From NCBI GenBank assembly GCA_017555105.1, contig JAFZHB010000018.1, positions 62,001 to 126,000 on the forward strand: a DNA stretch of 64,000 nucleotides. The letters are read 5' to 3'. A model generated the notes under the pieces. It did no database searches. It saw nothing but the letters and a program-made list of their open reading frames with translations, and had not been told where the DNA came from. How positions within the stretch are numbered: the first letter of the stretch is position 1; every line of letters begins with the position of its first letter. Positions 1 to 64,000 of the stretch are shown here, piece after piece. The position numbers and the translations under genes are program-made. The stretch is from Alistipes sp. (lineage in GTDB: Bacteria; Bacteroidota; Bacteroidia; Bacteroidales; Rikenellaceae).

Positions 1-38
1 TTTTCCGAAAAGATAGTGCAAAGTAACACATAATTTCG

Positions 39-46
39 TATTTTTG
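39..46 (+). promoter_or_regulatory. putative promoter -7 element for the metallopeptidase gene
   Basis: TATTTTTG matches the Bacteroidetes -7 consensus TAnnTTTG, 59 bases before the ATG. No clear TTG element lies 19-21 bases upstream. A nine-base-pair hairpin (58-66 with 70-78) sits in the presumed leader. Confidence 0.45.
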
Positions 47-104
47 CCCCATAGATGTCCGTTTTTTGTAAAAACGGAGGGTAGAAATTTACACACTTAC
101 CACT

Positions 105-866
105 ATGAATGCTTCAATTTTTACGCTGTTACAGACAGGCGCCTACTACCACGACGGTCTGGTGTCGCCCCACGCGGCACAGACAGGCATGTATCTGCTG
201 ATCATTCTCATTGCGCTCGTTGGCTGGATGGTGCAGGCTCGCCTGCAGGCCGTCTTCAAGAAATACTCACAGGTGCTCTTCCCGGGCGGTTTGACCGGTG
301 CAGAGGTAGCCGAGCGCATGCTGCGCGAGAACCACATTCACAATGTGAAGGTAACCCATGTGCGCGGCCGTCTGACCGACCACTTCGATCCGCGTACGAT
401 GACCGTCAACCTGAGTGACTCGGTCTACTCCTCGCGCTCGGTGGCTGCCGCCGCCGTAGCTGCACACGAGTGCGGCCACGCCATTCAGCACGCCCATTCC
501 TACGCACCGCTGGTGCTGCGCTCGCAGCTCGTGCCGATCGTGCAGTTTGCATCGGGCGCTGCTACCTGGATCATCCTACTCGGCCTGATCGTCCTGGCCT
601 CGACGCAAAATGAGTTGCTCTGCTGGATCGGTGTCGGCATGATCGCCATCTCGGCGCTCTTCTCGATCATCACCCTGCCGGTGGAGTACAACGCCTCGGC
701 GCGTGCGCTCGCTTGGTTGCGCCAGAGCCACCTGATGACCGAGAGCGAGCTGGGTCAGGCGCGTATCTCGCTCAACTGGGCTGCCCGCACCTACCTCGTT
801 GCCGCACTGAGTGCCGTGGCTTCAGTGCTCTACTATGTGCTGCTGATCCTCGGCCGCCGCGACTAA
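105..866 (+). CDS. zinc metallopeptidase, YugP family (Zn_peptidase_2)
   Basis: 253-residue membrane-associated peptidase. Residues 121-125 read HECGH, an HExxH-type zinc site, inside the AAHECGHAIQ context typical of the YugP family. Hydrophobic segments lie near residues 29-44, 143-165 and 172-190, with a last one at the C-terminus, so it is probably an integral membrane protein. The family is widespread and its substrate is not established. Related proteins usually begin near the first hydrophobic segment, so the ATG at 189 (residue 29) is an alternative start. I kept 105 because of the promoter-like element upstream. Ends 12 bases before the SGNH gene. Confidence 0.9.
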   Translation: MNASIFTLLQTGAYYHDGLVSPHAAQTGMYLLIILIALVGWMVQARLQAVFKKYSQVLFPGGLTGAEVAERMLRENHIHNVKVTHVRGRLTDHFDPRTMTVNLSDSVYSSRSVAAAAVAAHECGHAIQHAHSYAPLVLRSQLVPIVQFASGAATWIILLGLIVLASTQNELLCWIGVGMIAISALFSIITLPVEYNASARALAWLRQSHLMTESELGQARISLNWAARTYLVAALSAVASVLYYVLLILGRRD

Positions 867-878
867 CCCCGCGCTCCT

Positions 879-2462
879 ATGAAGAGACCCGAACAAGACT
901 ACGCCCCACGCGCGCTGCGCACCATCGGTTGGGTGGTGCTGTGGCTTGTTGTGTTGAGCCTGATTCCGCCCATCACCGTGGGAGGAATCAAGCTGCGTCG
1001 TGCCAATATCTTTGCCGAGCTCTACGCCTTCGACGATGCACACGCCGAAGCGCAGGAGCCGACCAACTCGCTCTTCGACGAGGTTGAATTTGCGGTCGAC
1101 CTGGAGGAGGTCAGTCGCCAGATTGAACAGATTGAGGAGCCTTCGCACACCCTGCAACGCCAATTTGAGTGGGTAATCGAAGGGTACGCTTCGCCTTCGC
1201 GCGCAGCGATTGAGGTCGACACGCGCCGCTACATCCCCAAGCTTACACCGATCGAGGATTTCTCATCCGAGGATCGTTTTGCAGCCTTCTGCGACACGCT
1301 GCTGCGCGCCGATCGCACGGTGCGCATCGCCGTATTAGGCGACTCGTTCATCGAGGGTGATATCCTGACAGCTGACCTGCGCGAACGCCTGCAAGCGGCC
1401 TTTGGCGGTCGCGGTACGGGCTTTGCCCCGATGGCCTCGCCACTGACGAATTTCCGCCGTTCGATCAAGACTCAATCGAAGGGGTGGACCTCCTACAATG
1501 TAATGCAACAGCGCAAAACGCCGGCTCCCTACAACGAGCAGTTCTTCGTATCGGGCTGGGTGTGCCGTCCCGAAACGGGCGCTTCGACGCGTTGGGAGTG
1601 CACGAACTTCCGCGAGGGGGTGGAGAGCTGCTCGACGGCTCGCATTCACCTCATCGCACCGCGCGACAGCCGTATTGAGCTGACGCTGAACGACACGCTG
1701 CGCCACACCCTCGCAATCGAGGGCGGTGCCATGCTGCGCGAGATCGCTGTGCGCGCTCCGCAAATCCGCTCCCTGGAGTTCAAGGTGGCAGAGGGTGCAA
1801 GCGAGTTGATCGGCTATGGTGCCTCATTCGAGGATCAGGGCGTAACGGTCGACAACTACTCTGTACGCAGCAACAACGGCCAGGCGATCTTCCGCACCAA
1901 CCCTTCGCTCAATGCGCAGCTCAATGCCTTGGCGCCCTACGACTTGGTAATCCTGCAGTATGGTCTGAACATCATGCAGCAGGGTGTACTGCAATACACC
2001 AGCTATGGGGAGCAGATCGAGAAGATGATCGCCTATGTGCGCCAATGCTTCCCCGCGGCAGCCGTACTCGTGATGGGTGTGAGCGACCGCGCCGTGAAGA
2101 GCGAGAAGGGGGTCGAGACGATGGACGCCATCCCCTACATGATCGACTGCCAGCGCACAGCGGCCAAAAATCAGGGTGCTGCCTTCTGGTCCACCTTCGA
2201 CGCCATGCAGGCGCAGGGCGGCATTGAGGAGTTCGTGGCACACGGTTGGGCCGGCAAGGATTTCACACACATCAACTACGGCGGTGGTCGCCGCGTAGCG
2301 TGGGCACTCTTCGACGCCATCAACCACGAGGCCGATAAGTCAGCCAAGCGCCACCAGCGCCGTCTGGAGCGCGAGCAAGCCCTCATCGACTCGCTCGCGG
2401 CTATCGCCATTCGCGCACAGTTGATGCAGGCTCCATCACTCGACGCAACCCCTCAATTTTAA
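879..2462 (+). CDS. SGNH/GDSL-family hydrolase-like protein, partner of the MBOAT acyltransferase
   Basis: 527 residues. A single N-terminal membrane segment (about 13-32) suggests a protein anchored with its catalytic part outside the cytoplasm. The SGNH signature is clear: block I GDSF at 154-157 with Ser156, and block V DFTH at 461-464 with Asp461 and His464. In alginate-type O-acetylation systems an MBOAT protein moves the acyl group across the membrane and an SGNH partner (AlgJ/AlgX-like) transfers it to a polysaccharide. The MBOAT gene follows 12 bases later, so the same division of labour is likely here. The acceptor is unknown. It could also be an esterase. Confidence 0.82.
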   Translation: MKRPEQDYAPRALRTIGWVVLWLVVLSLIPPITVGGIKLRRANIFAELYAFDDAHAEAQEPTNSLFDEVEFAVDLEEVSRQIEQIEEPSHTLQRQFEWVIEGYASPSRAAIEVDTRRYIPKLTPIEDFSSEDRFAAFCDTLLRADRTVRIAVLGDSFIEGDILTADLRERLQAAFGGRGTGFAPMASPLTNFRRSIKTQSKGWTSYNVMQQRKTPAPYNEQFFVSGWVCRPETGASTRWECTNFREGVESCSTARIHLIAPRDSRIELTLNDTLRHTLAIEGGAMLREIAVRAPQIRSLEFKVAEGASELIGYGASFEDQGVTVDNYSVRSNNGQAIFRTNPSLNAQLNALAPYDLVILQYGLNIMQQGVLQYTSYGEQIEKMIAYVRQCFPAAAVLVMGVSDRAVKSEKGVETMDAIPYMIDCQRTAAKNQGAAFWSTFDAMQAQGGIEEFVAHGWAGKDFTHINYGGGRRVAWALFDAINHEADKSAKRHQRRLEREQALIDSLAAIAIRAQLMQAPSLDATPQF

Positions 2463-2474
2463 TCTACGAGCACC

Positions 2475-3962
2475 GTGAACGAGTTTGGAGCGAAGATCCT
2501 GGAGTTGCTCTCCTACAATGCCTCCTCGCCGCTGATTTTCAGCAGCGGGCTCTTCCTCTATCTCTTTCTGGGATTCTTTGCCCTCTACATCGCGCTGCGC
2601 AAGAGGGTCAACCTGCGCATTCTCTATGTCGTAGCCTTCTCGCTCTACTTCTACTACAAGTCGAGCGGCATCTACTTCCTGCTCCTGCTGCTGGCAGCCA
2701 CCTACGACTACATGATCGGCTACTCGATCTACCTCTCGAAGAGCAAGCGCACCAAGCAGTGGCTGGTGGGTGCGAGCGTGGTGATCAACCTCGCGCTGCT
2801 CGGCTACTTCAAATACACGAACTTCCTGGTCGACCTCTCGAACCAGCTCTTCGGCGAGGGGTTCTTGCAGTTCCAGAACATCTTTCTGCCGGTCGGTATC
2901 TCCTTCTTCGTCTTCCAGTCGATGAGCTACACGATCGACATCTACCGCGGCGAATTGCGGCCATTGGATCGCTGGATTGACTACCTCTTCTACCTCTCGT
3001 TCTTCCCGCAGCTGGTGGCCGGCCCGATCGTTCGTGCCAAGGATTTCATCCCGCAGATCCGTCAACGCCCTCAGCTCACACGCGAGATGCTCGGCACGGC
3101 GATCTTCCTGATCCTCACGGGTCTGTTCAAGAAGGCGGTCATCTCGGACTACCTTGCACTGAACTTCGTCGATCGCATCTTCGACGAGCCGTTGCTTTAC
3201 TCGGGCTTCGAGTGCCTGATGGGCATCTACGGCTACGCCCTGCAGATCTACTGCGACTTCTCGGGCTACTCGGACATGGCCATCGGCCTTGCCTTGCTGA
3301 TGGGCTTCCGCTTCCCGAAGAACTTCGACGCCCCCTACCAATCGGCTACGATCACCGAGTTCTGGCGACGCTGGCACATTTCGCTCTCGTCGTGGCTGCG
3401 CGACTACCTCTACATCTCGTTGGGTGGCAACCGCAAAGGAAACAAACGCACCTACCTCAACCTGCTGTTGACGATGCTCCTAGGCGGTCTTTGGCACGGC
3501 GCATCGCTCCGCTTCATCTTGTGGGGCGCACTGCACGGCGTGGCGCTTGCCCTGCATAAGATGTGGCTCTCGGTCGTACCCTGGGCCAAGAAGGATGGCG
3601 CCTCGATGGTGCTCCCCGTGCGTCTTATAGGCGTAGTGTTCACCTTCCACATCGTCTGCCTGGGGTGGTTAGTCTTCCGCGTCGATTCGATGCAGACGGC
3701 CGAACTGCTCCTCCACCAGATCTTCACCGCCTTCGACACGAGCCTAATTTCGCAGGTCGTAGTCGGCTATCCGGCCGTGATGCTGCTCATCGCCTTGGGC
3801 TACCTGCTACACTTTGCGCCGAAGCGTTGCGACCGCTATTTCGAGGGGGTTGTCACTCGTGCTCCGATGGGGGTGCAGGTGGCGCTTTTTGTAGCGATGA
3901 TTTGGCTTGTTATGCAGGTTAAATCGTCAGATATTCAACCTTTTATCTATTTCCAATTCTAA
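2475..3962 (+). CDS. MBOAT-family O-acyltransferase (AlgI/DltB-like)
   Basis: 495-residue polytopic membrane protein with a GTG start at 2475. The MBOAT hallmark residues are present: EFWRRWHISLSSWLRDY around residues 295-311 (His301) and GGLWHG with His341. The family moves acyl groups from a cytoplasmic donor to an extracytoplasmic acceptor. It lies 12 bases after the SGNH gene and its stop overlaps the start of the PAP2 gene (TAATG at 3960-3964), which indicates translational coupling. The acceptor may be an exopolysaccharide, lipopolysaccharide or peptidoglycan; the sequence does not decide. Confidence 0.92.
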   Translation: MNEFGAKILELLSYNASSPLIFSSGLFLYLFLGFFALYIALRKRVNLRILYVVAFSLYFYYKSSGIYFLLLLLAATYDYMIGYSIYLSKSKRTKQWLVGASVVINLALLGYFKYTNFLVDLSNQLFGEGFLQFQNIFLPVGISFFVFQSMSYTIDIYRGELRPLDRWIDYLFYLSFFPQLVAGPIVRAKDFIPQIRQRPQLTREMLGTAIFLILTGLFKKAVISDYLALNFVDRIFDEPLLYSGFECLMGIYGYALQIYCDFSGYSDMAIGLALLMGFRFPKNFDAPYQSATITEFWRRWHISLSSWLRDYLYISLGGNRKGNKRTYLNLLLTMLLGGLWHGASLRFILWGALHGVALALHKMWLSVVPWAKKDGASMVLPVRLIGVVFTFHIVCLGWLVFRVDSMQTAELLLHQIFTAFDTSLISQVVVGYPAVMLLIALGYLLHFAPKRCDRYFEGVVTRAPMGVQVALFVAMIWLVMQVKSSDIQPFIYFQF

Positions 3963-4609
3963 TGTACACCTTTGATCACGACCTCTTTTTGGCGCTCAAT
4001 TTCGATGGCGGCACCTGGACCGATCGGCTGATGCTGGCCATCTCCGGCACCGCGATGTGGATTCCGCTCTACCTGTTGATCTTCTACCTCGTGGGGCGCG
4101 ACTACGGTTGGCGACGCCTCCTCTTCTTCATCGCGCTGATGGCCGCCTCGATGGGACTGGCCGACATCGTGGCCGGCATCTTCAAACACAGCGGCCCGCT
4201 GGGTGACCTGCTACCCAACTTCACACCGCGTTGGCGCCCGATGTTCGAGCCCACGCTGGAGGGGTATGAGATTGCACCCGAGTCGCTCAAGTCGCTGCGC
4301 GCATCGGGATTGCTCGAGAATACGGCCGTGCATGTACCGGTGGAGGCTGTTGGAGGACGCTTTGGTACGGTCTCAGCACACGCCGCAACGATCTCGGCTC
4401 TTTGCTGCCTCTCGGTCAAGGTGTTGCGCCGTCGTTGGTTCTCGTGGCTGATGATTCTCTGCACCATTGCGATCTGCTACTCGCGCATCTACCTGGCGAA
4501 ACACTACCCGATGGATATTTTCTGGGGCGCTTTGCTCGGTTTAGGGCTGGGATGGATTGGATATGTGCTATTTTTTCGTTACTTTTGTCCCTCAAAGAGA
4601 AAACAATAA
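3962..4609 (+). CDS. PAP2-family membrane phosphatase
   Basis: 215 residues and several membrane segments. The three PAP2 motifs are recognisable: Lys75 and Arg92-Pro93, SAH at 138-140 (a variant of PSGH, with Ser for Pro and Ala for Gly), and SR at 174-175 with His181 and Asp185 in HYPMD. Such enzymes hydrolyse lipid phosphates such as undecaprenyl pyrophosphate or phosphatidate outside the membrane. The start codon overlaps the MBOAT stop. The coupling suggests lipid-carrier recycling or lipid remodelling tied to the acylation system, which is inference. The lysS promoter lies inside its 3' end. Confidence 0.88.
4557..4587 (+). promoter_or_regulatory. lysS promoter
   Basis: TTG at 4557-4559, 20 bases, then TACTTTTG at 4580-4587: a full match to the Bacteroidetes TTG/TAnnTTTG pattern. 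It lies inside the PAP2 coding end and would give a leader of about 30 bases before the lysS ATG. Confidence 0.75.
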
Positions 4610-4623
4610 AACACAAGATAATT

Positions 4624-6357
4624 ATGGCTTTGGAACAACTGAGTGAACAGGAGATTTTGCGCCGCAATTCGTTGAAGGCGTTGCGCGAGTTGGGCATCGA
4701 GCCCTACCCCGCCGAGCGATTTGATGTAACGGCTACGGCCGCCGAGATCACCGAGCATTTTGATGCCGACCCGGAGCGTTTTGCCGAGGTGCGCATCGCG
4801 GGTCGTATGCTCTCGCGTCGCATCATGGGTAGCGCCTCGTTCTTCGAGCTGCAGGACCACACGGGTCGTATGCAGGTCTACATCCGCCGCGACGACATCT
4901 GCCCCGAGGGCGATCCGACACTCTACAATACGGTCTTCAAGAAGTTGCTGGACATCGGTGATTTCATCGGTGTAGAGGGCTTCGCATTCCGCACCAACAC
5001 GGGTGAGCTCTCCGTACATTGTAAGCGCTTCACGGTGCTCTCGAAGTCGATCCGCCCGCTGCCGATCGTCAAGGAGAAGGATGGTCAGCAGTTCGATGCG
5101 CTGACCGACCCTGAGGTGCGCTACCGCCAGCGTTATGTCGACCTGGTAGTAAACCCGAAGGTTCGCGAGGTATTCGTAAAGCGCGCCAAGATCATGGCTA
5201 CGATGCGCGAGTACTTCAACGAGCAGGGTTGCCTGGAGGTGGAGACCCCCATTCTGCAGCCCATTCCGGGTGGTGCTTCGGCGCGCCCCTTCATCACACA
5301 CCACAACGCGCTGGATACGGATTTCTATATGCGTATTGCTACGGAGCTCTACCTCAAGCGCCTCATCGTAGGTGGTTTCAATGGTGTGTACGAGTTCGGT
5401 AAGAACTTCCGCAACGAGGGTATGGACCGCACGCACAACCCCGAGTTTACCTGCATGGAGATCTACATTGCCTACAAGGACTACAAGTGGATGATGGAGT
5501 TCACCGAGCAGATGCTCGAGCGCGTATGCCGTGCCGTAAACAACGACCAGACGGAGGTGGAGATCGACGGCAAGACGATCTCGTTCAAGGCTCCGTTCCG
5601 CCGCCTGACGATGACCGATGCCATCCGCGAGAAGACCGGTTACGACATCACGGGTCAGACGGAGGAGCAGCTGCGTGAGGCTTGCCAGCGTCTGAATGTC
5701 GAGATCGACGAGACGATGGGTAAGGGTAAGCTCATCGACGCCATCTTTGGTCAGTACTGCGAGGGTGATCTAATCCAGCCGACCTTCATCTGCGACTATC
5801 CGATCGAGATGTCGCCTCTCTGCAAGCGTCACCGTGAGAATCCGGAGCTGACGGAGCGTTTCGAGCTCTTCGTGGCCGGCAAGGAGCTCTGCAATGCCTA
5901 CTCGGAGCTGAACGACCCGATTGATCAGTTGGAGCGTTTCCAGGAGCAGATGCGTCTCTCGGAGCGTGGCGATGACGAGGCGATGTTTATCGATATGGAC
6001 TTCGTGCGCGCCCTGGAGTACGGTATGCCGAACTGCTCGGGTATGGGTATCGGTATCGACCGTCTGACGATGTTCATGACGGGTCAGACCTCGATTCAGG
6101 ATGTGCTCTTCTTCCCGACGATGCGTCCCGAGAAGAAGCCGACGATCGACGAGCCCGAGAAGTATATCGAGATCGGTGTCCCCGAAGAGTGGGTCGAGGT
6201 GATCCAGAAGATGGGTTATGTAACGGTCGAGTCGCTCAAGAAGTTGGCTCCGGGCAAGTTCTTCAACGACCTCTGCGGCTTCAACAAGAAGAACAAGCTC
6301 GGCCTGAAGGCTCCCTCGATCGACGAGGTGAAGGCGTGGTGCGCTACGGAGGAGTAG
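4624..6357 (+). CDS. lysS: lysine--tRNA ligase, class II
   Basis: 577 residues from ATG 4624. Charges tRNA-Lys in the cytoplasm. An N-terminal OB-fold anticodon domain (about 55-160) is followed by the class II core. Motif 2 is [13 protein letters not shown] and motif 3 is [15 protein letters not shown]. After motif 3 there are about 75 extra residues compared with the 505-residue Escherichia coli enzyme, ending in a helix-rich segment ([18 protein letters not shown]). As far as I know this extension is usual in Bacteroidetes. A longer reading frame starts at 4402, but only the 4624 start follows the promoter and gives the family N-terminus. Confidence 0.97.
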
Positions 6358-6365
6358 GCTGCGCT

Positions 6366-6400
6366 AAATTCAAAATTTAGAATTTAGAATTCAAAATTAA
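6366..6400. repeat. AT-rich dispersed repeat, copy A
   Basis: First of three copies of an AT-rich element (others at 33603-33635 and 35405-35433). The core is an 11-base unit AATTCAAAATT repeated directly around TAG, and it is also an imperfect palindrome. It starts 8 bases after the lysS stop. The rest of the lysS-tpiA spacer (6401-6568) has GC-rich inverted segments but no recognisable gene or promoter. Confidence 0.7.
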
Positions 6401-6568
6401 GCATTTTACGCCTCCACATTCGGCCGTGCTGATGAAGGGAGCGTAGCGACCAACCACCTGCCCAAGGCGGAGGTTTGGGGGTGGGAAAAATTTGCAATGG
6501 CGCCGAAGGCGACAAGAACGACCATCGGCAATGCTATAAGGATAATTTTTAATAAAACATTTAATATC

Positions 6569-7327
6569 ATGAGAAAGAAGATTGTAGCAGGTAACTGGAA
6601 GATGAATACGCTGCCCGCCGAGGGTGTTGAGCTGGCCAAGGGCGTTGTAGCTCAGCGCGGCGAGGTTTGCGAGTGTGTTAACTTCATCGTTTGTCCCCCG
6701 TTCACGCACCTGGCACAGGTAGCTGAGGCGTTGCAGGGCTCGACCGTAGAGCTGGGTGCACAGAACTGCGCTGCAGAGGCTAAGGGTGCCTACACGGGTG
6801 AGGTAGCCGCCTCGATGATCGCAGCCCTCGGTTGCAAGTATGTCATCCTCGGCCACTCGGAGCGCCGTCAGTACTACGGTGAGACCTCGGAGACGCTCAA
6901 CAAGAAGATGGAGCAGGTGTATGCCAACGGCCTGACGCCGATCTACTGCGTAGGTGAGAACCTCGACGAGCGCGAGGCCGGCAACCACTTCGCTGTCTGC
7001 AAGCAGCAGATCGAGGAGGTTGTATTCAACCTGACGGAGGAGCAGTTCAAGAACCTGGTGATCGCATACGAGCCTGTATGGGCTATCGGTACGGGTAAGA
7101 CCGCTACGGCCGAGCAGGCACAGGAGATTCACGCCTACATCCGCGAGGTACTCGCTTCGAAGTTCGGCGCAGCTGCTGCTGAGTGCCCGATCCTCTACGG
7201 TGGTTCGTGCAAGCCCTCGAACGCAGCCGAGATCTTCGCTAAGGAGGATGTTGACGGTGGTCTGATTGGTGGCGCAGCCCTGAAGGCTGAGGACTTCATC
7301 GGCATCGGCAAGGGCTTTATGGCCTAA
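6569..7327 (+). CDS. tpiA: triose-phosphate isomerase
   Basis: 252 residues, the usual family length, from ATG 6569. Interconverts dihydroxyacetone phosphate and glyceraldehyde 3-phosphate in glycolysis and gluconeogenesis. Catalytic features are complete: the N-terminal Lys in NWKMN, the electrophilic His in LGHSERR, the catalytic Glu and loop 6 in AYEPVWAIGTGKTA, and the phosphate-binding GGSCKPSN and GGLIGGAAL segments. A longer frame from 6497 lacks family similarity and was not used. A strong hairpin terminator follows 25 bases after the stop. Confidence 0.98.
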   Translation: MRKKIVAGNWKMNTLPAEGVELAKGVVAQRGEVCECVNFIVCPPFTHLAQVAEALQGSTVELGAQNCAAEAKGAYTGEVAASMIAALGCKYVILGHSERRQYYGETSETLNKKMEQVYANGLTPIYCVGENLDEREAGNHFAVCKQQIEEVVFNLTEEQFKNLVIAYEPVWAIGTGKTATAEQAQEIHAYIREVLASKFGAAAAECPILYGGSCKPSNAAEIFAKEDVDGGLIGGAALKAEDFIGIGKGFMA

Positions 7328-7352
7328 TGTCGTAGCGCATCAGCGCATCAAA

Positions 7353-7386
7353 AGAGGGCTGTCCAACTGATGTTGGACAGCCCTCT
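7353..7386. terminator. bidirectional terminator between tpiA and the rhodanese gene
   Basis: Perfect 15-base-pair stem (7353-7367 with 7372-7386) around a TGAT loop, between two convergent genes. T-runs are weak on both sides, but the position and stability support termination. Confidence 0.8.
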
Positions 7387-7389
7387 CTG

Positions 7390-7764
7390 TTAGAAGTTGT
7401 GTTCGGCTTGCCAAGAGAGATACCCCTTGTCCAATTCAAAGACCTTAAATCCCGCCTTGACGGCGCGCTCGGCAGCCACCTTACTGCGGCGTCCGCCACG
7501 GCAGTAGAGGGCCACGGGGCGCTTTGGATCGAGCGTAGCCAATTGCTCATCAAAAGCCGCGCCCTTGACATCCATATTCACCGCACCCTCGATATGCCCT
7601 TCGGCATACTCCTCGGGGGTACGCACATCGACCAGCTGCACCTCCTCGCGGGCAATCACGCGTGCGAAGTGTTTCACATCGAGCGACTTAAAACCATTAG
7701 CCGCCTGACACCCAAAGAGGGCGCTAAACAGGGTACAAATCATTACCAAAAAGAGTCTTTTCAT
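7390..7764 (-). CDS. rhodanese-domain lipoprotein
   Basis: 124 residues. A lipoprotein signal with lipobox LFGC (Cys19) suggests attachment outside the inner membrane. One rhodanese domain follows, with the active-site loop CRGGRRS starting at Cys88. Single-domain rhodaneses act as sulfurtransferases or in thiol and redox chemistry; the partner is unknown. It ends next to the bidirectional terminator and starts 2 bases after the end of the hydrolase gene, so the two are one transcription unit. Confidence 0.88.
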   Translation of the reverse strand: MKRLFLVMICTLFSALFGCQAANGFKSLDVKHFARVIAREEVQLVDVRTPEEYAEGHIEGAVNMDVKGAAFDEQLATLDPKRPVALYCRGGRRSKVAAERAVKAGFKVFELDKGYLSWQAEHNF

Positions 7765-7766
7765 AG

Positions 7767-9155
7767 CTATTTCATGATGGTTACATTCTCTTGAAGCCAG
7801 ATCACCAGATCGGCCAGCAGCTGCTCGTCGATCGTCGTCTCGATCTGTGCATACTCGGTCACAGCACCCGTCGTGCAGGGCTGCATCAGGTGATTTAGCC
7901 CCTCATAGGCTCGGATGGTCTGCCCCTTCCTCTCCCCCAAGAGTTCCTTCAAACGCCCCAGGTTCTCCTCGGCATCGACCTGCAGGTCCTTCGTGCCGTT
8001 GACCGCTAAGCAGGGACGCGCCCCCAAGCCACGAATTGCCTCCGTAGGATCGAGGCGGACAAAGTAGTACATCCAGGGATTTTGTGCCATATCGCAGAGT
8101 TTATAGAGGTTTTGGCGCAACGGCTCGGGAAGCTGCACGCCCGCCGTAGCCTCGGCCACCAACTGCTCCTTCTTTGCTACAATCTCCTCCGGCGAAAGGG
8201 TGTGCCAGGCCGCATAGAGGCGCTCCAACGCCGTACCATACGCCTCCACCAACGACTGCGGCATACCACTCTGGAGGAGCAATGCACAGTTCTGCGTCAC
8301 CAACAGCTGATCGCCACGCACCATCATGCCCGCCAGCGAGATCAAAAAGGCCATCTCGGCCTCCTGGGCTGCCGCCATAAAAGCGATCGTACCGCCCTCG
8401 CTATGGCCGGCAATACCGATGCGCGCCGCATCGATCGTGGGTTGCTCCCGCAACCAATCAAACGCCCCCAAGGCATCCAGCATCAGGTGCTCGGTGGTAG
8501 AGCCTTGCAGGCGCTCTAACTCCTCGGGCGTGGCGTTATAACCACGGTCATCGTAACGCAAAACCGCATATCCTGCTCGTGTCAAGCGATCGGCCAACAC
8601 CAGAAAGGGGCGATGCTCCATCAGCTCCTCATCGCGATTCTGCGTGCCGCTACCCGTAACGAGTACCACAGCAGGATAGCGTCCCTCCATCTCGGGGCGT
8701 GTGAGCGTACCATACAGCTGTGTCACGCCATCACGGCTCATGAAGTGCACCTCCTCACTGTGATAGGGATAGGGCTTCACCGGATTCTGCGGACGGTGAC
8801 GCGGCTCACCCGTGCCTCGCTGCAACATCAGCGAGAGCGACGCTCCTCCCTGCGTGAAGAGCCCCACGAGGTTCTCCCCCAAAAAGCCTGCCGTATAGGT
8901 CATCTGCAGCGCTTTGGAGATAAGGGTTACCCCCAACGGGGTAACGGCTACCGAATCGACCGGAATGCCGCGTACGCCCTGATCGGGGCTATCCATCGTA
9001 GCGCGCCAGGTATCGCCCTCCTGCGTAAAGTGAAGGAGCAGGCGCAATTTCGTATTTCCCATCTCCAGGGTACCGTGCCAAGAGCCGGCAATCTCCTGCC
9101 CAAAGGTCACAAGCGGAAGCCAAAGGAGCATGAGGAGTAGCAATCGTCGCATCAT
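7767..9155 (-). CDS. secreted alpha/beta-fold hydrolase
   Basis: 462 residues. A signal peptide (about 1-20) is followed by a beta-rich N-terminal domain (about 21-115) and an alpha/beta hydrolase domain. The nucleophile elbow is GHSEGG with Ser252, and the oxyanion region is VTGSGTQNRDE near 166-176. The candidate acid is the Asp in NGTKDLQVD and the candidate histidine is in YEGLNHLMQP. Substrate unknown; probably an esterase or peptidase acting in the periplasm. Met2 is an equally possible start. Confidence 0.85.
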   Translation of the reverse strand: MMRRLLLLMLLWLPLVTFGQEIAGSWHGTLEMGNTKLRLLLHFTQEGDTWRATMDSPDQGVRGIPVDSVAVTPLGVTLISKALQMTYTAGFLGENLVGLFTQGGASLSLMLQRGTGEPRHRPQNPVKPYPYHSEEVHFMSRDGVTQLYGTLTRPEMEGRYPAVVLVTGSGTQNRDEELMEHRPFLVLADRLTRAGYAVLRYDDRGYNATPEELERLQGSTTEHLMLDALGAFDWLREQPTIDAARIGIAGHSEGGTIAFMAAAQEAEMAFLISLAGMMVRGDQLLVTQNCALLLQSGMPQSLVEAYGTALERLYAAWHTLSPEEIVAKKEQLVAEATAGVQLPEPLRQNLYKLCDMAQNPWMYYFVRLDPTEAIRGLGARPCLAVNGTKDLQVDAEENLGRLKELLGERKGQTIRAYEGLNHLMQPCTTGAVTEYAQIETTIDEQLLADLVIWLQENVTIMK

Positions 9156-9182
9156 CGGATTGTTTTTTTATGGTTGTTTCTA

Positions 9183-9190
9183 CAAAGATA
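9183..9190 (-). promoter_or_regulatory. putative promoter -7 element for the hydrolase/rhodanese operon
   Basis: Read on the minus strand this is TATCTTTG, a match to TAnnTTTG, 28 bases before the hydrolase start. No good TTG element lies at the expected distance. Confidence 0.5.
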
Positions 9191-9203
9191 CTATTTTTTC
9201 ACA

Positions 9204-9237
9204 AAAAAATGGATCCCCTTTCGAGGATCCATTTTTT
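9204..9237 (-). terminator. terminator of the ribosomal protein / rpoA operon
   Basis: A GGATCC-containing stem (9204-9216 with 9225-9237) flanked by A and T runs, 19 bases beyond the rplQ stop. Its symmetric A/T flanks would let it work on either strand. Confidence 0.85.
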
Positions 9238-9255
9238 GCGAAATGCGGAAGTTGA

Positions 9256-9822
9256 TTACATCTTCTTACCAACATTCGTCTTCTTTGCCACCTTCGGAGC
9301 AGCGGTCTTGGCAGCAGCCTTCGGAGCAGCCTTCTTAGCGGGCTTCTTCTCCACTACAGCAGCGTCCTCAACAGCATCCGTCGTCTTCTTGGCGCGCGAA
9401 CGACGCGTCTTGGGCTTAGCCTCAGCTGCAGCAGCCTCCGGCGTTACACCCAGCGTGTAAGCCTCGTTGAAGTCAACGAACTCGATGATGCACATCTCGG
9501 CAGCGTCACCCAGACGGAAGCCCGTCTTCAGGATACGCGTGTAACCGCCATTGCGCTCAGCGATCTTCGGAGCGATCGTACGGAACAACTCCGTAACGGC
9601 CTCCTTCTGTTTCAGGTACGAGAAGACAACACGACGCGAGTGCGTGGTATCCTCCTTCGACTTGGTTACCAGCGGCTCTACGAACTGGCGCAGTGCCTTA
9701 GCCTTGGCAACCGTCGTCTCGATGCGCTTGTGCAGGATCAGCGACGATGCCATGTTCGACATCAGGGCCTTGCGGTGACCTGCCTGGCGACCGAGGTGGT
9801 TGTAATTCTTGTTATGTCTCAT
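9256..9822 (-). CDS. rplQ: 50S ribosomal protein L17
   Basis: 188 residues, against about 127 in Escherichia coli. Residues 1-127 are a normal L17 core ([20 protein letters not shown] at the start). From about 128 the chain turns into an Ala/Lys-rich low-complexity tail, probably disordered and RNA-binding. Last gene of the operon, 6 bases after rpoA. Confidence 0.97.
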
Positions 9823-9828
9823 AGTGCG

Positions 9829-10821
9829 TTAATCTTTGTCAAGTTTGTAGATAGATACATCCATTCCGAACTTAAGGTTCAGCGAGGCCAACAGCTCGTC
9901 AAGCTCCGTGAGCGACTTCTTACCGAAGTTGCGGAACTTCAACAGATCGTTGCGATTCAGCTTCACCAGATCACCCAGCGTATCCACATCGGCTGCCTTC
10001 AAGCAGTTCAATGCACGCACGCTCAGGTCCTGATCCGACAGCTTCGTCTTCAACAATTGACGCATGTGCAATACATCCTCGTCGAACTCCTCGGCGCCAT
10101 TCTTATCCTCCATGTTCACCGTGATCTTCTCGTCCGAGAAGAGCATGAAGTGCTGGATCAAGATCTTGGCTGCCTCCTTCAGAGCGTCCTTCGGGTGAAT
10201 CGACCCGTCGGTAGTAATTTCCAAATTCAGTTTCTCGTAGTCCGTGCGCTGCTCCACGCGATAGTCCTCGATCGAATACTTCACATTCTTGATCGGCGTA
10301 AAGATCGAGTCAATCGGAAGCGTACCGAACTCGCAGTCAGCCGGCATGTTCTCCTCAGCGGGAACATAACCACGGCCCTTACCGATCGTCAGCGTAATCT
10401 GCATCTTCGTTCCAGGAGCGAGGTGGCAGATAACCAGATCGGGGTTCAATACTTTGAAGAACGACAGGAAATTCGAGATATATCCGGCAGTCAGCTCCGT
10501 AACGCCCGCAACATTGATCGACACCTTCTCCGTGTCTTGGTTATCAACCGTGCGGATAAAGCGAATCTGCTTCAGGAAGAGGATGATATGTAACATATCC
10601 TCCTTCACGCCGGGAATGGCGGCGAACTCGTGGTCCACGCCGGCAACCTTTACCGTCGTAATCGCATAGCCCTCCAACGACGAGAGCAGGATACGGCGCA
10701 AAGCGTTTCCGACCGTACGACCGAACCCGGGCTCCAACGGACGGAACTCAAACTTTCCGAACGACGAAGTAGATTCGAGCATAATCACCTTTTCAGGTTT
10801 CTGGAATGCTAATATTGCCAT
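9829..10821 (-). CDS. rpoA: DNA-directed RNA polymerase subunit alpha
   Basis: 330 residues. The N-terminal dimerisation domain ([24 protein letters not shown] near the start) nucleates polymerase assembly. A linker then leads to a C-terminal helix-hairpin-helix domain ([20 protein letters not shown]) that contacts DNA and regulators. Sits between rpsD and rplQ, the conserved alpha-operon order. Confidence 0.99.
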
Positions 10822-10846
10822 AATAAATCTTGAATTTGTTTATTTA

Positions 10847-11455
10847 CTACTTCGAGTACAACTCGACGATGAGCTGCTCCTTGATGTTCTCGGGAATCTC
10901 CTCACGCTCGGGCTTCTGCAGGAACTTACCACTCATCGTAGCACCGTCCCACTCCAACCAGGCGTAGCGGCTCTTAGCTGCACCTGCAAGCGAATTGGTA
11001 ATTACCTCCAAGCTCTTCGACTTCTCGCGTACCGATACAACATCACCAGCGCGCAGCGAGTACGAAGGAACGTTAACAACAGCACCATTTACGCAGATGT
11101 GGCAGTGCGATACGAGCTGACGAGCTGCTGCACGCGTCGGGGCGATACCCAGACGATATACCACATTGTCCAGACGGCACTCGAGGAGCTTCAGCAGGTT
11201 CTCACCCGTGATACCACCCATGCGGGCAGCCTGCTCATAGGTGCGCGAGAACTGCTTCTCCAACAGACCATAGGTATACTTTGCCTTCTGCTTCTCGCTC
11301 AGCTGCGTGCCGTACTCCGACACCTTCTTGCGCTTGCGTGCCAAACCGTGCTGTCCGGGAGGGAAGTTGCGCTTCTCAAGCACCTTGTCCGCACCATAGA
11401 TAGCTTCGCCAAACTTACGGGCGATCTTCGATTTAGGTCCTATATATTTTCCCAT
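10847..11455 (-). CDS. rpsD: 30S ribosomal protein S4
   Basis: 202 residues from ATG at 11455 (start [20 protein letters not shown]). Primary 16S rRNA binder with an S4 RNA-binding domain from about residue 95. The frame is open to 11545, but those extra 30 residues do not belong to the family. A 59-base gap separates it from rpsK. Confidence 0.98.
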
Positions 11456-11514
11456 TTTTCTTGTAGCTTTTAATAGTTTGTGATTAACCTCGTCTGTAAA
11501 ATCTTCTGTAAAAA

Positions 11515-11904
11515 TTATACGCGACGACGGTTGGGAGCGCGGCAACCATTGTGCGGCAGCGGAGTAACATCAATGATCTCCATTACCTCGATGCCTGCAC
11601 CGTGAATCGTGCGGACTGCCGACTCGCGACCCTGACCAGGACCCTTCACATAGACCTTCACCTTGCGAAGACCCATATCGTAGGCCACCTTAGCGCAATC
11701 TGCTGCCGAGGTCTGAGCTGCATACGGCGTATTCTTCTTCGAACCACGGAAGCCCATCTTACCGGCCGACGACCAGCTGATAACATCACCGTTCTCGTTC
11801 GTGATGGTGATGATCACATTGTTGAAGGTCGAGTGTACATAGGCATTGCCCACCAAACCAACCTTAACAACCTTCTTCTTAACTGTACCAGTTTTCTTTG
11901 CCAT
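11515..11904 (-). CDS. rpsK: 30S ribosomal protein S11
   Basis: 129 residues, normal length. Forms part of the 30S platform. It ends with the conserved [18 protein letters not shown] segment. Confidence 0.98.
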
Positions 11905-11917
11905 AATTCTCTAAAGA

Positions 11918-12298
11918 TTACTTTGTTGCCTTTTTCTTGTTTGCAACCGTCTTCTTCTTACCCTTACGCGTACGAGCGTTGTTCTTGGTCGACTGACCAC
12001 GCAGGGGAAGACCCAGACGGTGACGGATACCTCGGTAGCAACCGATGTCCATCAGACGCTTAATGTTGAGCTGTACGAGCGAACGGCACTCGCCCTCAAC
12101 CTTCAAACCCAGGTCAGCAATCGTCGAACGAATTGCACCTACCTGTGCATCGGTCCAATCCTGAACCTTGATGTCGTAGCTGATACCGGCTACATCGAGA
12201 ATCTGACGAGCCGTCGAACGACCAATACCGAAGATATAGGTCAGGCCGATCTCGCCTCTCTTATTTTTGGGTAAATCTACACCGACTATACGTGCCAT
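11918..12298 (-). CDS. rpsM: 30S ribosomal protein S13
   Basis: 126 residues. Lies in the 30S head and contacts the P-site tRNA and the B1 bridge. The family pattern [21 protein letters not shown] is at the start and a Lys-rich tail at the end. Confidence 0.98.
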
Positions 12299-12325
12299 AA
12301 TGTCTTTTCTTCTCTTTAAATTAGT

Positions 12326-12442
12326 TTAACCTTGGCGCATTTTGAACTTGGGATTCTTCTTGCAAATCACGTAGAGCTTACCCTTACGCTTTACAATCTT
12401 GCAATCCTCGCTTCTCTTTTTGATGGATGCTTTTACTTTCAT
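12326..12442 (-). CDS. rpmJ: 50S ribosomal protein L36
   Basis: 38 residues. Starts [20 protein letters not shown] and ends [11 protein letters not shown]. Two Cys (14 and 27) are kept of the four zinc-ligand positions, and Lys30 stands where His often does, so zinc binding is uncertain. Located between infA and rpsM, the canonical place. Confidence 0.96.
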
Positions 12443-12474
12443 AGTTTTTCAAGCAATCTGGTTAATGTACCTTG

Positions 12475-12693
12475 TTATTTGTAACGGAACGAAATGCGAC
12501 CCTTCGTCAAATCGTAAGGGGTCATCTCCACCTTTACCTTGTCCCCGGGCAGGATCTTGATGTAGTGCATACGCATCTTGCCCGAGATGTGGGCCGTCAA
12601 CACATGGCCATTGTCCAACTCAACGCGGAACATTGCGTTCGACAAAGCCTCGATGATCGTCCCATCGCGTTCGATAGCAGCTTGTTTTGCCAT
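12475..12693 (-). CDS. infA: translation initiation factor IF-1
   Basis: 72 residues, one OB-fold (S1-like) domain. Occupies the A site during initiation. Separated by 6 bases from map, as in many Bacteroidetes. Confidence 0.98.
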
Positions 12694-12699
12694 AGAGTC

Positions 12700-13476
12700 T
12701 TAGTGTTTTATAGCTTTTTCGATGATGCTGAAATCCGTCAACACATCTGCACCGTCCTTGCGCACCGCTACTCCGAACTCAAAGTGAGCCGACGGTTTGC
12801 GATCTCGCGTACGAACAGTCCAGCCGTCCGATTCGAATACTACCGCGCGCGTACCCATATTAATCATCGGCTCGATGCAGATGACCATACCCTCTTTCAA
12901 GAGCGGGCCGCGCCCTCTGGCGCCAAAGTTGGGGACACCCGGGGCCTCGTGCATCTTCCGGCCAATACCATGTCCCTCCAATTCGCGTACAACGCCATAG
13001 CCAAATTTCTCGGCGTATTCCTGCACTGCTGCCGATATATCGCCTACGCGATTGCCGGCCTTCGCCTGTGCCGCACCTTTACAAAGAGCCTCTTTCGTGA
13101 CCTCCAAAAGCTGGCGTACTTCCTCACCAACCTCCCCTACCGCAAATGTGTAGGCCGAGTCACCAACAAACCCCTTCATAAATGTACCACAATCTACCGA
13201 AACAATGTCGCCTTCCTTCAAGACAACCTTGTCTGACGGGATACCGTGAACTACATGCTCGTTGACCGAAACGCACAACGATGCGGGATAGCCCTGATAT
13301 CCGAGGAATGCGGGTACTGCTCCGTGCGAGCGGATAAACTCTTCCGCCACGCGATCCAACTCCTTGGTCGTGACGCCCGGCCGAATGTGGCGACCCACTT
13401 CGGCCAGCGTCTCCGATACCAAGAGATGATTCTCACGGAGGAGCTCGATCTCCTCATTCGTCTTCAGATAAATCAT
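12700..13476 (-). CDS. map: methionine aminopeptidase, type I
   Basis: 258 residues. Removes the initiator Met from nascent proteins. The five metal ligands are recognisable: Asp in VDCGT, Asp in GDSAYTF, His in EGHGIG, Glu in CIEPMI and Glu in HFEFGV. The usual QFEHT segment reads HFEFG here; the ligand Glu is kept. Located between secY and infA, so it is coupled to ribosome and translocon synthesis. Confidence 0.97.
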   Translation of the reverse strand: MIYLKTNEEIELLRENHLLVSETLAEVGRHIRPGVTTKELDRVAEEFIRSHGAVPAFLGYQGYPASLCVSVNEHVVHGIPSDKVVLKEGDIVSVDCGTFMKGFVGDSAYTFAVGEVGEEVRQLLEVTKEALCKGAAQAKAGNRVGDISAAVQEYAEKFGYGVVRELEGHGIGRKMHEAPGVPNFGARGRGPLLKEGMVICIEPMINMGTRAVVFESDGWTVRTRDRKPSAHFEFGVAVRKDGADVLTDFSIIEKAIKH

Positions 13477-13516
13477 CTAACAGTAGCTATGATTCTATAA
13501 AGATCTCCTCTAACTA

Positions 13517-14893
13517 TTAATGGCGTCCCTGAATTCGACCCGTCTTCATCAGACCATCGTAGTGACGCATCAACAGGTAGCTCTCTATCTGCTTGAGAGT
13601 GTCAAGCACCACACCTACCATAATCAGCAACGAGGTACCGCCGTAGAAGTAGGCGAACTCCTGCTGAATACCCAGGAAGCGGATCGCCAGCGCGGGCAGG
13701 ATAGCCACAATCGCCAGGAAGATCGAACCCGGGAGGGTGATGCGAGTCATGATGGTGTCGATGTAGCTAACGGTCTGCTTACCCGGTTTCACACCCGGGA
13801 TGAAGCCGCCGTTGCGCTTCATATCATCGGCCATCATTTGAGGATTGATGATAATCGCCGTGTAGAAGTAGGTGAAGGCGATTACCAACACTGCCAGCGT
13901 GAAGTTGTACCAGAAACCGGTCATCGAGCTGAAGGCAGCTGCGAATTTGGTTCCCGTGAACAGCATCGGCACAAACATCAGAGCCTGTGCGAAGATGATC
14001 GGCATCACATTTGCTGCATTCATCTTCAAGGGGATGTACTGGCGTACACCACCATACTGCTTGTTACCAACGATACGCTTAGCGTACTGAACAGGCACCT
14101 TGCGGACAGCCTGCACCAGCGCGATCGTAGCCATGAAGACAAAGAACAGGAGCACGAGCTCGAAGATCAGCATAATCATGCTACCGGTTGCCGTCTCGAA
14201 ACGAGCCGTGACCTCAGCCAACAGCGCGTGGGGAAGACGAGCCACGATACCAATCATAATGATCAACGAGATACCGTTGCCAATGCCCTTGTCGGTGATC
14301 TTCTCACCGAGCCACATGATAAACATGGTGCCGGCGATCAGGATCGTCGTCGCATAGCATACGAATCCGAACGAGTTGCCGTAGACGAAAGCCGTGGGAG
14401 CCTGGTGGTACAGGTTGGCAATGAATGCCGGGCCCTGCAGCATCAGAACGCCGATCGTGAGGAAGCGCGTCCACTGGTTCATCTTGCGGCGGCCGCTCTC
14501 ACCCTCCTTCTGCATTTTCTGGAAATACGGGATCATCATACCCATCAGCTGGATGATAATCGAGGCGGTGATGTACGGCATGACTCCGAGCGCAAAGATA
14601 GCGGCGTTGCCGAATGCACCACCCGAGAAGACATTCAACAGACCCAACAGGCCGTTGCTGTCCAACTGGCTGGCATACGCCGATCCCTCAGCCAAAGCGT
14701 TGGGATTGATACCCGGAATCACTACGAAACTACCCAAACGGTAGATCAAGAGCAGACCAATCGTGTAGATCACACGCTTGCGAAGCTCCTCAATCTTGTA
14801 GATGTTTTTGAGCGTCTCGACCACTTTCTTGTTGGTTGCCAGAAGAGCGATAACCACTAAAAAGACAAGACCAACAACGAGATATTGATTCAT
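13517..14893 (-). CDS. secY: preprotein translocase channel subunit SecY
   Basis: 458 residues. Forms the Sec channel in the inner membrane. The standard N-terminus (KNIYKIEELRKRVIYTIGLL) begins near residue 29. It is preceded by a hydrophobic stretch (about 4-19) that SecY does not usually have and that would add a membrane segment. The alternatives are a true extension or initiation at GTG, residue 24 (14824). ATG 14893 lies 31 bases after rplO, a normal operon distance, so both remain possible. Confidence 0.96.
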   Translation of the reverse strand: MNQYLVVGLVFLVVIALLATNKKVVETLKNIYKIEELRKRVIYTIGLLLIYRLGSFVVIPGINPNALAEGSAYASQLDSNGLLGLLNVFSGGAFGNAAIFALGVMPYITASIIIQLMGMMIPYFQKMQKEGESGRRKMNQWTRFLTIGVLMLQGPAFIANLYHQAPTAFVYGNSFGFVCYATTILIAGTMFIMWLGEKITDKGIGNGISLIIMIGIVARLPHALLAEVTARFETATGSMIMLIFELVLLFFVFMATIALVQAVRKVPVQYAKRIVGNKQYGGVRQYIPLKMNAANVMPIIFAQALMFVPMLFTGTKFAAAFSSMTGFWYNFTLAVLVIAFTYFYTAIIINPQMMADDMKRNGGFIPGVKPGKQTVSYIDTIMTRITLPGSIFLAIVAILPALAIRFLGIQQEFAYFYGGTSLLIMVGVVLDTLKQIESYLLMRHYDGLMKTGRIQGRH

Positions 14894-14924
14894 AATTGAT
14901 TGTTTGGTTTACAAAGGTTGCTCC

Positions 14925-15371
14925 TTACATTTTCTCGACGCTACCACCGGCTGCCGTGATGGCTGCCTCAGCGCTCTTCGAGAAGGCGTGAGCCTTCACT
15001 GCGAGGCTCTTCGTCAGCTGACCGTTGCCGAGGATCTTCACCTTGTCCTTCGACGAGATGAAACCTGCAGCTACCAGCGTCTCAACCGATACCTCTGCGA
15101 GGTTCTTCTTGGCTGCCAACTCCTCGAGCGTCGAGAGGTTGATGGCCTTGAACTCCACACGGTTCAGATTGGTGAAGCCGAACTTCGGCAGACGACGCTG
15201 CAACGGCATCTGGCCACCCTCGAAGCCAAGCTTGCGCGAGTAACCCGAGCGCGACTGAGCACCCTTGTGACCACGCGTGGCCGTGCCACCGTGACCCGAA
15301 CCTGCACCGCGGCCGATTCGCTTGTCGTGGTGCGTAGAACCCTTTGCGGGTTTGAGATTATTCAGTTCCAT
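14925..15371 (-). CDS. rplO: 50S ribosomal protein L15
   Basis: 148 residues. Late-assembly 23S rRNA binder. The glycine-rich N-terminus (RIGRGAGSGHGGTATRGHKG) is diagnostic. Confidence 0.98.
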   Translation of the reverse strand: MELNNLKPAKGSTHHDKRIGRGAGSGHGGTATRGHKGAQSRSGYSRKLGFEGGQMPLQRRLPKFGFTNLNRVEFKAINLSTLEELAAKKNLAEVSVETLVAAGFISSKDKVKILGNGQLTKSLAVKAHAFSKSAEAAITAAGGSVEKM

Positions 15372-15398
15372 TTGTTGTTTTCCGTTAAGCAGTTAAAC

Positions 15399-15581
15399 TT
15401 ATGCTACCACCTCTACCTTTACGAGGTGCTGCACACGATTGATCATACCTTTGATGATGACCGAATCGTCGTGCTCGACCGTTGCACCGATCTTCTTCAG
15501 ACCGAGCGCGTCGAGGTTTGCGCACTGACGCTTCGTGGCGCCGATACGGCTCTTGACCTGGGTGATCTTTAATCTTGCCAT
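15399..15581 (-). CDS. rpmD: 50S ribosomal protein L30
   Basis: 60 residues, normal for L30. Opens LKITQVKSRIGATKRQ and sits between rpsE and rplO, as in the conserved spc order. Confidence 0.97.
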   Translation of the reverse strand: MARLKITQVKSRIGATKRQCANLDALGLKKIGATVEHDDSVIIKGMINRVQHLVKVEVVA

Positions 15582-15594
15582 TGTCTAATCAAAA

Positions 15595-16113
15595 TTAACC
15601 GTTAAACACCTGATTCATCGAGATACCGCGCAGACGAGCAACGCTGGCTGCGTCGCGGAGCTCACACAGAGCACCGATCGTAGCCTTTACCAGGTTGTGG
15701 GGGTTCGACGAACCCTTGCTCTTTGCCAACACGTTCTTGATGCCGAGCGACTCCAATACGGCGCGCATAGCACCACCGGCGATGATACCCGTACCCGGAG
15801 CGGCCGGACGGATCATTACGAGCGAACCACCGAAGCGGAACTCCTGCTTGTGGGGAATCGTACCGTTAATAACGAGAATCTTCACGAGGTTCTTCTTTGC
15901 ATCCTCAACGCCCTTGGCGATGGCTGCCTGTACCTCCGAAGCCTTACCCAGACCGTAACCTACGACACCGTCCTCGTTACCTACAACGACGATTGCCGAG
16001 AAACTGAATGTACGACCTCCCTTGGTTACCTTCGTAACACGCTGAATGCTTACGAGTCTGTCTTTAAGCTCGAGGTCGCTGGTGCGTACTTTCTTTATAT
16101 TGCTATTAGCCAT
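15595..16113 (-). CDS. rpsE: 30S ribosomal protein S5
   Basis: 172 residues. A double-stranded RNA-binding fold with S5 N- and C-terminal domains, important for decoding fidelity. Typical segments are [21 protein letters not shown] and [15 protein letters not shown]. Confidence 0.98.
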
Positions 16114-16119
16114 AATTGC

Positions 16120-16482
16120 TTAGAATTTAAGTCCGCCTTCGCGTGCTGCTTCGGCCAGTTGTTTAACTCGTCCGTGATACAGATAACCGTTACGGTCGAA
16201 AGCTACCGTCGAGATACCCTTAGCTACGGCGCGCTCAGCGGCCAGCTTACCTACCAGGGCGGCTACCTCCGACTTGTTCTTGCCTGCGGCTGCCTCTACA
16301 ACCTCCTTCTCCAGCGAAGAAGCCGATGCGAGCGTTACGCCTGCCAGATCGTCGATAAACTGTACATAGATCTGCTTGTTGCTGCGGAACACCGTCATGC
16401 GGGGCTGAGCGGGCGTACCGGTAACAATCTTACGAATGCGCATCTTGATGCGCTCTCTTCTCTCTATCTTGTTCAGTGCCAT
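16120..16482 (-). CDS. rplR: 50S ribosomal protein L18
   Basis: 120 residues. Binds 5S rRNA. Ends with the conserved [21 protein letters not shown] pattern. Only 6 bases separate it from rpsE. Confidence 0.98.
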
Positions 16483-16498
16483 AATTGCTTCTTATTTA

Positions 16499-17083
16499 TT
16501 ATTTGCCAGCCGATTTACCCGCCTTGCGACGAATCTGCTCACCTACGAACTTAATACCCTTGCCCTTGTACGGCTCCGGCTTACGCAGCGAACGCAACTT
16601 GGCGGCAACCTGGCCTACGAGCTGCTTATCGATGCTCTTGAATGTTACGATCGGAGCACCCTTCTTCTCCGTTACAGCCGTTGCCGTAACCTCTGCGGGA
16701 AGCAGGAAGTGCGTATCGTGCGAGTAACCGAGGCTCATCTCCAGAACCTGGCCCTTAACCTCGGCCTTGAAACCGACGCCGACCAGCTCCTGCTTGATCT
16801 CGTAACCCTTCGTCACACCCACAACCATGTTGTTGATCAACGCGCGGTAGAGACCGTGCATCGAGCGATGGCGAGGCTGATTCGTCGGACGCGTAACCAG
16901 AACAGCAGGCTTCTCCTCGTTCGTGCGAGCATCCGTGTGCGTGCCGACCGTTACCGTGATGTCCGAGTCAACCTTCTGACTCAACATACCAAGAGGCCCT
17001 TTCACGCTTACCGTATTGTCGGCAGCAACCTCTACGGTTACACCGGCAGGCAGGTATACAGGTAATTTACCAATTCTTGACAT
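16499..17083 (-). CDS. rplF: 50S ribosomal protein L6
   Basis: 194 residues with two L6 repeats. Ends PEPYKGKGIKFVGEQIRRKAGKSAGK, the family signature. Confidence 0.98.
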   Translation of the reverse strand: MSRIGKLPVYLPAGVTVEVAADNTVSVKGPLGMLSQKVDSDITVTVGTHTDARTNEEKPAVLVTRPTNQPRHRSMHGLYRALINNMVVGVTKGYEIKQELVGVGFKAEVKGQVLEMSLGYSHDTHFLLPAEVTATAVTEKKGAPIVTFKSIDKQLVGQVAAKLRSLRKPEPYKGKGIKFVGEQIRRKAGKSAGK

Positions 17084-17118
17084 TGTGATTTGTTTTTAGT
17101 TTGTTTGCTGATTGTGGA

Positions 17119-17517
17119 TTAGAATACGAAGCAGAGAACCTCACCACCAACGCGCTCCTGACGAGCCTTAGCGTCGGTCATGATACCCTTCGAGGTCGAT
17201 ACGATGGCGATACCCAAACCGTTCAACACGCGGGGCATCTCATCTACCGAAGCGTAGCGACGCAGACCCGGGCGCGATACGCGCTTCAAATCCTTGATGG
17301 CGTTGCACTTCGTAGCAGCATCCCACTTCAAGGCAATCTTGATGGTCGGATGACCCTTCTCGTCCGTGTCAAATTTGTAGGCCAGGATGTAGCCCTGCTC
17401 GTAGAGGATCTTGGTGATCTCTCGCTTAATTTTTGAACCGGGAGCTTCAACCACCTTGTGGTTGGCTTTCACCGCGTTTCTAATTCTGGTCAGAAAGTCC
17501 GCAATAGGATCAGTCAT
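17119..17517 (-). CDS. rpsH: 30S ribosomal protein S8
   Basis: 132 residues. Binds the central 16S domain, and in enterobacteria S8 also represses the spc operon. Starts [20 protein letters not shown]. Here it is the first gene of its own transcription unit, because a terminator, a 693-base spacer and a promoter separate it from rpsN. Confidence 0.98.
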
Positions 17518-17604
17518 AACGAAAAAGAAGTTAAAATTAATGTAAATAGTTAATAATTAGTTTTTTGCTTGCGTTTTGCGCGGAATTTTACGCACACAAG
17601 CGTG

Positions 17605-17635
17605 CAAATGTACGCATTATTTCGCAAAAAACCAA
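17605..17635 (-). promoter_or_regulatory. promoter of the rpsH-rplQ unit
   Basis: On the minus strand: TTGG (17635-17632), 19 bases, then TACATTTG (17612-17605), a consensus Bacteroidetes promoter. The predicted start near 17598 leaves a leader of about 80 bases before rpsH. Confidence 0.75.
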
Positions 17636-18151
17636 GCCAATAGCGTAGTTTTCAGCGATTTTGCTCTTCACCGAGGAGCACGACAAATGTCGGCAACCCA
17701 TATTGTTTTGCTGACACCTCTCGCACAAGCGCTTGAAAATCAACCACAAAGACCCCATTCAAAGGTCTTCTGCGCATACCAAACAAGCAAACTTCGTCCG
17801 AAAAAATATTTTTTCGCACCAAGTTACCTGTGTGGCGCACAGACGGTTGCTCATTTCAAGCTCCTCTGTACCTAAATGCTGAGTCCCTCATACGCACCCC
17901 TCCACCGAGAAGTTACCGCTCCATGAACGGCACTTTCCTCGCCTTTGCGATCCGACTACACGGACTGAGCACCCGTATTGGCCCTCACTCTTTTGATCAC
18001 GCCCTGTGCTCCAGGCACCGGCTGTGTTCTGCGGCTTTCACCGACCAAGAAATTGATGACCGAGATTCGAAATCCGCGACCAACGGTTCGACACCCTTTT
18101 GCGGGGCGCCCTTTGGTTGCGTGACGCTACACGAGCGACGCGACTCCGAAC

Positions 18152-18195
18152 AAAAAAGAAAAAACAACCGGCGGGAGAGGATCTGCTCCTCTCCC
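18152..18195 (-). terminator. intrinsic terminator after rpsN
   Basis: On the minus strand a nine-base-pair stem (18195-18187 with 18181-18173) is followed after 5 bases by a T-rich tract broken by single C and G bases (18168-18152). It begins 15 bases after the rpsN stop. Confidence 0.75.
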
Positions 18196-18210
18196 TCCGA
18201 TTGGAATTGA

Positions 18211-18507
18211 CTACCAGCTAGCCTTCGTAACGCCCGGGATCAAACCCTGCGAAGCCATCTCGCGGAACTGGATACGGCTGATACCGAACAGACGAATGTA
18301 ACCCTTCGGACGACCCGTGATCTTGCAGCGGTTGTGCTGACGAATCGGGTTCGAGTTGCGGGGCAACTTCGAGAGTGCGATCCAAGCCTCCTCGTGGTCG
18401 ATCTCGCCAGCCTTGAGCTGAGCGGCGATCTCCTCGCGCTTATGAGCGTAGCGATTAGCGAGCTTTGCACGCTTTACCTCGCGCGCCTTCATTGACTCTT
18501 TTGCCAT
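18211..18507 (-). CDS. rpsN: 30S ribosomal protein S14, zinc-independent form
   Basis: 98 residues, the long S14 form. Only one Cys ([20 protein letters not shown]) remains where the zinc form has CxxC pairs, so this is the zinc-free type. It starts 3 bases beyond the rplE stop and is the last gene before the terminator. Confidence 0.98.
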
Positions 18508-18510
18508 AGC

Positions 18511-19071
18511 TTAGTTCTTTTTAGCGTTTTTGAAAGGCAGACCGAACTCCTTCAGGAGAGCGTAACCCTCCTCGTCGGTCTTAGCCGTCGTAACGAAGGT
18601 GATCTCCATACCGAAGATCTTCGTGATCTTGTCGATGTCGATCTCCGGGAAGATGATCTGCTCGGTGATACCCAGCGTGTAGTTACCCTGACCGTCGAAC
18701 TTCTCGTTGATACCCTTGAAGTCACGGATGCGCGGCAGAGCCACGGCTACCAGACGCTCCAGGAACTCGTACATCTTCTTGTCGCGCAAGGTTACGCGTA
18801 CACCGATCGGCATACCCTTACGCAACTTGAAGTTCGAGATGTCCTTACGCGAACGGGTCTGCACGGCCTTCTGGCCGGTGATCTGCGTCAGCTCCTCCTG
18901 AGCTACATCGATCAGCTTCTTGTCGGCGATAGCCTGACCCATACCCTGGTTGATGACGATCTTCACCAACTTCGGGCACTGCATCACGCTCGAGTAGCCG
19001 AACTGCTTCATAAGGGCAGGCAGAATCTGCTCCTTATACTGTGTCTTGAGTGTAGGAATGTAAGCTGCCAT
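18511..19071 (-). CDS. rplE: 50S ribosomal protein L5
   Basis: 186 residues. Contacts 5S rRNA and the P-site tRNA. Its start overlaps the last base of the rplX stop, indicating coupled translation. Confidence 0.98.
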
Positions 19072-19394
19072 TATTTGATCTCCTCCCCTGACTTTTTAGC
19101 GTAACGAACTAATTTACCATTGGCATCTGCCTTGCGACCAACCTTCGTCGGCTTGCCGCTCTTCGGGTCGAGCACCTGCAGGTTCGATACATGGATCGGA
19201 GCCTCCTTCTCGATGATGCCGCCCTGGGGGTTCTGTGCATTGGGCTTCGTAGCCTTCTTGCAGATGTTCACGCCCTCGACAATCGCACGCGACTTCGACA
19301 CCTCGACCTTCAGAACCTTACCCTGCTGGCCTTTGTTGTCACCGGCGATGACCTGAACCATATCCCCTTTCTTAATATGCAATTTAACTGACAT
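19071..19394 (-). CDS. rplX: 50S ribosomal protein L24
   Basis: 107 residues. A KOW motif near the N-terminus ([20 protein letters not shown]) initiates 50S assembly. Confidence 0.98.
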
Positions 19395-19414
19395 ATCCGA
19401 AATGTTTTTTTTGA

Positions 19415-19780
19415 TTACAGTACTTCGGGCGCAAGCGAGATGATCTTCATGTACTGGTCACGCAGCTCACGAGCTACGGGGCCGAAGATACGGGTACCGC
19501 GCATCTCACCCTGATTGTTAAGCAGCACAACGGCATTGTCGTCGAAACGAATGTACGAACCGTTGGCGCGACGAATTTCCTTTTTCGTGCGGACTACTAC
19601 GGCCTTCGAAACGGCGCCTTTCTTGACATCGCCCGAGGGGGTCGCACTCTTCACTGCTACGACGATCTTATCGCCGATCGATGCGTAGCGTCGTTTCGTA
19701 CCGCCGAGTACGCGGATGCAAAGTACCTCCTTGGCACCGCTGTTGTCGGCTACTACGAGTCTTGATTCCTGTTGTATCAT
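19415..19780 (-). CDS. rplN: 50S ribosomal protein L14
   Basis: 121 residues, normal length. Starts [20 protein letters not shown]. Two bases separate it from rpsQ. Confidence 0.98.
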
Positions 19781-19782
19781 AA

Positions 19783-20037
19783 CTACTTAGCTCTTTCAAT
19801 GATTTGTACTAAACGCCAGCGCTTCGTCTTGCTCAACGGGCGCGTCTCCATGATGCGTACGGTATCACCCTCCTTGCAGCTCTCGTCGAGGCACTCGGCG
19901 GCGAACTTCGTCGTCTTGTTCACGAACTTGCCGTAGATCGGGTGCTTCACCTTACGAGCCACTGCAACAACGATGGTCTTCTCCATCTTCGTGCTGACAA
20001 CCACGCCAATACGCTCTTTTCTCAGATTTCTTTCCAT
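19783..20037 (-). CDS. rpsQ: 30S ribosomal protein S17
   Basis: 84 residues, OB-fold. The signature [16 protein letters not shown] is near the start and [14 protein letters not shown] near the end. Confidence 0.98.
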
Positions 20038-20048
20038 AGTTGTTCTCC

Positions 20049-20240
20049 TTATTTAGCGGTTTTTTGGCTGAGAATCGTCAGCATGCGAGCGATGTCTCGG
20101 CGGTTCTTCTTAATGATCGACGGATTCTCGATAGGCGACACGGCGTGCTGAACCTTCAGCTTGGCCAGCTGTGCCTTCTCGGTCTCGATACGCTCTACCA
20201 GATCCTTGGTAGCGATATCCTTGATTTCTGCACTTTTCAT
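20049..20240 (-). CDS. rpmC: 50S ribosomal protein L29
   Basis: 63 residues, two helices. Lies near the exit tunnel, where chaperones and SRP dock. Ends with the usual [19 protein letters not shown] pattern. Confidence 0.97.
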
Positions 20241-20255
20241 CTTCGTGTCTGCTTA

Positions 20256-20684
20256 TTAGATTGAATTCTCGACATAGTCACGACGGACAATGAACTTTAC
20301 CGGAATAGGCAGCTTCTGCGCACCCAGACGCAAAGCCTCCTGAGCTACTGCCAAGGGTACACCCTCAGCCTCGAACAGGATACGACCCGGCGTAACGGGA
20401 GCTACGAAGCCCTCCGGATTACCTTTACCCTTACCCATTCGCACCTCGGCCGGCTTCTTCGTGATCGGTTTGTCGGGGAAGATGCGGATCCAGAGCTGAC
20501 CCTCACGCTTCATGTAACGCGTAATGGCCTGACGGGCGGCCTCGATCTGACGACCCGTGATCCAGGTCGAGTCGAGAGCCTTGATTGCGAACGAACCGAA
20601 TGCAAGTTGGTTACCTCTTTGAGCCACTCCCTTCATACGGCCTTTCTGCATTCTTCTAAATTTAGTCTTTTTCGGCTGTAACAT
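20256..20684 (-). CDS. rplP: 50S ribosomal protein L16
   Basis: 142 residues. Organises the A-site tRNA and peptidyl-transferase surroundings. Starts [19 protein letters not shown], the family start. Confidence 0.98.
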
Positions 20685-20714
20685 GTTTGTTCTGCTTTAA
20701 AAAGGTCCTACTTA

Positions 20715-21467
20715 CTATTTGTTGTTGTTGCGACGACGGCCACCACGACGGTCACCACGATCACCACGACCGCGACGCTCGCCACGCTGCTCGCCCTGCG
20801 GAGCCTGTGCCGAAGCACCCTGCATCTCGAACAGGTCGCGCTTGCCATAAACCGTACCCTGGCAGATCCAAACCTTGATACCGAGGATACCAACCTTCGT
20901 CAGTGCCTCCGTCAGGCAGTAATCTACATCAGCACGGAAGGTGTGCAGCGGAATACGACCCTCCTTAATGGTCTCCTTACGAGCCATCTCGGCGCCACCT
21001 ACACGGCCCGAAACCTGCACCTTGATACCCTCAGCGCCCATACGCATCGTCGATGCTACGGCCGTCTTAACGGCGCGGCGGAACGATACGCGGCCCTCGA
21101 GCTGGCGTGCGATGTTCTGACCTACGATCACAGCGTCTACCTCCGGGCGCTTAACCTCGAAGATGTTGATCTGGATCTCCTTACCGGTGAGCTTCTTCAG
21201 CTCCTCCTTCAACTTGTCGACCTCCTGGCCACCCTTACCGATGATGATACCCGGACGAGCGGTCGAGATGGTTACCGTAACGAGCTTCAGCGTACGCTCG
21301 ATGATGATCTTCGAGATCGACGCCTTCTGAAGACGGGCGTTCAGGTACTTGCGAATCTTATCGTCCTCGACGATCTTATCGCCGAAGTTCTTGCCACCGA
21401 ACCAGTTGGAGTCCCAACCCTTGATGATACCAAGACGATTTGCTATCGGATTAACTTTCTGTCCCAT
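20715..21467 (-). CDS. rpsC: 30S ribosomal protein S3
   Basis: 250 residues. An N-terminal KH domain ([18 protein letters not shown]) forms part of the mRNA entry channel. The last 30 or so residues are an Arg/Gly/Asp-rich tail ending in Asn repeats, probably disordered. Confidence 0.98.
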
Positions 21468-21472
21468 CTTGA

Positions 21473-21883
21473 TTACTTGTTTTCTACAGTTACCATTTTG
21501 TCAACTACAATCGTTACATGGTTCGAACGCTTGCGAATGCGGTGTGCGCGACCCTGCGGAGCCGGCTGAATGCGCTTCAACATGCGACCGCCATCTACGA
21601 ATACCTCCTTAACGCAGAGCTTCGTATCTTCCAGACGCTCGTTCTCGTTCTTTGCCTCCCAGTTGGCGATTGCCGACTTCAGAAGCTTCTCCATGCGGAT
21701 CGACGCCTCCTTCTTCGAATAACGAAGGATGCCCAATGCCTTGTTGATCTCTACGCCGCGGATGATATCTGCTACCAGACGCATCTTGCGGGGCGAGGTC
21801 GGGCAGTCGCGCAGAATGGCAACGGCCTTCTGCTTCTTCTCAGCCGAACGCTTCTCGGCTGCTATTGCTTTTCTTGCACCCAT
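21473..21883 (-). CDS. rplV: 50S ribosomal protein L22
   Basis: 136 residues. Lines the exit tunnel. Family segments [16 protein letters not shown] and [17 protein letters not shown] are present. About 20 extra charged residues at the N-terminus precede the core. Confidence 0.98.
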
Positions 21884-21892
21884 AATATTCTA

Positions 21893-22162
21893 CTACTTTT
21901 TCTTGTTACCGGAGTGACCGCGGAAAGTACGCGTCGGAGCGAACTCGCCGAGCTTATGTCCTACCATGTTCTCGGTTACATAAACCGGAATAAATTTGTT
22001 TCCGTTGTGGACAGCGATCGTCTGACCTACGAAGTCAGGCGAGATCATGCTTGCCCGCGACCAAGTCTTGATGACCGCCTTGTTGTTGCTCTCTGCCTGA
22101 GCAACGACCTTTGCCTCGAGCTTCGGGTCGATAAACGGTCCTTTCTTTAATGAACGGCTCAT
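21893..22162 (-). CDS. rpsS: 30S ribosomal protein S19
   Basis: 89 residues, 30S head. [15 protein letters not shown] start and [13 protein letters not shown] end are diagnostic. Confidence 0.98.
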
Positions 22163-22179
22163 TATGTACTCTTATTTAA

Positions 22180-23004
22180 TTATTTTTTCTTCTTGGAAAT
22201 AATGAACTTCGAGGTCGTCTTCTTCGGATTACGCGTCTTGTAACCCTTAGCCAACAGACCCTTGCGCGAACGCGGGTGACCACCCGACGCACGACCTTCA
22301 CCACCACCCATCGGGTGATCAACCGGGTTCATCACAACACCACGGTTGTGAGGACGGCGACCCAGCCAACGCTTGCGACCGGCCTTACCCGACGATTCGA
22401 GGTTATGATCGACATTCGACACAACACCTACCGTTGCACGGCAGGTAACGAGTACCATACGAGTCTCGCCCGAAGGAAGCTTAATGATGGCAAACTTGCC
22501 CTCACGAGCCAACAGCTGGGCGTACGAACCGGCCGAACGAGCCATTGCGGCACCCTGACCGGGGTAGAGTTCAATATTGTGGACAACCGTACCCAGCGGA
22601 ATCTCGCTCAACGGAAGAGCGTTACCTACCTCGGGAGCAACACCCGTGCCGCTCATTACGGTCTGACCAACCTTCAAGCCGTTCGGTGCGATGATGTAGC
22701 TCTTCTCACCGTCAGCATATACGAGCAAGGCGATGCGTGCCGTACGATTCGGGTCGTACTCGATTGCCTTTACAGTTGCAGCCATACCGTCCTTGGCGCG
22801 CTTGAAATCCACCAGACGATACATCTGCTTGTGACCGCCGCCAATGTAGCGAACCGTCATCTTACCGTCGTTGTTACGACCACCCGTGCTCTTCTTGGGG
22901 GCCAACAGCGACTTCTCGGGCGTCGACTTCGTGATCTCGTCGTACGCGCTGATAATCTTATGTCTTGTACCTGCGGTTACAGGCTTAAATTTCTTTACTG
23001 CCAT
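22180..23004 (-). CDS. rplB: 50S ribosomal protein L2
   Basis: 274 residues. Needed for subunit association and peptidyl transfer. The conserved [13 protein letters not shown] loop holds the essential His. Confidence 0.98.
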
Positions 23005-23009
23005 CTTCG

Positions 23010-23300
23010 TTAGATATTACTGTAAAAATCAATCTTATCTCCCTCCTTCAAGGTAACGATAGCCTTCTTGAAGTTGTTGGCACGGCCCTCCAACAGACCC
23101 GCCTTCGTGTAGCGGCTCTTGAGCTTGCCCATGCAGTTAATCGTGTTCACATCCGTTACGACGACATTGTACATCTGCTCTACGGCCTGACGAATCTGCA
23201 GCTTGTTAGCTCGCACGTCAACGATAAAACCGTAGCGATTCAACTTTTCGCCCTGAATCGTCATTTTCTCGGTTAAAACCGGCTTAATAATAATCTCCAT
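23010..23300 (-). CDS. rplW: 50S ribosomal protein L23
   Basis: 96 residues. Docking site for trigger factor and SRP at the exit tunnel. Starts [14 protein letters not shown]. Confidence 0.98.
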
Positions 23301-23313
23301 GGTTGTCTGCGTT

Positions 23314-23940
23314 TTATGCTAACAAAGTATTCAGTACATTCTCAGCGTTCTCGACCATCACCAGCGCCGATGCGTTCATCACGTCATAGGTGCAGACATT
23401 CTGCGCCAAAACGGGCTTGATGTTCGGAATGTTGCGGCACGAAAGCTGCAAGTTTACATTGCCCTCCGGCAATACGAGCAGCACCTTCTTGTCGGCAACC
23501 TTCAAAGCCTCGAGCAGAGCTACTACCGACTTGGTCTTCGGAGCCTCCATCTGCTGGTCCTCCAGCACTACGATGGCACCGGCCTGAGCCTTGTAGGTCA
23601 AAGCGCTACGGCGAGCCAGCTGCTTGAGCTTCTTGTTCAGCTTGAAGCTGTAGTCACGCGGAACGGGACCGAAAACGCGACCGCCACCCGGGAAGAGGGG
23701 CGAAAGGATCGAGCCGCAACGAGCGCCGCCCGTACCCTTCTGACGCTTCAGCTTGCGCGTCGAACCGGTAACCTCATTACGCTGCTTGGCCTTGTGCGTA
23801 CCCTGACGCTGGTCAGCCAAATACTGCTTAACATCGAGATAGATAGCGTGGTCATTAGCCTCCACGCCGAAGACAGCCTCCGAAAGAACTACTTTACGAC
23901 CCGTCTCATTACCCTGTGCGTTCAATACTGCTAATTCCAT
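23314..23940 (-). CDS. rplD: 50S ribosomal protein L4
   Basis: 208 residues from ATG 23940 ([19 protein letters not shown]). A start at 23952 would overlap rplC by 11 bases and add four non-family residues, so I rejected it. The rRNA-binding loop [20 protein letters not shown] is present. Confidence 0.98.
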
Positions 23941-23941
23941 A

Positions 23942-24556
23942 CTACTTCTCAATCGTTAAATAAGCACCTTTTGCACCCGGAATCGAACCCTTAACAAGGA
24001 TCAGATTGCTCTCGGGAATTACCTTCAAAACTTTCAGGTTCAGCACCTTTACCTGATCACCGCCCATCTGGCCGGGGAGACGCTTGCCCTTGAATACGCG
24101 CGAGGGGTACGACGATGCACCCAACGAACCGGGCTTACGCTGACGGTTGTGCTGACCGTGGGTCTGGCCACCTACACCGGCAAAGCCGTGGCGCTTCACA
24201 ACGCCCTGGTAACCCTTACCCTTCGAGATCCCGGTCACGTCTACCCAGTCCTCCTCGGTGAAGAGGTCTACGGTCAGCGTGTCGCCGAGATTCACCTCAG
24301 GCATGCCTTTGAACTCAGCAAGCTTGCGCTTGGGAGTCGTGCCGGCCTTCTTGAAGTGACCTAACAAACTGCTGGTGGTGTGCTTTTCACTCTTCTCGTC
24401 ATAGGCAATCTGAACTGCCTCGTAGTTGTCCTTCTCGACAGTCTTGATTTGCGTAACTACGCACGGGCCAGCCTCAATGACAGTGCATGGAATATTCTTT
24501 CCCTCGGCACTGTAAACGGAAGTCATTCCGATTTTCTTTCCAATAAGTCCTGACAT
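23942..24556 (-). CDS. rplC: 50S ribosomal protein L3
   Basis: 204 residues from ATG 24556 ([15 protein letters not shown]). Contains the conserved [20 protein letters not shown] segment that reaches toward the peptidyl-transferase centre. The open frame runs on to 24604, but those residues are not L3. Confidence 0.98.
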
Positions 24557-24803
24557 TTTGTGTCTTAGTTGTTTGTTATAAATAAAGTGAATTGAGTTTC
24601 TCAAATTCGTGTTGGAGTCTTTTCGTGGAGCGCAATAAGGGTTAGTAGCCGTTGTTTTTCCGGCCTACACCTATATATTATTATAGGTCCCTAATATGTC
24701 CGACCGCATCGCTCCGCCTCACTCCGAGAGGCTCTTCTGCGATCTTTGTTTGGTGTTGGGTAGGCGGGGAAGCCCTTTGACGGGCTCCCCTCCTCCCGAC
24801 TTA
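24557..24803 (-). promoter_or_regulatory. 247-base leader between rpsJ and rplC
   Basis: Longer than other gaps in this operon. It holds a GC-rich hairpin near 24766-24790 (GGGGAAGCCC with GGGCTCCCC, one bulged A) and an AT hairpin ACCTATA/TATAGGT near 24669-24688. No T-run follows either, and I see no full promoter match. It may be a processing or attenuation site for the genes from rplC on. That role is inferred. Confidence 0.4.
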
Positions 24804-25109
24804 TCACACCTTGATCTCAACCTCAACACCCGAGGGAAGCTCGAGCTTCATCAGCGCGTCGATCGTCTTCGGCGTCGACGAGTAGATGTCGAGGATGCGC
24901 TTGAAGGTGCAGAGCTGGAACTGCTCGCGAGCCTTCTTGTTAACGAAGGTCGAGCGGTTTACCGTAAAAATCTGCTTGCGCGTGGGCAGGGGTACCGGTC
25001 CGCTGACTACGGCGCCCGTGCTCTTTACAGTCTTAACGATCTTCTCTGCCGACTTGTCAACGAGGTTGTGATCGAACGACTTCAACTTGATTCTGATTTT
25101 CTGATTCAT
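24804..25109 (-). CDS. rpsJ: 30S ribosomal protein S10
   Basis: 101 residues. 30S head protein, also the NusE antitermination factor. [20 protein letters not shown] start. Sits 14 bases after fusA. Confidence 0.98.
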
Positions 25110-25123
25110 ATCGTTTCGTTTCC

Positions 25124-27238
25124 TTATTCAATATCCTTACGTTTACCACTCGCCTTCTCGATGATCTCCTTGGCCAAACCGCCCGGAACCTCCTCAAAGT
25201 GCGAGAACTCCATCGACGAGGTAGCGCGACCCGACGAAATGGTACGCAACACGGTTACATAGCCGAACATCTCCGACAGGGGAACCTTGGCCTTAACCAC
25301 GCGAGCCGTACCCTTCGACTCCATGCCCGTGATCTGACCACGGCGCTTGTTCAGGTCACCGATGATGTCACCCATCGACTCCTCGGGCGTCACAACCTCA
25401 ACGGCCATGATCGGCTCCATGATGATCGAACCGGCCTTGGGAGCAGCGGCGCGATAACCGTTACGGGCAGCGATCTCGAACGAAAGCTGATCCGAATCGA
25501 CGGGGTGGAACGAACCATCCTTCAGCGTAATCTTCATCGAGTCCATCGGGTAGCCTGCCAGTGCACCATTTGCCATAGCGTGCTCGAAGCCCTTCTGTAC
25601 CGAGGGGATAAACTCGCGCGGAATGTTACCGCCCTTCACCTCGTCTACGAAGGTCAGACCCATCTTGCCCTCCTCGGCGGGACCGATCTCGAAGATAATA
25701 TCAGCAAACTTACCACGACCACCGGTCTGCTTCTTGAAGACCTCGCGGTGCTGTACGGTCTGCGTCAGAGCCTCCTTGTAGTTCACCTGGGGAGCACCCT
25801 GGTTGATCTCTACACCGAACTCACGACGGAGACGATCGACGATAATGTCGAGGTGGAGCTCACCCATACCGCTGATGACCGTCTGACCCGAATCCTCATC
25901 GGTCTTCACCGTGAAGGTGGGGTCCTCCTCAGCCAGCTTACCAAGAGCGATACCCAGCTTGTCGAGGTCCTTCTGCGTCTTGGGCTCAACAGCCAGACCG
26001 ATCACCGGCTCGGGGAAGGTCATCTGCTCGAGTACGATCGGAGCGTTCTCAGCGCAGAGCGTATCACCCGTGCGGATCTCCTTGAAACCTACAGCTGCGC
26101 AGATATCACCTGCACCTACGGTCTCCATCGGGTTCTGCTTGTTGGCGTGCATCTGATAGATACGGCTGATGCGCTCACGCTTACCGCTGCGTGCATTCAG
26201 CACATACGAACCTGCATCGAGCTTACCCGAGTAAACACGGACGAAAGCCAGACGACCTACGAAGGGGTCGGTAGCGATCTTAAAGGCCAGACCGCAGAAC
26301 GGATCATCCTCCGTAGCGTGGCGCACCTCTACCTCCTCGGTCTTGGGGTTCGTACCCTCAATGGCGGGAAGATCCAGCGGCGAGGGGAGGAAAGCCATTA
26401 CATAGTCGAGCAGCTTCTGAACACCCTTGTTGTGGAACGACGAACCGCAGAGCATCGGAACGAGCGACATCGACATCGTAGCGGTGCGGATAGCAGCCAG
26501 CAACTCCTCGGGGGTGATCGAGTTGGGATCCTCGAAGAACTTCTCCATCAGGGCGTCGTCCGTAGCAGCAACCTCCTCGATGAGCTTGTTGCGCCACTCC
26601 TCAGCCTCAGCCTTCATGTTCTCCGGAATCTCGCGGATCTCGAAGTTGTCACGAACGGTCTTATCGTCGAAGTAGTAAATCGCGTTATTATAAATAAGGT
26701 CTACCAGACCCTCAAACTTGTCCTCAACACCGATGGGCAGAACTACCGGCAGAGCCGTAGCGCCAAAGTGCTCCTTGATCTGAGCGCACACCGACAGGAA
26801 GTCGGCACCCGTGCGGTCCATCTTGTTCACATAACCGATGCGGGGAACATTGTACTTGTCAGCCTGACGCCATACGGTCTCCGACTGCGGCTCTACACCA
26901 CCTACGGCGCAAAAGGTTGCAACGGCACCGTCCAACACACGCAACGAACGCTCTACCTCAACGGTAAAGTCAACGTGTCCCGGGGTGTCGATCAGGTTGA
27001 TCTGGTACTGCTTGCCCATATACTGCCAGAAGGCGGTCGTAGCAGCCGAGGTAATCGTAATACCGCGCTCCTGCTCCTGAGCCATCCAGTCCATGGTTGC
27101 CGAACCCTCGTGGGTCTCACCAATCTTATGGGTCTTACCCGTGTAGAACAGAATACGCTCCGACGTGGTCGTCTTACCGGCATCGATGTGAGCCATGATA
27201 CCGATATTACGCGTATAAGTCAAATCTCTTGTTGCCAT
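25124..27238 (-). CDS. fusA: elongation factor G
   Basis: 704 residues. GTP-driven translocase. The G domain has [17 protein letters not shown] and [10 protein letters not shown] in order. Domains II-V follow, ending with the usual Lys/Glu-rich tail. A second EF-G-like gene is present at the end of the window (63559-64000), and this copy has every canonical GTPase motif. Confidence 0.99.
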
Positions 27239-27253
27239 TGCTGTATTCTGTTA

Positions 27254-27730
27254 TTAGAAACGGAAGTGTGCGAATGCCTTGTTGGCCTCTGCCATGCGGT
27301 GCATCTCCTCCTTACGCTTGAAGGCAGCACCCTGCTGGTTGTAGGCGTCAACGATCTCTGCTGAAAGCTTCTCGGCCATCGTCTTACCGGCGCGCTTACG
27401 CGAGAACAGGACAAGGTTCTTCATGGAAATAGAAATCTTGCGCTCCGGACGAACCTCCATAGGTACCTGGAAGGTTGCACCACCGATACGCTTCGACTTC
27501 ACTTCGACTTGGGGCGTGACGTTCTCGAGGGCCTGTTTCCAGATTTCCAGCGGAGATTTATCAGCATCCTTCATCTTCTTGCCAACGAGCTCCAATGCAT
27601 CGTAGAAGATCGTGTAGGCAATACTCTTCTTACCATCCAGCATAAGGTTGTTCACGAAACGGGTCACAGCCACGTCACCGAACTTGGGATCCGGAAGTAG
27701 AATTCGCTTTCTAGGCTTAGCTTTTCTCAT
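27254..27730 (-). CDS. rpsG: 30S ribosomal protein S7
   Basis: 158 residues. Nucleates the 30S head. [19 protein letters not shown] start. In the str operon order rpsL-rpsG-fusA. Confidence 0.98.
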
Positions 27731-27763
27731 AGCTATTTAAAAAATACTTAATTGTTGGTTAGA

Positions 27764-28147
27764 TTACTTCTTAGCGGCCTTGGGACGCTTAGCACCGTAC
27801 TTCGAGCGACGCTGACGACGACCATCGACACCTGCCGAGTCGAGCGCACCGCGCACGAGGTGATAACGAACACCCGGGAGGTCCTTTACACGACCACCAC
27901 GGACAAGCACAATCGAGTGCTCCTGCAAGTTGTGACCTTCACCGGGGATGTAGGCGTTGACCTCCTTGCCATTGGTCAATCTTACGCGTGCTACCTTACG
28001 CATAGCCGAGTTCGGCTTCTTCGGGGTCGTCGTGTACACACGGGTACAAACGCCACGGCGCTGAGGACACGCTGCCAGAGCGGGCGACTTGGATTTGTCC
28101 TCCATCGCTACTCGGCCGTTACGAACTAACTGTTGAATAGTTGGCAT
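27764..28147 (-). CDS. rpsL: 30S ribosomal protein S12
   Basis: 127 residues. Decoding-centre protein. The [12 protein letters not shown] loop keeps the lysines whose loss gives streptomycin resistance in other bacteria, so a sensitive-type allele is expected. First gene of the operon. Confidence 0.98.
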
Positions 28148-28201
28148 TTTAACTGTCCTTTAAATTGTTAATTTTCTATCTCCATTGTCCAAAATGGACT
28201 G

Positions 28202-28231
28202 CAAAGGTACGCAAAATTTTTGAAAACACAA
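28202..28231 (-). promoter_or_regulatory. promoter of the rpsL operon
   Basis: On the minus strand: TTG (28231-28229), 19 bases, then TACCTTTG (28209-28202). A strong consensus match, with a leader of about 50 bases before rpsL. Confidence 0.8.
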
Positions 28232-28780
28232 TATATATGGCATCTTTTTCGCCCTTTTTTCATCATTTTTCCCCGGATGCCAATTCTTTATTCTTATAGG
28301 ATTTTCAGAATTATTTGTTTAGCTTATCGATAAAAAGCTAATTGTTTAATCTTCAGCGATTTACCAATTGCGCATTTTGTCAACCATTCCCAAAGACAGT
28401 TTTTTACACTTTTGCTATTTCTGACAAAACAACTTTCACCCCAAAAGAGCCTAAAACAGCTTGTTAGCAAATCGCCTTCAGAGGCATTATCCCGCTTTGC
28501 ACAACAAAAACAGCAAGTCGGCTTAAATAAAATAAAAGGAGAAAAACGCCCCGAAAAGCCTCCAAAAACACCCTTTTTCAAGGGCAAAAACAGGGGCAAA
28601 TCACACGCAAAACAGCAACCGAAAAGCACCCCTCAAAAAGTCCGCAAAAACACCCCTCAAAAAGCCCACAAACCACCCGCGAAACCTCGCCCATTAATCG
28701 CCCTCAGCAACCCTTAATTAACCTGGATTACCCCTCCTTTTCACGCCCAAAATCCCCCAATTTTGATTTTTAAATTTTGA
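28232..28780. other. 549-base non-coding spacer between the divergent rpsL and leuS promoters
   Basis: Low-complexity DNA. From about 28490 to 28700 the plus strand is mostly A and C, with near-repeats of CACCCCTCAAAAAG. A 101-residue frame on each strand (28412-28717 plus, 28324-28629 minus) is produced by this bias. The plus frame reads as a Lys/Pro/Gln run without a start signal, so I do not call either a gene. Confidence 0.7.
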
Positions 28781-28783
28781 ATG

Positions 28784-28815
28784 TTGATTTTTCTAATATA
28801 AAATATGTATCTTTG
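28784..28815 (+). promoter_or_regulatory. leuS promoter
   Basis: TTG (28784-28786), 21 bases, TATCTTTG (28808-28815). Predicted start near 28822, giving a leader of about 20 bases. Confidence 0.75.
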
Positions 28816-28840
28816 CCCATTAAACGAAAATTCTGACACA

Positions 28841-31597
28841 ATGGAATACAATTTCAAAGAGATTGAAGCGCGCTGGCAACAGCGCTGGCGCGACGATAAG
28901 ACCTATCGCGTGGCTGTAGATGCAAGCCGCCCGAAGTTCTATGTCCTCGACATGTTCCCCTACCCCTCGGGTGCAGGTCTGCATGTCGGGCACCCGCTGG
29001 GCTACATCGCCTCGGACATCTATTCGCGCTACAAGCGCCTGAAGGGATTCAATGTGCTCCACCCGATGGGTTACGACGCCTTCGGTCTGCCGGCCGAGCA
29101 GTACGCCATCCAGACGGGTCAGCACCCTGCAGTAACCACCGAGAAGAACATCGCTCGCTACCGCGAGCAGCTCGACAAGATCGGTTTCTCGTTCGACTGG
29201 GAGCGCGAGGTACGCACCTGCGAGCCGGAGTACTACAAGTGGACGCAGTGGGCCTTCCTCGAGATGTTTGATCACTGGTACGACCTCTCAGCCGAGCACG
29301 CACGCCCGATCTCGGAGCTGCGCGCACACCTTGCCGAGCAGGGTACCGAGGGGCTGCACGCTGCCGAGACGCAGCCGCTGACGCTCACCGCCGCCGAGTG
29401 GTGTGCCATGAGCGAGCAGGAGCAGGAGCAGGTGTTGCAGAACTATCGCCTGGCCTTCCGTGCCGACACGATGGTGAACTGGTGTCCGAAATTAGGCACG
29501 GTGTTGGCCAACGATGAGGTGAAGGATGGTCTCTCGGTGCGTGGTGGCTTCCCCGTGGAGCAGAAGCGCATGAAGCAGTGGCTGCTGCGCGTTACGGCCT
29601 ACGCCGAGCGCATGCTGAACGGCCTCGATAAGCTCGAGTGGAGCGACTCGCTCAAGGAGATCCAGCGCAACTGGATCGGCCGCTCGGAGGGCGCACAGCT
29701 CTTCTTCGAGGTGGTGGGTTCGGAGCAGCCGCTCGAGATCTTCACAACGCGTCCCGACACGATCTACGGCGTAACCTTTATGGTCATTGCCCCCGAGCAC
29801 GAGCAGCTCGCAGCGCTCACCACACCCGAGCAGCGTGAGGCAGTTGAGCAGTATGTGATCGAGACGAAGAAGCGTTCGGAGCGTGAGCGTATCGCCGAGA
29901 CGAAGCGCGTGAGCGGTGTCTTCACCGGCTCGTATGCCGTGAACCCCTTCTCGGGTCGCCAGATTCCGATCTACGCCTCGGACTATGTTCTCTCGGGCTA
30001 CGGCACAGGTGCCATTATGGCCGTGCCGGCGCACGACTCGCGCGACTGGGCCTTTGCTCGCCACTTCGGCTTGGAGATCATCCCCGTAGTCGAGGGTGGC
30101 AACATCGAGGAGGCCTCGTATGACGCCAAGGAGGGTAAGCTGATCAACTCGGACCAGCTGAACGGCCTCGATGTGAAGGAGGCGATCCGCACCATGTTCG
30201 AGGAGGTCGAGAAGCGTGGCATTGGTCGCCGCCAAGTGAACTACCGTCTGCGTGACGCCATCTTCTCGCGCCAGCGCTACTGGGGTGAGCCCTTCCCCGT
30301 ATACTACAAGGACGAGGTGGCATATCCGCTCTCGAAGGAGCAGTTGCCGCTTGAGCTTCCGCCCATCGCCGACTTCGGTCCGACGGCCGAGGGTGAGCCT
30401 CCCCTGGCGCGTGTCGAGACCTGGCACACGGCCGAGGGTTATCCCTTTGAGCTCTCGACCATGCCGGGCTTTGCCGGTTCGTCGGCCTACTACCTGCGCT
30501 ACATGGATCCCTCGAACCGCGAGGCACTCGTAAGCCGCGAGGCCAACGAGTACTGGCGTCAGGTGGATCTCTATGTGGGCGGTATTGAGCACGCCACAGG
30601 CCACCTCATGTACTCGCGTTTCTGGAACATGTTCCTCTACGACCTGGGCTATGTCTGCGAGCAGGAGCCCTTCCGCAAGTTGGTTAACCAGGGTATGATC
30701 CAGGGTCGCTCGAACTTCGTATACCGCATCGTGGGCACCAACAAGTTCGTCTCGCTCGGTCTGAAAGATCAGTACGAGACGCAGGAGATCCATGTCGATG
30801 TAAACATCGTGAAGAACGACCAGCTCGACACGGAGGCCTTCCGCCGCTGGATGCCCGACTTCGCCAACGCAGAGTTCATCCTCGAGGATGGCAAATACAT
30901 CTGCGGCTGGGCGATCGAGAAGATGTCGAAGTCGATGTTTAATGTCGTGAACCCCGACCACATCGTCGAGCACTACGGCGCCGACACGCTCCGTATGTAC
31001 GAGATGTTCCTCGGCCCGCTGGAGCAGTCGAAGCCCTGGGACACGAACGGCATTGACGGTGTACACAAGTTCCTCAAGCGTCTCTGGCGTCTCTTCTTCG
31101 ACCGCGACGGCAAGTTCCTCGTGAGCGATGAGGCCGCCACCGAGCAGGAGATGCGCACGCTGCACAAGACGATCAAGAAGGTAACCGAGGATATCGAGCA
31201 CTTCTCGTTCAACACCTCGATTGCCGCCTTCATGATCTGCCTGAACGAGCTGGGCGACTGCTCGAAGCGCGCTGTTTTGGAGCCGCTCGTTGTGCTGCTC
31301 GCACCCTTTGCACCCCACATTACCGAGGAGCTCTGGGCACAGCTTGGCCACACAACCAGCGTATGCGACGCCACCTACCCTGTAGCCGAGGAGCGCTTCC
31401 TGACGCTCTCGTCGTTCGAGTACCCCGTGTCGATCAACGGCAAACTGCGCTTCAAGCGCGCCTACGACCTGAACCTCGATCCGAAGGCGATCGAGGCGGA
31501 TGTATTAGCTCAGCCCGAGGCGCTGAAGTGGACCGAGAGCAAGCAGCCCAAGAAGGTGATCATTGTCAAGGGTAAGATCATCAACATTGTGATCTAA
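28841..31597 (+). CDS. leuS: leucine--tRNA ligase
   Basis: 918 residues from ATG 28841. A class I synthetase charging tRNA-Leu. The HIGH-type motif is in [15 protein letters not shown], an editing (CP1) domain occupies the middle ([12 protein letters not shown]), and KMSKS is in [16 protein letters not shown]. An insertion of roughly 50 residues lies before the editing domain (about 145-205), as in other Bacteroidetes as far as I know. The frame opens at 28805, but that ATG overlaps the -7 element and the extra residues are not LeuS. Confidence 0.98.
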
Positions 31598-31612
31598 CAC
31601 AAAAGCTGAGAG

Positions 31613-32500
31613 ATGAAACGCCTCGTATTGAGCCTTTTGGCGCTCATCGTCACGATCGGTGTTGCGGCGCAGGATATGAGCCGCGCAACGGTTATTCTGC
31701 CCGTGTGGGACAACCAATCGGCACCCCACTCGAACGGATTGGCCGAGGCGGGTGAGACCCGCAACGGCCGCCCGAGCTTGACGACCTACACCGAGCTCTA
31801 TGTCTATGCTCCCGACCGCGAGAAGGCCAACGGCCGCGGCGTGGTGATCTGTCCGGGTGGCGGCTACCGTCACCTCTCGATGGAGAACGAGGGTGCACAC
31901 ATGGCCGAGTGGTTCGCCGAGCAGGGTTATGTAGCCGCCGTGCTGCACTACCGCATGCCGAACGGACACCCCGAGGTGCCACTTGAAGATGCCGAGCGCG
32001 CCATTCGTATCCTGCGTGGCGAGGCCGAGGGGTTGCAGGGTCATCATCAGGTACCGACGGTGGGCATCATCGGCTCATCGGCCGGTGGCCACCTGGCAGC
32101 CATGACCTCGACCATGGGCGAGGAGCGCCCCGACTTTGCAGTGCTCTTCTATCCGGTCATCACGGCCGAGGAGGGCAAGGCGCATCGCGGCTCGTTTGTC
32201 CATCTCCTGGGCGAGAAGGCCTCGAAGAAGCAGCTAAACTACTACTCGCTGCAGAACCGCGTGACGGAACAGACTCCGCCCACCTTCCTGCTGCTGCCCG
32301 ATGACGACCGCACGGTTCCCTCGGTCAACAGCACGCTCTACTACAATGCGCTGAAGGAGCATGGCGTGAAGGCTTCGTTGCACATCTACCCCGTAGGTGG
32401 ACACGGATTCGGCATGAGAGAGAGCTTCCCCTACAAGGAGTCGTGGCAGAAGCTGCTCCTCGACTGGCTCGATCGCATTTTACAAGAAGAAGATAAGTAA
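31613..32500 (+). CDS. secreted alpha/beta hydrolase, acetyl-esterase type (paralogue 1)
   Basis: 295 residues with a signal peptide (about 1-19). The oxyanion segment is CPGGGY (80-85), the nucleophile elbow GSSAGG with Ser156, the acid in PDDDRTVP (about 231) and His264 in GGHGFG. The layout matches esterases and acetylxylan-esterase-like proteins of the BD-FAE/hormone-sensitive-lipase kind. It probably deacylates carbohydrate in the periplasm. Clearly related to the gene at 35454. It lies 15 bases after leuS and 12 before prfA. Confidence 0.87.
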   Translation: MKRLVLSLLALIVTIGVAAQDMSRATVILPVWDNQSAPHSNGLAEAGETRNGRPSLTTYTELYVYAPDREKANGRGVVICPGGGYRHLSMENEGAHMAEWFAEQGYVAAVLHYRMPNGHPEVPLEDAERAIRILRGEAEGLQGHHQVPTVGIIGSSAGGHLAAMTSTMGEERPDFAVLFYPVITAEEGKAHRGSFVHLLGEKASKKQLNYYSLQNRVTEQTPPTFLLLPDDDRTVPSVNSTLYYNALKEHGVKASLHIYPVGGHGFGMRESFPYKESWQKLLLDWLDRILQEEDK

Positions 32501-32512
32501 ACAACCGATAAT

Positions 32513-33598
32513 ATGGCAGACAACAGCATTTTGATTCGTCTGGACGGCCTGAAGCTCAAGTATGAGGAGACCGGCCAGAAACTGACCGACCCCGAGGTAA
32601 TTGCCGATGTGAAGCAGTTCATTCAGCTCACGAAGGAGTACAAGGAGTTGGAGCCCATCATCGAGGCCTCGGAGCACTACCGCACGGCCGTAGCAAACCT
32701 GGCCGAGGCGAAGGATACGCTCGCCAACGACAAGGATGAGGAGATGCGCGAGATGGCGCGCGAGATGATCACGGAGCTCGAGCCCGAGATCGTACGCCTC
32801 GAGGAGGAGATTAAGCTCCTGCTGATTCCGAAGGATCCGCAGGACTCGAAGAACGCAATTGTCGAGATCCGTGGTGGTACGGGTGGCGACGAGGCCGCCA
32901 TCTTTGCCGGCGACCTGCTGCGTATGTACACCAAATACATCGAGTCGAAGGGGTGGCGCTATGAGATCACCTCGTCGTCGGAGGGTGCCGTAGGCGGCTT
33001 CAAGGAGGTCGTGATGAAGGTTACGGGTGCCAATGTCTATGGTACGCTCAAGTATGAGTCGGGCGTGCACCGCGTGCAGCGTGTGCCGCAGACCGAGACC
33101 CAGGGCCGTGTACATACCTCGGCTGCTTCGGTAGCCGTGCTGCCCGAAGCCGAGGAGTTCGATGTAGAGATCTCGATGAACGACATCCGCAAGGATATCT
33201 TCTGCGCCTCGGGCCCGGGTGGTCAGTCGGTGAACACGACCTACTCGGCTATCCGTCTGACGCACATCCCGACGGGTATCGTCGTACAGTGCCAGGACCA
33301 GAAGTCGCAGCTCAAGAACTTCGACAAGGCCTTCGAGGAGTTGCGTACGCGTGTCTTCAACCTCGAGTACTCGAAGTACCTCGACGAGATCGCCTCGAAG
33401 CGCAAGACGATGGTTTCGACCGGTGACCGTTCGGCCAAGATCCGCACCTACAACTACCCGCAGGGACGCATCACCGACCACCGCATCAACTACACGATCT
33501 ATAACCTCTCGGCTTTCATGGATGGTGACATCCAGGACTGCATCGACCACCTGATTGTGGCCGAGAACGCCGAGCGTCTGAAGGAGAGCGAGTTGTAA
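32513..33598 (+). CDS. prfA: peptide chain release factor 1
   Basis: 361 residues. Recognises UAA and UAG and triggers peptide release. The catalytic GGQ is in ASGPGGQSVNTTYSA, and the RF-1-type segment RTYNYPQGRITDHRI is present, which separates it from RF-2. Confidence 0.98.
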   Translation: MADNSILIRLDGLKLKYEETGQKLTDPEVIADVKQFIQLTKEYKELEPIIEASEHYRTAVANLAEAKDTLANDKDEEMREMAREMITELEPEIVRLEEEIKLLLIPKDPQDSKNAIVEIRGGTGGDEAAIFAGDLLRMYTKYIESKGWRYEITSSSEGAVGGFKEVVMKVTGANVYGTLKYESGVHRVQRVPQTETQGRVHTSAASVAVLPEAEEFDVEISMNDIRKDIFCASGPGGQSVNTTYSAIRLTHIPTGIVVQCQDQKSQLKNFDKAFEELRTRVFNLEYSKYLDEIASKRKTMVSTGDRSAKIRTYNYPQGRITDHRINYTIYNLSAFMDGDIQDCIDHLIVAENAERLKESEL

Positions 33599-33602
33599 AT
33601 CT

Positions 33603-33635
33603 GAATTCAAAATTTAGAATTCAAAATTCAAAATT
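33603..33635. repeat. AT-rich dispersed repeat, copy B
   Basis: Same unit as copies A and C, with an additional half-unit. It begins 4 bases after the prfA stop and runs into the TTG start codon of the next gene. Confidence 0.7.
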
Positions 33636-34182
33636 GAAGTTCATAAAAGTTTTAGGAGTTTGGTTGGGGCTGCTTTTCGGAGTAGCCTCTTCCGTAGCTC
33701 AACAACCGCTCTATATTGTGAATGGCGTCGAGCGCTCGTCGGTCGAGGGGATCGACCCCGAGGTGATCGAGCGGATCGAGGAGCTGCCGGCCGATGAGTT
33801 CACCATTGCCCGCTACGGCGAGCGCGCCTCGAATGGCGTAGTGCTCCTCACGCTGAAGTACGACGAGGAGGCACGCTTTCTGCACGAGAGCGGATCGCTG
33901 GCCGACTACCTCACCTCGACCGTCGTCTGGCAGGAGAACGACCCCACGGCGCGCGTCGTGTTGCGCTACCGCATCGCTACGGACGGCACGCTGAGCGTTG
34001 TGCAGGAGCTCGAGGTGAGCGACCGCCGCTTCCTGCGCCGTGTGATGAAGGCGCTCGAGGAGGCACCTCGCTGGGAGCCCGCCCGTAAGCTGGGCGAGGC
34101 GGTCGAGAGCGAGGGGATTCTGCGTCTGCAACTCCCCGTCGGTCGCCCCATGCCCCGCAAGATAGAGCTGGTAATTCGCTGA
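33634..34182 (+). CDS. exported TonB-like protein with an N-terminal plug-like segment
   Basis: 182 residues if started at TTG 33634. A signal peptide (about 1-22) is followed by YIVNGVERSSVEGIDPEVIERIEEL (about 26-50), which resembles the plug segment of TonB-dependent receptors. A C-terminal part (about 98-182) resembles the TonB C-terminal domain (VVLRYRIATDGTLSVVQEL, EAPRWEPARKLGEAV). No proline-rich linker or membrane anchor is visible, so it is unlikely to be a working energy transducer. The start is uncertain because the AT repeat occupies the initiation region. Confidence 0.65.
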   Translation: MKFIKVLGVWLGLLFGVASSVAQQPLYIVNGVERSSVEGIDPEVIERIEELPADEFTIARYGERASNGVVLLTLKYDEEARFLHESGSLADYLTSTVVWQENDPTARVVLRYRIATDGTLSVVQELEVSDRRFLRRVMKALEEAPRWEPARKLGEAVESEGILRLQLPVGRPMPRKIELVIR

Positions 34183-34189
34183 TAGAAAC

Positions 34190-35440
34190 ATGGTTGCCGC
34201 AAACCATATCGCGCTGAGTGCCCTGCTCCGCGAGGTGAAGCAGACCCTCGTCGATCGCTTTCTGTCGCCCGTCTGGGTGACGGCCGAGATTGCCGAGATG
34301 AAGGTCCACGCCTCGGGGCACTGCTACCTCGATCTGGTCGAGAAGGGCTCGCGCGAGGGTGTTCCAAAGGCGCAGGCGCGGGCCGTCATCTGGCGCAACC
34401 ACTACAGCCAAATCGCCGCTCGCTTTGCCACCGAGACGGGGCGTCCGCTCGCGGTCGGCATGCAGGTCTTGGCCTCGGTGTTGGTCACCTACCACGAGCT
34501 CTACGGTTTCTCGTTGCAGATCATCAACATCGACCCCACCTTCACGCTGGGCGAGATGGAACGCCAACGCCACGAGACGATTGCCCGCCTGCAGGAGGAG
34601 GGGTTGTGGGAGCTCAATGCCAAGCGCGAGCTACCGCTCGTCGTGCAGCGCATCGCGCTGATTTCGAGCGCACAAGCAGCTGGCTACCGCGACTTCTGCA
34701 AGGAGCTTGAGCGCGCCCCCTACGCATTCCGCCTGACGCTCTTCGAAGCGGCGATGCAGGGCATGCAGGCCGAGGAGTCGCTCACGGCAGCCCTCGCCTC
34801 GGTGGCCGCTCGGAGCACGGAGTTTGACGCCGTGGTCATCGTGCGCGGTGGCGGCTCGACCAGCGATCTGAACTGCTTCAACACCTATGGGCTCTGTGCC
34901 GCCCTTGCCCGTATGCCCCTCCCCGTCATCACGGGTATCGGGCACGACAAGGATCAATCGGTGGCCGACCTGGTAGCCCACACCGCCCTAAAAACCCCCA
35001 CAGCAGTGGCCGGATGGCTCATCGAGCGCCTATCGGCCATTGATGCCTATCTGCAGGGGGCTGCCCTACAACTCCACGATGCCGTGCTGCGCACCGAGCG
35101 CAATGCCGCCCTGCAACTCGAGCGAATGCAGAACCTCTTACAACAATACGCGCGCGAGGCACTCCTGCGCCGCAGCCTCCAGCTCGAGCTGCATGCCACG
35201 CAGCTACCCCAGCTGGTGCGCACGGCTCTTGCGCAGGAGAAGGTGCGCCTGGAGCGCGCCGAGGAGGGGATTGAGAGTCGCTCGCCGCAGGCCGTGCTGC
35301 GCATGGGCTTTGCCATTGTGCGTGGCGGCGATCGTGCACTGCGCTCTGTCGAGGAGCTGAAGCTCCACCCGACGCTGTCGATCGAGTTGGCCGACGGGAA
35401 CACCGAAATTCAAAATTTAGAATTCAAAATTAACCATTAA
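34190..35440 (+). CDS. xseA: exodeoxyribonuclease VII large subunit
   Basis: 416 residues. With XseB it degrades single-stranded DNA. An N-terminal OB-fold (VWVTAEIAEMKVHASGHCYLDLVEK) is followed by the catalytic domain with VVIVRGGGSTSDLNCFN and ITGIGHDKDQSVADLVAHTALKTPTA, then a helical region. The final 11 residues (EIQNLEFKINH) are encoded by AT-rich repeat copy C, so the natural C-terminus has probably been replaced. The partner gene xseB is separated from it by one gene. Confidence 0.95.
   Translation: MVAANHIALSALLREVKQTLVDRFLSPVWVTAEIAEMKVHASGHCYLDLVEKGSREGVPKAQARAVIWRNHYSQIAARFATETGRPLAVGMQVLASVLVTYHELYGFSLQIINIDPTFTLGEMERQRHETIARLQEEGLWELNAKRELPLVVQRIALISSAQAAGYRDFCKELERAPYAFRLTLFEAAMQGMQAEESLTAALASVAARSTEFDAVVIVRGGGSTSDLNCFNTYGLCAALARMPLPVITGIGHDKDQSVADLVAHTALKTPTAVAGWLIERLSAIDAYLQGAALQLHDAVLRTERNAALQLERMQNLLQQYAREALLRRSLQLELHATQLPQLVRTALAQEKVRLERAEEGIESRSPQAVLRMGFAIVRGGDRALRSVEELKLHPTLSIELADGNTEIQNLEFKINH
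35405..35433. repeat. AT-rich dispersed repeat, copy C, inside the xseA 3' end
   Basis: Core identical to copies A and B. Here it lies in the coding frame and supplies the last codons of xseA. Confidence 0.75.
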
Positions 35441-35453
35441 TAACTGCCATATT

Positions 35454-36362
35454 ATGAGGAGGTTGATAGCTCTTTTTGCGGCCATCGTATGTGGTCTAAC
35501 AAGCTTAATGGCGCAGGAGCGCATCGAACTTTGGGAGGGGGTTGAGATGCCGAACTCGAAGGGTATCTTTGTCGCCGACAGCATCGCCAATCAACGCGTC
35601 TATAAGGTCGGACGACCGGCCATCTACCGCGTAAGCCCCTCACCCGAGAACAACCGCGGCATCGCCGTGGTGATCTGCCCCGGCGGAGGGTATCAGCGCT
35701 ACGCCTGGGAGGTTGCCGGATGGGATATCGCCCGCTGGTTGGCCGACAAGGGGATCACGGGATTCATTCTCACGGCTCGTCTGCCAAACTCCCCCGATGT
35801 GATCGATCCGGCAACGGTGGGTGTGCAGGATCTGCAGCGCGCCCTGCAGGTAATTCGTGCACGCAGCGCCGAGTGGGGCATCGCCAAAGAGAAGATCGGT
35901 GTCGAGGGCTCTTCGGCCGGTGGGCACCTGGCAGCCTCGGCCGGCGTAGAGCGGATGTTGCTCTATGCAGGAGAGGATGCCATCTCGCGCGAGCGCCACA
36001 CGCCCGACTTTATGGTCTTGGTCTCGCCCGTCATCACCCTCCGCGAGGGGCTGACCCATCGTGGCAGTCGCGAGATGCTCTGCGGGAAAAATCCCACCGA
36101 GGCACAGATCCAACGCTATTCAGTCGACGAGCAAGTCACCGAAAAGGCTCCGCCGACACTCCTTTTCCATGCCCACAACGACCGCGCCGTACCGTGTGAG
36201 AATTCGATCCGCATGTACGAGGCGTTGCGCAAAAAGGGGGTAATGGCCTCGCTGCACATCTTCCCCGAGGGCGGTCACTCGATCTCGCTCGAGGAGCAGC
36301 CTGCAGGCACCGAGCTCTGGAAGGAACTCACCGAGCGATGGATCGATCTCCTGTTCCAATAA
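35454..36362 (+). CDS. secreted alpha/beta hydrolase, acetyl-esterase type (paralogue 2)
   Basis: 302 residues, signal peptide about 1-20. The same scheme as the gene at 31613: CPGGGY at 75-80, GSSAGG with Ser154, an acid in HNDRAVP and His in EGGHSISL. It probably arose by duplication around the prfA-xseA segment. Substrate unknown; a carbohydrate esterase is the likeliest role. Starts 13 bases after xseA. Confidence 0.87.
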   Translation: MRRLIALFAAIVCGLTSLMAQERIELWEGVEMPNSKGIFVADSIANQRVYKVGRPAIYRVSPSPENNRGIAVVICPGGGYQRYAWEVAGWDIARWLADKGITGFILTARLPNSPDVIDPATVGVQDLQRALQVIRARSAEWGIAKEKIGVEGSSAGGHLAASAGVERMLLYAGEDAISRERHTPDFMVLVSPVITLREGLTHRGSREMLCGKNPTEAQIQRYSVDEQVTEKAPPTLLFHAHNDRAVPCENSIRMYEALRKKGVMASLHIFPEGGHSISLEEQPAGTELWKELTERWIDLLFQ

Positions 36363-36403
36363 ACCTCTCAAAAAAAGAACCTTCACTCAAATCGTTAGAA
36401 CCG

Positions 36404-36595
36404 ATGGCAAAAAATAGTTTCAACTACAGCGAAGCGATCGCCGAAGTAGAGCGCATCCTCGAAAAGTTCCGCACCGAGCAACTCGATGTGGATCAACTCA
36501 CTACCGATGTCAAGCGTGCCACGACGCTCATTGCAGCCTGCCGCGAACGACTCACAAAGGTCGAGGAGGAGGTCACGAAGATTCTGGAGGCATAG
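36404..36595 (+). CDS. xseB: exodeoxyribonuclease VII small subunit
   Basis: 63 residues from ATG 36404 (MAKNSFNYSEAIAEVERILE). A helical hairpin that binds XseA in several copies. The frame is open from 36338, but the earlier part overlaps the esterase gene and is not family-like. Confidence 0.93.
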   Translation: MAKNSFNYSEAIAEVERILEKFRTEQLDVDQLTTDVKRATTLIAACRERLTKVEEEVTKILEA

Positions 36596-36599
36596 CGCA

Positions 36600-37370
36600 A
36601 TGAGTCGGTTGATTAAATGGGTGTTGAATCACCTGCCGCGCACCTTGCTGCAACGCATCGCCGGATGGCTCTTGCCGCTCGTCGGGCTCTTCTATCGAGG
36701 GAAGCGCTACACCTGCCCGATCTGTGGCCGATCGTTCCGTCGGATGCTCCCCTACGGCTATGTCTCTGCGCGCGCCAATGCACTCTGTCCGCACTGCCTC
36801 TCACTCGAGCGCCATCGCCTGCTGTGGCTCTGGATCACGCGCGAAACGACGCTCTTCGAGCAACTTCCCGAGGTGTTACACATCGCACCCGAGGTCTGTC
36901 TGATGCGCCATCTGAAACCCCACTTCAAGGCCGCTTCTGAACGCTATCGCACCGCCGACCTGGAGAGCCCACTTGCAGATCTTCACTTTGATATTCAGCA
37001 GATTCCGCTCGCCGACGAGTGTGTTGATGTAGTGATCTGCAACCACCTTTTGGAGCATGTGGCCGATGATCGTCGTGCCCTTGCCGAGCTTCATCGCATC
37101 CTGCGCAAGGGGGGCTGGGGCGTGTTGCTCTCACCCGTAGAGTTGGATCGCGCCACGACCTACGAGGATGACTCCATCACCGACCCCGAGGAGCGCACCC
37201 GCATCTTCGGGCAGTATGACCATCGCCGCATCTACGGCAACGACTTCGTAGAGCGACTGCGTGAGGCAGGATTCACAGCCGACGATCTCGACTATGCCGC
37301 CACACTGACTGCCGAAGAGCGCATCCTTTTTGCGCTCCCGAACGACCATATTTATGTAATACATAAATAA
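36600..37370 (+). CDS. class I SAM-dependent methyltransferase with N-terminal zinc ribbon
   Basis: 256 residues from ATG 36600, 4 bases after xseB. CPIC (about 40-43) and CPHC (about 65-68) make a probable four-Cys zinc ribbon. A Methyltransf_11-like domain follows: VLHIAPEVCLMRHL stands for motif I, DLHFDIQQIPLADECVDVVICNHLLEHV for motifs II-III. The glycine-rich motif I is weak. Similar proteins occur in surface-glycan clusters, but the substrate is unknown. Confidence 0.82.
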   Translation: MSRLIKWVLNHLPRTLLQRIAGWLLPLVGLFYRGKRYTCPICGRSFRRMLPYGYVSARANALCPHCLSLERHRLLWLWITRETTLFEQLPEVLHIAPEVCLMRHLKPHFKAASERYRTADLESPLADLHFDIQQIPLADECVDVVICNHLLEHVADDRRALAELHRILRKGGWGVLLSPVELDRATTYEDDSITDPEERTRIFGQYDHRRIYGNDFVERLREAGFTADDLDYAATLTAEERILFALPNDHIYVIHK

Positions 37371-37416
37371 ATCGCAGATTTCGCCTTTAAACAGGACAAA
37401 ATCCATTCAGAATCGC

Positions 37417-37424
37417 TATCTTTG
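37417..37424 (+). promoter_or_regulatory. putative -7 element for the relA-arg region
   Basis: TATCTTTG, 28 bases before the ATG at 37453. No clear TTG at the expected distance. Confidence 0.5.
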
Positions 37425-37452
37425 CGTTTTAAACCCTCTTTTTCGAGCAAAG

Positions 37453-39666
37453 ATGGCATTAGCACGATATAACAAATTACGCGAAAGCGTCAGCAAGAGT
37501 TTCTCGACCCACAGTGCAACCCTCGTCGATGAGGCGTTGTGTTATGCGGCCGAGTCGCTTGCGTCGGAGCTCCGCTACGACGGCCGTCCCATGCTCGACC
37601 ACGGCGCAGCGCTGGCGCGCATTGTGCTCACAGAGATCGGTCTGGGACGCAACTCGGTCATTGCATCGATCCTGCACGATGTGGTGCGCCTGAAGCATAA
37701 GGCACTCTCAAGCGAGGAGTTTTTACTCTTCACGCGCGAGCTGCAAACGCGCTTTGGCGACGAGGTGGTCGGCATCACCGTCGGCTTGGCCAACATCTCC
37801 GACCTCAAACTCAAAGACTCGAAGGAGCAGGTCGAGAACTTCCGCGACCTGATTGTCAGCTACTCGGAGGATCCGCGTGTGATCCTGATCAAATTGGCCG
37901 ATCGCCTGGAGGTGATGCGATCGCTCGATATCTTCCCACCCGAGAAGCGTCGCAAGAAGAGCTGGGAGGCGATGAACCTCTATGCTCAGATCGCCCACAA
38001 GCTGGGTCTCTACGGACTGAAGAGCGAGCTGGAGGATCTGGCGCTGAAACACCTCGAGCCGAAGGATTACGAGCACATCACGCTCAAACTCGAGGAGAGC
38101 GCCGAGGAGCGTCAGGCCTTCATTGCACAGTTCCTCATCCCGATCGAGATGAAGCTGCGCAACCTCGGCATTAACTACCACATCAAGAGCCGCACGAAGT
38201 CGGTCTACTCGATCTGGAACAAGATGCGCAAGCAGCGTGTTCCATTCGAGGGTGTATACGACATCTTCGCCCTGCGCATCATCATCGACTGTCCGCCCGA
38301 GCAGGAGAAGCCGCTCTGCTGGACGGTCTACTCGGTCGTAACTGACTTCTACACCCCCAACCCGACGCGCATGCGCGACTGGATCTCGATCCCGAAATCA
38401 AACGGTTACGAGTCGTTGCACACCACCGTCTCGGCCGAGGGTCGTTGGGTCGAGGTGCAGATTCGCACCGAGCGCATGGACGAGGTTGCCGAGCGCGGTA
38501 TTGCCGCCCACTGGCGCTACAAGGGGGTACAGCAGGGTGCCCAAACCTCCGAACAGTGGCTCGGTCGCCTGCGTGCCGCTATGGAGGAGACCACCCACTC
38601 GTTGGCGCAGCGTTTCGACGCCAAGCCCGCCACCGGCGAGGTATTCGTCTTCACCCCCAATGGCGACCTGCGCAAGCTCCCCGAGGGGGCCTGTGTCCTG
38701 GACTTCGCCTTCGACATCCACTCGAACCTCGGTTCGATCTGCGTAGGCGCCAAGGTCAACAACCGCTCGGTGCCGATCCGTGAGGTGCTCAAGAATGGCG
38801 ACATCGTTGAGATCATCACGCAGAAAAACCAGACCCCGAAGGCCGACTGGCTCTCGTTTGTCGTCACCTCGAAGGCCAAGGCCAAGATCAAGGCCTTCAT
38901 CCGTGAGGAGGCGGCCAAACACGCCCGCATGGGTCGCGAGGAGCTGGAGCGTAAGCTGAAGAATTGGAAACTCCCGCTCTCGGTCGATGAGGCAGTGAAC
39001 TACCTCTCGAAGCAGTACAAGCTGCGCCTCGGCACAGAGGTCTATGCCATGATCGCCACCAACAAGCTCGATTTCCAAACCATCAAGGAGATCCTGCTGC
39101 GCCACCTCTCGGGTGAAGCCGAAGAGGAGCGTCGTGCAGCCGCTGCCGAGATCGAGCGCCAGAAGATGGCCGCAGCAGCCGATCGCGAGGCCGAGAAACG
39201 CGAGCGACCCTCGTCCGACGCCCTGGTGATCGACGACGACATCTCGAAGATCCAGTACAAGCTGGCCAAGTGCTGCAACCCGATCAAGGGCGATGAGGTC
39301 TTCGGCTTCATCACCATCAGCTCGGGCATCACGATCCACCGCGTCGACTGCCCCAACGCGAAGCGCATGCACGAGAACTACCCCTACCGCATCATCGAGG
39401 CGCGCTGGCGCAAGAACAGCGAGGGAGCCTTCCGTGTAACGATCCGCATCGTCGCAGCCGACACGACCGGCATGGCAAACCACATCACCGAGGTGATTAG
39501 CCGCGAGCTGAAGCTCAACATCCGCTCGATGAACTTCGACCTGGGCAAGGGCGGCGTGGTATCGGGCACGATCTCCGTGGAGGTACCTTCGGCATCGGTG
39601 GCCGATGTGCTAGTTCACAACATACTAAAAATCAAAGGCGTACAACGCGCCTATCGCATAAATTAA
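37453..39666 (+). CDS. relA: RelA/SpoT-family (p)ppGpp synthetase with degenerate hydrolase domain
   Basis: 737 residues: HD-type hydrolase domain (about 20-190), synthetase domain (about 225-350), TGS (about 390-450), helical, zinc-finger-like (KCCNPIKGD) and ACT domains. The synthetase motifs RTKSVYSIWNKM, YDIFALRIII, PKSNGYESLHTTV and EVQIRTERMDEVAERG are intact. In the hydrolase part His50, His75-Asp76 and Asp150 remain. However, the HDxxED motif reads HDVVRL (Arg79 and Leu80 replace Glu and Asp), and LADRLHNMR reads LADRLEVMR (Val154 replaces Asn). It is therefore probably synthetase-only, with a separate SpoT elsewhere. Confidence 0.93.
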   Translation: MALARYNKLRESVSKSFSTHSATLVDEALCYAAESLASELRYDGRPMLDHGAALARIVLTEIGLGRNSVIASILHDVVRLKHKALSSEEFLLFTRELQTRFGDEVVGITVGLANISDLKLKDSKEQVENFRDLIVSYSEDPRVILIKLADRLEVMRSLDIFPPEKRRKKSWEAMNLYAQIAHKLGLYGLKSELEDLALKHLEPKDYEHITLKLEESAEERQAFIAQFLIPIEMKLRNLGINYHIKSRTKSVYSIWNKMRKQRVPFEGVYDIFALRIIIDCPPEQEKPLCWTVYSVVTDFYTPNPTRMRDWISIPKSNGYESLHTTVSAEGRWVEVQIRTERMDEVAERGIAAHWRYKGVQQGAQTSEQWLGRLRAAMEETTHSLAQRFDAKPATGEVFVFTPNGDLRKLPEGACVLDFAFDIHSNLGSICVGAKVNNRSVPIREVLKNGDIVEIITQKNQTPKADWLSFVVTSKAKAKIKAFIREEAAKHARMGREELERKLKNWKLPLSVDEAVNYLSKQYKLRLGTEVYAMIATNKLDFQTIKEILLRHLSGEAEEERRAAAAEIERQKMAAAADREAEKRERPSSDALVIDDDISKIQYKLAKCCNPIKGDEVFGFITISSGITIHRVDCPNAKRMHENYPYRIIEARWRKNSEGAFRVTIRIVAADTTGMANHITEVISRELKLNIRSMNFDLGKGGVVSGTISVEVPSASVADVLVHNILKIKGVQRAYRIN

Positions 39667-39709
39667 CAACAGAACAAGAGGTTTAATCAAGAAACCATAT
39701 TTACAGAAG

Positions 39710-40327
39710 ATGAGCAACAAGGCTATCAGCGTCATTTTTGCCGAAGAGGAGCATGCTATCTACGCAGAGCGCATCTGCCAACTGATCTACGAGTCGGCAT
39801 TGCAACGAGGTACGGGTATCGCCAAGCGATCGCCCGACTACATCGCTGCGAAGATTAAAGGCGGCAAGGCCGTCGTGGCGTTGGAGGGAGAGAAGCTGAT
39901 CGGATTCAGCTACATCGAGTGTTGGGAGCATGGCGATTTCGTCGCCACCTCCGGTTTGATCGTGGATCCCGAGTACCGACACATGGGTCTCGCAGAGCGG
40001 ATCAAGCGACGAACATTTGAGTTGGCACGACGACGATTCCCGTATGCAAAGCTGTTCAGTATTACGACCTCACTTCCGGTCATGAAGCTCAACTCGCGCA
40101 TGGGATATGTCCCCGTGACCTTCTCCGAGCTCACCGAAGACGATGAGTTCTGGAAGGGCTGCGAGGGGTGTCGCAACTACGACATCCTGCAGCGCAACGA
40201 GCGCCGCATGTGCCTCTGCACGGGTATGCTCTACGATCCGGCGAAGGAGAAACCTCGCCACTGGTGGATCAAGCCCTACACGATGTACATGATGAACGGC
40301 GTGAAAAAGATTTTCCATTTGAAGTAA
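39710..40327 (+). CDS. GNAT N-acyltransferase, candidate N-acylglutamate synthase
   Basis: 205 residues. Residues 1-150 form a GNAT domain; the acyl-CoA binding region is VDPEYRHMGLAERIKRRTFELA (about 88-109). The C-terminal part carries several Cys (EGCRNYDILQRNERRMCLC). It lies 20 bases before argG and heads an operon with every later arginine step, but no other argA or argJ is visible. Bacteroidetes make arginine through succinylated intermediates, so this may be the N-succinylglutamate synthase. That role rests on context and is not proved by the sequence. Confidence 0.75.
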   Translation: MSNKAISVIFAEEEHAIYAERICQLIYESALQRGTGIAKRSPDYIAAKIKGGKAVVALEGEKLIGFSYIECWEHGDFVATSGLIVDPEYRHMGLAERIKRRTFELARRRFPYAKLFSITTSLPVMKLNSRMGYVPVTFSELTEDDEFWKGCEGCRNYDILQRNERRMCLCTGMLYDPAKEKPRHWWIKPYTMYMMNGVKKIFHLK

Positions 40328-40347
40328 AATTAAAAAAACGAAATAGA

Positions 40348-41553
40348 ATGAATACACAGAAGAAGAAGGTGGTACTCGCATTCAGCGGTGGTTTGGATAC
40401 CTCGTTTTGCGTGAAGTACCTGAGCGAAGAGCAGGGCTACGATGTCTACACGGCCATCGCCAATACGGGTGGTTTCTCGAAGGAGGAGCTCCGCAACATC
40501 GAGGAGCGCGCCCTCGCCCTGGGTGCCATTGAGCACGCCTCGCTCGACATCGAGCAGGAGTACTACGAGAAGTCGATCCGCTATATGGTCTATGGCAATG
40601 TGCTGCGCAACGGCACCTACCCCATCTCGGTAAGCTCGGAGCGCATCTTCCAGGCGATCGCCATCATCGAGTACGCCAAGTCGATCGGCGCCGATGCCGT
40701 AGCACACGGCTCGACGGGTGCCGGAAACGACCAGGTTCGTTTCGACCTCACCTTCCAGATCCTCGCCCCCGAGATCGAGATCATCACCCCGACGCGCGAC
40801 ATGATCCTGACGCGCGAGTATGAGATCAACTACCTCAAGGAGCGCGGCTTCGAGGCCGACTTCCGCAAGATGGAGTACTCGATCAACAAGGGTCTTTGGG
40901 GCACCTCGATCGGTGGTAAAGAGACGCTCCGCTCGGAGCTCACGCTCCCCGAGGAGGCCTACCCGAGCCAGGTAACCTGCCACGAGGAGGAGACGCTCAA
41001 GCTCACCTTCACCGAGGGTCAGCTCTCGGCTGTCAATGGCGAGAACTACACGGACAAGGTGGAGGCCATCCGCGCCGTGGAGGCGATCGCTTCGAAGTTT
41101 GGTATCGGCCGTGATATGCACATTGGCGATACGATTATCGGCATCAAGGGTCGTGTTGGTTTCGAGGCTGCTGCCCCGATGCTGATCATCGCTGCCCACA
41201 AGATGCTCGAGAAGCACACGCTCACGAAGTGGCAGCTCTATTGGAAGGAGCAGGTAGCCACCTGGTACGGCATGTTCCTGCACGAGGCACAGTACCTCGA
41301 GCCGGTGATGCGCGACATCGAGGCGATGCTCGAGAGCTCGCAGCGCAATGTTACGGGTACGGTGGAACTGACGCTCCGTCCGCTTGGCTACACGCTCGTA
41401 GGCGTAGATTCGTCGTTCGACCTGATGAAGACCGACTTCGGCGAGTATGGCGAGGTGAACAAGGCCTGGACGGCTGACGATGTGAAGGGATTCACGAAGA
41501 TCCTGGGCAATCAGATCAAGATCTACCACAACGTTCAAAAACGCAATAAGTAA
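40348..41553 (+). CDS. argG: argininosuccinate synthase
   Basis: 401 residues from ATG 40348. Joins citrulline and aspartate using ATP. The ATP pyrophosphatase P-loop is in VVLAFSGGLDTSF; VAHGSTGAGNDQVRF and the SIGGKETL region follow. The stop overlaps the argC start (TAATG). The longer frame from 40168 overlaps the GNAT gene and was rejected. Confidence 0.97.
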   Translation: MNTQKKKVVLAFSGGLDTSFCVKYLSEEQGYDVYTAIANTGGFSKEELRNIEERALALGAIEHASLDIEQEYYEKSIRYMVYGNVLRNGTYPISVSSERIFQAIAIIEYAKSIGADAVAHGSTGAGNDQVRFDLTFQILAPEIEIITPTRDMILTREYEINYLKERGFEADFRKMEYSINKGLWGTSIGGKETLRSELTLPEEAYPSQVTCHEEETLKLTFTEGQLSAVNGENYTDKVEAIRAVEAIASKFGIGRDMHIGDTIIGIKGRVGFEAAAPMLIIAAHKMLEKHTLTKWQLYWKEQVATWYGMFLHEAQYLEPVMRDIEAMLESSQRNVTGTVELTLRPLGYTLVGVDSSFDLMKTDFGEYGEVNKAWTADDVKGFTKILGNQIKIYHNVQKRNK

Positions 41554-42515
41554 TGATTCGTGTCGGCATCATTGGTGGTGCAGGCTACACAGCCGGAGAG
41601 CTGATCCGTCTGTTGCTGAACCATCCCGAGGTGGAGCTCTGCTTCGTACACTCGACCTCGAATGCAGGAAATCCGCTCTCGGCCGTACACGGAGGTTTGG
41701 AGGGGGATACGGAGCTTTGCTTCGCCTCCGAGTATGATCTCACGGCGATCGATCTACTCTTCCTCTGCTCGGCACACGGGCAAAGCGGAGTCTTCATGGC
41801 CGAGAACGAGGTGCCTGCCTCGCTCAAGATCATCGACCTGGCGCAGGACTTCCGCGACGAGCACGACGGCTTCGTCTATGGACTGGCCGAGTGGCAGCGC
41901 GAGAAGATCGCTTCGGCGACACGCATTGCCAACCCGGGTTGCTTCGCCACGGCCATCCAGCTGGCACTCCTGCCGCTGGCGGCTGCCGGTCTGCTGACCG
42001 ATGAGGTGCATGTAACGGCCGTTACGGGTTCGACGGGTGCCGGCGTAAAACCCTCCTCGACCACCCACTTCAGCTGGCGCGAGGGGAACATCTCGACCTA
42101 CAAGGCCTTTACGCACCAGCATCTGATCGAGATCAACCGCACGGTGCGCGCTCTGCAGCCCTCGTTCGACCAGGCGATCAACTTCGTGCCGATGCGCGGT
42201 GACTTCACGCGTGGCATCTTGGCCAGCGTCTACACCGAGTGCTCACTCTCGGAGGAGGAGGCTCGCACGCTCTACGAAAACTACTATGCCACAGCCGAAT
42301 TCACCCACCTGACCCACCGTGCACTCGACATGAAGCAGGTGATCAACACCAACAAGGCGCTGGTCAGCGTAGCTAAGTACGGCTCGAAACTCCACATCAC
42401 GACGGCCATCGACAACCTCTTGAAGGGTGCGTCGGGTCAGGCCGTAGAGAACATGAACCGCATCTTCGGGCTCGACCCGCGCTGCGGTCTGAAGCTAAAA
42501 GCATCTGCTTTTTAA
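41553..42515 (+). CDS. argC: N-acylglutamyl-phosphate reductase (ArgC type)
   Basis: 320 residues. NADPH-dependent reduction of acylglutamyl phosphate to the semialdehyde. The N-terminal dinucleotide fold is GIIGGAGYTAGELIRLL; the catalytic Cys is in IANPGCFATAIQLAL. Probably uses the succinylated substrate here, by pathway context. Confidence 0.96.
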   Translation: MIRVGIIGGAGYTAGELIRLLLNHPEVELCFVHSTSNAGNPLSAVHGGLEGDTELCFASEYDLTAIDLLFLCSAHGQSGVFMAENEVPASLKIIDLAQDFRDEHDGFVYGLAEWQREKIASATRIANPGCFATAIQLALLPLAAAGLLTDEVHVTAVTGSTGAGVKPSSTTHFSWREGNISTYKAFTHQHLIEINRTVRALQPSFDQAINFVPMRGDFTRGILASVYTECSLSEEEARTLYENYYATAEFTHLTHRALDMKQVINTNKALVSVAKYGSKLHITTAIDNLLKGASGQAVENMNRIFGLDPRCGLKLKASAF

Positions 42516-42518
42516 GTT

Positions 42519-43640
42519 ATGGAACTTCTGAATGTCTATTCGCTCTATCCGATTGAGCCAGTGCGCGGCTGTGGCAGCTATGTCTACACGGCCGATGGCG
42601 AGGAATACCTCGACCTCTACGGAGGTCATGCCGTCATCTCGATCGGACACGCCCACCCGACCTATGTAACTGCATTGCAGGAGCAGGTGGCACGCTTGGG
42701 CTTCTACTCCAACTCGGTCGAGAACTCGCTGCAGGAGCAACTGGCCGAGCGCCTGGGCGCCGCATCGGGATATGACGACTACCGTCTCTTCCTCTGCAAC
42801 TCGGGTGCCGAGGCTAACGAGAACGCTCTGAAGATCGCCTCGTTCCAGACGGGGCGCGAGCGCGTATTGGCCTTCCGCAAGGCCTTCCACGGTCGCACCT
42901 CGGGTGCTGTAGTGGCCACGGATAATCCGAAGATCATCGCCCCCTACAACCGCACGGATAAGGTCGACTTCGTAGCCTTGAACGATCTGGAGGCTGTTCG
43001 CGAGCACCTCCGCACGGAGCAGTACGCTGCCGTGCTGATCGAGGGTATTCAGGGTGTGGCAGGCATCCACCTGCCAAGCGACGAGTTCCTGCGCGAGCTG
43101 CGCACGCTCTGCACCGAGACCGGCACCCAGCTCATCCTCGATGAGATTCAGTCGGGCTATGGCCGTTCGGGTCGCTTCTTTGCCCACCAATACAGCGGCA
43201 TTCGTCCCGACCTGGTCACGATGGCCAAGGGTATGGGTAACGGTTTCCCGATTGGCGGTGTGCTCGTTGCACCCCACTTCGAGGCGTGGCCGGGCATGCT
43301 CGGCACGACCTTTGGCGGCAACCACCTAGCTTGCGCCGCCGCATCGGCCGTATTGGATGTGATGCGCGAGGAGCAACTCGTAGCAAATGCCGCCGAGGTA
43401 GGTAGCTACCTGCTCGAGGAGCTGCGTCAGATTCCGCAACTGAAGGATGTGCGCGGCCGAGGCCTGATGATCGGCATGGAGATCGAGGGTTCGGCTTCGG
43501 AGCTGCGCAAGCGTCTCCTCTTTGAGGAGCACATCTTCACGGGTGGCGCCGGCGTCAACACCGTGCGTCTGCTGCCCGCACTCGGTCTGAAGAAGGAGCA
43601 GGCCGATCGTTTTATCACTGCACTCAAAAAACTGCTTTAA
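42519..43640 (+). CDS. argD: N-acylornithine aminotransferase (ArgD type)
   Basis: 373 residues, PLP-dependent class III fold. The PLP-Lys is in VTMAKGMGNGFPIGG and the preceding Asp in LILDEIQSGYGRSG. Converts acylglutamate semialdehyde to acylornithine. 3 bases after argC. Confidence 0.95.
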   Translation: MELLNVYSLYPIEPVRGCGSYVYTADGEEYLDLYGGHAVISIGHAHPTYVTALQEQVARLGFYSNSVENSLQEQLAERLGAASGYDDYRLFLCNSGAEANENALKIASFQTGRERVLAFRKAFHGRTSGAVVATDNPKIIAPYNRTDKVDFVALNDLEAVREHLRTEQYAAVLIEGIQGVAGIHLPSDEFLRELRTLCTETGTQLILDEIQSGYGRSGRFFAHQYSGIRPDLVTMAKGMGNGFPIGGVLVAPHFEAWPGMLGTTFGGNHLACAAASAVLDVMREEQLVANAAEVGSYLLEELRQIPQLKDVRGRGLMIGMEIEGSASELRKRLLFEEHIFTGGAGVNTVRLLPALGLKKEQADRFITALKKLL

Positions 43641-43642
43641 GC

Positions 43643-44596
43643 ATGAAAAAATTTACCTGCGTAGAGGATATCGGCGACCTGAAAAGTGCGGTTGCCGAAG
43701 CGATGGAGATCAAGCGGGATCGCTACCGTTACTGTGAGCTGGGGCGCAACAAAACGCTCCTGATGCTCTTCTTCAACTCGAGCCTGCGCACGCGCCTCTC
43801 GACTCAGAAGGCCGCCATGAACCTCGGCATGAATGTCATGGTGCTCGATGTCAATCAGGGTGCCTGGAAGCTCGAGACCGAGCGTGGCGTGGTGATGGAT
43901 GGCGACAAGCCCGAGCACCTCTTGGAGGCGATCCCCGTCATGGCTTCGTACTGCGACCTGATCGGTATCCGCTCCTTTGCGCAATTCCGCGACAAGGCGG
44001 AGGATTACGAGGAGCGTATCCTGGAGCAGTTCCTGCGCTACTCGGGGCGTCCGGTCTTCTCGATGGAGGCCGCTACGCGCCACCCGCTACAGAGCTTTGC
44101 CGATCTGATCACGATCGAGGAGTACAAGACGAAGGAGCGTCCGAAGGTGGTGCTCACCTGGGCACCCCACCCGAAGGCTCTTCCGCAGGCTGTCCCCAAC
44201 TCGTTTGCCGAGTGGATGAATGCCGCGGAGTATGACTTCGTGATCACCCACCCTGAAGGGTATGAGCTCGACCCGCAGTTTGTGGGGAGCGCCAAGGTCG
44301 AGTACGACCAGCGCAAGGCCTTCGAGGGGGCTGACTTTATCTACGCCAAGAACTGGGCGGCCTATGCCGATCCGAACTATGGCAAGGTGCTCTCGACGGA
44401 TCGCTCGTGGACGGTGGATGAGGAGAAGATGGCGCTGACAAACAACGCCTACTTCATGCACTGCCTGCCCGTGCGCCGCAACATGATCGTGACGGACGAA
44501 GTGATCGAGTCCGAGCGCTCGCTCGTGATTCCCGAGGCTGCAAACCGCGAGATCTCGGCTACGGTCGTCTTAAAGCGCCTGCTCGAATCGCTCTAA
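43643..44596 (+). CDS. argF': N-succinylornithine carbamoyltransferase
   Basis: 317 residues. FFNSSLRTRLST (43-54) binds carbamoyl phosphate and HCLPVRR binds the carbamoyl and ornithine parts. Residue 90 is Pro (DGDKPEHLLEA). In the characterised Bacteroides fragilis enzyme Pro90 selects N-succinylornithine, while Glu at the matching position selects N-acetylornithine. I therefore call it the succinyl-type enzyme. 2 bases after argD. Confidence 0.93.
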   Translation: MKKFTCVEDIGDLKSAVAEAMEIKRDRYRYCELGRNKTLLMLFFNSSLRTRLSTQKAAMNLGMNVMVLDVNQGAWKLETERGVVMDGDKPEHLLEAIPVMASYCDLIGIRSFAQFRDKAEDYEERILEQFLRYSGRPVFSMEAATRHPLQSFADLITIEEYKTKERPKVVLTWAPHPKALPQAVPNSFAEWMNAAEYDFVITHPEGYELDPQFVGSAKVEYDQRKAFEGADFIYAKNWAAYADPNYGKVLSTDRSWTVDEEKMALTNNAYFMHCLPVRRNMIVTDEVIESERSLVIPEAANREISATVVLKRLLESL

Positions 44597-44608
44597 CGGA
44601 AAACCAAT

Positions 44609-45382
44609 ATGGAACAGATCACGGTCATCAAGATTGGTGGCAATGTCATCGATAACGCCGAGGCGCTCGAGCGCTTCGTGAAGGCCTTTGCGGCCATCGA
44701 GGGGGCGAAGATCCTCGTGCATGGAGGCGGCAAGCTCGCTACGCGCATGGCTGAGCGTTTGGAGATCCCCGTGCAGATGATCGACGGACGCCGCATCACG
44801 GATAAGGCCACGCTCGACATCGTAACGATGGTCTATGCCGGTCTGGTCAACAAACAGCTCGTGGCTGCCCTGCAAGGTGCAGGGTGCAACGCACTCGGCC
44901 TCTCGGGTGCTGACGGACACATCGTGCGTGCCCACCGCCGAGCTCCCAACCCGATCGACTACGGCTTCGTAGGCGACATCGACGGAGTGGACAGCGCGCT
45001 GCTTGGCACGCTGCTGGAGGCGGGTATCACGCCCGTCTTCTCGGCCATCATGTACGACGGTGAGCGCTCGCTGCTGAACTGCAACGCCGACAGCGTGGCC
45101 GAGGCGATTGCTCGCGGTGCTGCCACGCTGGCACCCACCGACCTGATCTTCTGCTTCGAGAAGCGCGGTGTGCTGCGCGATGCCGACAATGAGGATTCGG
45201 TCATCGCACGCATCACCCCCACCTCCTACCCGCCGCTCAAAGCGGACGGTGTAGTCAAGGGTGGCATGATTCCCAAGATCGAGAACGCCTTGAAGGCGGT
45301 AGAGGCCGGCGTGCGTCGTGTCTGCATCAAGCATGCCGACGATCTGCTCATCGAGGGCGGCACAATTATCACAAACGACTAA
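44609..45382 (+). CDS. argB: N-acylglutamate kinase (ArgB type)
   Basis: 257 residues, amino-acid kinase fold. IKIGGNVID at the N-terminus and LVHGGGKLATRMAERL bind ATP and substrate; GMIPKIENALKAVEAGV is near the C-terminus. Phosphorylates acylglutamate, probably succinylglutamate here. Confidence 0.95.
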   Translation: MEQITVIKIGGNVIDNAEALERFVKAFAAIEGAKILVHGGGKLATRMAERLEIPVQMIDGRRITDKATLDIVTMVYAGLVNKQLVAALQGAGCNALGLSGADGHIVRAHRRAPNPIDYGFVGDIDGVDSALLGTLLEAGITPVFSAIMYDGERSLLNCNADSVAEAIARGAATLAPTDLIFCFEKRGVLRDADNEDSVIARITPTSYPPLKADGVVKGGMIPKIENALKAVEAGVRRVCIKHADDLLIEGGTIITND

Positions 45383-45396
45383 CCAAAAACTGCAGC

Positions 45397-46464
45397 ATGG
45401 AGTTTGCCACACAACAAGCCGTCGAGTTACTCATGCAACTCATTGCCACCCCCTCCCACTCACGGGATGAAGGGGCAGCAGCCGACTTGCTGGCACAACA
45501 CCTCGAAAAGGAGGGGGTAACGATCGAGCGGATCCACAACAACCTGCTCGCCCGCAGCACCCATTTCGACCCTTCGAAACCCACGCTGCTGCTCAATTCA
45601 CACCTCGACACGGTACGCCCCGTCGCCTCCTACACGCGCGATCCCTACACCCCGACCATCGAAAACGGTGCGCTCTACGGCCTCGGATCCAACGATGCCG
45701 GCGCATCGCTCGTCACGCTGATTGCCACCTTCCTGCACTTCCGCAAGGAGGCTCTTCCGTTCAACCTGCTGCTCGGCATCTCGGCCGAGGAGGAGTGCTC
45801 GGGCGAGAAGGGTCTGCGTGCCTGGGTCGACCGAGTGGAAAGGATCGACATGGCGTTGGTCGGCGAGCCTACCTCGATGCAGGCAGCCATTGCCGAGCGT
45901 GGTCTCGTAGTCTTGGATTGCGTGGCTCATGGTCGCAGTGGTCATGCTGCACGCGGCGAGGGGGTCAATGCCCTCTACATCGCACTCGACGATATTCAAA
46001 CGCTGCGCACCCTGCGCCCCGAGCGCACCTCTGCCACGCTGGGCGAACTGCGTCTCACTACGACAATGATCCACTGCGGCACGCAGCACAATGTCGTGCC
46101 CGACCGCTGTGAATTTGTGGTCGACATCCGCACCACGGACGCCTACACGAATGAGGAGACCGTCGAACTGATCCGCGCAGCCATTCAGTCGGAGGTCACA
46201 CCACGCTCGACGCGCATTCGCGCCTCGGTGATCGACGCCGAGCACCCGCTGGTACGGGCGGCTGTGGCGGCAGGCGCGAAGACCTTCGTATCGCCTACCA
46301 CCTCCGACCGCACGCTGATGCCCTTCCCGGCCTTGAAGATTGGCCCGGGAGAGTCGTCACGCTCACACACGGCCGATGAGTACATCCTGCTCGAGGAGAT
46401 CGAGCAGGGCATAAATACCTATCGAAAAATCATTGAAAATCTTGCAGCAGAATATGGCAACTAA
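45397..46464 (+). CDS. argE: M20-family N-acylornithine/N-acylcitrulline deacylase (ArgE type)
   Basis: 355 residues. Di-zinc M20 peptidase fold: His in LNSHLDTVRP, bridging Asp in YGLGSNDAGAS, catalytic Glu pair in GISAEEECSGE and a later ligand region SPTTSDRTLMPFPALKIGPG. Because carbamoylation happens on succinylornithine, this enzyme should act on N-succinylcitrulline. That specificity is inferred from the pathway. It overlaps argH by 11 bases. Confidence 0.9.
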   Translation: MEFATQQAVELLMQLIATPSHSRDEGAAADLLAQHLEKEGVTIERIHNNLLARSTHFDPSKPTLLLNSHLDTVRPVASYTRDPYTPTIENGALYGLGSNDAGASLVTLIATFLHFRKEALPFNLLLGISAEEECSGEKGLRAWVDRVERIDMALVGEPTSMQAAIAERGLVVLDCVAHGRSGHAARGEGVNALYIALDDIQTLRTLRPERTSATLGELRLTTTMIHCGTQHNVVPDRCEFVVDIRTTDAYTNEETVELIRAAIQSEVTPRSTRIRASVIDAEHPLVRAAVAAGAKTFVSPTTSDRTLMPFPALKIGPGESSRSHTADEYILLEEIEQGINTYRKIIENLAAEYGN

Positions 46465-47752
46465 ACTGTGGGACAAGGGATTCGACACAAGTGCCCTTGT
46501 CGAAGATTATACGGTCGGCAACGACCAGGAGCTCGACCTCCGTCTGGCACGCTATGATGTAGAGGGGTCGCTGGCCCACATCCGCATGCTCGAATCGATC
46601 GGTCTGCTGACGGCCGAGGAGCTTCCGGTGCTCGTGGAGGGGCTGGAGCAGATCGCACGCGAGATCGAGGCCGGTGAGTTTGAGATCGAGCCCACCTCGG
46701 AGGATATCCACTCGCAGGTCGAGCTGCTGCTGACGCGCCGCCTGGGCGATGTCGGCAAGAAGATCCACTCGGGACGCTCGCGCAACGATCAGGTGCTGGT
46801 CGACCTGAAGCTCTTCCTGCGCGATGAGCTGAAGCAGCTTGCCGAGGAGGTACGCACCCTCTTCGATCGCCTACAGGCACTCTCCGAACAGCACAAGGAG
46901 GTGCTGATGCCGGGCTACACCCACCTGCAGGTGGCTATGCCCTCATCGTTTGGTCTCTGGTTCGGTGCTTACGCCGAAACGCTGATCGACGACATGCGCC
47001 TGATTGTAGCCGCTTGGCAGATCGCCAACCAGAACCCGCTCGGCTCAGCCGCAGGATATGGTTCATCGTTCCCGCTCAACCGCACGATGACCACCGAGCT
47101 CCTCGGCTTCGAGACGCTCCACTACAATGTGGTGGCCGCACAGATGAGCCGCGGCAAGAGTGAGCGTGCCGCTGCCAATGCCATGGCTGCCGTGGCCGCT
47201 ACGGTAGGTCGTATGGCGATGGATCTCTGTCTCTTTATGAGCCAGAACTTCGGCTTCGTGAAGCTGCCCGACACGCTGACGACCGGCTCTTCGATCATGC
47301 CGCACAAGAAGAACCCCGATGTGTTTGAGATCATGCGCGGCCGCTGCAATCGACTGCAGGCACTGCCGAACGAGATGGCGCTGCTGCTGACGAACCTCCC
47401 CGTAGGTTATCATCGTGAGATGCAGCTGCTGAAGGATATCCTCTTCCCCGCCACCACGGAGCTCAAAAAGACGCTGCGCATGGCTGACTTTATGCTCTCG
47501 AACCTGACGGTCAACGAGCAAATTCTCGAGGACTCGAAATACGACTATCTCTTCACGGTGGAGGATGTAAACCGCCTCGCCCTCGAGGGTCTCCCCTTCC
47601 GCGAGGCCTACCGTCAGGTGGGCATGCAGGTACAGCGTGGCGAATACAAGCCCACGCGCGAGGTGCACCACACGCACGAGGGTAGCATCGGCAACCTCTG
47701 CACAGCGGAGATCAAGGCGAAGATGGAGCGCGTGATGCGCGAGATGGAGTAG
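46454..47752 (+). CDS. argH: argininosuccinate lyase
   Basis: 432 residues from ATG 46454 (MATKLWDKGF). Final step, releasing arginine and fumarate. The signature GSSIMPHKKNPDVFE holds the catalytic Ser loop; HSGRSRNDQVLVDLKLFL and the catalytic-His region TEDIHSQVE-like segment are also present. Ends the operon at a terminator. Confidence 0.97.
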   Translation: MATKLWDKGFDTSALVEDYTVGNDQELDLRLARYDVEGSLAHIRMLESIGLLTAEELPVLVEGLEQIAREIEAGEFEIEPTSEDIHSQVELLLTRRLGDVGKKIHSGRSRNDQVLVDLKLFLRDELKQLAEEVRTLFDRLQALSEQHKEVLMPGYTHLQVAMPSSFGLWFGAYAETLIDDMRLIVAAWQIANQNPLGSAAGYGSSFPLNRTMTTELLGFETLHYNVVAAQMSRGKSERAAANAMAAVAATVGRMAMDLCLFMSQNFGFVKLPDTLTTGSSIMPHKKNPDVFEIMRGRCNRLQALPNEMALLLTNLPVGYHREMQLLKDILFPATTELKKTLRMADFMLSNLTVNEQILEDSKYDYLFTVEDVNRLALEGLPFREAYRQVGMQVQRGEYKPTREVHHTHEGSIGNLCTAEIKAKMERVMREME

Positions 47753-47777
47753 CCAAGCGATCTCAACCATTAAACAG

Positions 47778-47803
47778 AAGAGCGACCCTTTCGGATCGCT
47801 CTT
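47778..47803. terminator. terminator between argH and the convergent minus-strand gene
   Basis: An eleven-pair stem with one mismatch (47778-47788 with 47793-47803) and a TTTC loop, followed by TT on the plus strand. It lies between the argH stop and the stop of the convergent gene. Confidence 0.8.
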
Positions 47804-47807
47804 TTGT

Positions 47808-48497
47808 TTAGCTCTTGCGCAGAGCCTCGATGAAATCGGGGAATCGTTCCCACAAGCTCTCGGTCTGCAACCAAAGCTCGCGCGCCTCGGCCTCGGGCGT
47901 AGGGCGCTCGCTCTCTATGGCACGCAGGTAGGCCTCATCGGCAGGGTGCTCAGAGGCGGTAAACTCTTTGTAATAGGGGGCAAAACGCTCGCGCAGGCGG
48001 GTTAACTCGCCCTGCGGGAGCTTACCCTGCTGACGCCAGCCGGCCCACAGCAGCAGGATCTGGCGCACGGCATGCTTATCCGACACATCGTTAATCACCT
48101 CGTCGAAGAGCTCCTGCTCGTCCATGGCCTGGTAGTCGAAGGCCAGGAGGTTCGTGCCCTCCAGGTGATCCTCGGGATCGAGCTCCACGAGCAACTCGAG
48201 CATCGCAGCCGAGAGTTCGTAGTCACCAATCAGGAAGTGATCCACCGCCGAGGCGTAAAGCAGCTCCAGCACCGCACGCGAGTTGCGATGGTTCCACTCG
48301 AGGATGATCTCCTCCTCTTCGGGCAAGAACTCCATCAGGCGCTGAAAGGCCTGGAAACGGAGGTTGCAGGCCTGCTCCACCTCACCACGCTGCTGCAGCG
48401 CGTGCGACTCGGAGAGCACCTTCACAAAATCGTATTCACCCGAGCCAATCAACTCGAAGGTCTGATCGGGGGTGGGTTTAAGCTGTGGCTTTTGCAT
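47808..48497 (-). CDS. uncharacterised helical, TPR-like protein
   Basis: 229 residues from ATG 48497 (MQKPQLKPTPDQTFELIG). No signal peptide. Acidic and helical with helix pairs reminiscent of TPR repeats (LLYASAVDHFLIGDYELSAAMLELLVELDP). The frame stays open to a GTG at 48584, but those 29 residues look like leader sequence. I do not recognise a function. It is adjacent to the arginine operon but transcribed toward it. Confidence 0.75.
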   Translation of the reverse strand: MQKPQLKPTPDQTFELIGSGEYDFVKVLSESHALQQRGEVEQACNLRFQAFQRLMEFLPEEEEIILEWNHRNSRAVLELLYASAVDHFLIGDYELSAAMLELLVELDPEDHLEGTNLLAFDYQAMDEQELFDEVINDVSDKHAVRQILLLWAGWRQQGKLPQGELTRLRERFAPYYKEFTASEHPADEAYLRAIESERPTPEAEARELWLQTESLWERFPDFIEALRKS

Positions 48498-48604
48498 CGT
48501 GTCGAAATTTTCGAGTAAGAAGCGTCGGGGCTCACCACACGCAAAAAGCGCCGTGCAGGGCATTAAAAGTGCTGGATAAGCCACCCGAAATGCTTAATTT
48601 TATG

Positions 48605-48637
48605 CGAAGATACAAAGAAATGTGAGTTTTTTTGCAA
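48605..48637 (-). promoter_or_regulatory. putative promoter of the minus-strand helical protein
   Basis: Minus strand: TTG (48637-48635), 22 bases, TATCTTCG (48612-48605), one mismatch to the -7 consensus. Confidence 0.4.
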
Positions 48638-48642
48638 AATAG

Positions 48643-48673
48643 TTGTGAGATTTAATTTTTTTTCTGATATTTG
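48643..48673 (+). promoter_or_regulatory. tRNA-Thr promoter
   Basis: TTG (48643-48645), 20 bases, GATATTTG (48666-48673), one mismatch to TAnnTTTG, 31 bases before the tRNA. Confidence 0.6.
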
Positions 48674-48704
48674 CACTCCGAAACGGGAACACTAATCCCG
48701 AAAG

Positions 48705-48776
48705 GCCGAAATAGCTCAGCGGTAGAGCACTTCACTCGTAATGAAGGGGTCCCGAGTTCAAATCTCGGTTTCGGCT
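48705..48776 (+). tRNA. tRNA-Thr (anticodon CGT)
   Basis: 72 bases fold as a full cloverleaf. Acceptor GCCGAAA/TTTCGGC, D arm GCTC/GAGC, anticodon arm CTTCA-CTCGTAA-TGAAG with anticodon CGT, T arm CCGAG-TTCAAAT-CTCGG. CCA is not encoded. Decodes ACG. Its 3' part is the insertion site of the downstream element, and the inserted end restores the intact tRNA. Confidence 0.97.
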
Positions 48777-48777
48777 C
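48729..48777 (+). repeat. left attachment repeat (within tRNA-Thr)
   Basis: 49 bases identical to 60564-60612. Covers the anticodon arm to the 3' end of the tRNA plus one base. Sequences diverge immediately on both sides. Confidence 0.95.
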
Positions 48778-48785
48778 GAAAAATC

Positions 48786-48816
48786 AAGGAGTTACAGCAA
48801 TGTAACTCCTTTTTTG
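48786..48816 (+). terminator. tRNA-Thr terminator supplied by the element
   Basis: An 11-base-pair stem (48786-48796 with 48801-48811), loop GCAA, then T-run. It lies just inside the island. A different terminator (60617-60646) follows the right repeat and is probably the original tRNA terminator. Confidence 0.85.
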
Positions 48817-48930
48817 TTGGGTAAAAATCGACTCAAATAGGGGTAAAAAAGGCTCTTCTTAGGGAAATGTTGTACCTAAAGTTGTACCCAAAACACATCA
48901 CACATCCGCTTGCTGAAAGATTGCAAGTCA

Positions 48931-50142
48931 ATGAAAATCAAAGTTATTTTACGAACGCAAAAGAGAAACAAGGACGGACAATCGCCGTTGATGTTGCGTT
49001 TTAGTCACAATCGCACCACAAAAATGGTCTCTTTAGGGGTATCTGTGGAGGCCTGCTATTGGAATCAAGAGGGCGAAATGCTTTTGCCCGATTGTCCGAA
49101 TAGGGCTGCGTTACAGAGCCTGCTCGACAAACAGGTCTCCGCCTATCAGAAAAAGATGCAACGCCTCGAAGCGTTGGATATTCCCATTACATTCCAAACA
49201 CTCCTGGAATCGAAAGAACGCAATTGGGGGATGACTATTGAAGATGGTTTTGTGGCAGAAATCGAGCGACTGAATGCGCTTGGGAAAATTCAATCTGCCA
49301 ACAAACATCGTTATGCATTGAAAGTGCTGTCGGAGTTTCAATCAGTCCAAATGGCTCTGGAACAAATAGATCTGACTTATCTACAGAATTTAGAGCGTTT
49401 TTTTAGAGAACGCGGAAATCAATCCAACAGTATTGCAACTCGTTTTGCCATCTTAAAAGCAATCTATAATAAAGCGATTAAAAAGGGAAAATTTGCCGTT
49501 CAACAAAATCCGTTTAACCTTTTTCAGGTAGGTGCTTTGTGGACAACCACCCGCAAGCGAGCAATCGCCAAAGATGATGTGCGCAGACTAATAGAGCTTT
49601 CCATTCCATCAAATTCCCAAAATCATTATTCTCGCTTAGCCAGAGATCTTTTTGTCTTCTCCTACTTTACCGCAGGAATGAATTTTGGAGATATTGCACG
49701 ACTACGCTACCTAAACATTACGCAGGGAAAGGTGAGTTATTATCGGCATAAAACACAACGCCTTATTTCGTTGCAACTATCCCCCATTGCAACTGCAATT
49801 GTTGAAAAATATAGCCATGCGGAATATGACTCCGAAGACTATATATTCCCAATTCTTGATCGAACCAACCATAGGACACCGCAACAAGTATATGACCGTA
49901 TTCACAAGACACTCCGCAAGGTCAATTGTGCTTTGAGAATCTTGGGCAAGCAAATCGGCCTAGATTTTCCGCTCACGACCTATGTGGCCCGTCATACCTA
50001 TGCAACTGTTCTCAAACGATCGGGAGTAAGTGTTGCGTTAATCAGCGAATCTCTTGGACACTCCAACCTGTCAACAACTCAAATCTACCTCGACTCATTC
50101 GAAAATGAACAGATTAATGAGGCGATGCAACATTTGCTGTAA
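48931..50142 (+). CDS. int: tyrosine recombinase / integrase of the island
   Basis: 403 residues from ATG 48931 (a TTG at 48910 is less likely). An N-terminal arm-binding segment (KVILRTQKRNKDGQSPLMLRF) is followed by a SAM-like core-binding domain (about 105-200) and a catalytic domain. The catalytic residues are Arg in DIARLRYLN, Lys in YRHKTQRL, ARH in TTYVARHTYATVL, His in LGHSNLS and the nucleophile Tyr in TQIYLDSF. The first His of the HxxRH box is Tyr here. Directs site-specific integration at the tRNA-Thr end. No excisionase gene is visible nearby. Confidence 0.95.
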   Translation: MKIKVILRTQKRNKDGQSPLMLRFSHNRTTKMVSLGVSVEACYWNQEGEMLLPDCPNRAALQSLLDKQVSAYQKKMQRLEALDIPITFQTLLESKERNWGMTIEDGFVAEIERLNALGKIQSANKHRYALKVLSEFQSVQMALEQIDLTYLQNLERFFRERGNQSNSIATRFAILKAIYNKAIKKGKFAVQQNPFNLFQVGALWTTTRKRAIAKDDVRRLIELSIPSNSQNHYSRLARDLFVFSYFTAGMNFGDIARLRYLNITQGKVSYYRHKTQRLISLQLSPIATAIVEKYSHAEYDSEDYIFPILDRTNHRTPQQVYDRIHKTLRKVNCALRILGKQIGLDFPLTTYVARHTYATVLKRSGVSVALISESLGHSNLSTTQIYLDSFENEQINEAMQHLL

Positions 50143-50204
50143 GGACGGACTTTGCCGTAGGGGCTTTTTTAAGGCCCCTCGGTAAAGTTTGTCCTTTTTT
50201 TTTG
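50142..50204 (+). terminator. compound hairpin after int
   Basis: The outer arms GGAC.GACTTTgCCG and CGGtAAAGTttGTCC close around an inner GGGGC/GCCCC hairpin (50157-50179), followed by nine Ts. It resembles the hairpin at 60316-60366 in sequence and shape. Confidence 0.75.
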
Positions 50205-50212
50205 TACCTTTG
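50205..50212 (+). promoter_or_regulatory. putative -7 element for the 293-residue gene
   Basis: TACCTTTG, 20 bases before the ATG at 50233, directly after the int terminator. No TTG at 19-21 bases upstream, because the hairpin occupies that place. Confidence 0.5.
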
Positions 50213-50232
50213 ATTGCACCAACAATCCAGCT

Positions 50233-51114
50233 ATGGCGATCATTAAACTAACGCTTACATGGGATGAGTTTCAACAGATGAAGCAACTCACCTCGCAATT
50301 TTACGGAATAACTTCCAACCTCTCTTTTCTGGTCAATTATGAGGACTACAAAGGTTCTATCCCGCCTGAAACCGTGCAACTGTGGGCTTCAACAGAAATA
50401 GGAGAACTATTTGCAGAAACAACCATTTGCTGTTATTTCCAGAAAGCGGGAATTGATATGTGTGGTCAACAGTCCATACTCAGTGCGGTGCAAGGAGTAT
50501 ATATGTGTTACCTTGCAAAGCGCATCTTAGAAAAAGCCTATGCTGATGAAAATTCATTCAATTGGGATATCGATCACTTCTACCGAGATCGTATAGAAGA
50601 TGAATTGATACGATTGTATGGATTCTGTGTTTCGATGCAAAAAAAACAGCATACCGAACAACGGATTGAGTTGATTTCGCAAACGAGCGAGAAAATAGTG
50701 TTAAACAACTACGACAATTATCTGTGTCGGGTGCTCAAAAAATACTGCGAGGAACATGTGCCCAATGTTCAAATGAAATATGAAGCTCTTAAGAATAAGA
50801 AAGGAGGGCGTCCGCAAGACGATAAATTTATTACAGATGTGATGGTGGGGACCTATAAACTTCTGAAACAATTCTCACGGGAAACAACCGCCATTAGCAA
50901 TGGTATTTGCCGTTTTATTTATCGTCTCATACGCTGTTTTGATAGTTCCTTTTATCAATTTCAGGAGGAAAAAGTGGCTATCAAAAGTATCCGAACACGC
51001 CTAAATCATGCTTTGTCCATCGCCATAGAGCCGTCCTTGGATCTTTTCCAATCTTGTAGCCTTGAAGATTTAGCGGAAGTGCCACTAAAGAGATACGAAG
51101 ATTTATATTCATAA
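50233..51114 (+). CDS. uncharacterised island protein, 293 residues
   Basis: No domain recognised. Mostly helical, soluble, with no signal peptide or membrane segment. A short basic stretch KNKKGGRPQDDKFITDVM (about 193-210) recalls DNA-binding proteins in Bacteroidetes mobile elements, but that is weak. It follows the integrase with its own promoter and precedes the replication/recombination-like genes, so a regulatory or mobilisation role is possible. Confidence 0.8.
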   Translation: MAIIKLTLTWDEFQQMKQLTSQFYGITSNLSFLVNYEDYKGSIPPETVQLWASTEIGELFAETTICCYFQKAGIDMCGQQSILSAVQGVYMCYLAKRILEKAYADENSFNWDIDHFYRDRIEDELIRLYGFCVSMQKKQHTEQRIELISQTSEKIVLNNYDNYLCRVLKKYCEEHVPNVQMKYEALKNKKGGRPQDDKFITDVMVGTYKLLKQFSRETTAISNGICRFIYRLIRCFDSSFYQFQEEKVAIKSIRTRLNHALSIAIEPSLDLFQSCSLEDLAEVPLKRYEDLYS

Positions 51115-51178
51115 GTTCCCTCATTTTTGAAGAAAAACCAATAAAAATAAGCCTAAATTCTTCTCCTAAGCGGATTCG

Positions 51179-51206
51179 TTGTAGCCATTTTCTTGCCATA
51201 CTTTTG
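51179..51206 (+). promoter_or_regulatory. promoter of the helicase-like gene
   Basis: TTG (51179-51181), 17 bases, TACTTTTG (51199-51206). The spacing is slightly short. 20 bases to the ATG. Confidence 0.55.
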
Positions 51207-51226
51207 TGCCATATTTATAAATTAAT

Positions 51227-52993
51227 ATGGCAAAAGAAATCAAAATAGCCCAAGGACAATACTTGTCCGATGTACTGAAAGCGATTCCCAGTAATGTGTT
51301 GCTGAACAAGCAAATCACTGGATGTGGCGCAACGACACTTGAAATTGATGCCCCGAGGCACTCGATTATCATCGAGCCGAATGTGCCTGTGATACGAGGT
51401 AAGGCTGAAAAATATCCTCATGTGCTACCCGTATATGAGGCGATTTCAATGGAACAAGTGGTAGCGTATCTTCAAAAAGAGGGGTGGCGTAAGATTGTCA
51501 CAACGCCTGAAGGTTTTGGTAGCAAAGTCTGTCCCGCTCTAGAAAATGTATGGCCGAACTATCAACAAGATTTCTTCCTGCTCTTTGACGAATGCGAGAA
51601 GATCATCCAAGATGTTGGCTATCGAGGTGATATAGCTTTACCAATCGATGATTTCTTTGCCTTCTCAAAGAAGGCGATGGTTTCAGCAACCCCAATCATA
51701 CCAAGCGATCCTCGTTTTAGAGAGCAGGGCTTCTCGGTGGTGAAAATACAGCCGACATATGACTACAAACAACACCTTAACCTATGCTTTACGAATAACA
51801 CCGTGGAAGTGCTGGATCGCTTTATAGCTAAGCACAAAGAACACATCTGTGTCTTTATCAACTCTACGGATACTATCCTCCGTATCATCGAACGATTACA
51901 TTTGGAGGAGCGAAGCCAAGTATACTGTAGCGAGAAAAGTGTAAAAAAGTTGCGGGAGAAAGGCTATAATCGCTGTTACGATATCTTACAAGATCAATTT
52001 GCAGAGATTTGTTTCTTTACCAGCCGTTTCTATTCGGCTGTTGATATTGAGTTGCCCTATAAACCGTATGTTGTCATCTTGTCCGAGGTCATTGGTGCGC
52101 CTTTCTCAGCTATTGATCCTGCAACAGAGGTTGTGCAAGCAATCGGCCGATTTAGAAAGGGAACAGCTAGTATCTGCCACATCACCAATTTAGCCCCCAA
52201 AATGGCAGCCCTATCCAAAGCCGACTTAACAAAACGATTGGAAAGCCATGAAAAAGTGTATCAACAGATATATGCGTTGCCTGCTCAAAATCGCAATGAA
52301 ATTGAGGCAAAGAAGCAGGCTTTACGGGGTATGGATCACAAAATCTATATGACACCCCAGGGAAAGCGAAATTACTTCATGTGGGATAACGCCTTTGATG
52401 ATGCACGCATCAAGCAGTATTACCAAAATAAAGAGAAATTGGAAAGGGCTTACTCAAACGCTCCTTTCCATGTGAAAACCTATACACAGCGATACTACTT
52501 AACAGATGCGGATAGGACTAGTTTAGAGACGCCCACAAAAAGCAAAAGCGCTTTGTGGCGAGAAGTTATCCGAGTAGCCAGAAAGATTTACAAAAAGAAA
52601 GGCGGCCACGTAACAGAAGATGAGATCGTCAACATTATAGGGGAGAAACATCGGGATAAAATACACAGTTGTTTCCTAATCTCGGCGAAGGAGATTGAAC
52701 GGCTAAACTACAAAGAAAGTGCTATCAAAAAGGCCGTTCAGCAGAAAGAGCATCTTCTACGAGTCAAATCGGAATTATGGGATGATGTTCACCGCATCTT
52801 TCAACAAGGCAAGGTCGAAACCGTGGCACAAATCAACTCAACCATGAAGAAATTACTCGATCAACACTCGATAGAACCTTATGGGAGAGTCGACAAACGC
52901 TACATAGAACTATTCTTCAAAATTAGAGAGGGGAAACGCAAAGGAGCAAGATGTATCCAACTGCTCAACAAAAGGCGACATCCCAAACAATAA
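51227..52993 (+). CDS. SF2 helicase-like protein with altered Walker A motif
   Basis: 588 residues. The SF2 order is readable: motif I GCGATT at 32-37, motif II DECE at 120-123, motif III SAT at 152-154 and motif VI QAIGRFRKG at 303-311. Motif I has Ala35 where the catalytic Lys of GxGKT should be. After about 340 comes a helical C-terminal part rich in Lys and Glu. Presumably acts on the island's DNA in replication or mobilisation, but ATP hydrolysis is doubtful if the Lys is truly absent. A UUCG-loop terminator follows. Confidence 0.78.
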   Translation: MAKEIKIAQGQYLSDVLKAIPSNVLLNKQITGCGATTLEIDAPRHSIIIEPNVPVIRGKAEKYPHVLPVYEAISMEQVVAYLQKEGWRKIVTTPEGFGSKVCPALENVWPNYQQDFFLLFDECEKIIQDVGYRGDIALPIDDFFAFSKKAMVSATPIIPSDPRFREQGFSVVKIQPTYDYKQHLNLCFTNNTVEVLDRFIAKHKEHICVFINSTDTILRIIERLHLEERSQVYCSEKSVKKLREKGYNRCYDILQDQFAEICFFTSRFYSAVDIELPYKPYVVILSEVIGAPFSAIDPATEVVQAIGRFRKGTASICHITNLAPKMAALSKADLTKRLESHEKVYQQIYALPAQNRNEIEAKKQALRGMDHKIYMTPQGKRNYFMWDNAFDDARIKQYYQNKEKLERAYSNAPFHVKTYTQRYYLTDADRTSLETPTKSKSALWREVIRVARKIYKKKGGHVTEDEIVNIIGEKHRDKIHSCFLISAKEIERLNYKESAIKKAVQQKEHLLRVKSELWDDVHRIFQQGKVETVAQINSTMKKLLDQHSIEPYGRVDKRYIELFFKIREGKRKGARCIQLLNKRRHPKQ

Positions 52994-53001
52994 CCTTACA
53001 C

Positions 53002-53026
53002 AAGAGTCCTTCGGGACTCTTTTTTG
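53002..53026 (+). terminator. terminator after the helicase-like gene
   Basis: AAGAGTCC-TTCG-GGACTCTT stem (53002-53021) with a stable UUCG-type loop and a T-run. Confidence 0.92.
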
Positions 53027-53166
53027 CATTTAAGTGTATCACTTATTAGAGGAGATACTCTCCAAAACAACCCCCTCCCTGCTGTATATGGGGAAATACT
53101 TTTTACAACCTAAACATCCGACTTGTTCTTAGTGTAATTATTTAATAACCTTTAATTTGTAGAACT

Positions 53167-53874
53167 ATGCAACTAAGACAATCAATGCGCAGAGCAGCCA
53201 AAATGAGGTTGGCTCTTGCAGGGGCAAGCGGAAGTGGCAAGACCTATTCTTCGCTACTTATTGCCTATGGTATGACGGGCAACTGGTCGAGGATCGCCGT
53301 AATCGATTCCGAGAACTGCTCAGCAGATCTTTACGCCCACCTAGGACCTTATCAGGTGCTAACCTTGGAGAACTACGCACCTGAAACCTACATCGAGGCT
53401 ATCGGTATCTGTGAGCGTGCAGGTGCCGAGGTGATTATCATCGACAGCATCTCCCATTGTTGGGATTATCTGCTTGATTTCCACGCCAACCTCCAAGGCA
53501 ACTCGTTCGCCAATTGGGCAAAGGTTACGCCACGACAAAATGCCTTTATCCAGCGTATCCTGACCTCCTCGGCTCATGTTATCTGCACGATGCGCTCGAA
53601 GCAGGATTATGTCCTCTCGGACAAGAACGGCAAAATGGTGCCCGAGAAGGTTGGATTGAAAGCTGTGCAGCGCGATAATGTAGACTACGAATTTACCGCC
53701 GTGTTGGATATTGCCATGAATCACAAGGCAACAACCTCAAAAGATCGCACAGGTCTTTTTACGGGACATCCTGAGTTTACGATCACGCCTGCCGTCGGAC
53801 AAGCCATTCTGCGCTGGTGTAACCTCGCACAACCCTCGGTACAACCTCAAAACACGGAGTCTTATGCAGCCTAA
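53167..53874 (+). CDS. Sak4-like / AAA_24 RecA-fold ATPase
   Basis: 235 residues. Walker A GASGSGKT at 19-26; Walker B VIIIDS at 89-94, followed by SHCWD. The layout matches phage-type RecA-like NTPases (AAA_24, Sak4) that help single-strand annealing recombination. It overlaps the next gene by 11 bases, so the two are translated together. Higher in GC than the flanking island genes. Recombination or replication of the island is the likely role. Confidence 0.85.
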   Translation: MQLRQSMRRAAKMRLALAGASGSGKTYSSLLIAYGMTGNWSRIAVIDSENCSADLYAHLGPYQVLTLENYAPETYIEAIGICERAGAEVIIIDSISHCWDYLLDFHANLQGNSFANWAKVTPRQNAFIQRILTSSAHVICTMRSKQDYVLSDKNGKMVPEKVGLKAVQRDNVDYEFTAVLDIAMNHKATTSKDRTGLFTGHPEFTITPAVGQAILRWCNLAQPSVQPQNTESYAA

Positions 53875-54922
53875 CTATCAGCCTGCCATACCCGTGGCTT
53901 CGGGTCAGGATTTCGACGCTCGTTTTGCGTTGACTCCCTATGTCGAGGAGGCCTCGATTATCGAAGAACGACCTATTACACCCGTTATTCCTCTGGGTGT
54001 GCGTCATAGTCGCCACTTTATCGAAGCCAACACACACGCTGTCGATATTGCTCATCTGCGTAATGATTGTGTCGTGCCCGTCTTCAACAAGGATAATGAG
54101 GTGACCATCTCGCATCAGACCTTTATAGAGACGGTGCTGGGTGCAGCCTATCGGATGTTTCCGCGCGAGGTGTTTGATGCCCCAGACATTGTGGTATCTC
54201 ACATTATCAAAGGGCGTATTCCCGAGGCAATTCACAAGCCCGTGCATCAGTTGCTTGAATCGGATAAGACGATCTACTACGAGCGGATGGCCTTCTGCTT
54301 CGAGATACCCACCATTTATCAAGATGTGGCGGGTTGTCGGCTCAACCTCTCCATCGGTGGGGTGCGAGCCTATAACCACGAAAATCTCTATTCGAGAAAG
54401 ACGGCGGAAAAGTTCAAGGTGTTCATCGGCTTTAAGAATCTGGTCTGTTGCAACCTATGCGTTTCAACCGACGGGTTTCAGCGCGAACTGCGAGCAATGA
54501 GCGCCCAAGATCTCTTCGGGGCGACTTTGACCCTCTTTGAACACTACGATGCCGAACGACATGTGCGGCAGATGGCTCAGCTGCAAGAGCAGGGGCTGAC
54601 AGAGCATCAATTCGCCCAACTAATCGGAAAAACTCGTCTCTATCAGTATCTGCCTACTCCCGAACGGAAGCGATTGCCCGCCATGGAGTTTACCGATTGC
54701 CATATCAATGCGGTAGCTAAGGCGTATTACGGGGATGAACATTTTTCTCGTGATGCGAATTCCGAAATTGACCTTTGGAGGCTTTACAACCTCTTTACAG
54801 GGGCGAATAAATCGAGCTACATCGACACCTTCTTGGATCGTTCGCTCAATGCCACCGAACTCGCTTCGGGCATTGGGCGCGCCTTGCAGGGCGATGAGAC
54901 CTATCGGTGGTTTATCGAATAG
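53864..54922 (+). CDS. DUF3871-type mobile-element protein
   Basis: 352 residues. I recognise the pattern HFIEANT, LRNDCVVPVFNKDNEVTISHQTFI and the later YNLFTGANKSSYIDTFLDR as the DUF3871 family found in Bacteroidetes conjugative and phage-like elements, usually beside an AAA-ATPase like the one here. Function not established. The start overlaps the ATPase stop region. Confidence 0.8.
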   Translation: MQPNYQPAIPVASGQDFDARFALTPYVEEASIIEERPITPVIPLGVRHSRHFIEANTHAVDIAHLRNDCVVPVFNKDNEVTISHQTFIETVLGAAYRMFPREVFDAPDIVVSHIIKGRIPEAIHKPVHQLLESDKTIYYERMAFCFEIPTIYQDVAGCRLNLSIGGVRAYNHENLYSRKTAEKFKVFIGFKNLVCCNLCVSTDGFQRELRAMSAQDLFGATLTLFEHYDAERHVRQMAQLQEQGLTEHQFAQLIGKTRLYQYLPTPERKRLPAMEFTDCHINAVAKAYYGDEHFSRDANSEIDLWRLYNLFTGANKSSYIDTFLDRSLNATELASGIGRALQGDETYRWFIE

Positions 54923-54924
54923 TT

Positions 54925-54974
54925 TTCCCACCCCCTCCTGCTGCTTGACAAGTGGCACGGAGGGGGGCTAGGGA
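54925..54974. other. GC-rich hairpin after the DUF3871-type gene
   Basis: CCCCCTCC (54931-54938) pairs with GGAGGGGG (54959-54966), and TTCCC/GGGAA extend it. A T-run is missing. It could be a terminator or a processing site. Confidence 0.5.
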
Positions 54975-55240
54975 ATGCCACAACGACACCACGCATAAGC
55001 AAATGCAACCTGATATTCAGGACATTGCGTTTATATTAGCAATAGGATACAAATGATTGTATTTCAGCGCGGATTAGGTCGATCCGCCGACTATCCGTCT
55101 ATGTTTCAACGAGCGGGTTTGAGCAAGTTGTAATTAAGAAAAATAATATCCAATACGCTGCGCTATTGTAAAGTTTGCTTCTTTTGTAGACATTTGCTGT
55201 GGATTTTTGCAACAACCCCGAAAAAAGAGGTGTTGTCGTA
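54975..55240. other. non-coding stretch within the island
   Basis: No supported gene. A short minus-strand frame (55099-55281) has no recognisable content. Several small inverted repeats are present (for example GCGGATTAGGTCGATCCGC at 55069-55087). Confidence 0.6.
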
Positions 55241-55271
55241 TTGCGTTTTCGGGAAATGTCACTTAACTTTG
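55241..55271 (+). promoter_or_regulatory. consensus promoter inside the island
   Basis: TTG (55241-55243), 20 bases, TAACTTTG (55264-55271), a full match to the Bacteroidetes pattern. Transcription would start near 55278, about 240 bases before the first cargo gene. Confidence 0.75.
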
Positions 55272-55277
55272 TAGGTG

Positions 55278-55517
55278 ACATAAAAATTTACGGAAGCGTA
55301 AGTTTATTCTCGTAGAGAAATCTGGTAAATTTCAATGCGATGAGAATAGGCGACCGCATCTCCCGTCGTATCCGTCAGGATATAGGCGCGGGGTTGTTGC
55401 TTATTTTATCGCAGGGCATTACCAGAGCCTCTCTACAAATAAGCCATCAACCCTGCGCTTTCTTTTTACTACTAACCGTCTTCTGTGGGTTGAAAGAAGG
55501 GATAAATGTGTACAAAT
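55278..55517 (+). ncRNA. structured leader or small RNA ahead of the cargo genes
   Basis: Directly after the promoter come two stable hairpins: AATTTACG-GAAG-CGTAAGTT (about 55286-55305) and TTCTC-GTA-GAGAA (about 55307-55319). A further 190 bases follow without a convincing gene; a 74-residue frame from 55340 is weak. The arrangement suggests a regulatory leader for the cargo operon or a separate small RNA. I do not recognise an Rfam family. Confidence 0.45.
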
Positions 55518-56240
55518 ATGAAAAATGTGCTTTTGCTATTATCGATGCTATGTTTTGCATCTAGTTCTTTTGCGGAAAACTATGGCACATATACATGTGA
55601 TGGGTATAAATATAATGTAGATGATAAATTTCTCCAGGCCATTTCTAAATATTGTCCAGCTGCATCTATTGCCTTAAAACAAGGCCACAACTTGGTGTAT
55701 TATAGCGACTTGGAGGAGTTGCACGGGGTCCCAGATGAAGTGTGGATGTCGTTATATGGTCTTTCAAAAAAGCAATTAAGAAAATTTGATGGTCCACAAA
55801 TGATCTTTGAAAGTTCAAGACTTACTCAAGCGAGAATATCCATCAGTAAGTTGCGCTCTTTTTCTCCACCGCTACGGGTTCTAGACTTAACTGCTACTCG
55901 GTTTCTAGAGTATGGGATTGTAAATGACATAGTGAAATTGTTGCCAACGGCCGAGAATAAAATAATAAAACAACGCATTATAGTCTATTTAAATCTAAAA
56001 AAGTTGGATACCGTGACGGATGAAACATACGATGAAATATTGGTGTATAAGAATTTCAATGATGTAGACGACGCAGAGAGATACACAAATAGCATTAGAA
56101 AATATATAACTCTTGATTTTTGGGAAAGGTTGGAAACAGGGCGTCTTACAGCTGTTGATATATCTATATTAAATTCTTATGGAATCTTTCTGAGGCAAGA
56201 TTTATCCATGATGCATCTGGGTATTTCACTCAATAAATAG
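55518..56240 (+). CDS. exported cargo protein, 240 residues, function unknown
   Basis: Starts MKNVLLLLSMLCFASSSFA, a type I signal peptide with a likely cut after SFA. The mature part is hydrophilic with no domain I recognise. Strongly AT-rich codon use (roughly one third GC) contrasts with the host genes. First of three consecutive genes for exported products upstream of the MBL-fold gene. Confidence 0.78.
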   Translation: MKNVLLLLSMLCFASSSFAENYGTYTCDGYKYNVDDKFLQAISKYCPAASIALKQGHNLVYYSDLEELHGVPDEVWMSLYGLSKKQLRKFDGPQMIFESSRLTQARISISKLRSFSPPLRVLDLTATRFLEYGIVNDIVKLLPTAENKIIKQRIIVYLNLKKLDTVTDETYDEILVYKNFNDVDDAERYTNSIRKYITLDFWERLETGRLTAVDISILNSYGIFLRQDLSMMHLGISLNK

Positions 56241-56297
56241 GGTTATTGTAATATATAATACTTACATATTGACATATTGTTAGTTAATATCTATTCT

Positions 56298-56795
56298 ATG
56301 AAAAAGTTTTTACTATTGATTGCTATTTGTTTCTCGGGAGTTGTTGATGCTCAAATAGCTTATACTCCTTTTTTTCGGGATGAGGTGCGAGAAGATGTAC
56401 ATGTTCCCAACTTGGATTGGGAGATAGGAAGCTCGCGAAACAAGCAATTCGAAAGGCCAAGCTATAGTAATTCCCCCGAACCAAAAGGGACGCTAACTGT
56501 GGTAAAAAACTGTATACTTATTTCACCTAATAATACGCTCCTAGAAGCTTCTATCCATGTAAAGAAAACTTCTGAAGGTGCATTTAGTCTAGGAATACTA
56601 CATAGAGGGGTATTTATGTGGTTAGCACCTTCAGACATTCACTCGACTAAAGATCTAGACAACATATCTATAGAAGACCAAAAGCGGTGGCCTTATATCG
56701 CAGTATGGAAAGGAAGCGATTATTTAATTATCGGTTTCTTGCCGAATTTACAAACAACAGATGAACCTTTCTATGAATTTGAATCACATCGTTAA
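56298..56795 (+). CDS. exported cargo protein, 165 residues, function unknown
   Basis: From ATG 56298. Signal peptide about 1-18 (KKFLLLIAICFSGVVDAQ). The mature part is probably beta-rich (GTLTVVKNCILISPNNTLLEASIHVKK). No domain recognised. AT-rich. Ends 2 bases before the lipoprotein gene, so the two are co-transcribed and perhaps partners. Confidence 0.75.
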   Translation: MKKFLLLIAICFSGVVDAQIAYTPFFRDEVREDVHVPNLDWEIGSSRNKQFERPSYSNSPEPKGTLTVVKNCILISPNNTLLEASIHVKKTSEGAFSLGILHRGVFMWLAPSDIHSTKDLDNISIEDQKRWPYIAVWKGSDYLIIGFLPNLQTTDEPFYEFESHR

Positions 56796-56797
56796 TT

Positions 56798-57262
56798 ATG
56801 AAAAATTTATTTGCACTCTGTGGATTGTTGCTTCTATTAAATAGTTGCGATCTTCTCCCTTCCACTAAAAAAGAAAAATTAGAACAAGAGAAAAGAACTA
56901 AGATAGAGCAATTAAGAAAAGAATACAATAAAAAAGTGATTATAAGGGATCGAGAGTGGCTAACCCGACATGAATCGATAGCTAGAAATCTAGCAATACA
57001 ATTTACGCGGGATCAAGGATACTCTATACAGTCAATTAAGTTGAATGGACAAAGCGCAAGTGACATAGGCGCTAACGAAGTGGGGGTATTTTCGTATGAA
57101 CAGCCTGTGCCTATGGTCATAAAATCAGCTTATTATAATTTTAATATAACAACAGGAGACATTAGCAATAGAGGCGGTCTAATATACATTCAAATTAGAA
57201 TTTGTTATGCACAATCTGGGGCTCCGCAATGGACCGTTGACTATTTTCAAGCATTTTCGTAA
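56798..57262 (+). CDS. small lipoprotein, 154 residues
   Basis: Lipobox LNSC with Cys17 after a short hydrophobic leader. Residues 23-50 are Lys/Glu-rich and probably coiled-coil (KKEKLEQEKRTKIEQLRKEY). The remainder is mixed alpha/beta with no family I recognise. It is followed 8 bases later by the MBL-fold gene. Confidence 0.8.
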   Translation: MKNLFALCGLLLLLNSCDLLPSTKKEKLEQEKRTKIEQLRKEYNKKVIIRDREWLTRHESIARNLAIQFTRDQGYSIQSIKLNGQSASDIGANEVGVFSYEQPVPMVIKSAYYNFNITTGDISNRGGLIYIQIRICYAQSGAPQWTVDYFQAFS

Positions 57263-57270
57263 TAAATTAG

Positions 57271-58299
57271 ATGGATATGTCGAAAATGGTTCGCACCTTC
57301 CATCCCGTGGGTCATGGTGCATTTTATACGGAACGCTTTTATGATGACAATGGCGAGAATACCGCCAATGTCATCTTTGATTGCGGATGTTTCGAGGCTT
57401 GTAAGGCTGGTATCTCCTCGAAAGTGTTTGAGCAGCGAATTAAAACGACTATTCACAAGGAGTTCTGTAAAGACACAAAAATTGATGCGCTGTTTATTTC
57501 ACACTTTCACACTGATCACATCAATGGAATAGATGAATTGTTGAATTACTGCCAAGTAGCGAACTTATATATACCATGTTTGCAGGATGTCGTACTTGTC
57601 GAATCGTTTCTCTACAATAGTATCATAGAAGGTTCAGAAGATTGCAAATCTAATCAAGTCCTGCGAAAAATTGCAGAGCGGGAATATAATACAGAAATCG
57701 ATGACTCGGGTAGATCAATCATCCCAATAGGTGCATGGCTTTATCGTTCATATGGTCCAAGCATATCACACTCAAGAGCCACCCTGATTAAGCGACAGAT
57801 TCGCCAGCAATTATCAGCGCAGATTTTCATGCAGAATGGGGTTGATTTTTCAGAGTTAAGCAAGGCAATAGCTCGTATTGGTATTGATAAGTGTAAAACT
57901 ATGTATCAACAGATCTTTGGTAATAATCATAATTCATACTCAATGACTCTGTATTCAGGATTAAATTGTTTACGGGATTGTTTAGGTATGTGCCATACAG
58001 CATGTCTATATACAGGTGACTATAAAGCCAAGGGGAAGTTTGCGGAATTGGAGCGTTTCTATACCACATCATTAAAGCGAGTGTATATTCTTCAAGTCCC
58101 GCATCATGGTTCAGAGCATAACATCAATAATAAACTATATTCCCCCGAGCGATTGTGTGTCGTATCGGCAGGAGTAACCGATAAGTATGGCCATCCCGAT
58201 CAACAGACACTTGTGGCAATTCAAAATCAACGAGGAATCCCGATTATAGTGACTGAAGATCCGAAAACCAAGCAAGTATTTACCTACAATATATTATAA
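57271..58299 (+). CDS. ComEC-like metallo-beta-lactamase-fold hydrolase
   Basis: 342 residues, no signal peptide, so cytoplasmic. The metal site is complete: HFHTDH at 78-83, Asp250 in TGD, His279 in VPHHGS and His308 in YGHPD. The last two are typical of the ComEC-type MBL branch, which includes nucleases. An insertion of about 130 residues separates the HxHxDH motif from Asp250. AT-rich cargo gene. It might cleave nucleic acid or a nucleotide signal, as MBL proteins do in several anti-phage systems, but the substrate is not shown. Confidence 0.88.
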   Translation: MDMSKMVRTFHPVGHGAFYTERFYDDNGENTANVIFDCGCFEACKAGISSKVFEQRIKTTIHKEFCKDTKIDALFISHFHTDHINGIDELLNYCQVANLYIPCLQDVVLVESFLYNSIIEGSEDCKSNQVLRKIAEREYNTEIDDSGRSIIPIGAWLYRSYGPSISHSRATLIKRQIRQQLSAQIFMQNGVDFSELSKAIARIGIDKCKTMYQQIFGNNHNSYSMTLYSGLNCLRDCLGMCHTACLYTGDYKAKGKFAELERFYTTSLKRVYILQVPHHGSEHNINNKLYSPERLCVVSAGVTDKYGHPDQQTLVAIQNQRGIPIIVTEDPKTKQVFTYNIL

Positions 58300-58373
58300 T
58301 TATTATAGCAACATACTTCTTGAACAAGAATTAAAATTTGAGGTGGTTATCATGCTAATCTAATAATCAATAT

Positions 58374-58922
58374 ATGAAAAAACTACTTCTCTCTTTCCTA
58401 GCCCTTGTTGTGTTGGGCGTTGGTGCCTATTTGTGGGCTAATTGGATCTCGGTTGACGAGATTGATGAACTAATCGCAGGCAACTACGAATTGGTTTTAT
58501 GTGATATATCTTTGGGCGATCAGGCTGCCGACACAATCATCATCAACCGTGCTCCTGCTCGCGGTGCAAAAATCCAACTGCATGTCTCGGAGGAAGGCAA
58601 GCTGACGATAACGACTGACGAGGAGTATCCCGTAATACAAAGTCTTGCTACGCACGGCTGGTGGTCAGTTTACACGCTGCGCGAAAAGTGGTTTACATGG
58701 CGACATTGCCTCTCAAAGCGCTACGCGTCGGAGGCTATGAAGGAGACCAGCGGAAATGCTCGTAATGTGGTTCTTACGAAGTCGGGTGGATACAGCAAAG
58801 CATCGCTTGGTATTTATTTCCACCGCGTGTTTGTTGCGGACGATGTCATCACTCTCGGGGTTGATATAGACGACCCAACATCCGATCAGATTTACTGGCA
58901 ACTGCTCTTTTACAAAAGATAG
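58374..58922 (+). CDS. single-pass membrane or exported protein, 182 residues
   Basis: N-terminal hydrophobic segment (about 4-24) with Lys at the start; no lipobox. The following domain is mostly beta by appearance (NYELVLCDISLG, KIQLHVSEEGKLTITTDEEYPV). Not recognised. GC content is higher than in the preceding cargo genes, so it may belong to a different acquisition. Confidence 0.72.
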   Translation: MKKLLLSFLALVVLGVGAYLWANWISVDEIDELIAGNYELVLCDISLGDQAADTIIINRAPARGAKIQLHVSEEGKLTITTDEEYPVIQSLATHGWWSVYTLREKWFTWRHCLSKRYASEAMKETSGNARNVVLTKSGGYSKASLGIYFHRVFVADDVITLGVDIDDPTSDQIYWQLLFYKR

Positions 58923-59013
58923 AAAGGGTAAGAGCCGATAAACAAAACCGTTTGATATGCTTGAAATTTGGCGAAATTTTGTCATTAAGAGTTATTGAAA
59001 GGATAACCTGAAA

Positions 59014-59400
59014 GTGCTTTGGATTCTGTGTAAGGTGCGCGCCTATACGCTGTTCCGAAAGTCACTCAGGGTCTCTTTCAAGTGTGTCAGAGGGGCGTGG
59101 TACTGCGATATCCCAGGCTGGCCGCAGATCTATTTCCCCAATACGGTGATGGTGGGCGATGCCTCGTTGCTGATTCAGGAACAAGCGGGCGAGGGGGACT
59201 ATGTCACCTTTCAGGTCGCATTTGGCAACAAGTACAAGGCGCACCGTGGGTGTGTGACACTATCGCAAAAGCATAGCAGTCTGACGGGTGGTGCGTACTA
59301 CTATGGAGGGGAGCGATTCTCGGATGTATGGCTCTGCCCTGTCACGCTGTTTGTATTGGGACAATATCCAAACTTTATCTATTTCAAACGGATTGAGTGA
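59014..59400 (+). CDS. small uncharacterised protein, 128 residues
   Basis: The only available starts are GTG 59014 and nearby non-ATG codons; an in-frame stop at 58996 blocks an earlier start. Aromatic-rich and probably beta (GAWYCDIPGWPQIYF, GAYYYGGERFSDVWL). No recognised family, though the pattern recalls small uncharacterised proteins in Bacteroidetes accessory regions. It may be N-terminally truncated. Confidence 0.55.
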   Translation: MLWILCKVRAYTLFRKSLRVSFKCVRGAWYCDIPGWPQIYFPNTVMVGDASLLIQEQAGEGDYVTFQVAFGNKYKAHRGCVTLSQKHSSLTGGAYYYGGERFSDVWLCPVTLFVLGQYPNFIYFKRIE

Positions 59401-59439
59401 TTCGATAATGCTGCATGCAAAATAGTGTAAATATCAGTC

Positions 59440-60312
59440 ATGAAACGCATCTTATTTCCGCTTCTGTTCTTGCTTATTTTTGCAGGGTGTGGTGGTAAGC
59501 GCCCTACAACACAAGAATCCGCTGTGGAGGGAATTCAGATTAAGTTGCCCAAAAAGCAGGAGTTTAAGGGACAGCCGAAAGCATTAAATCTCGAACCACT
59601 ACCGCCGATTGATTCGTTATTGTTGCAAAAAATTGCAGCGGATAGTGCGATAACAATCTGCTACACGAAACCCGTAAGAGGCTACACGGTACGAGGCTGG
59701 GGCATCCCAAACGAGATCTTTGAAGAGTCCTGGGATGTGGTACTCCATTTCAAAGGGAATGAGCAGGACTTTATGGTGAATGGTGGTCGAGTCTATGATT
59801 TGGCGGATTCGAGCCAACGGCAAGTGATTGCAAGCTATGAGGAGCGGTATCTACAAGGTGCTTTATGCGCACCCTTCGATCTTTTCTTCTTTGCCGATTT
59901 GGATTTTGATGGAGTTGAGGAGCTGATTACGGATCGAGAGCCTCATGCGGGCAGTCAGAGAAGTCTACCAGCCTTTACCGAAATATATACCTTTCGGAAT
60001 GGCTATCCACAACGCGCTACAGCATTGTTCCGCGCCAAAAACACGCTCTTTTCCGCCATCGAACCATATTACTTTATGGTCCATCCTGAGCGCATGGAGC
60101 TTTATCAATACCGTGATGGCGGTGCTTTGGGCGGCGGATGGGAGGTCTATGCCTATGAGCAGGCTAACTATCGCTATGATCACTATGTACATTGGGAGGA
60201 GGTGATCCCCACCGATTCGATTGCTGTAGAGATCCGCAATCCACAAAATCAGCCTCGCAGATCCTTCATCACGGATAAAAAGACCTTCGATAAAGAGCGT
60301 TGGACATACTAA
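59440..60312 (+). CDS. lipoprotein with EF-hand-like DxDxDG loop, 290 residues
   Basis: Lipobox FAGC with Cys17. A soluble domain follows, with a calcium-loop-like DLDFDGVEE (Asp153, Asp155, Asp157, Gly158, Glu160), as in surface proteins with repeat-in-beta-propeller loops. No other domain recognised. Last gene before the right end; its stop is 3 bases before the second compound hairpin. Confidence 0.8.
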   Translation: MKRILFPLLFLLIFAGCGGKRPTTQESAVEGIQIKLPKKQEFKGQPKALNLEPLPPIDSLLLQKIAADSAITICYTKPVRGYTVRGWGIPNEIFEESWDVVLHFKGNEQDFMVNGGRVYDLADSSQRQVIASYEERYLQGALCAPFDLFFFADLDFDGVEELITDREPHAGSQRSLPAFTEIYTFRNGYPQRATALFRAKNTLFSAIEPYYFMVHPERMELYQYRDGGALGGGWEVYAYEQANYRYDHYVHWEEVIPTDSIAVEIRNPQNQPRRSFITDKKTFDKERWTY

Positions 60313-60315
60313 AAA

Positions 60316-60366
60316 GACAAACTTTCCCCAAGGGTCTTATTAAAGCCCTTTGGGAAAAGTCTGTCC
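60316..60366. other. compound hairpin at the right end of the island
   Basis: GACAAACTTTCCCCAAGGG (60316-60334) pairs imperfectly with CCCTTTGGGAAAAGTCTGTC (60346-60365). It resembles the hairpin after int at 50142-50196. No T-run follows, so it may not be a simple terminator. Confidence 0.7.
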
Positions 60367-60563
60367 ATGACGAAAATTCATACCCAAAACTTCCAACTTC
60401 TATTGAGCCATCGAATAATCGTTCGGTGGATTTGTTACCTATTGTTTCACTAGTAAGCAGATATGTGGAGTGATTGTTGGACCCAATGTTGTACCAACGG
60501 GAAAAAGATAGCCGATTTTTATTTGTAATCCCTCGATTTTTAATCAATCACGAATGAGATGCA

Positions 60564-60612
60564 ACTTCACTCGTAATGAAGGGGTCCCGAGTTCAAATCT
60601 CGGTTTCGGCTC
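60564..60612 (+). repeat. right attachment repeat (tRNA-Thr fragment)
   Basis: Exact 49-base copy of 48729-48777. The preceding bases do not resemble the tRNA 5' half, so this is an att site and not a second tRNA. Confidence 0.95.
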
Positions 60613-60616
60613 AAAA

Positions 60617-60651
60617 ACAAGCGATAACCAACAGGTTATCGCTTGTTTTGT
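60617..60651 (+). terminator. presumed original tRNA-Thr terminator
   Basis: Perfect 13-base-pair stem (60617-60629 with 60634-60646), loop AACA, then T-rich sequence, directly after the right att repeat. Confidence 0.85.
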
Positions 60652-60663
60652 TTATACGCCAGA

Positions 60664-60678
60664 TGAACTCGGGACCCC
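60664..60678 (-). repeat. inverted copy of a 15-base tRNA-Thr segment
   Basis: Reverse complement GGGGTCCCGAGTTCA is identical to 60581-60595 in the att repeat. It could pair with that site across the terminator, or it is a remnant of an older insertion. Confidence 0.7.
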
Positions 60679-60709
60679 GAAGCCTCTCATATGACCCACT
60701 AGGTGCATA

Positions 60710-60744
60710 AAAAAAAACAAACACCCATGAGTGCTCATTGGTGT
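60710..60744 (-). terminator. minus-strand terminator
   Basis: Read on the minus strand: ACACC.ATGAG/CTCAT.GGTGT stem (60744-60721) followed by a T-run (60718-60710). It fits the end of a minus-strand gene whose last codons remain at 60853-60963. Confidence 0.7.
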
Positions 60745-60852
60745 CTAGTGCTTGTAAAAACTGATTTACAGATATGAGTTGATAATGATAGTCATTTTTT
60801 TTGTGAAGACCTGCGGATCGTAGGCATCTACTGTTTGGCGTTTAACAAATCG

Positions 60853-60963
60853 TCAAGCTTCCTCAAATTTTCCATTCTCACACATGTGCTTAAAGCATCG
60901 TTCTGCATACTCATAATGGGATAGATACTCTTTTGCATTGTCGTACATACCTCGATTTATCAT
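60853..60963 (-). pseudogene. possible C-terminal remnant of a lost minus-strand gene
   Basis: 36 codons on the minus strand reading YDNAKEYLSHYEYAERCFKH and ending ENGKFEEA, helical and TPR-like in character. It has a terminator downstream but nothing upstream that would make a full gene, because the recombinase fragment begins at 61000 on the other strand. Confidence 0.35.
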
Positions 60964-60999
60964 ATAATTGGCAATCAAAACAAAGAGCAATCAGACACA

Positions 61000-61437
61000 A
61001 TGTCGGTATTGAAGAAACAGAAGAGTGAGTTAGAGAATAAGTTGAAAAAATGTAAGGTCAGTCGTGGTATGGGCGATATTGATGAAGATGTTTACACCAC
61101 CACGGTTGAGGTTATCCAAGAAAAACTCGCTAAAATTGAGGTAGAAATCGCAAAGGTCAAAAGAAATTTATCGAACCTTACCTCAACGGCAGACGAAGTG
61201 GTCGCAACTTGTTGTACATTAGGATGTTTGTGGAGTAGTTCGGAATTAGAATTGAGTCAAAAAATCCAAAATTTACTCTTTCCGAGCGGAATTTTGTGGG
61301 ATAAGGAAATTGGCAATTATCGAACCATAGACGAGAATAAAGCTCTTTCTATAATATCTAAATTATCAGATAGTTACAAAAATAAAAAAGAGGAAAATTC
61401 TCTCGAAAATTCCTCTTTGGTAAATTTGTGCGGATAA
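61000..61437 (+). pseudogene. C-terminal fragment of a large serine recombinase
   Basis: 145 residues. A coiled-coil segment (LKKQKSELENKLKKC) is followed by TLGCLWSSSELELSQKIQNL and LFPSGILWDKEIGNYRT, the typical C-terminal end of Bacteroidetes large serine recombinases. The catalytic N-terminal domain and zinc ribbon are missing, so the fragment is not functional. Its stop overlaps the 3' end of tRNA-Leu on the other strand. It marks an older, mostly deleted element next to the present island. Confidence 0.7.
61380..61418 (-). terminator. tRNA-Leu terminator
   Basis: Minus strand: AAAGAGGAA (61418-61410) pairs with TTCCTCTTT (61395-61387), followed by T-rich bases. It lies inside the recombinase fragment's open frame. 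Confidence 0.7.
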
Positions 61438-61510
61438 AGGGACTCGAACCCCCACGCCGTGAGGCAACAGATCCTAAGTCTGTCGTGGCTACCAATTACA
61501 CCATATCCGC
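61429..61510 (-). tRNA. tRNA-Leu (anticodon TAG)
   Basis: 82 bases including the discriminator A. Acceptor GCGGATA/TATCCGC, anticodon arm ACAGA-CTTAGGA-TCTGT with anticodon TAG, a long variable arm typical of Leu, and T arm with GTTCGAGTC. Decodes CUA and related codons. Confidence 0.95.
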
Positions 61511-61521
61511 AAATCTCTCTG

Positions 61522-61551
61522 CAAAGGTATATAAAAAATCACAAAACACAA
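61522..61551 (-). promoter_or_regulatory. tRNA-Leu promoter
   Basis: Minus strand: TTG (61551-61549), 19 bases, TACCTTTG (61529-61522), 11 bases before the mature tRNA. Confidence 0.8.
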
Positions 61552-61582
61552 TCGCCAACCGCCACATTCCGTTTTTTTTGCG

Positions 61583-61590
61583 TACTTTTG
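61583..61590 (+). promoter_or_regulatory. -7 element of the FAD-dehydrogenase gene
   Basis: TACTTTTG, 19 bases before the ATG at 61610. No TTG at the usual distance. Confidence 0.5.
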
Positions 61591-61609
61591 TTCCCACAAT
61601 CAATTCATT

Positions 61610-63163
61610 ATGCCCCAAAACATCACCCTGCGACTGTTGCCCCGTGAGGCGGCCGATGCGAAACACTACACCGCCTTGGCGGCACGCCGTTTAGGTATCA
61701 GCGATCGTCAGATTGCGCTCATCCGCGTAGTGAAACGCTCCATCGACGCACGCCAGCGTCAGCCCTGGGTCAACCTCTCGTTGGAGGTCTATGTCGACGG
61801 CGAGGAGCAGCCTGCAGAGGTGCACTTTGACTATCCGTCGGTGGCCGGCAAGACGCCTGTCGTGGTGGTGGGATCGGGTCCGGCGGGACTCTTCGCCTCG
61901 CTGCGTCTGATCGAGTTAGGGTTGCGCCCCATCCTGCTGGAGCGTGGGCGTGAGGTCTCGGCGCGCAAAGTGGACATCGCCCGCATCAACCGCGGTGGCG
62001 AGGTGGATCCCGACTCGAACTACGCCTTTGGCGAGGGCGGTGCGGGCACATTCTCCGACGGAAAACTCTTCACGCGCAGCAAGAAGCGCGGCGACTACAA
62101 CCGCGCATTACAGAGCCTGGTTTTCCACGGCGCAAATCCCGAGATCCTCTTCGAGGCGCACCCCCACATCGGTACGGATAAACTTCCCTACATCATTCGC
62201 AACATCTGTCGTACGATTCGCGAGGCTGGTGGCGAGGTGCTCTTCGAGCGTCGCGTCAGCGACCTGATTGTGCGCAACGGCCGTATCGAGGGCGTCGTCT
62301 GCGGAGATGAGCGCATCGAGGGTGCAGCCGTGGTGCTTGCCACGGGTCACTCGGCACGCGACATCTACTACCTGCTCCATGAGCGCGGCATCCGCCTCGA
62401 GGCCAAACCGCTGGCTATGGGTGTGCGCATCGAGCATCCACAGGAGCTCATCGACCGAATTCAATACCACCAACCCTCGCGTGGAGAGTATCTGCCAGCT
62501 GCCTCCTACTCGCTTGTCAGCCAGGAGAATGGGCGCGGGGTCTACTCCTTCTGCATGTGTCCGGGCGGTTTCATCGTACCCGCACTGACCGAGGCAACGC
62601 AATCCGTCGTGAATGGCATGTCTCCCAGCGGTCGAACCTCGCCCTACGCCAACTCGGGTCTTGTGACCGAGGTGCGCCTGACGGATTTCGCCCACCTCGA
62701 GCCGAAGTGGGGCGTTCTGGCGGGTCTGCGCTACCAGGAGGAGCTCGAAGCCTTGGCGCGCCGTGAGGGTGGCGACGGACAGGTAGCCCCCGCACAACGC
62801 GTGGCAGACTTTGTGGCAGGCCGTGCCTCCGCATCACTCCCTGCAACCTCCTACATTCCGGGTATCACCCCTTCACGCCTCGACCAATGGCTGCCGAGCT
62901 ACATGGCCGAGGGGCTGCGCATGGGTCTTTCGACCTTCAACCGCCGCATGAAGGGCTTTGTAACGAACGAAGCGATTGTTGTCGGCGTCGAGTCTCGCAC
63001 CTCGACTCCGGTGCGCATCCCGCGCGATGCAGAGCAATTGATGCATCCCGACCTGGAGGGTCTCTTCCCCACAGGCGAGGGTGCCGGCTACGCTGGAGGT
63101 ATCATCTCTGCCGCCATGGATGGCGAACGCGTCGCCGAAGCGGTGCGTCGCTATGTGAAATAA
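61610..63163 (+). CDS. FAD-dependent dehydrogenase (COG2509-type)
   Basis: 517 residues. An N-terminal domain of about 80 residues precedes the dinucleotide fold VVVVGSGPAGLFASLRLIELG (about 83-103). Further FAD-contact segments are GEGGAGTFSDGKL and VVLATGHSARDIYYLL, and the C-terminal FPTGEGAGYAGGIISAAMDG closes the site. Widely conserved, often annotated as uncharacterised FAD-dependent dehydrogenase; its substrate is not known. Lies just beyond tRNA-Leu on the chromosome side. Confidence 0.9.
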   Translation: MPQNITLRLLPREAADAKHYTALAARRLGISDRQIALIRVVKRSIDARQRQPWVNLSLEVYVDGEEQPAEVHFDYPSVAGKTPVVVVGSGPAGLFASLRLIELGLRPILLERGREVSARKVDIARINRGGEVDPDSNYAFGEGGAGTFSDGKLFTRSKKRGDYNRALQSLVFHGANPEILFEAHPHIGTDKLPYIIRNICRTIREAGGEVLFERRVSDLIVRNGRIEGVVCGDERIEGAAVVLATGHSARDIYYLLHERGIRLEAKPLAMGVRIEHPQELIDRIQYHQPSRGEYLPAASYSLVSQENGRGVYSFCMCPGGFIVPALTEATQSVVNGMSPSGRTSPYANSGLVTEVRLTDFAHLEPKWGVLAGLRYQEELEALARREGGDGQVAPAQRVADFVAGRASASLPATSYIPGITPSRLDQWLPSYMAEGLRMGLSTFNRRMKGFVTNEAIVVGVESRTSTPVRIPRDAEQLMHPDLEGLFPTGEGAGYAGGIISAAMDGERVAEAVRRYVK

Positions 63164-63247
63164 CGAGACGCAAATGGCCTTAAAATCACCGATTTTAACC
63201 AATTAATAAAATTTCTTCAAAATTTATTGAAATTTTTTATTAAAAAG

Positions 63248-63278
63248 TTGCACAGGTCGGAAAAGCCCCGTATCTTTG
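63248..63278 (+). promoter_or_regulatory. strong promoter of the candidate small RNA
   Basis: TTG (63248-63250), 20 bases, TATCTTTG (63271-63278). The upstream flank is A/T-rich, as an UP element would be. Confidence 0.8.
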
Positions 63279-63284
63279 CAGCGA

Positions 63285-63431
63285 AGTTTTAAGGTTCATT
63301 TAGGTTAGTAGTTTTAGGTTGGTGAGGAAATCGACGAGTCGAGGTACAACGCCCGATTCACGGTTTCCTTCTTTTTTATAGTCATCGTTGCTGAGGGGTA
63401 GGAAGCGCTCTTTGGCAACATGACTTTTTTT
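63285..63431 (+). ncRNA. candidate small RNA, two possible ends
   Basis: Starts after a consensus promoter. A first hairpin (63324-63333 with 63361-63370) is followed by a T-run at 63372-63377, giving about 93 bases. A second (63382-63391 with 63415-63423, one bulged C) is followed by seven Ts, giving about 147 bases. No open frame of note occurs in it. I cannot assign an Rfam family; 6S-like or Bacteroidales-specific RNAs are possibilities. Confidence 0.6.
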
Positions 63432-63508
63432 ATGCGCGGGGGTAGGCTCCACCTTTCCAGGAAACACCCCCTTTAGCCCTCTTTTTGAGCATTAAGCTCA
63501 AACAACAA
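63432..63508. other. spacer with one small hairpin
   Basis: TTTGAGC (63484-63490) pairs with GCTCAAA (63496-63502). No gene seen. Confidence 0.5.
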
Positions 63509-63536
63509 GAGAGCCCACCTTTTCAGGCGGGCTCTC
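63496..63536 (-). terminator. terminator of the EF-G paralogue
   Basis: Minus strand: eleven-pair stem (63536-63526 with 63519-63509), one G-T or mismatch pair, then TTGTTGTTT. Confidence 0.85.
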
Positions 63537-63558
63537 CCTGTTTTAATCGTCCGAGGGA

Positions 63559-64000
63559 TTAATCCTCATCCGTATCCGTGTAAGCCTTCAAGAGCTTATC
63601 CTGAACATCAGCAGGCACCTGCTCATACGACGAGAACTTCATCGAGTAGGTTGCCGAACCCGAGGTCAGCGACGAGAGGGTCGTCGAGTAGCGATAGAGC
63701 TCAGCCAGAGGCACAGCAGCGCTCAGACGGTCGAAGCCCTTATCCGACTCCATACCCATGATCATCGCACGGCGGTTCTGCAGGTCGCTCATCACAGCAC
63801 CCATATACTCGCTCGGAACAAGCACCTCTACGCTGTAGATCGGCTCCATAATCTTCGGACCGGCGTTACGGAAGGCCTCCTTGAAGGCGTTACGAGCTGC
63901 CAGCTTGAACGAGATCTCATTCGAATCTACCGGGTGCATCTTACCGTCGTAGATCACTACGCGGATATCGCGAGCGTACGAGCCCGTCAGCGGGCCCTGG
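63559..64000 (-). CDS. fusA2: EF-G paralogue, 3' part only (5' end beyond the window)
   Basis: About 147 codons are visible, covering the end of domain IV and domain V: LTGSYARDIRVVIYDGKMHPVDSNEISFKLAARNAFKEAF, then EPIYSVEVLVPSEYMGAVMSDLQNRRAMIMGME. It differs clearly from fusA at 25124-27238. Bacteroides species have an EF-G2 paralogue that supports translocation without GTP hydrolysis during starvation. Whether this is that type cannot be judged, because the G domain lies outside the window. Confidence 0.9.
   Translation of the reverse strand, partial: QGPLTGSYARDIRVVIYDGKMHPVDSNEISFKLAARNAFKEAFRNAGPKIMEPIYSVEVLVPSEYMGAVMSDLQNRRAMIMGMESDKGFDRLSAAVPLAELYRYSTTLSSLTSGSATYSMKFSSYEQVPADVQDKLLKAYTDTDED

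Follow-up and report, generated by a model that had tools for sequence, protein, structure and literature searches.

An 11.8-kb tRNA-Thr-integrated island of Alistipes with a Sak4–DUF3871 core and a structured leader RNA, probably dependent on a helper for transfer

Within the window, i.e. the whole stretch of 64,000 nucleotides of Alistipes DNA that was analysed, a tRNA-Thr(CGT) gene (48705..48777, plus strand; found by ARAGORN and the Rfam tRNA model) is the integration target of an island of 11,835 bp, which supplies the 3' half of this tRNA. The island is closed by an exact 49-base copy of that 3' half. The attL core occupies 48729..48777 (plus strand) and is duplicated without change as the attR core at 60564..60612 (plus strand); extended to 54 nt, the two differ at one base. 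The ten repeated 40-mers listed for the window all come from this pair, and a 361-nt query from the tRNA region matched in its own genome itself, the attR copy (98% over 54 nt) and three weaker sequences (75–84%). The reconstituted tRNA is followed by an island-borne terminator-like hairpin with a T-run, recognized in the sequence (48788..48815, plus strand). Site comparison indicates that the native 3' flank of the tRNA was displaced by the insertion and now lies outside the island at 60613..60686 (plus strand), as similar DNA is found directly 3' of the tRNA in two related genomes (G089 and G008), and of the right tRNA copy in a third (G020). The G+C fraction is 0.429 in the island and 0.591 and 0.581 in the flanks; low G+C (0.368) extends beyond attR, and thus outside the att-bounded island, to 61427, next to a tRNA-Leu(TAG) gene (61428..61510, minus strand).

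Just inside the left end lies a gene for a tyrosine integrase (48910..50142, plus strand) with the Pfam domains Arm-DNA-bind_5, SAM_5 and Phage_integrase; its reading frame has an additional in-frame ATG at 48931. Two direct repeats of GTTGTACC, 12 bp apart (48869..48888, plus strand), are putative left arm sites of this integrase, and a copy near the right end (60488..60495, plus strand) is a further candidate; one more copy, inverted, occurs within the island at 53838. Such arm-like repeated motifs differ with the integrase among relatives of the island. The 12 main ORFs all read away from the tRNA, the listed minus-strand ORFs being short or overlapping these, and in some relatives minus-strand genes are found behind the integrase gene. 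The original prediction of exact repeats, of an integrase just inside the left end and of genes oriented away from the tRNA is thereby borne out, and the exact repeats with an integrase inside one end identify an integrative element that uses a tRNA attachment site.

The core genes follow the integrase gene. Orf2 (50233..51114, plus strand) evolves fast, as comparison with relatives shows, has no assigned family, and adjoins the helicase-like gene in several relatives. The next gene (51227..52993, plus strand; 588 aa) is called helicase-like on the basis of its relatives; the label is weak for the protein of the window, since its best Pfam match is DUF5855 with an E-value of 0.12. It is followed by a Sak4-like AAA_24 protein (53167..53874, plus strand; phrog_1366, E 1e-72; Sak4 phrog_124, E 9e-6) and a DUF3871 protein (53864..54922, plus strand; PF12987, E 3e-138). 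Pfam and PHROGs therefore uphold the predicted Sak4-like and DUF3871 genes, and the predicted helicase stands less firmly. A profile search of PDB sequences with a DUF3871 alignment gave nothing below an E-value of 0.28. DUF932, which presumably resembles DUF3871, was considered as a relative and set aside: PF06067 was found in none of 41 genomes of the family. Functions ascribed here to orf2 and the DUF3871 protein are guesses. No replication origin was identified in the island.

Seven cargo ORFs, all on the plus strand, make up the right part. They encode a protein of 244 aa with, as judged by eye, a signal-peptide-like start (55506..56240), one of 172 aa (56277..56795), a protein of 154 aa that looks like a lipoprotein by eye (56798..57262) and has relatives with 50–52% identity in two other islands, an MBL-fold protein similar to LmuA/Avs1a-type defence hydrolases (57271..58299), proteins of 182 aa (58374..58922) and 128 aa (59014..59400; 92% identical in locus L009), and a second protein of lipoprotein-like appearance of 290 aa (59440..60312). 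The cargo is exchangeable across the island family and consists of defence or surface proteins; the defence families in related islands include AbiLi, AriA, SoFic and restriction-modification.

Two terminator-like hairpins of 52 nt, described by our model R1, mark ends of genes and modules. The first directly follows the integrase stop codon and is succeeded by a T-run (50143..50194, plus strand), and the second is reversed and begins 2 bases after the last cargo gene (60315..60366, minus strand). These are the only R1 copies in the genome, and across 614 kb of sequence from 50 flank and neighbour loci, the sole R1 site is the right end of the island itself. R1 is therefore not a general Alistipes terminator, as it is confined to the island in its own genome and absent from host flanks. 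Matches occur in 22 of the 151 genomes of the genus and, in the stretches of these genomes that were examined, are accompanied by island genes or a related integrase, or have a tRNA no more than about 410 nt away. Integron attC sites were also considered and rejected, since the ends of R1 do not fit what we take to be the features of such sites.

Between the DUF3871 gene and the cargo a rod-shaped leader RNA of about 180 nt was identified (model R2; 55289..55466, plus strand), which shows very strong covariation. It is preceded by TAACTTTG (55264..55271, plus strand; from sequence and alignment), which fits the motif TAnnTTTG that we take to be the Bacteroides -7 promoter motif. A competing terminator hairpin (55385..55467, plus strand; -33.6 kcal/mol) runs into UUUCUUUUU. 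A conserved structure together with a mutually exclusive terminator, as in riboswitches and attenuators, is thus present, the alternative helix being less supported than the rod. The copy in the window has no Rfam family match (E-values up to 1), nor have the copies in loci L006, L059, L090 and L033 (E-values up to 0.5).

For comparison of the integration site, the two flanks in the window were joined by script and compared with related genomes. In G089 and G008 an unbroken stretch of DNA aligns with the joined flanks through the junction, at 88% over 264 nt and 83% over 270 nt, respectively, and in G020 the site is filled by a different island of 12,853 bp, whose right tRNA copy matches 161 nt at 93%; the empty tRNA-Thr site asked for by the original prediction is thus found in two genomes. 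Including the island of the window, ten att-bounded islands of 10.0–15.9 kb could be delimited, with tRNA-Thr(CGT), -Thr(GGT), -Arg, -Met, -Gly and -Pro as targets. The gene order of the family is integrase, replication-like module (orf2 and helicase-like gene), Sak4, DUF3871 and exchangeable cargo, and this compact order is shared by many species across several genera, with no transfer genes recognized. Among 39 DUF3871 loci in genome contigs, Sak4 lies just upstream in 29 (none is shown in the other ten) and a related integrase upstream in 18, in 14 of which it adjoins a tRNA. The term core is a relative one, as DUF3871 is present in 25 of the 151 genus genomes, and two islands that share the tRNA target and have a related integrase (L085 and L198) lack it. 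Between genomes G000 and G039 the core is 93.9% identical over 6,766 nt, compared with 76% (665 nt, left) and 79–80% (right) for the host DNA, which implies that the island has moved between species; the homology ends at 55500, just ahead of the cargo. The one record with DUF3871 that is described as a circular plasmid, from Bacteroides finegoldii (L006), was rejected as proof of a circular form, since other records contain the same 127-bp ends; it is probably a contig, the records sharing these ends apparently being contigs of the same assembly.

Profile searches agree with the predicted lack of relaxase, coupling protein, terminase and capsid genes. Among the families listed (25 of 30), no relaxase was found in the 12 ORFs of the window or in the interior of 14 islands and partial islands, for which 108 of the 166 listed proteins were covered; the coupling protein and mating-pore ATPase that would indicate an ICE were likewise not found in the window or in relatives among the families listed (25 of 30). 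Terminase, portal and capsid genes, the marks of a prophage, were not found with PHROGs in the ORFs of the window, nor in relatives in one complete tally (25 families) or among 25 of 51 families listed in another. The one match to Terminase_4, from a protein inside a different island (L198), falls short of the threshold, with an E-value of 0.0035 and a score of 18.2 bits where 24.7 is required. Searches of viral_contigs with the R1 hairpin, the leader-RNA motif, the helicase and the integrase, which reach exact motifs or close relatives only, gave no relative, and the pattern of right end plus att core, as expected of an excised circle, had 0 exact matches there; neither such a circle nor an attP junction was seen. 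No divergent repressor was recognized in the element. The uninterrupted or differently filled sites and the lack of recognized transfer families therefore support an integrative element that needs a helper. We consider it likely that the 11,835-bp island, integrated and equipped with a tyrosine recombinase, relies on a helper for its transfer, as had been proposed; the profile search did not decide between the two classes offered, a mobilizable element and a satellite-like island.

We propose that the integrase acts at the GTTGTACC arm sites to recombine the 49-bp cores, and that integration restores the 3' half of the tRNA and adds a new terminator. After excision, the orf2 product and the helicase-like protein, with Sak4 and the DUF3871 protein, might replicate the 11.8-kb circle and anneal or repair it; a phage or conjugative helper would then transport the circle. 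The leader RNA may switch between antiterminator rod and terminator hairpin and so control the exchangeable cargo operon, and the R1 hairpins would terminate transcription units and could provide short homologies for module exchange.

As to the type of helper, the phage-type Sak4, the presence of VapE in a single relative and the size of 10–16 kb lean towards a satellite rather than a hitchhiker on conjugation. A helper prophage or phage would then induce excision and replication and package the element into its own particles, a tentative reading. Compactness and the combination of an integrase with replication and recombination genes are as in satellites; relatives of Sak4 occur in 408 of 50,697 phage records against 39 of 72,556 plasmid records, a VapE-like primase-helicase lies at the position of orf2 and the helicase-like gene, between integrase and Sak4, in one Prevotella relative, and the defence families of related islands point in the same direction. 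A 4.25-kb Sak4–DUF3871 fragment from human faecal samples has been deposited as 'Bacteriophage sp.', but it may be bacterial DNA contamination; a locus of B. congonensis shares about 94% identity with it. The absence of packaging genes among the PHROGs families listed, with the Terminase_4 match below cut-off, and of relatives in viral_contigs (at the level of close or exact matches) argues against satellites. P4-like and PICI satellites resemble the island in size, tRNA/att integration, an integrase at one end, a phage-type recombination gene, replication-like genes and, for the relatives of the island, defence cargo; unlike these, it has a Sak4–DUF3871 core and neither an established gene for packaging or helper exploitation nor a recognized divergent repressor. 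NBU-type mobilizable elements of Bacteroidales share a tyrosine integrase, a tRNA target and an expected helper dependence, but in the island no relaxase is recognized and a recombination/replication-like core replaces the mobilization module. To our knowledge this core is no known mobilization module, which makes it rather unlikely that the island is an oriT-only integrative mobilizable element that relies for relaxase and mating pore on an ICE in the same cell. The lack of a recognized relaxase would suit such an element; oriT-only elements do exist, as described in one account (PMC11389934), and Bacteroidetes ICEs are diverse, according to a survey (PMC6907783). The range of 6–18 kb that the former account gives for phage satellites (PMC11389934) agrees with the element sizes found here.

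A passive genomic island, spread by generalized transduction, natural uptake or chromosomal transfer and then integrated by homologous or Int-mediated recombination, would account for the absence of any identified helper-specific gene or signal among the families listed, but is unlikely in view of att ends that are precise in ten elements spread over six tRNA types, of repeated arm-like motifs that vary with the integrase and of a conserved core, which suggest active maintenance. Most improbable is a decayed ICE or prophage whose transfer genes have been lost: a reductive origin is a general model for such elements, as outlined in one source (PMC11389934), but the compact order recurs across many species and several genera, and the ORFs of the window are open. 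In a survey, integrase-bearing islands of gut bacteria of more than 10 kb without complete transfer modules were left unclassified (PMC6907783); the present family is similar in these respects, and differs in being defined by a common core, hairpins and a leader RNA.

For genomic islands of gut Bacteroidales the transfer mechanism is often unassigned. Here the mapped ends, shared core and known uninterrupted sites make the identity of the helper of the preferred helper-dependent element directly testable, and since the cargo comprises anti-phage families and surface proteins, the island family is likely to spread traits that affect resistance to phages and contact with the host. Should its two-state behaviour be confirmed, the leader RNA would open up a regulatory layer for accessory genes of Bacteroidales that is missing from Rfam. 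Taken together, the data may, on a speculative view, reflect an uncatalogued class of two-state regulatory RNAs of about 180 nt, with many paralogues in Bacteroidales and serving as plug-in leader of surface or defence cargo, along with a new satellite class with a Sak4–DUF3871 core and recurring family-specific terminator hairpins. The leader RNA resembles the FopS/GibS sRNAs of Bacteroides in belonging to a multi-copy Bacteroidales RNA family with its own promoter and linked to surface-protein genes, but differs as a rod of about 180 nt with a competing terminator, placed before genes. FopS itself, which is described as being about 65–70 nt long and acting on target mRNAs (PMC11697453), is ruled out on length. 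The leader RNA was found in 31 of 119 genomes of the order and in 140 of the 151 genomes of the genus, compared with 25 of 151 for DUF3871, and its copies outside islands precede genes; an island-specific packaging or replication signal was rejected for these reasons. As judged by eye, the genes behind these outside copies often start like those of secreted proteins or lipoproteins.

The island lies in a tRNA-Thr(CGT) gene (48705-48777, plus strand, ARAGORN), the final 49 nt of which (48729-48777) are duplicated exactly at 60564-60612, in agreement with the att repeats of the original prediction; extension to 54 nt introduces one mismatch. Every repeated 40-mer among those listed for the window comes from this pair, and the remaining tRNA-like matches in the same genome reach only 75-84% identity. 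The GC content is 0.429 between the att copies versus 0.591 and 0.581 in the flanks, and all 12 main island ORFs are oriented away from the tRNA, as had been predicted. Behind the tRNA a terminator-like hairpin predicted from sequence (48788-48815) is contributed by the island, and the native tRNA-Thr tail is found right of attR (60613-60686). Past the tRNA terminator, part of the T-arm recurs in inverted orientation (GAACTCGGGACCCCGAAG or a close variant), both at 60665-60686 and behind tRNA-Thr in loci L186-L188.

The motif GTTGTACC is present twice near the left end (48869 and 48881, spacing 12 bp) and a single time close to the right end (60488); the window contains six copies counting both strands, and one more of these lies within the island, at 53838. 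Of the other att-bounded islands, several have their own motif common to both ends with similar spacing, for example of the GTAAACC type in L015, L027 and L039; a shared end motif in L013 and L028 is uncertain. Because the window integrase contains an Arm-DNA-bind_5 domain, these end-repeated motifs are putative integrase arm sites.

When the window flanks are joined, continuous DNA across the joint is found in G089 (88% over 264 nt) and G008 (83% over 270 nt), and the empty tRNA-Thr site that was to be sought in other Alistipes genomes is thus represented by uninterrupted DNA in both. In G008 (L187) the joint is followed by a block of about 163 bp, including the tRNA 3' end, in tandem repeat. 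In G020 the same tRNA harbours another island of 12,853 bp, the right tRNA copy of which matches the joint (93% over 161 nt). By comparison of place lists, 14 of 151 genus genomes have, no more than about 5 kb from the left-flank gene, an integrase that shares 44% identity or more with that of the window; tRNA-Thr(CGT) itself was seen for eight of these, and DUF3871 is also present at the site in five (the window's own genome G000, G039, G002, G107 and G118). Between the tRNA and position 55500, the islands of the window and of G039 share 93.9% identity (6,766 nt), and the host DNA beside the same two insertions is 76% identical on the left (665 nt) and 79-80% right of tRNA-Leu. Homology ends at 55500, immediately ahead of the first cargo gene, and right-end parts are shared again (75-97%). 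Judged from these sequences, the island has moved between species. Another shared island lies between two tRNA-Thr(CGT) copies in G146 (C2, L283, 4422-14621); its integrase and a number of its cargo proteins show 95-100% identity to their counterparts in the island of G063 (C3, L198).

A DUF3871 profile scan of genome contigs, which share several records with the genome sample used for the genus and order counts, identified 39 loci in Alistipes, other Rikenellaceae, Prevotella, Prevotellaceae, Dysgonomonas, Bacteroides, Flavobacterium, Tenacibaculum and further Bacteroidales. Sak4 is immediately upstream of DUF3871 in 29 of the 39, a related integrase lies upstream in 18, and a tRNA adjoins that integrase in 14; several of the loci are truncated at contig edges. 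DUF3871 was found in 25 of the 151 genus genomes, in 24 of them above the curated cut-off, and in 6 of 198 order genomes. Ten islands, including that of the window, have both att ends; they measure 10.0-15.9 kb, use tRNA-Thr(CGT), Thr(GGT), Arg, Met, Gly or Pro as target, and include two that lack DUF3871 (L085, L198). The family gene order is integrase, then orf2 and the helicase-like gene or other genes (among them a VapE gene in a Prevotella relative), followed by Sak4, DUF3871 and cargo. A literature search for DUF3871 yielded a single paper, on iron response, and no description of this island family was found in titles and abstract openings of the satellite and island literature for Bacteroidota or Alistipes.

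Some loci depart from this arrangement. Several DUF3871 copies share one contig (G086 C14; L172, L180) with two related integrases, of which one is close to tRNA-Phe, and may represent tandem islands. An island-like stretch between two tRNA-Val copies (G076 C92, L280, 5170-18305) has an integrase, orf2, a helicase-like gene and six R1 hairpins (described below), with no DUF3871 match. In L006 (NZ_OY725960) two adjacent tyrosine integrases on the minus strand (4881-7341 and 7626) adjoin a 54-residue remnant that shares 75% identity with the C-terminus of the integrase in the window, an apparent integrase replacement. Although this record is labelled a circular plasmid, its 127-bp ends are also present in further records that seem to be contigs from one and the same assembly, and it is likely a contig rather than a plasmid.

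The R1 hairpin (52 nt, GGACAGAC...GTTTGTCC) directly follows the integrase gene (50143-50194), with a reversed second copy after the last cargo gene (60315-60366), its only two positions in the genome. Double compensatory changes were found in 8 of 18 pairs (RNAalifold, 23 sequences). R1 occurs in 22 of 151 genus genomes, by a search whose filters drop weak matches, and in stretches from all 22 it is accompanied by island genes, a related integrase, or a tRNA within about 410 nt. Across 614 kb of flank and neighbour sequence (50 loci) nothing was detected beyond the island's own right-end copy, and R1 was not found in the att-bounded islands L027, L028 and L085. Of 22 copies placed against ORFs, near-duplicate islands included, 16 lie 0-26 nt past a stop codon and six at 68-230 nt; many, not all, have an adjacent T-run. 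R1 copies are best read as terminators of common descent at module ends, and may contribute to the exchange of modules.

The roughly 300 noncoding nt that separate DUF3871 from the cargo show about 70-75% conservation across islands that occupy different tRNAs, and include the leader RNA, a rod of about 180 nt (55289-55466; folding z -5.8) with a competing terminator hairpin (55385-55467). With a model built on 13 sequences, 46 loci contained 47 matches at E<=1e-6. In the 47-row alignment, which is fitted to the model, drawn from loci preselected for matching and includes 12 training-sequence copies, 97.0% of rod pair cells are standard and 36 of 58 pairs show double changes, versus 18.8 +/- 2.1 after shuffling (reached in 0/500 shuffles); slid controls gave at most 18 pairs and 50%. 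A second helix, incompatible with rod helices 1 and 7, pairs GGCGYGGGG..YTG with CAGC.CC.RCGC and leads into a U-tract. Its pairs form in 89.0% of cells, against 86.7% in shuffled and 37-54% in slid controls, and its covariation is weaker than that of the rod: 16 double-changed cells versus 6.1 shuffled (0/500), 6 pairs with double changes versus 3.7 (23/500), and no excess of further pair types (202/500). In the window the predicted energies are -73.3 kcal/mol for the rod, -33.6 for the competing hairpin alone and -62.8 for the whole RNA with the hairpin forced. We propose that the leader RNA acts as a transcription attenuator.

The leader RNA is a wide multi-copy family in Bacteroidales, present in 140 of 151 genomes of the genus and 31 of 119 of the order, as well as in 8 of 10 att-bounded islands (the exceptions being L027 and L028). 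The window's genome has six copies, one in the island (C16:117289-117466) and five outside (C5:41034-41238, C17:27556-27777, C11:12304-12524, C3:3660-3877 and C2:184157-184372). The genes that follow frequently have signal-peptide-like starts, as judged by eye. Five copies tested gave no Rfam match. PMC8040213 describes 3,161 candidate RNAs, part of them in Bacteroidetes and Alistipes; the leader RNA, not found in the literature searched, may be among these.

The window cargo consists mainly of proteins with no family match that, judged by eye, have signal-peptide or lipoprotein features, and includes one MBL-fold protein with a C-terminal part similar to LmuA and Avs1a. Interior proteins of relatives were searched for 108 of 166 proteins of at least 60 residues from 14 islands or partial islands, excluding integrase, Sak4 and DUF3871, with 25 families listed per tally (25 of 30 Pfam in each set, 25 of 51 PHROGs in the second set, and 25 of 57 and 25 of 46 for PADLOC). 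They matched defence families (AbiLi, AriA, SoFic, LmuA-like, type II restriction-modification, NACHT) and surface or secreted proteins (fimbrillin-like, BspA LRR, SusD, M64 peptidase, lipocalin). Neither relaxase, coupling protein or mating-pore ATPase nor terminase, portal or capsid families were found in the window ORFs or among these listed families, which upholds the predicted lack of transfer genes. One protein of L198 matches Terminase_4 under the cut-off (E 0.0035), and the window MBL protein matches a PHROG named 'tail' (phrog_7043), best at residues 61-101 in the hydrolase-domain region; both carry little weight as evidence for packaging genes.

The original prediction left the class open between a helper-dependent mobilizable element and a phage-satellite-like island. 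The element size, the phage-type Sak4 (relatives in 408 phage versus 39 plasmid records), VapE in one relative and the defence cargo point towards satellite-like biology. A 4.25-kb faecal 'Bacteriophage sp.' fragment also carries Sak4-DUF3871, but possibly represents bacterial contamination. Against a satellite, scans of viral contigs revealed no relative of the R1 hairpin, leader RNA motif, helicase or integrase, and DUF3871 in just four contigs, two of them apparently loci identical to those of isolate genomes. Transfer through an oriT only, and passive transfer, are kept as candidate readings beside the satellite-like one.

Outside the island, an open frame at 60925-61437 adjoins tRNA-Leu (61428-61510, minus strand, ARAGORN). 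It has no NCBIfam match, and we take it to resemble the C-terminal region of large serine recombinases. A longer version of 254 residues is present at the tRNA-Leu of G034 (L084, 6805-7569), and the frame is probably a remnant of another element.
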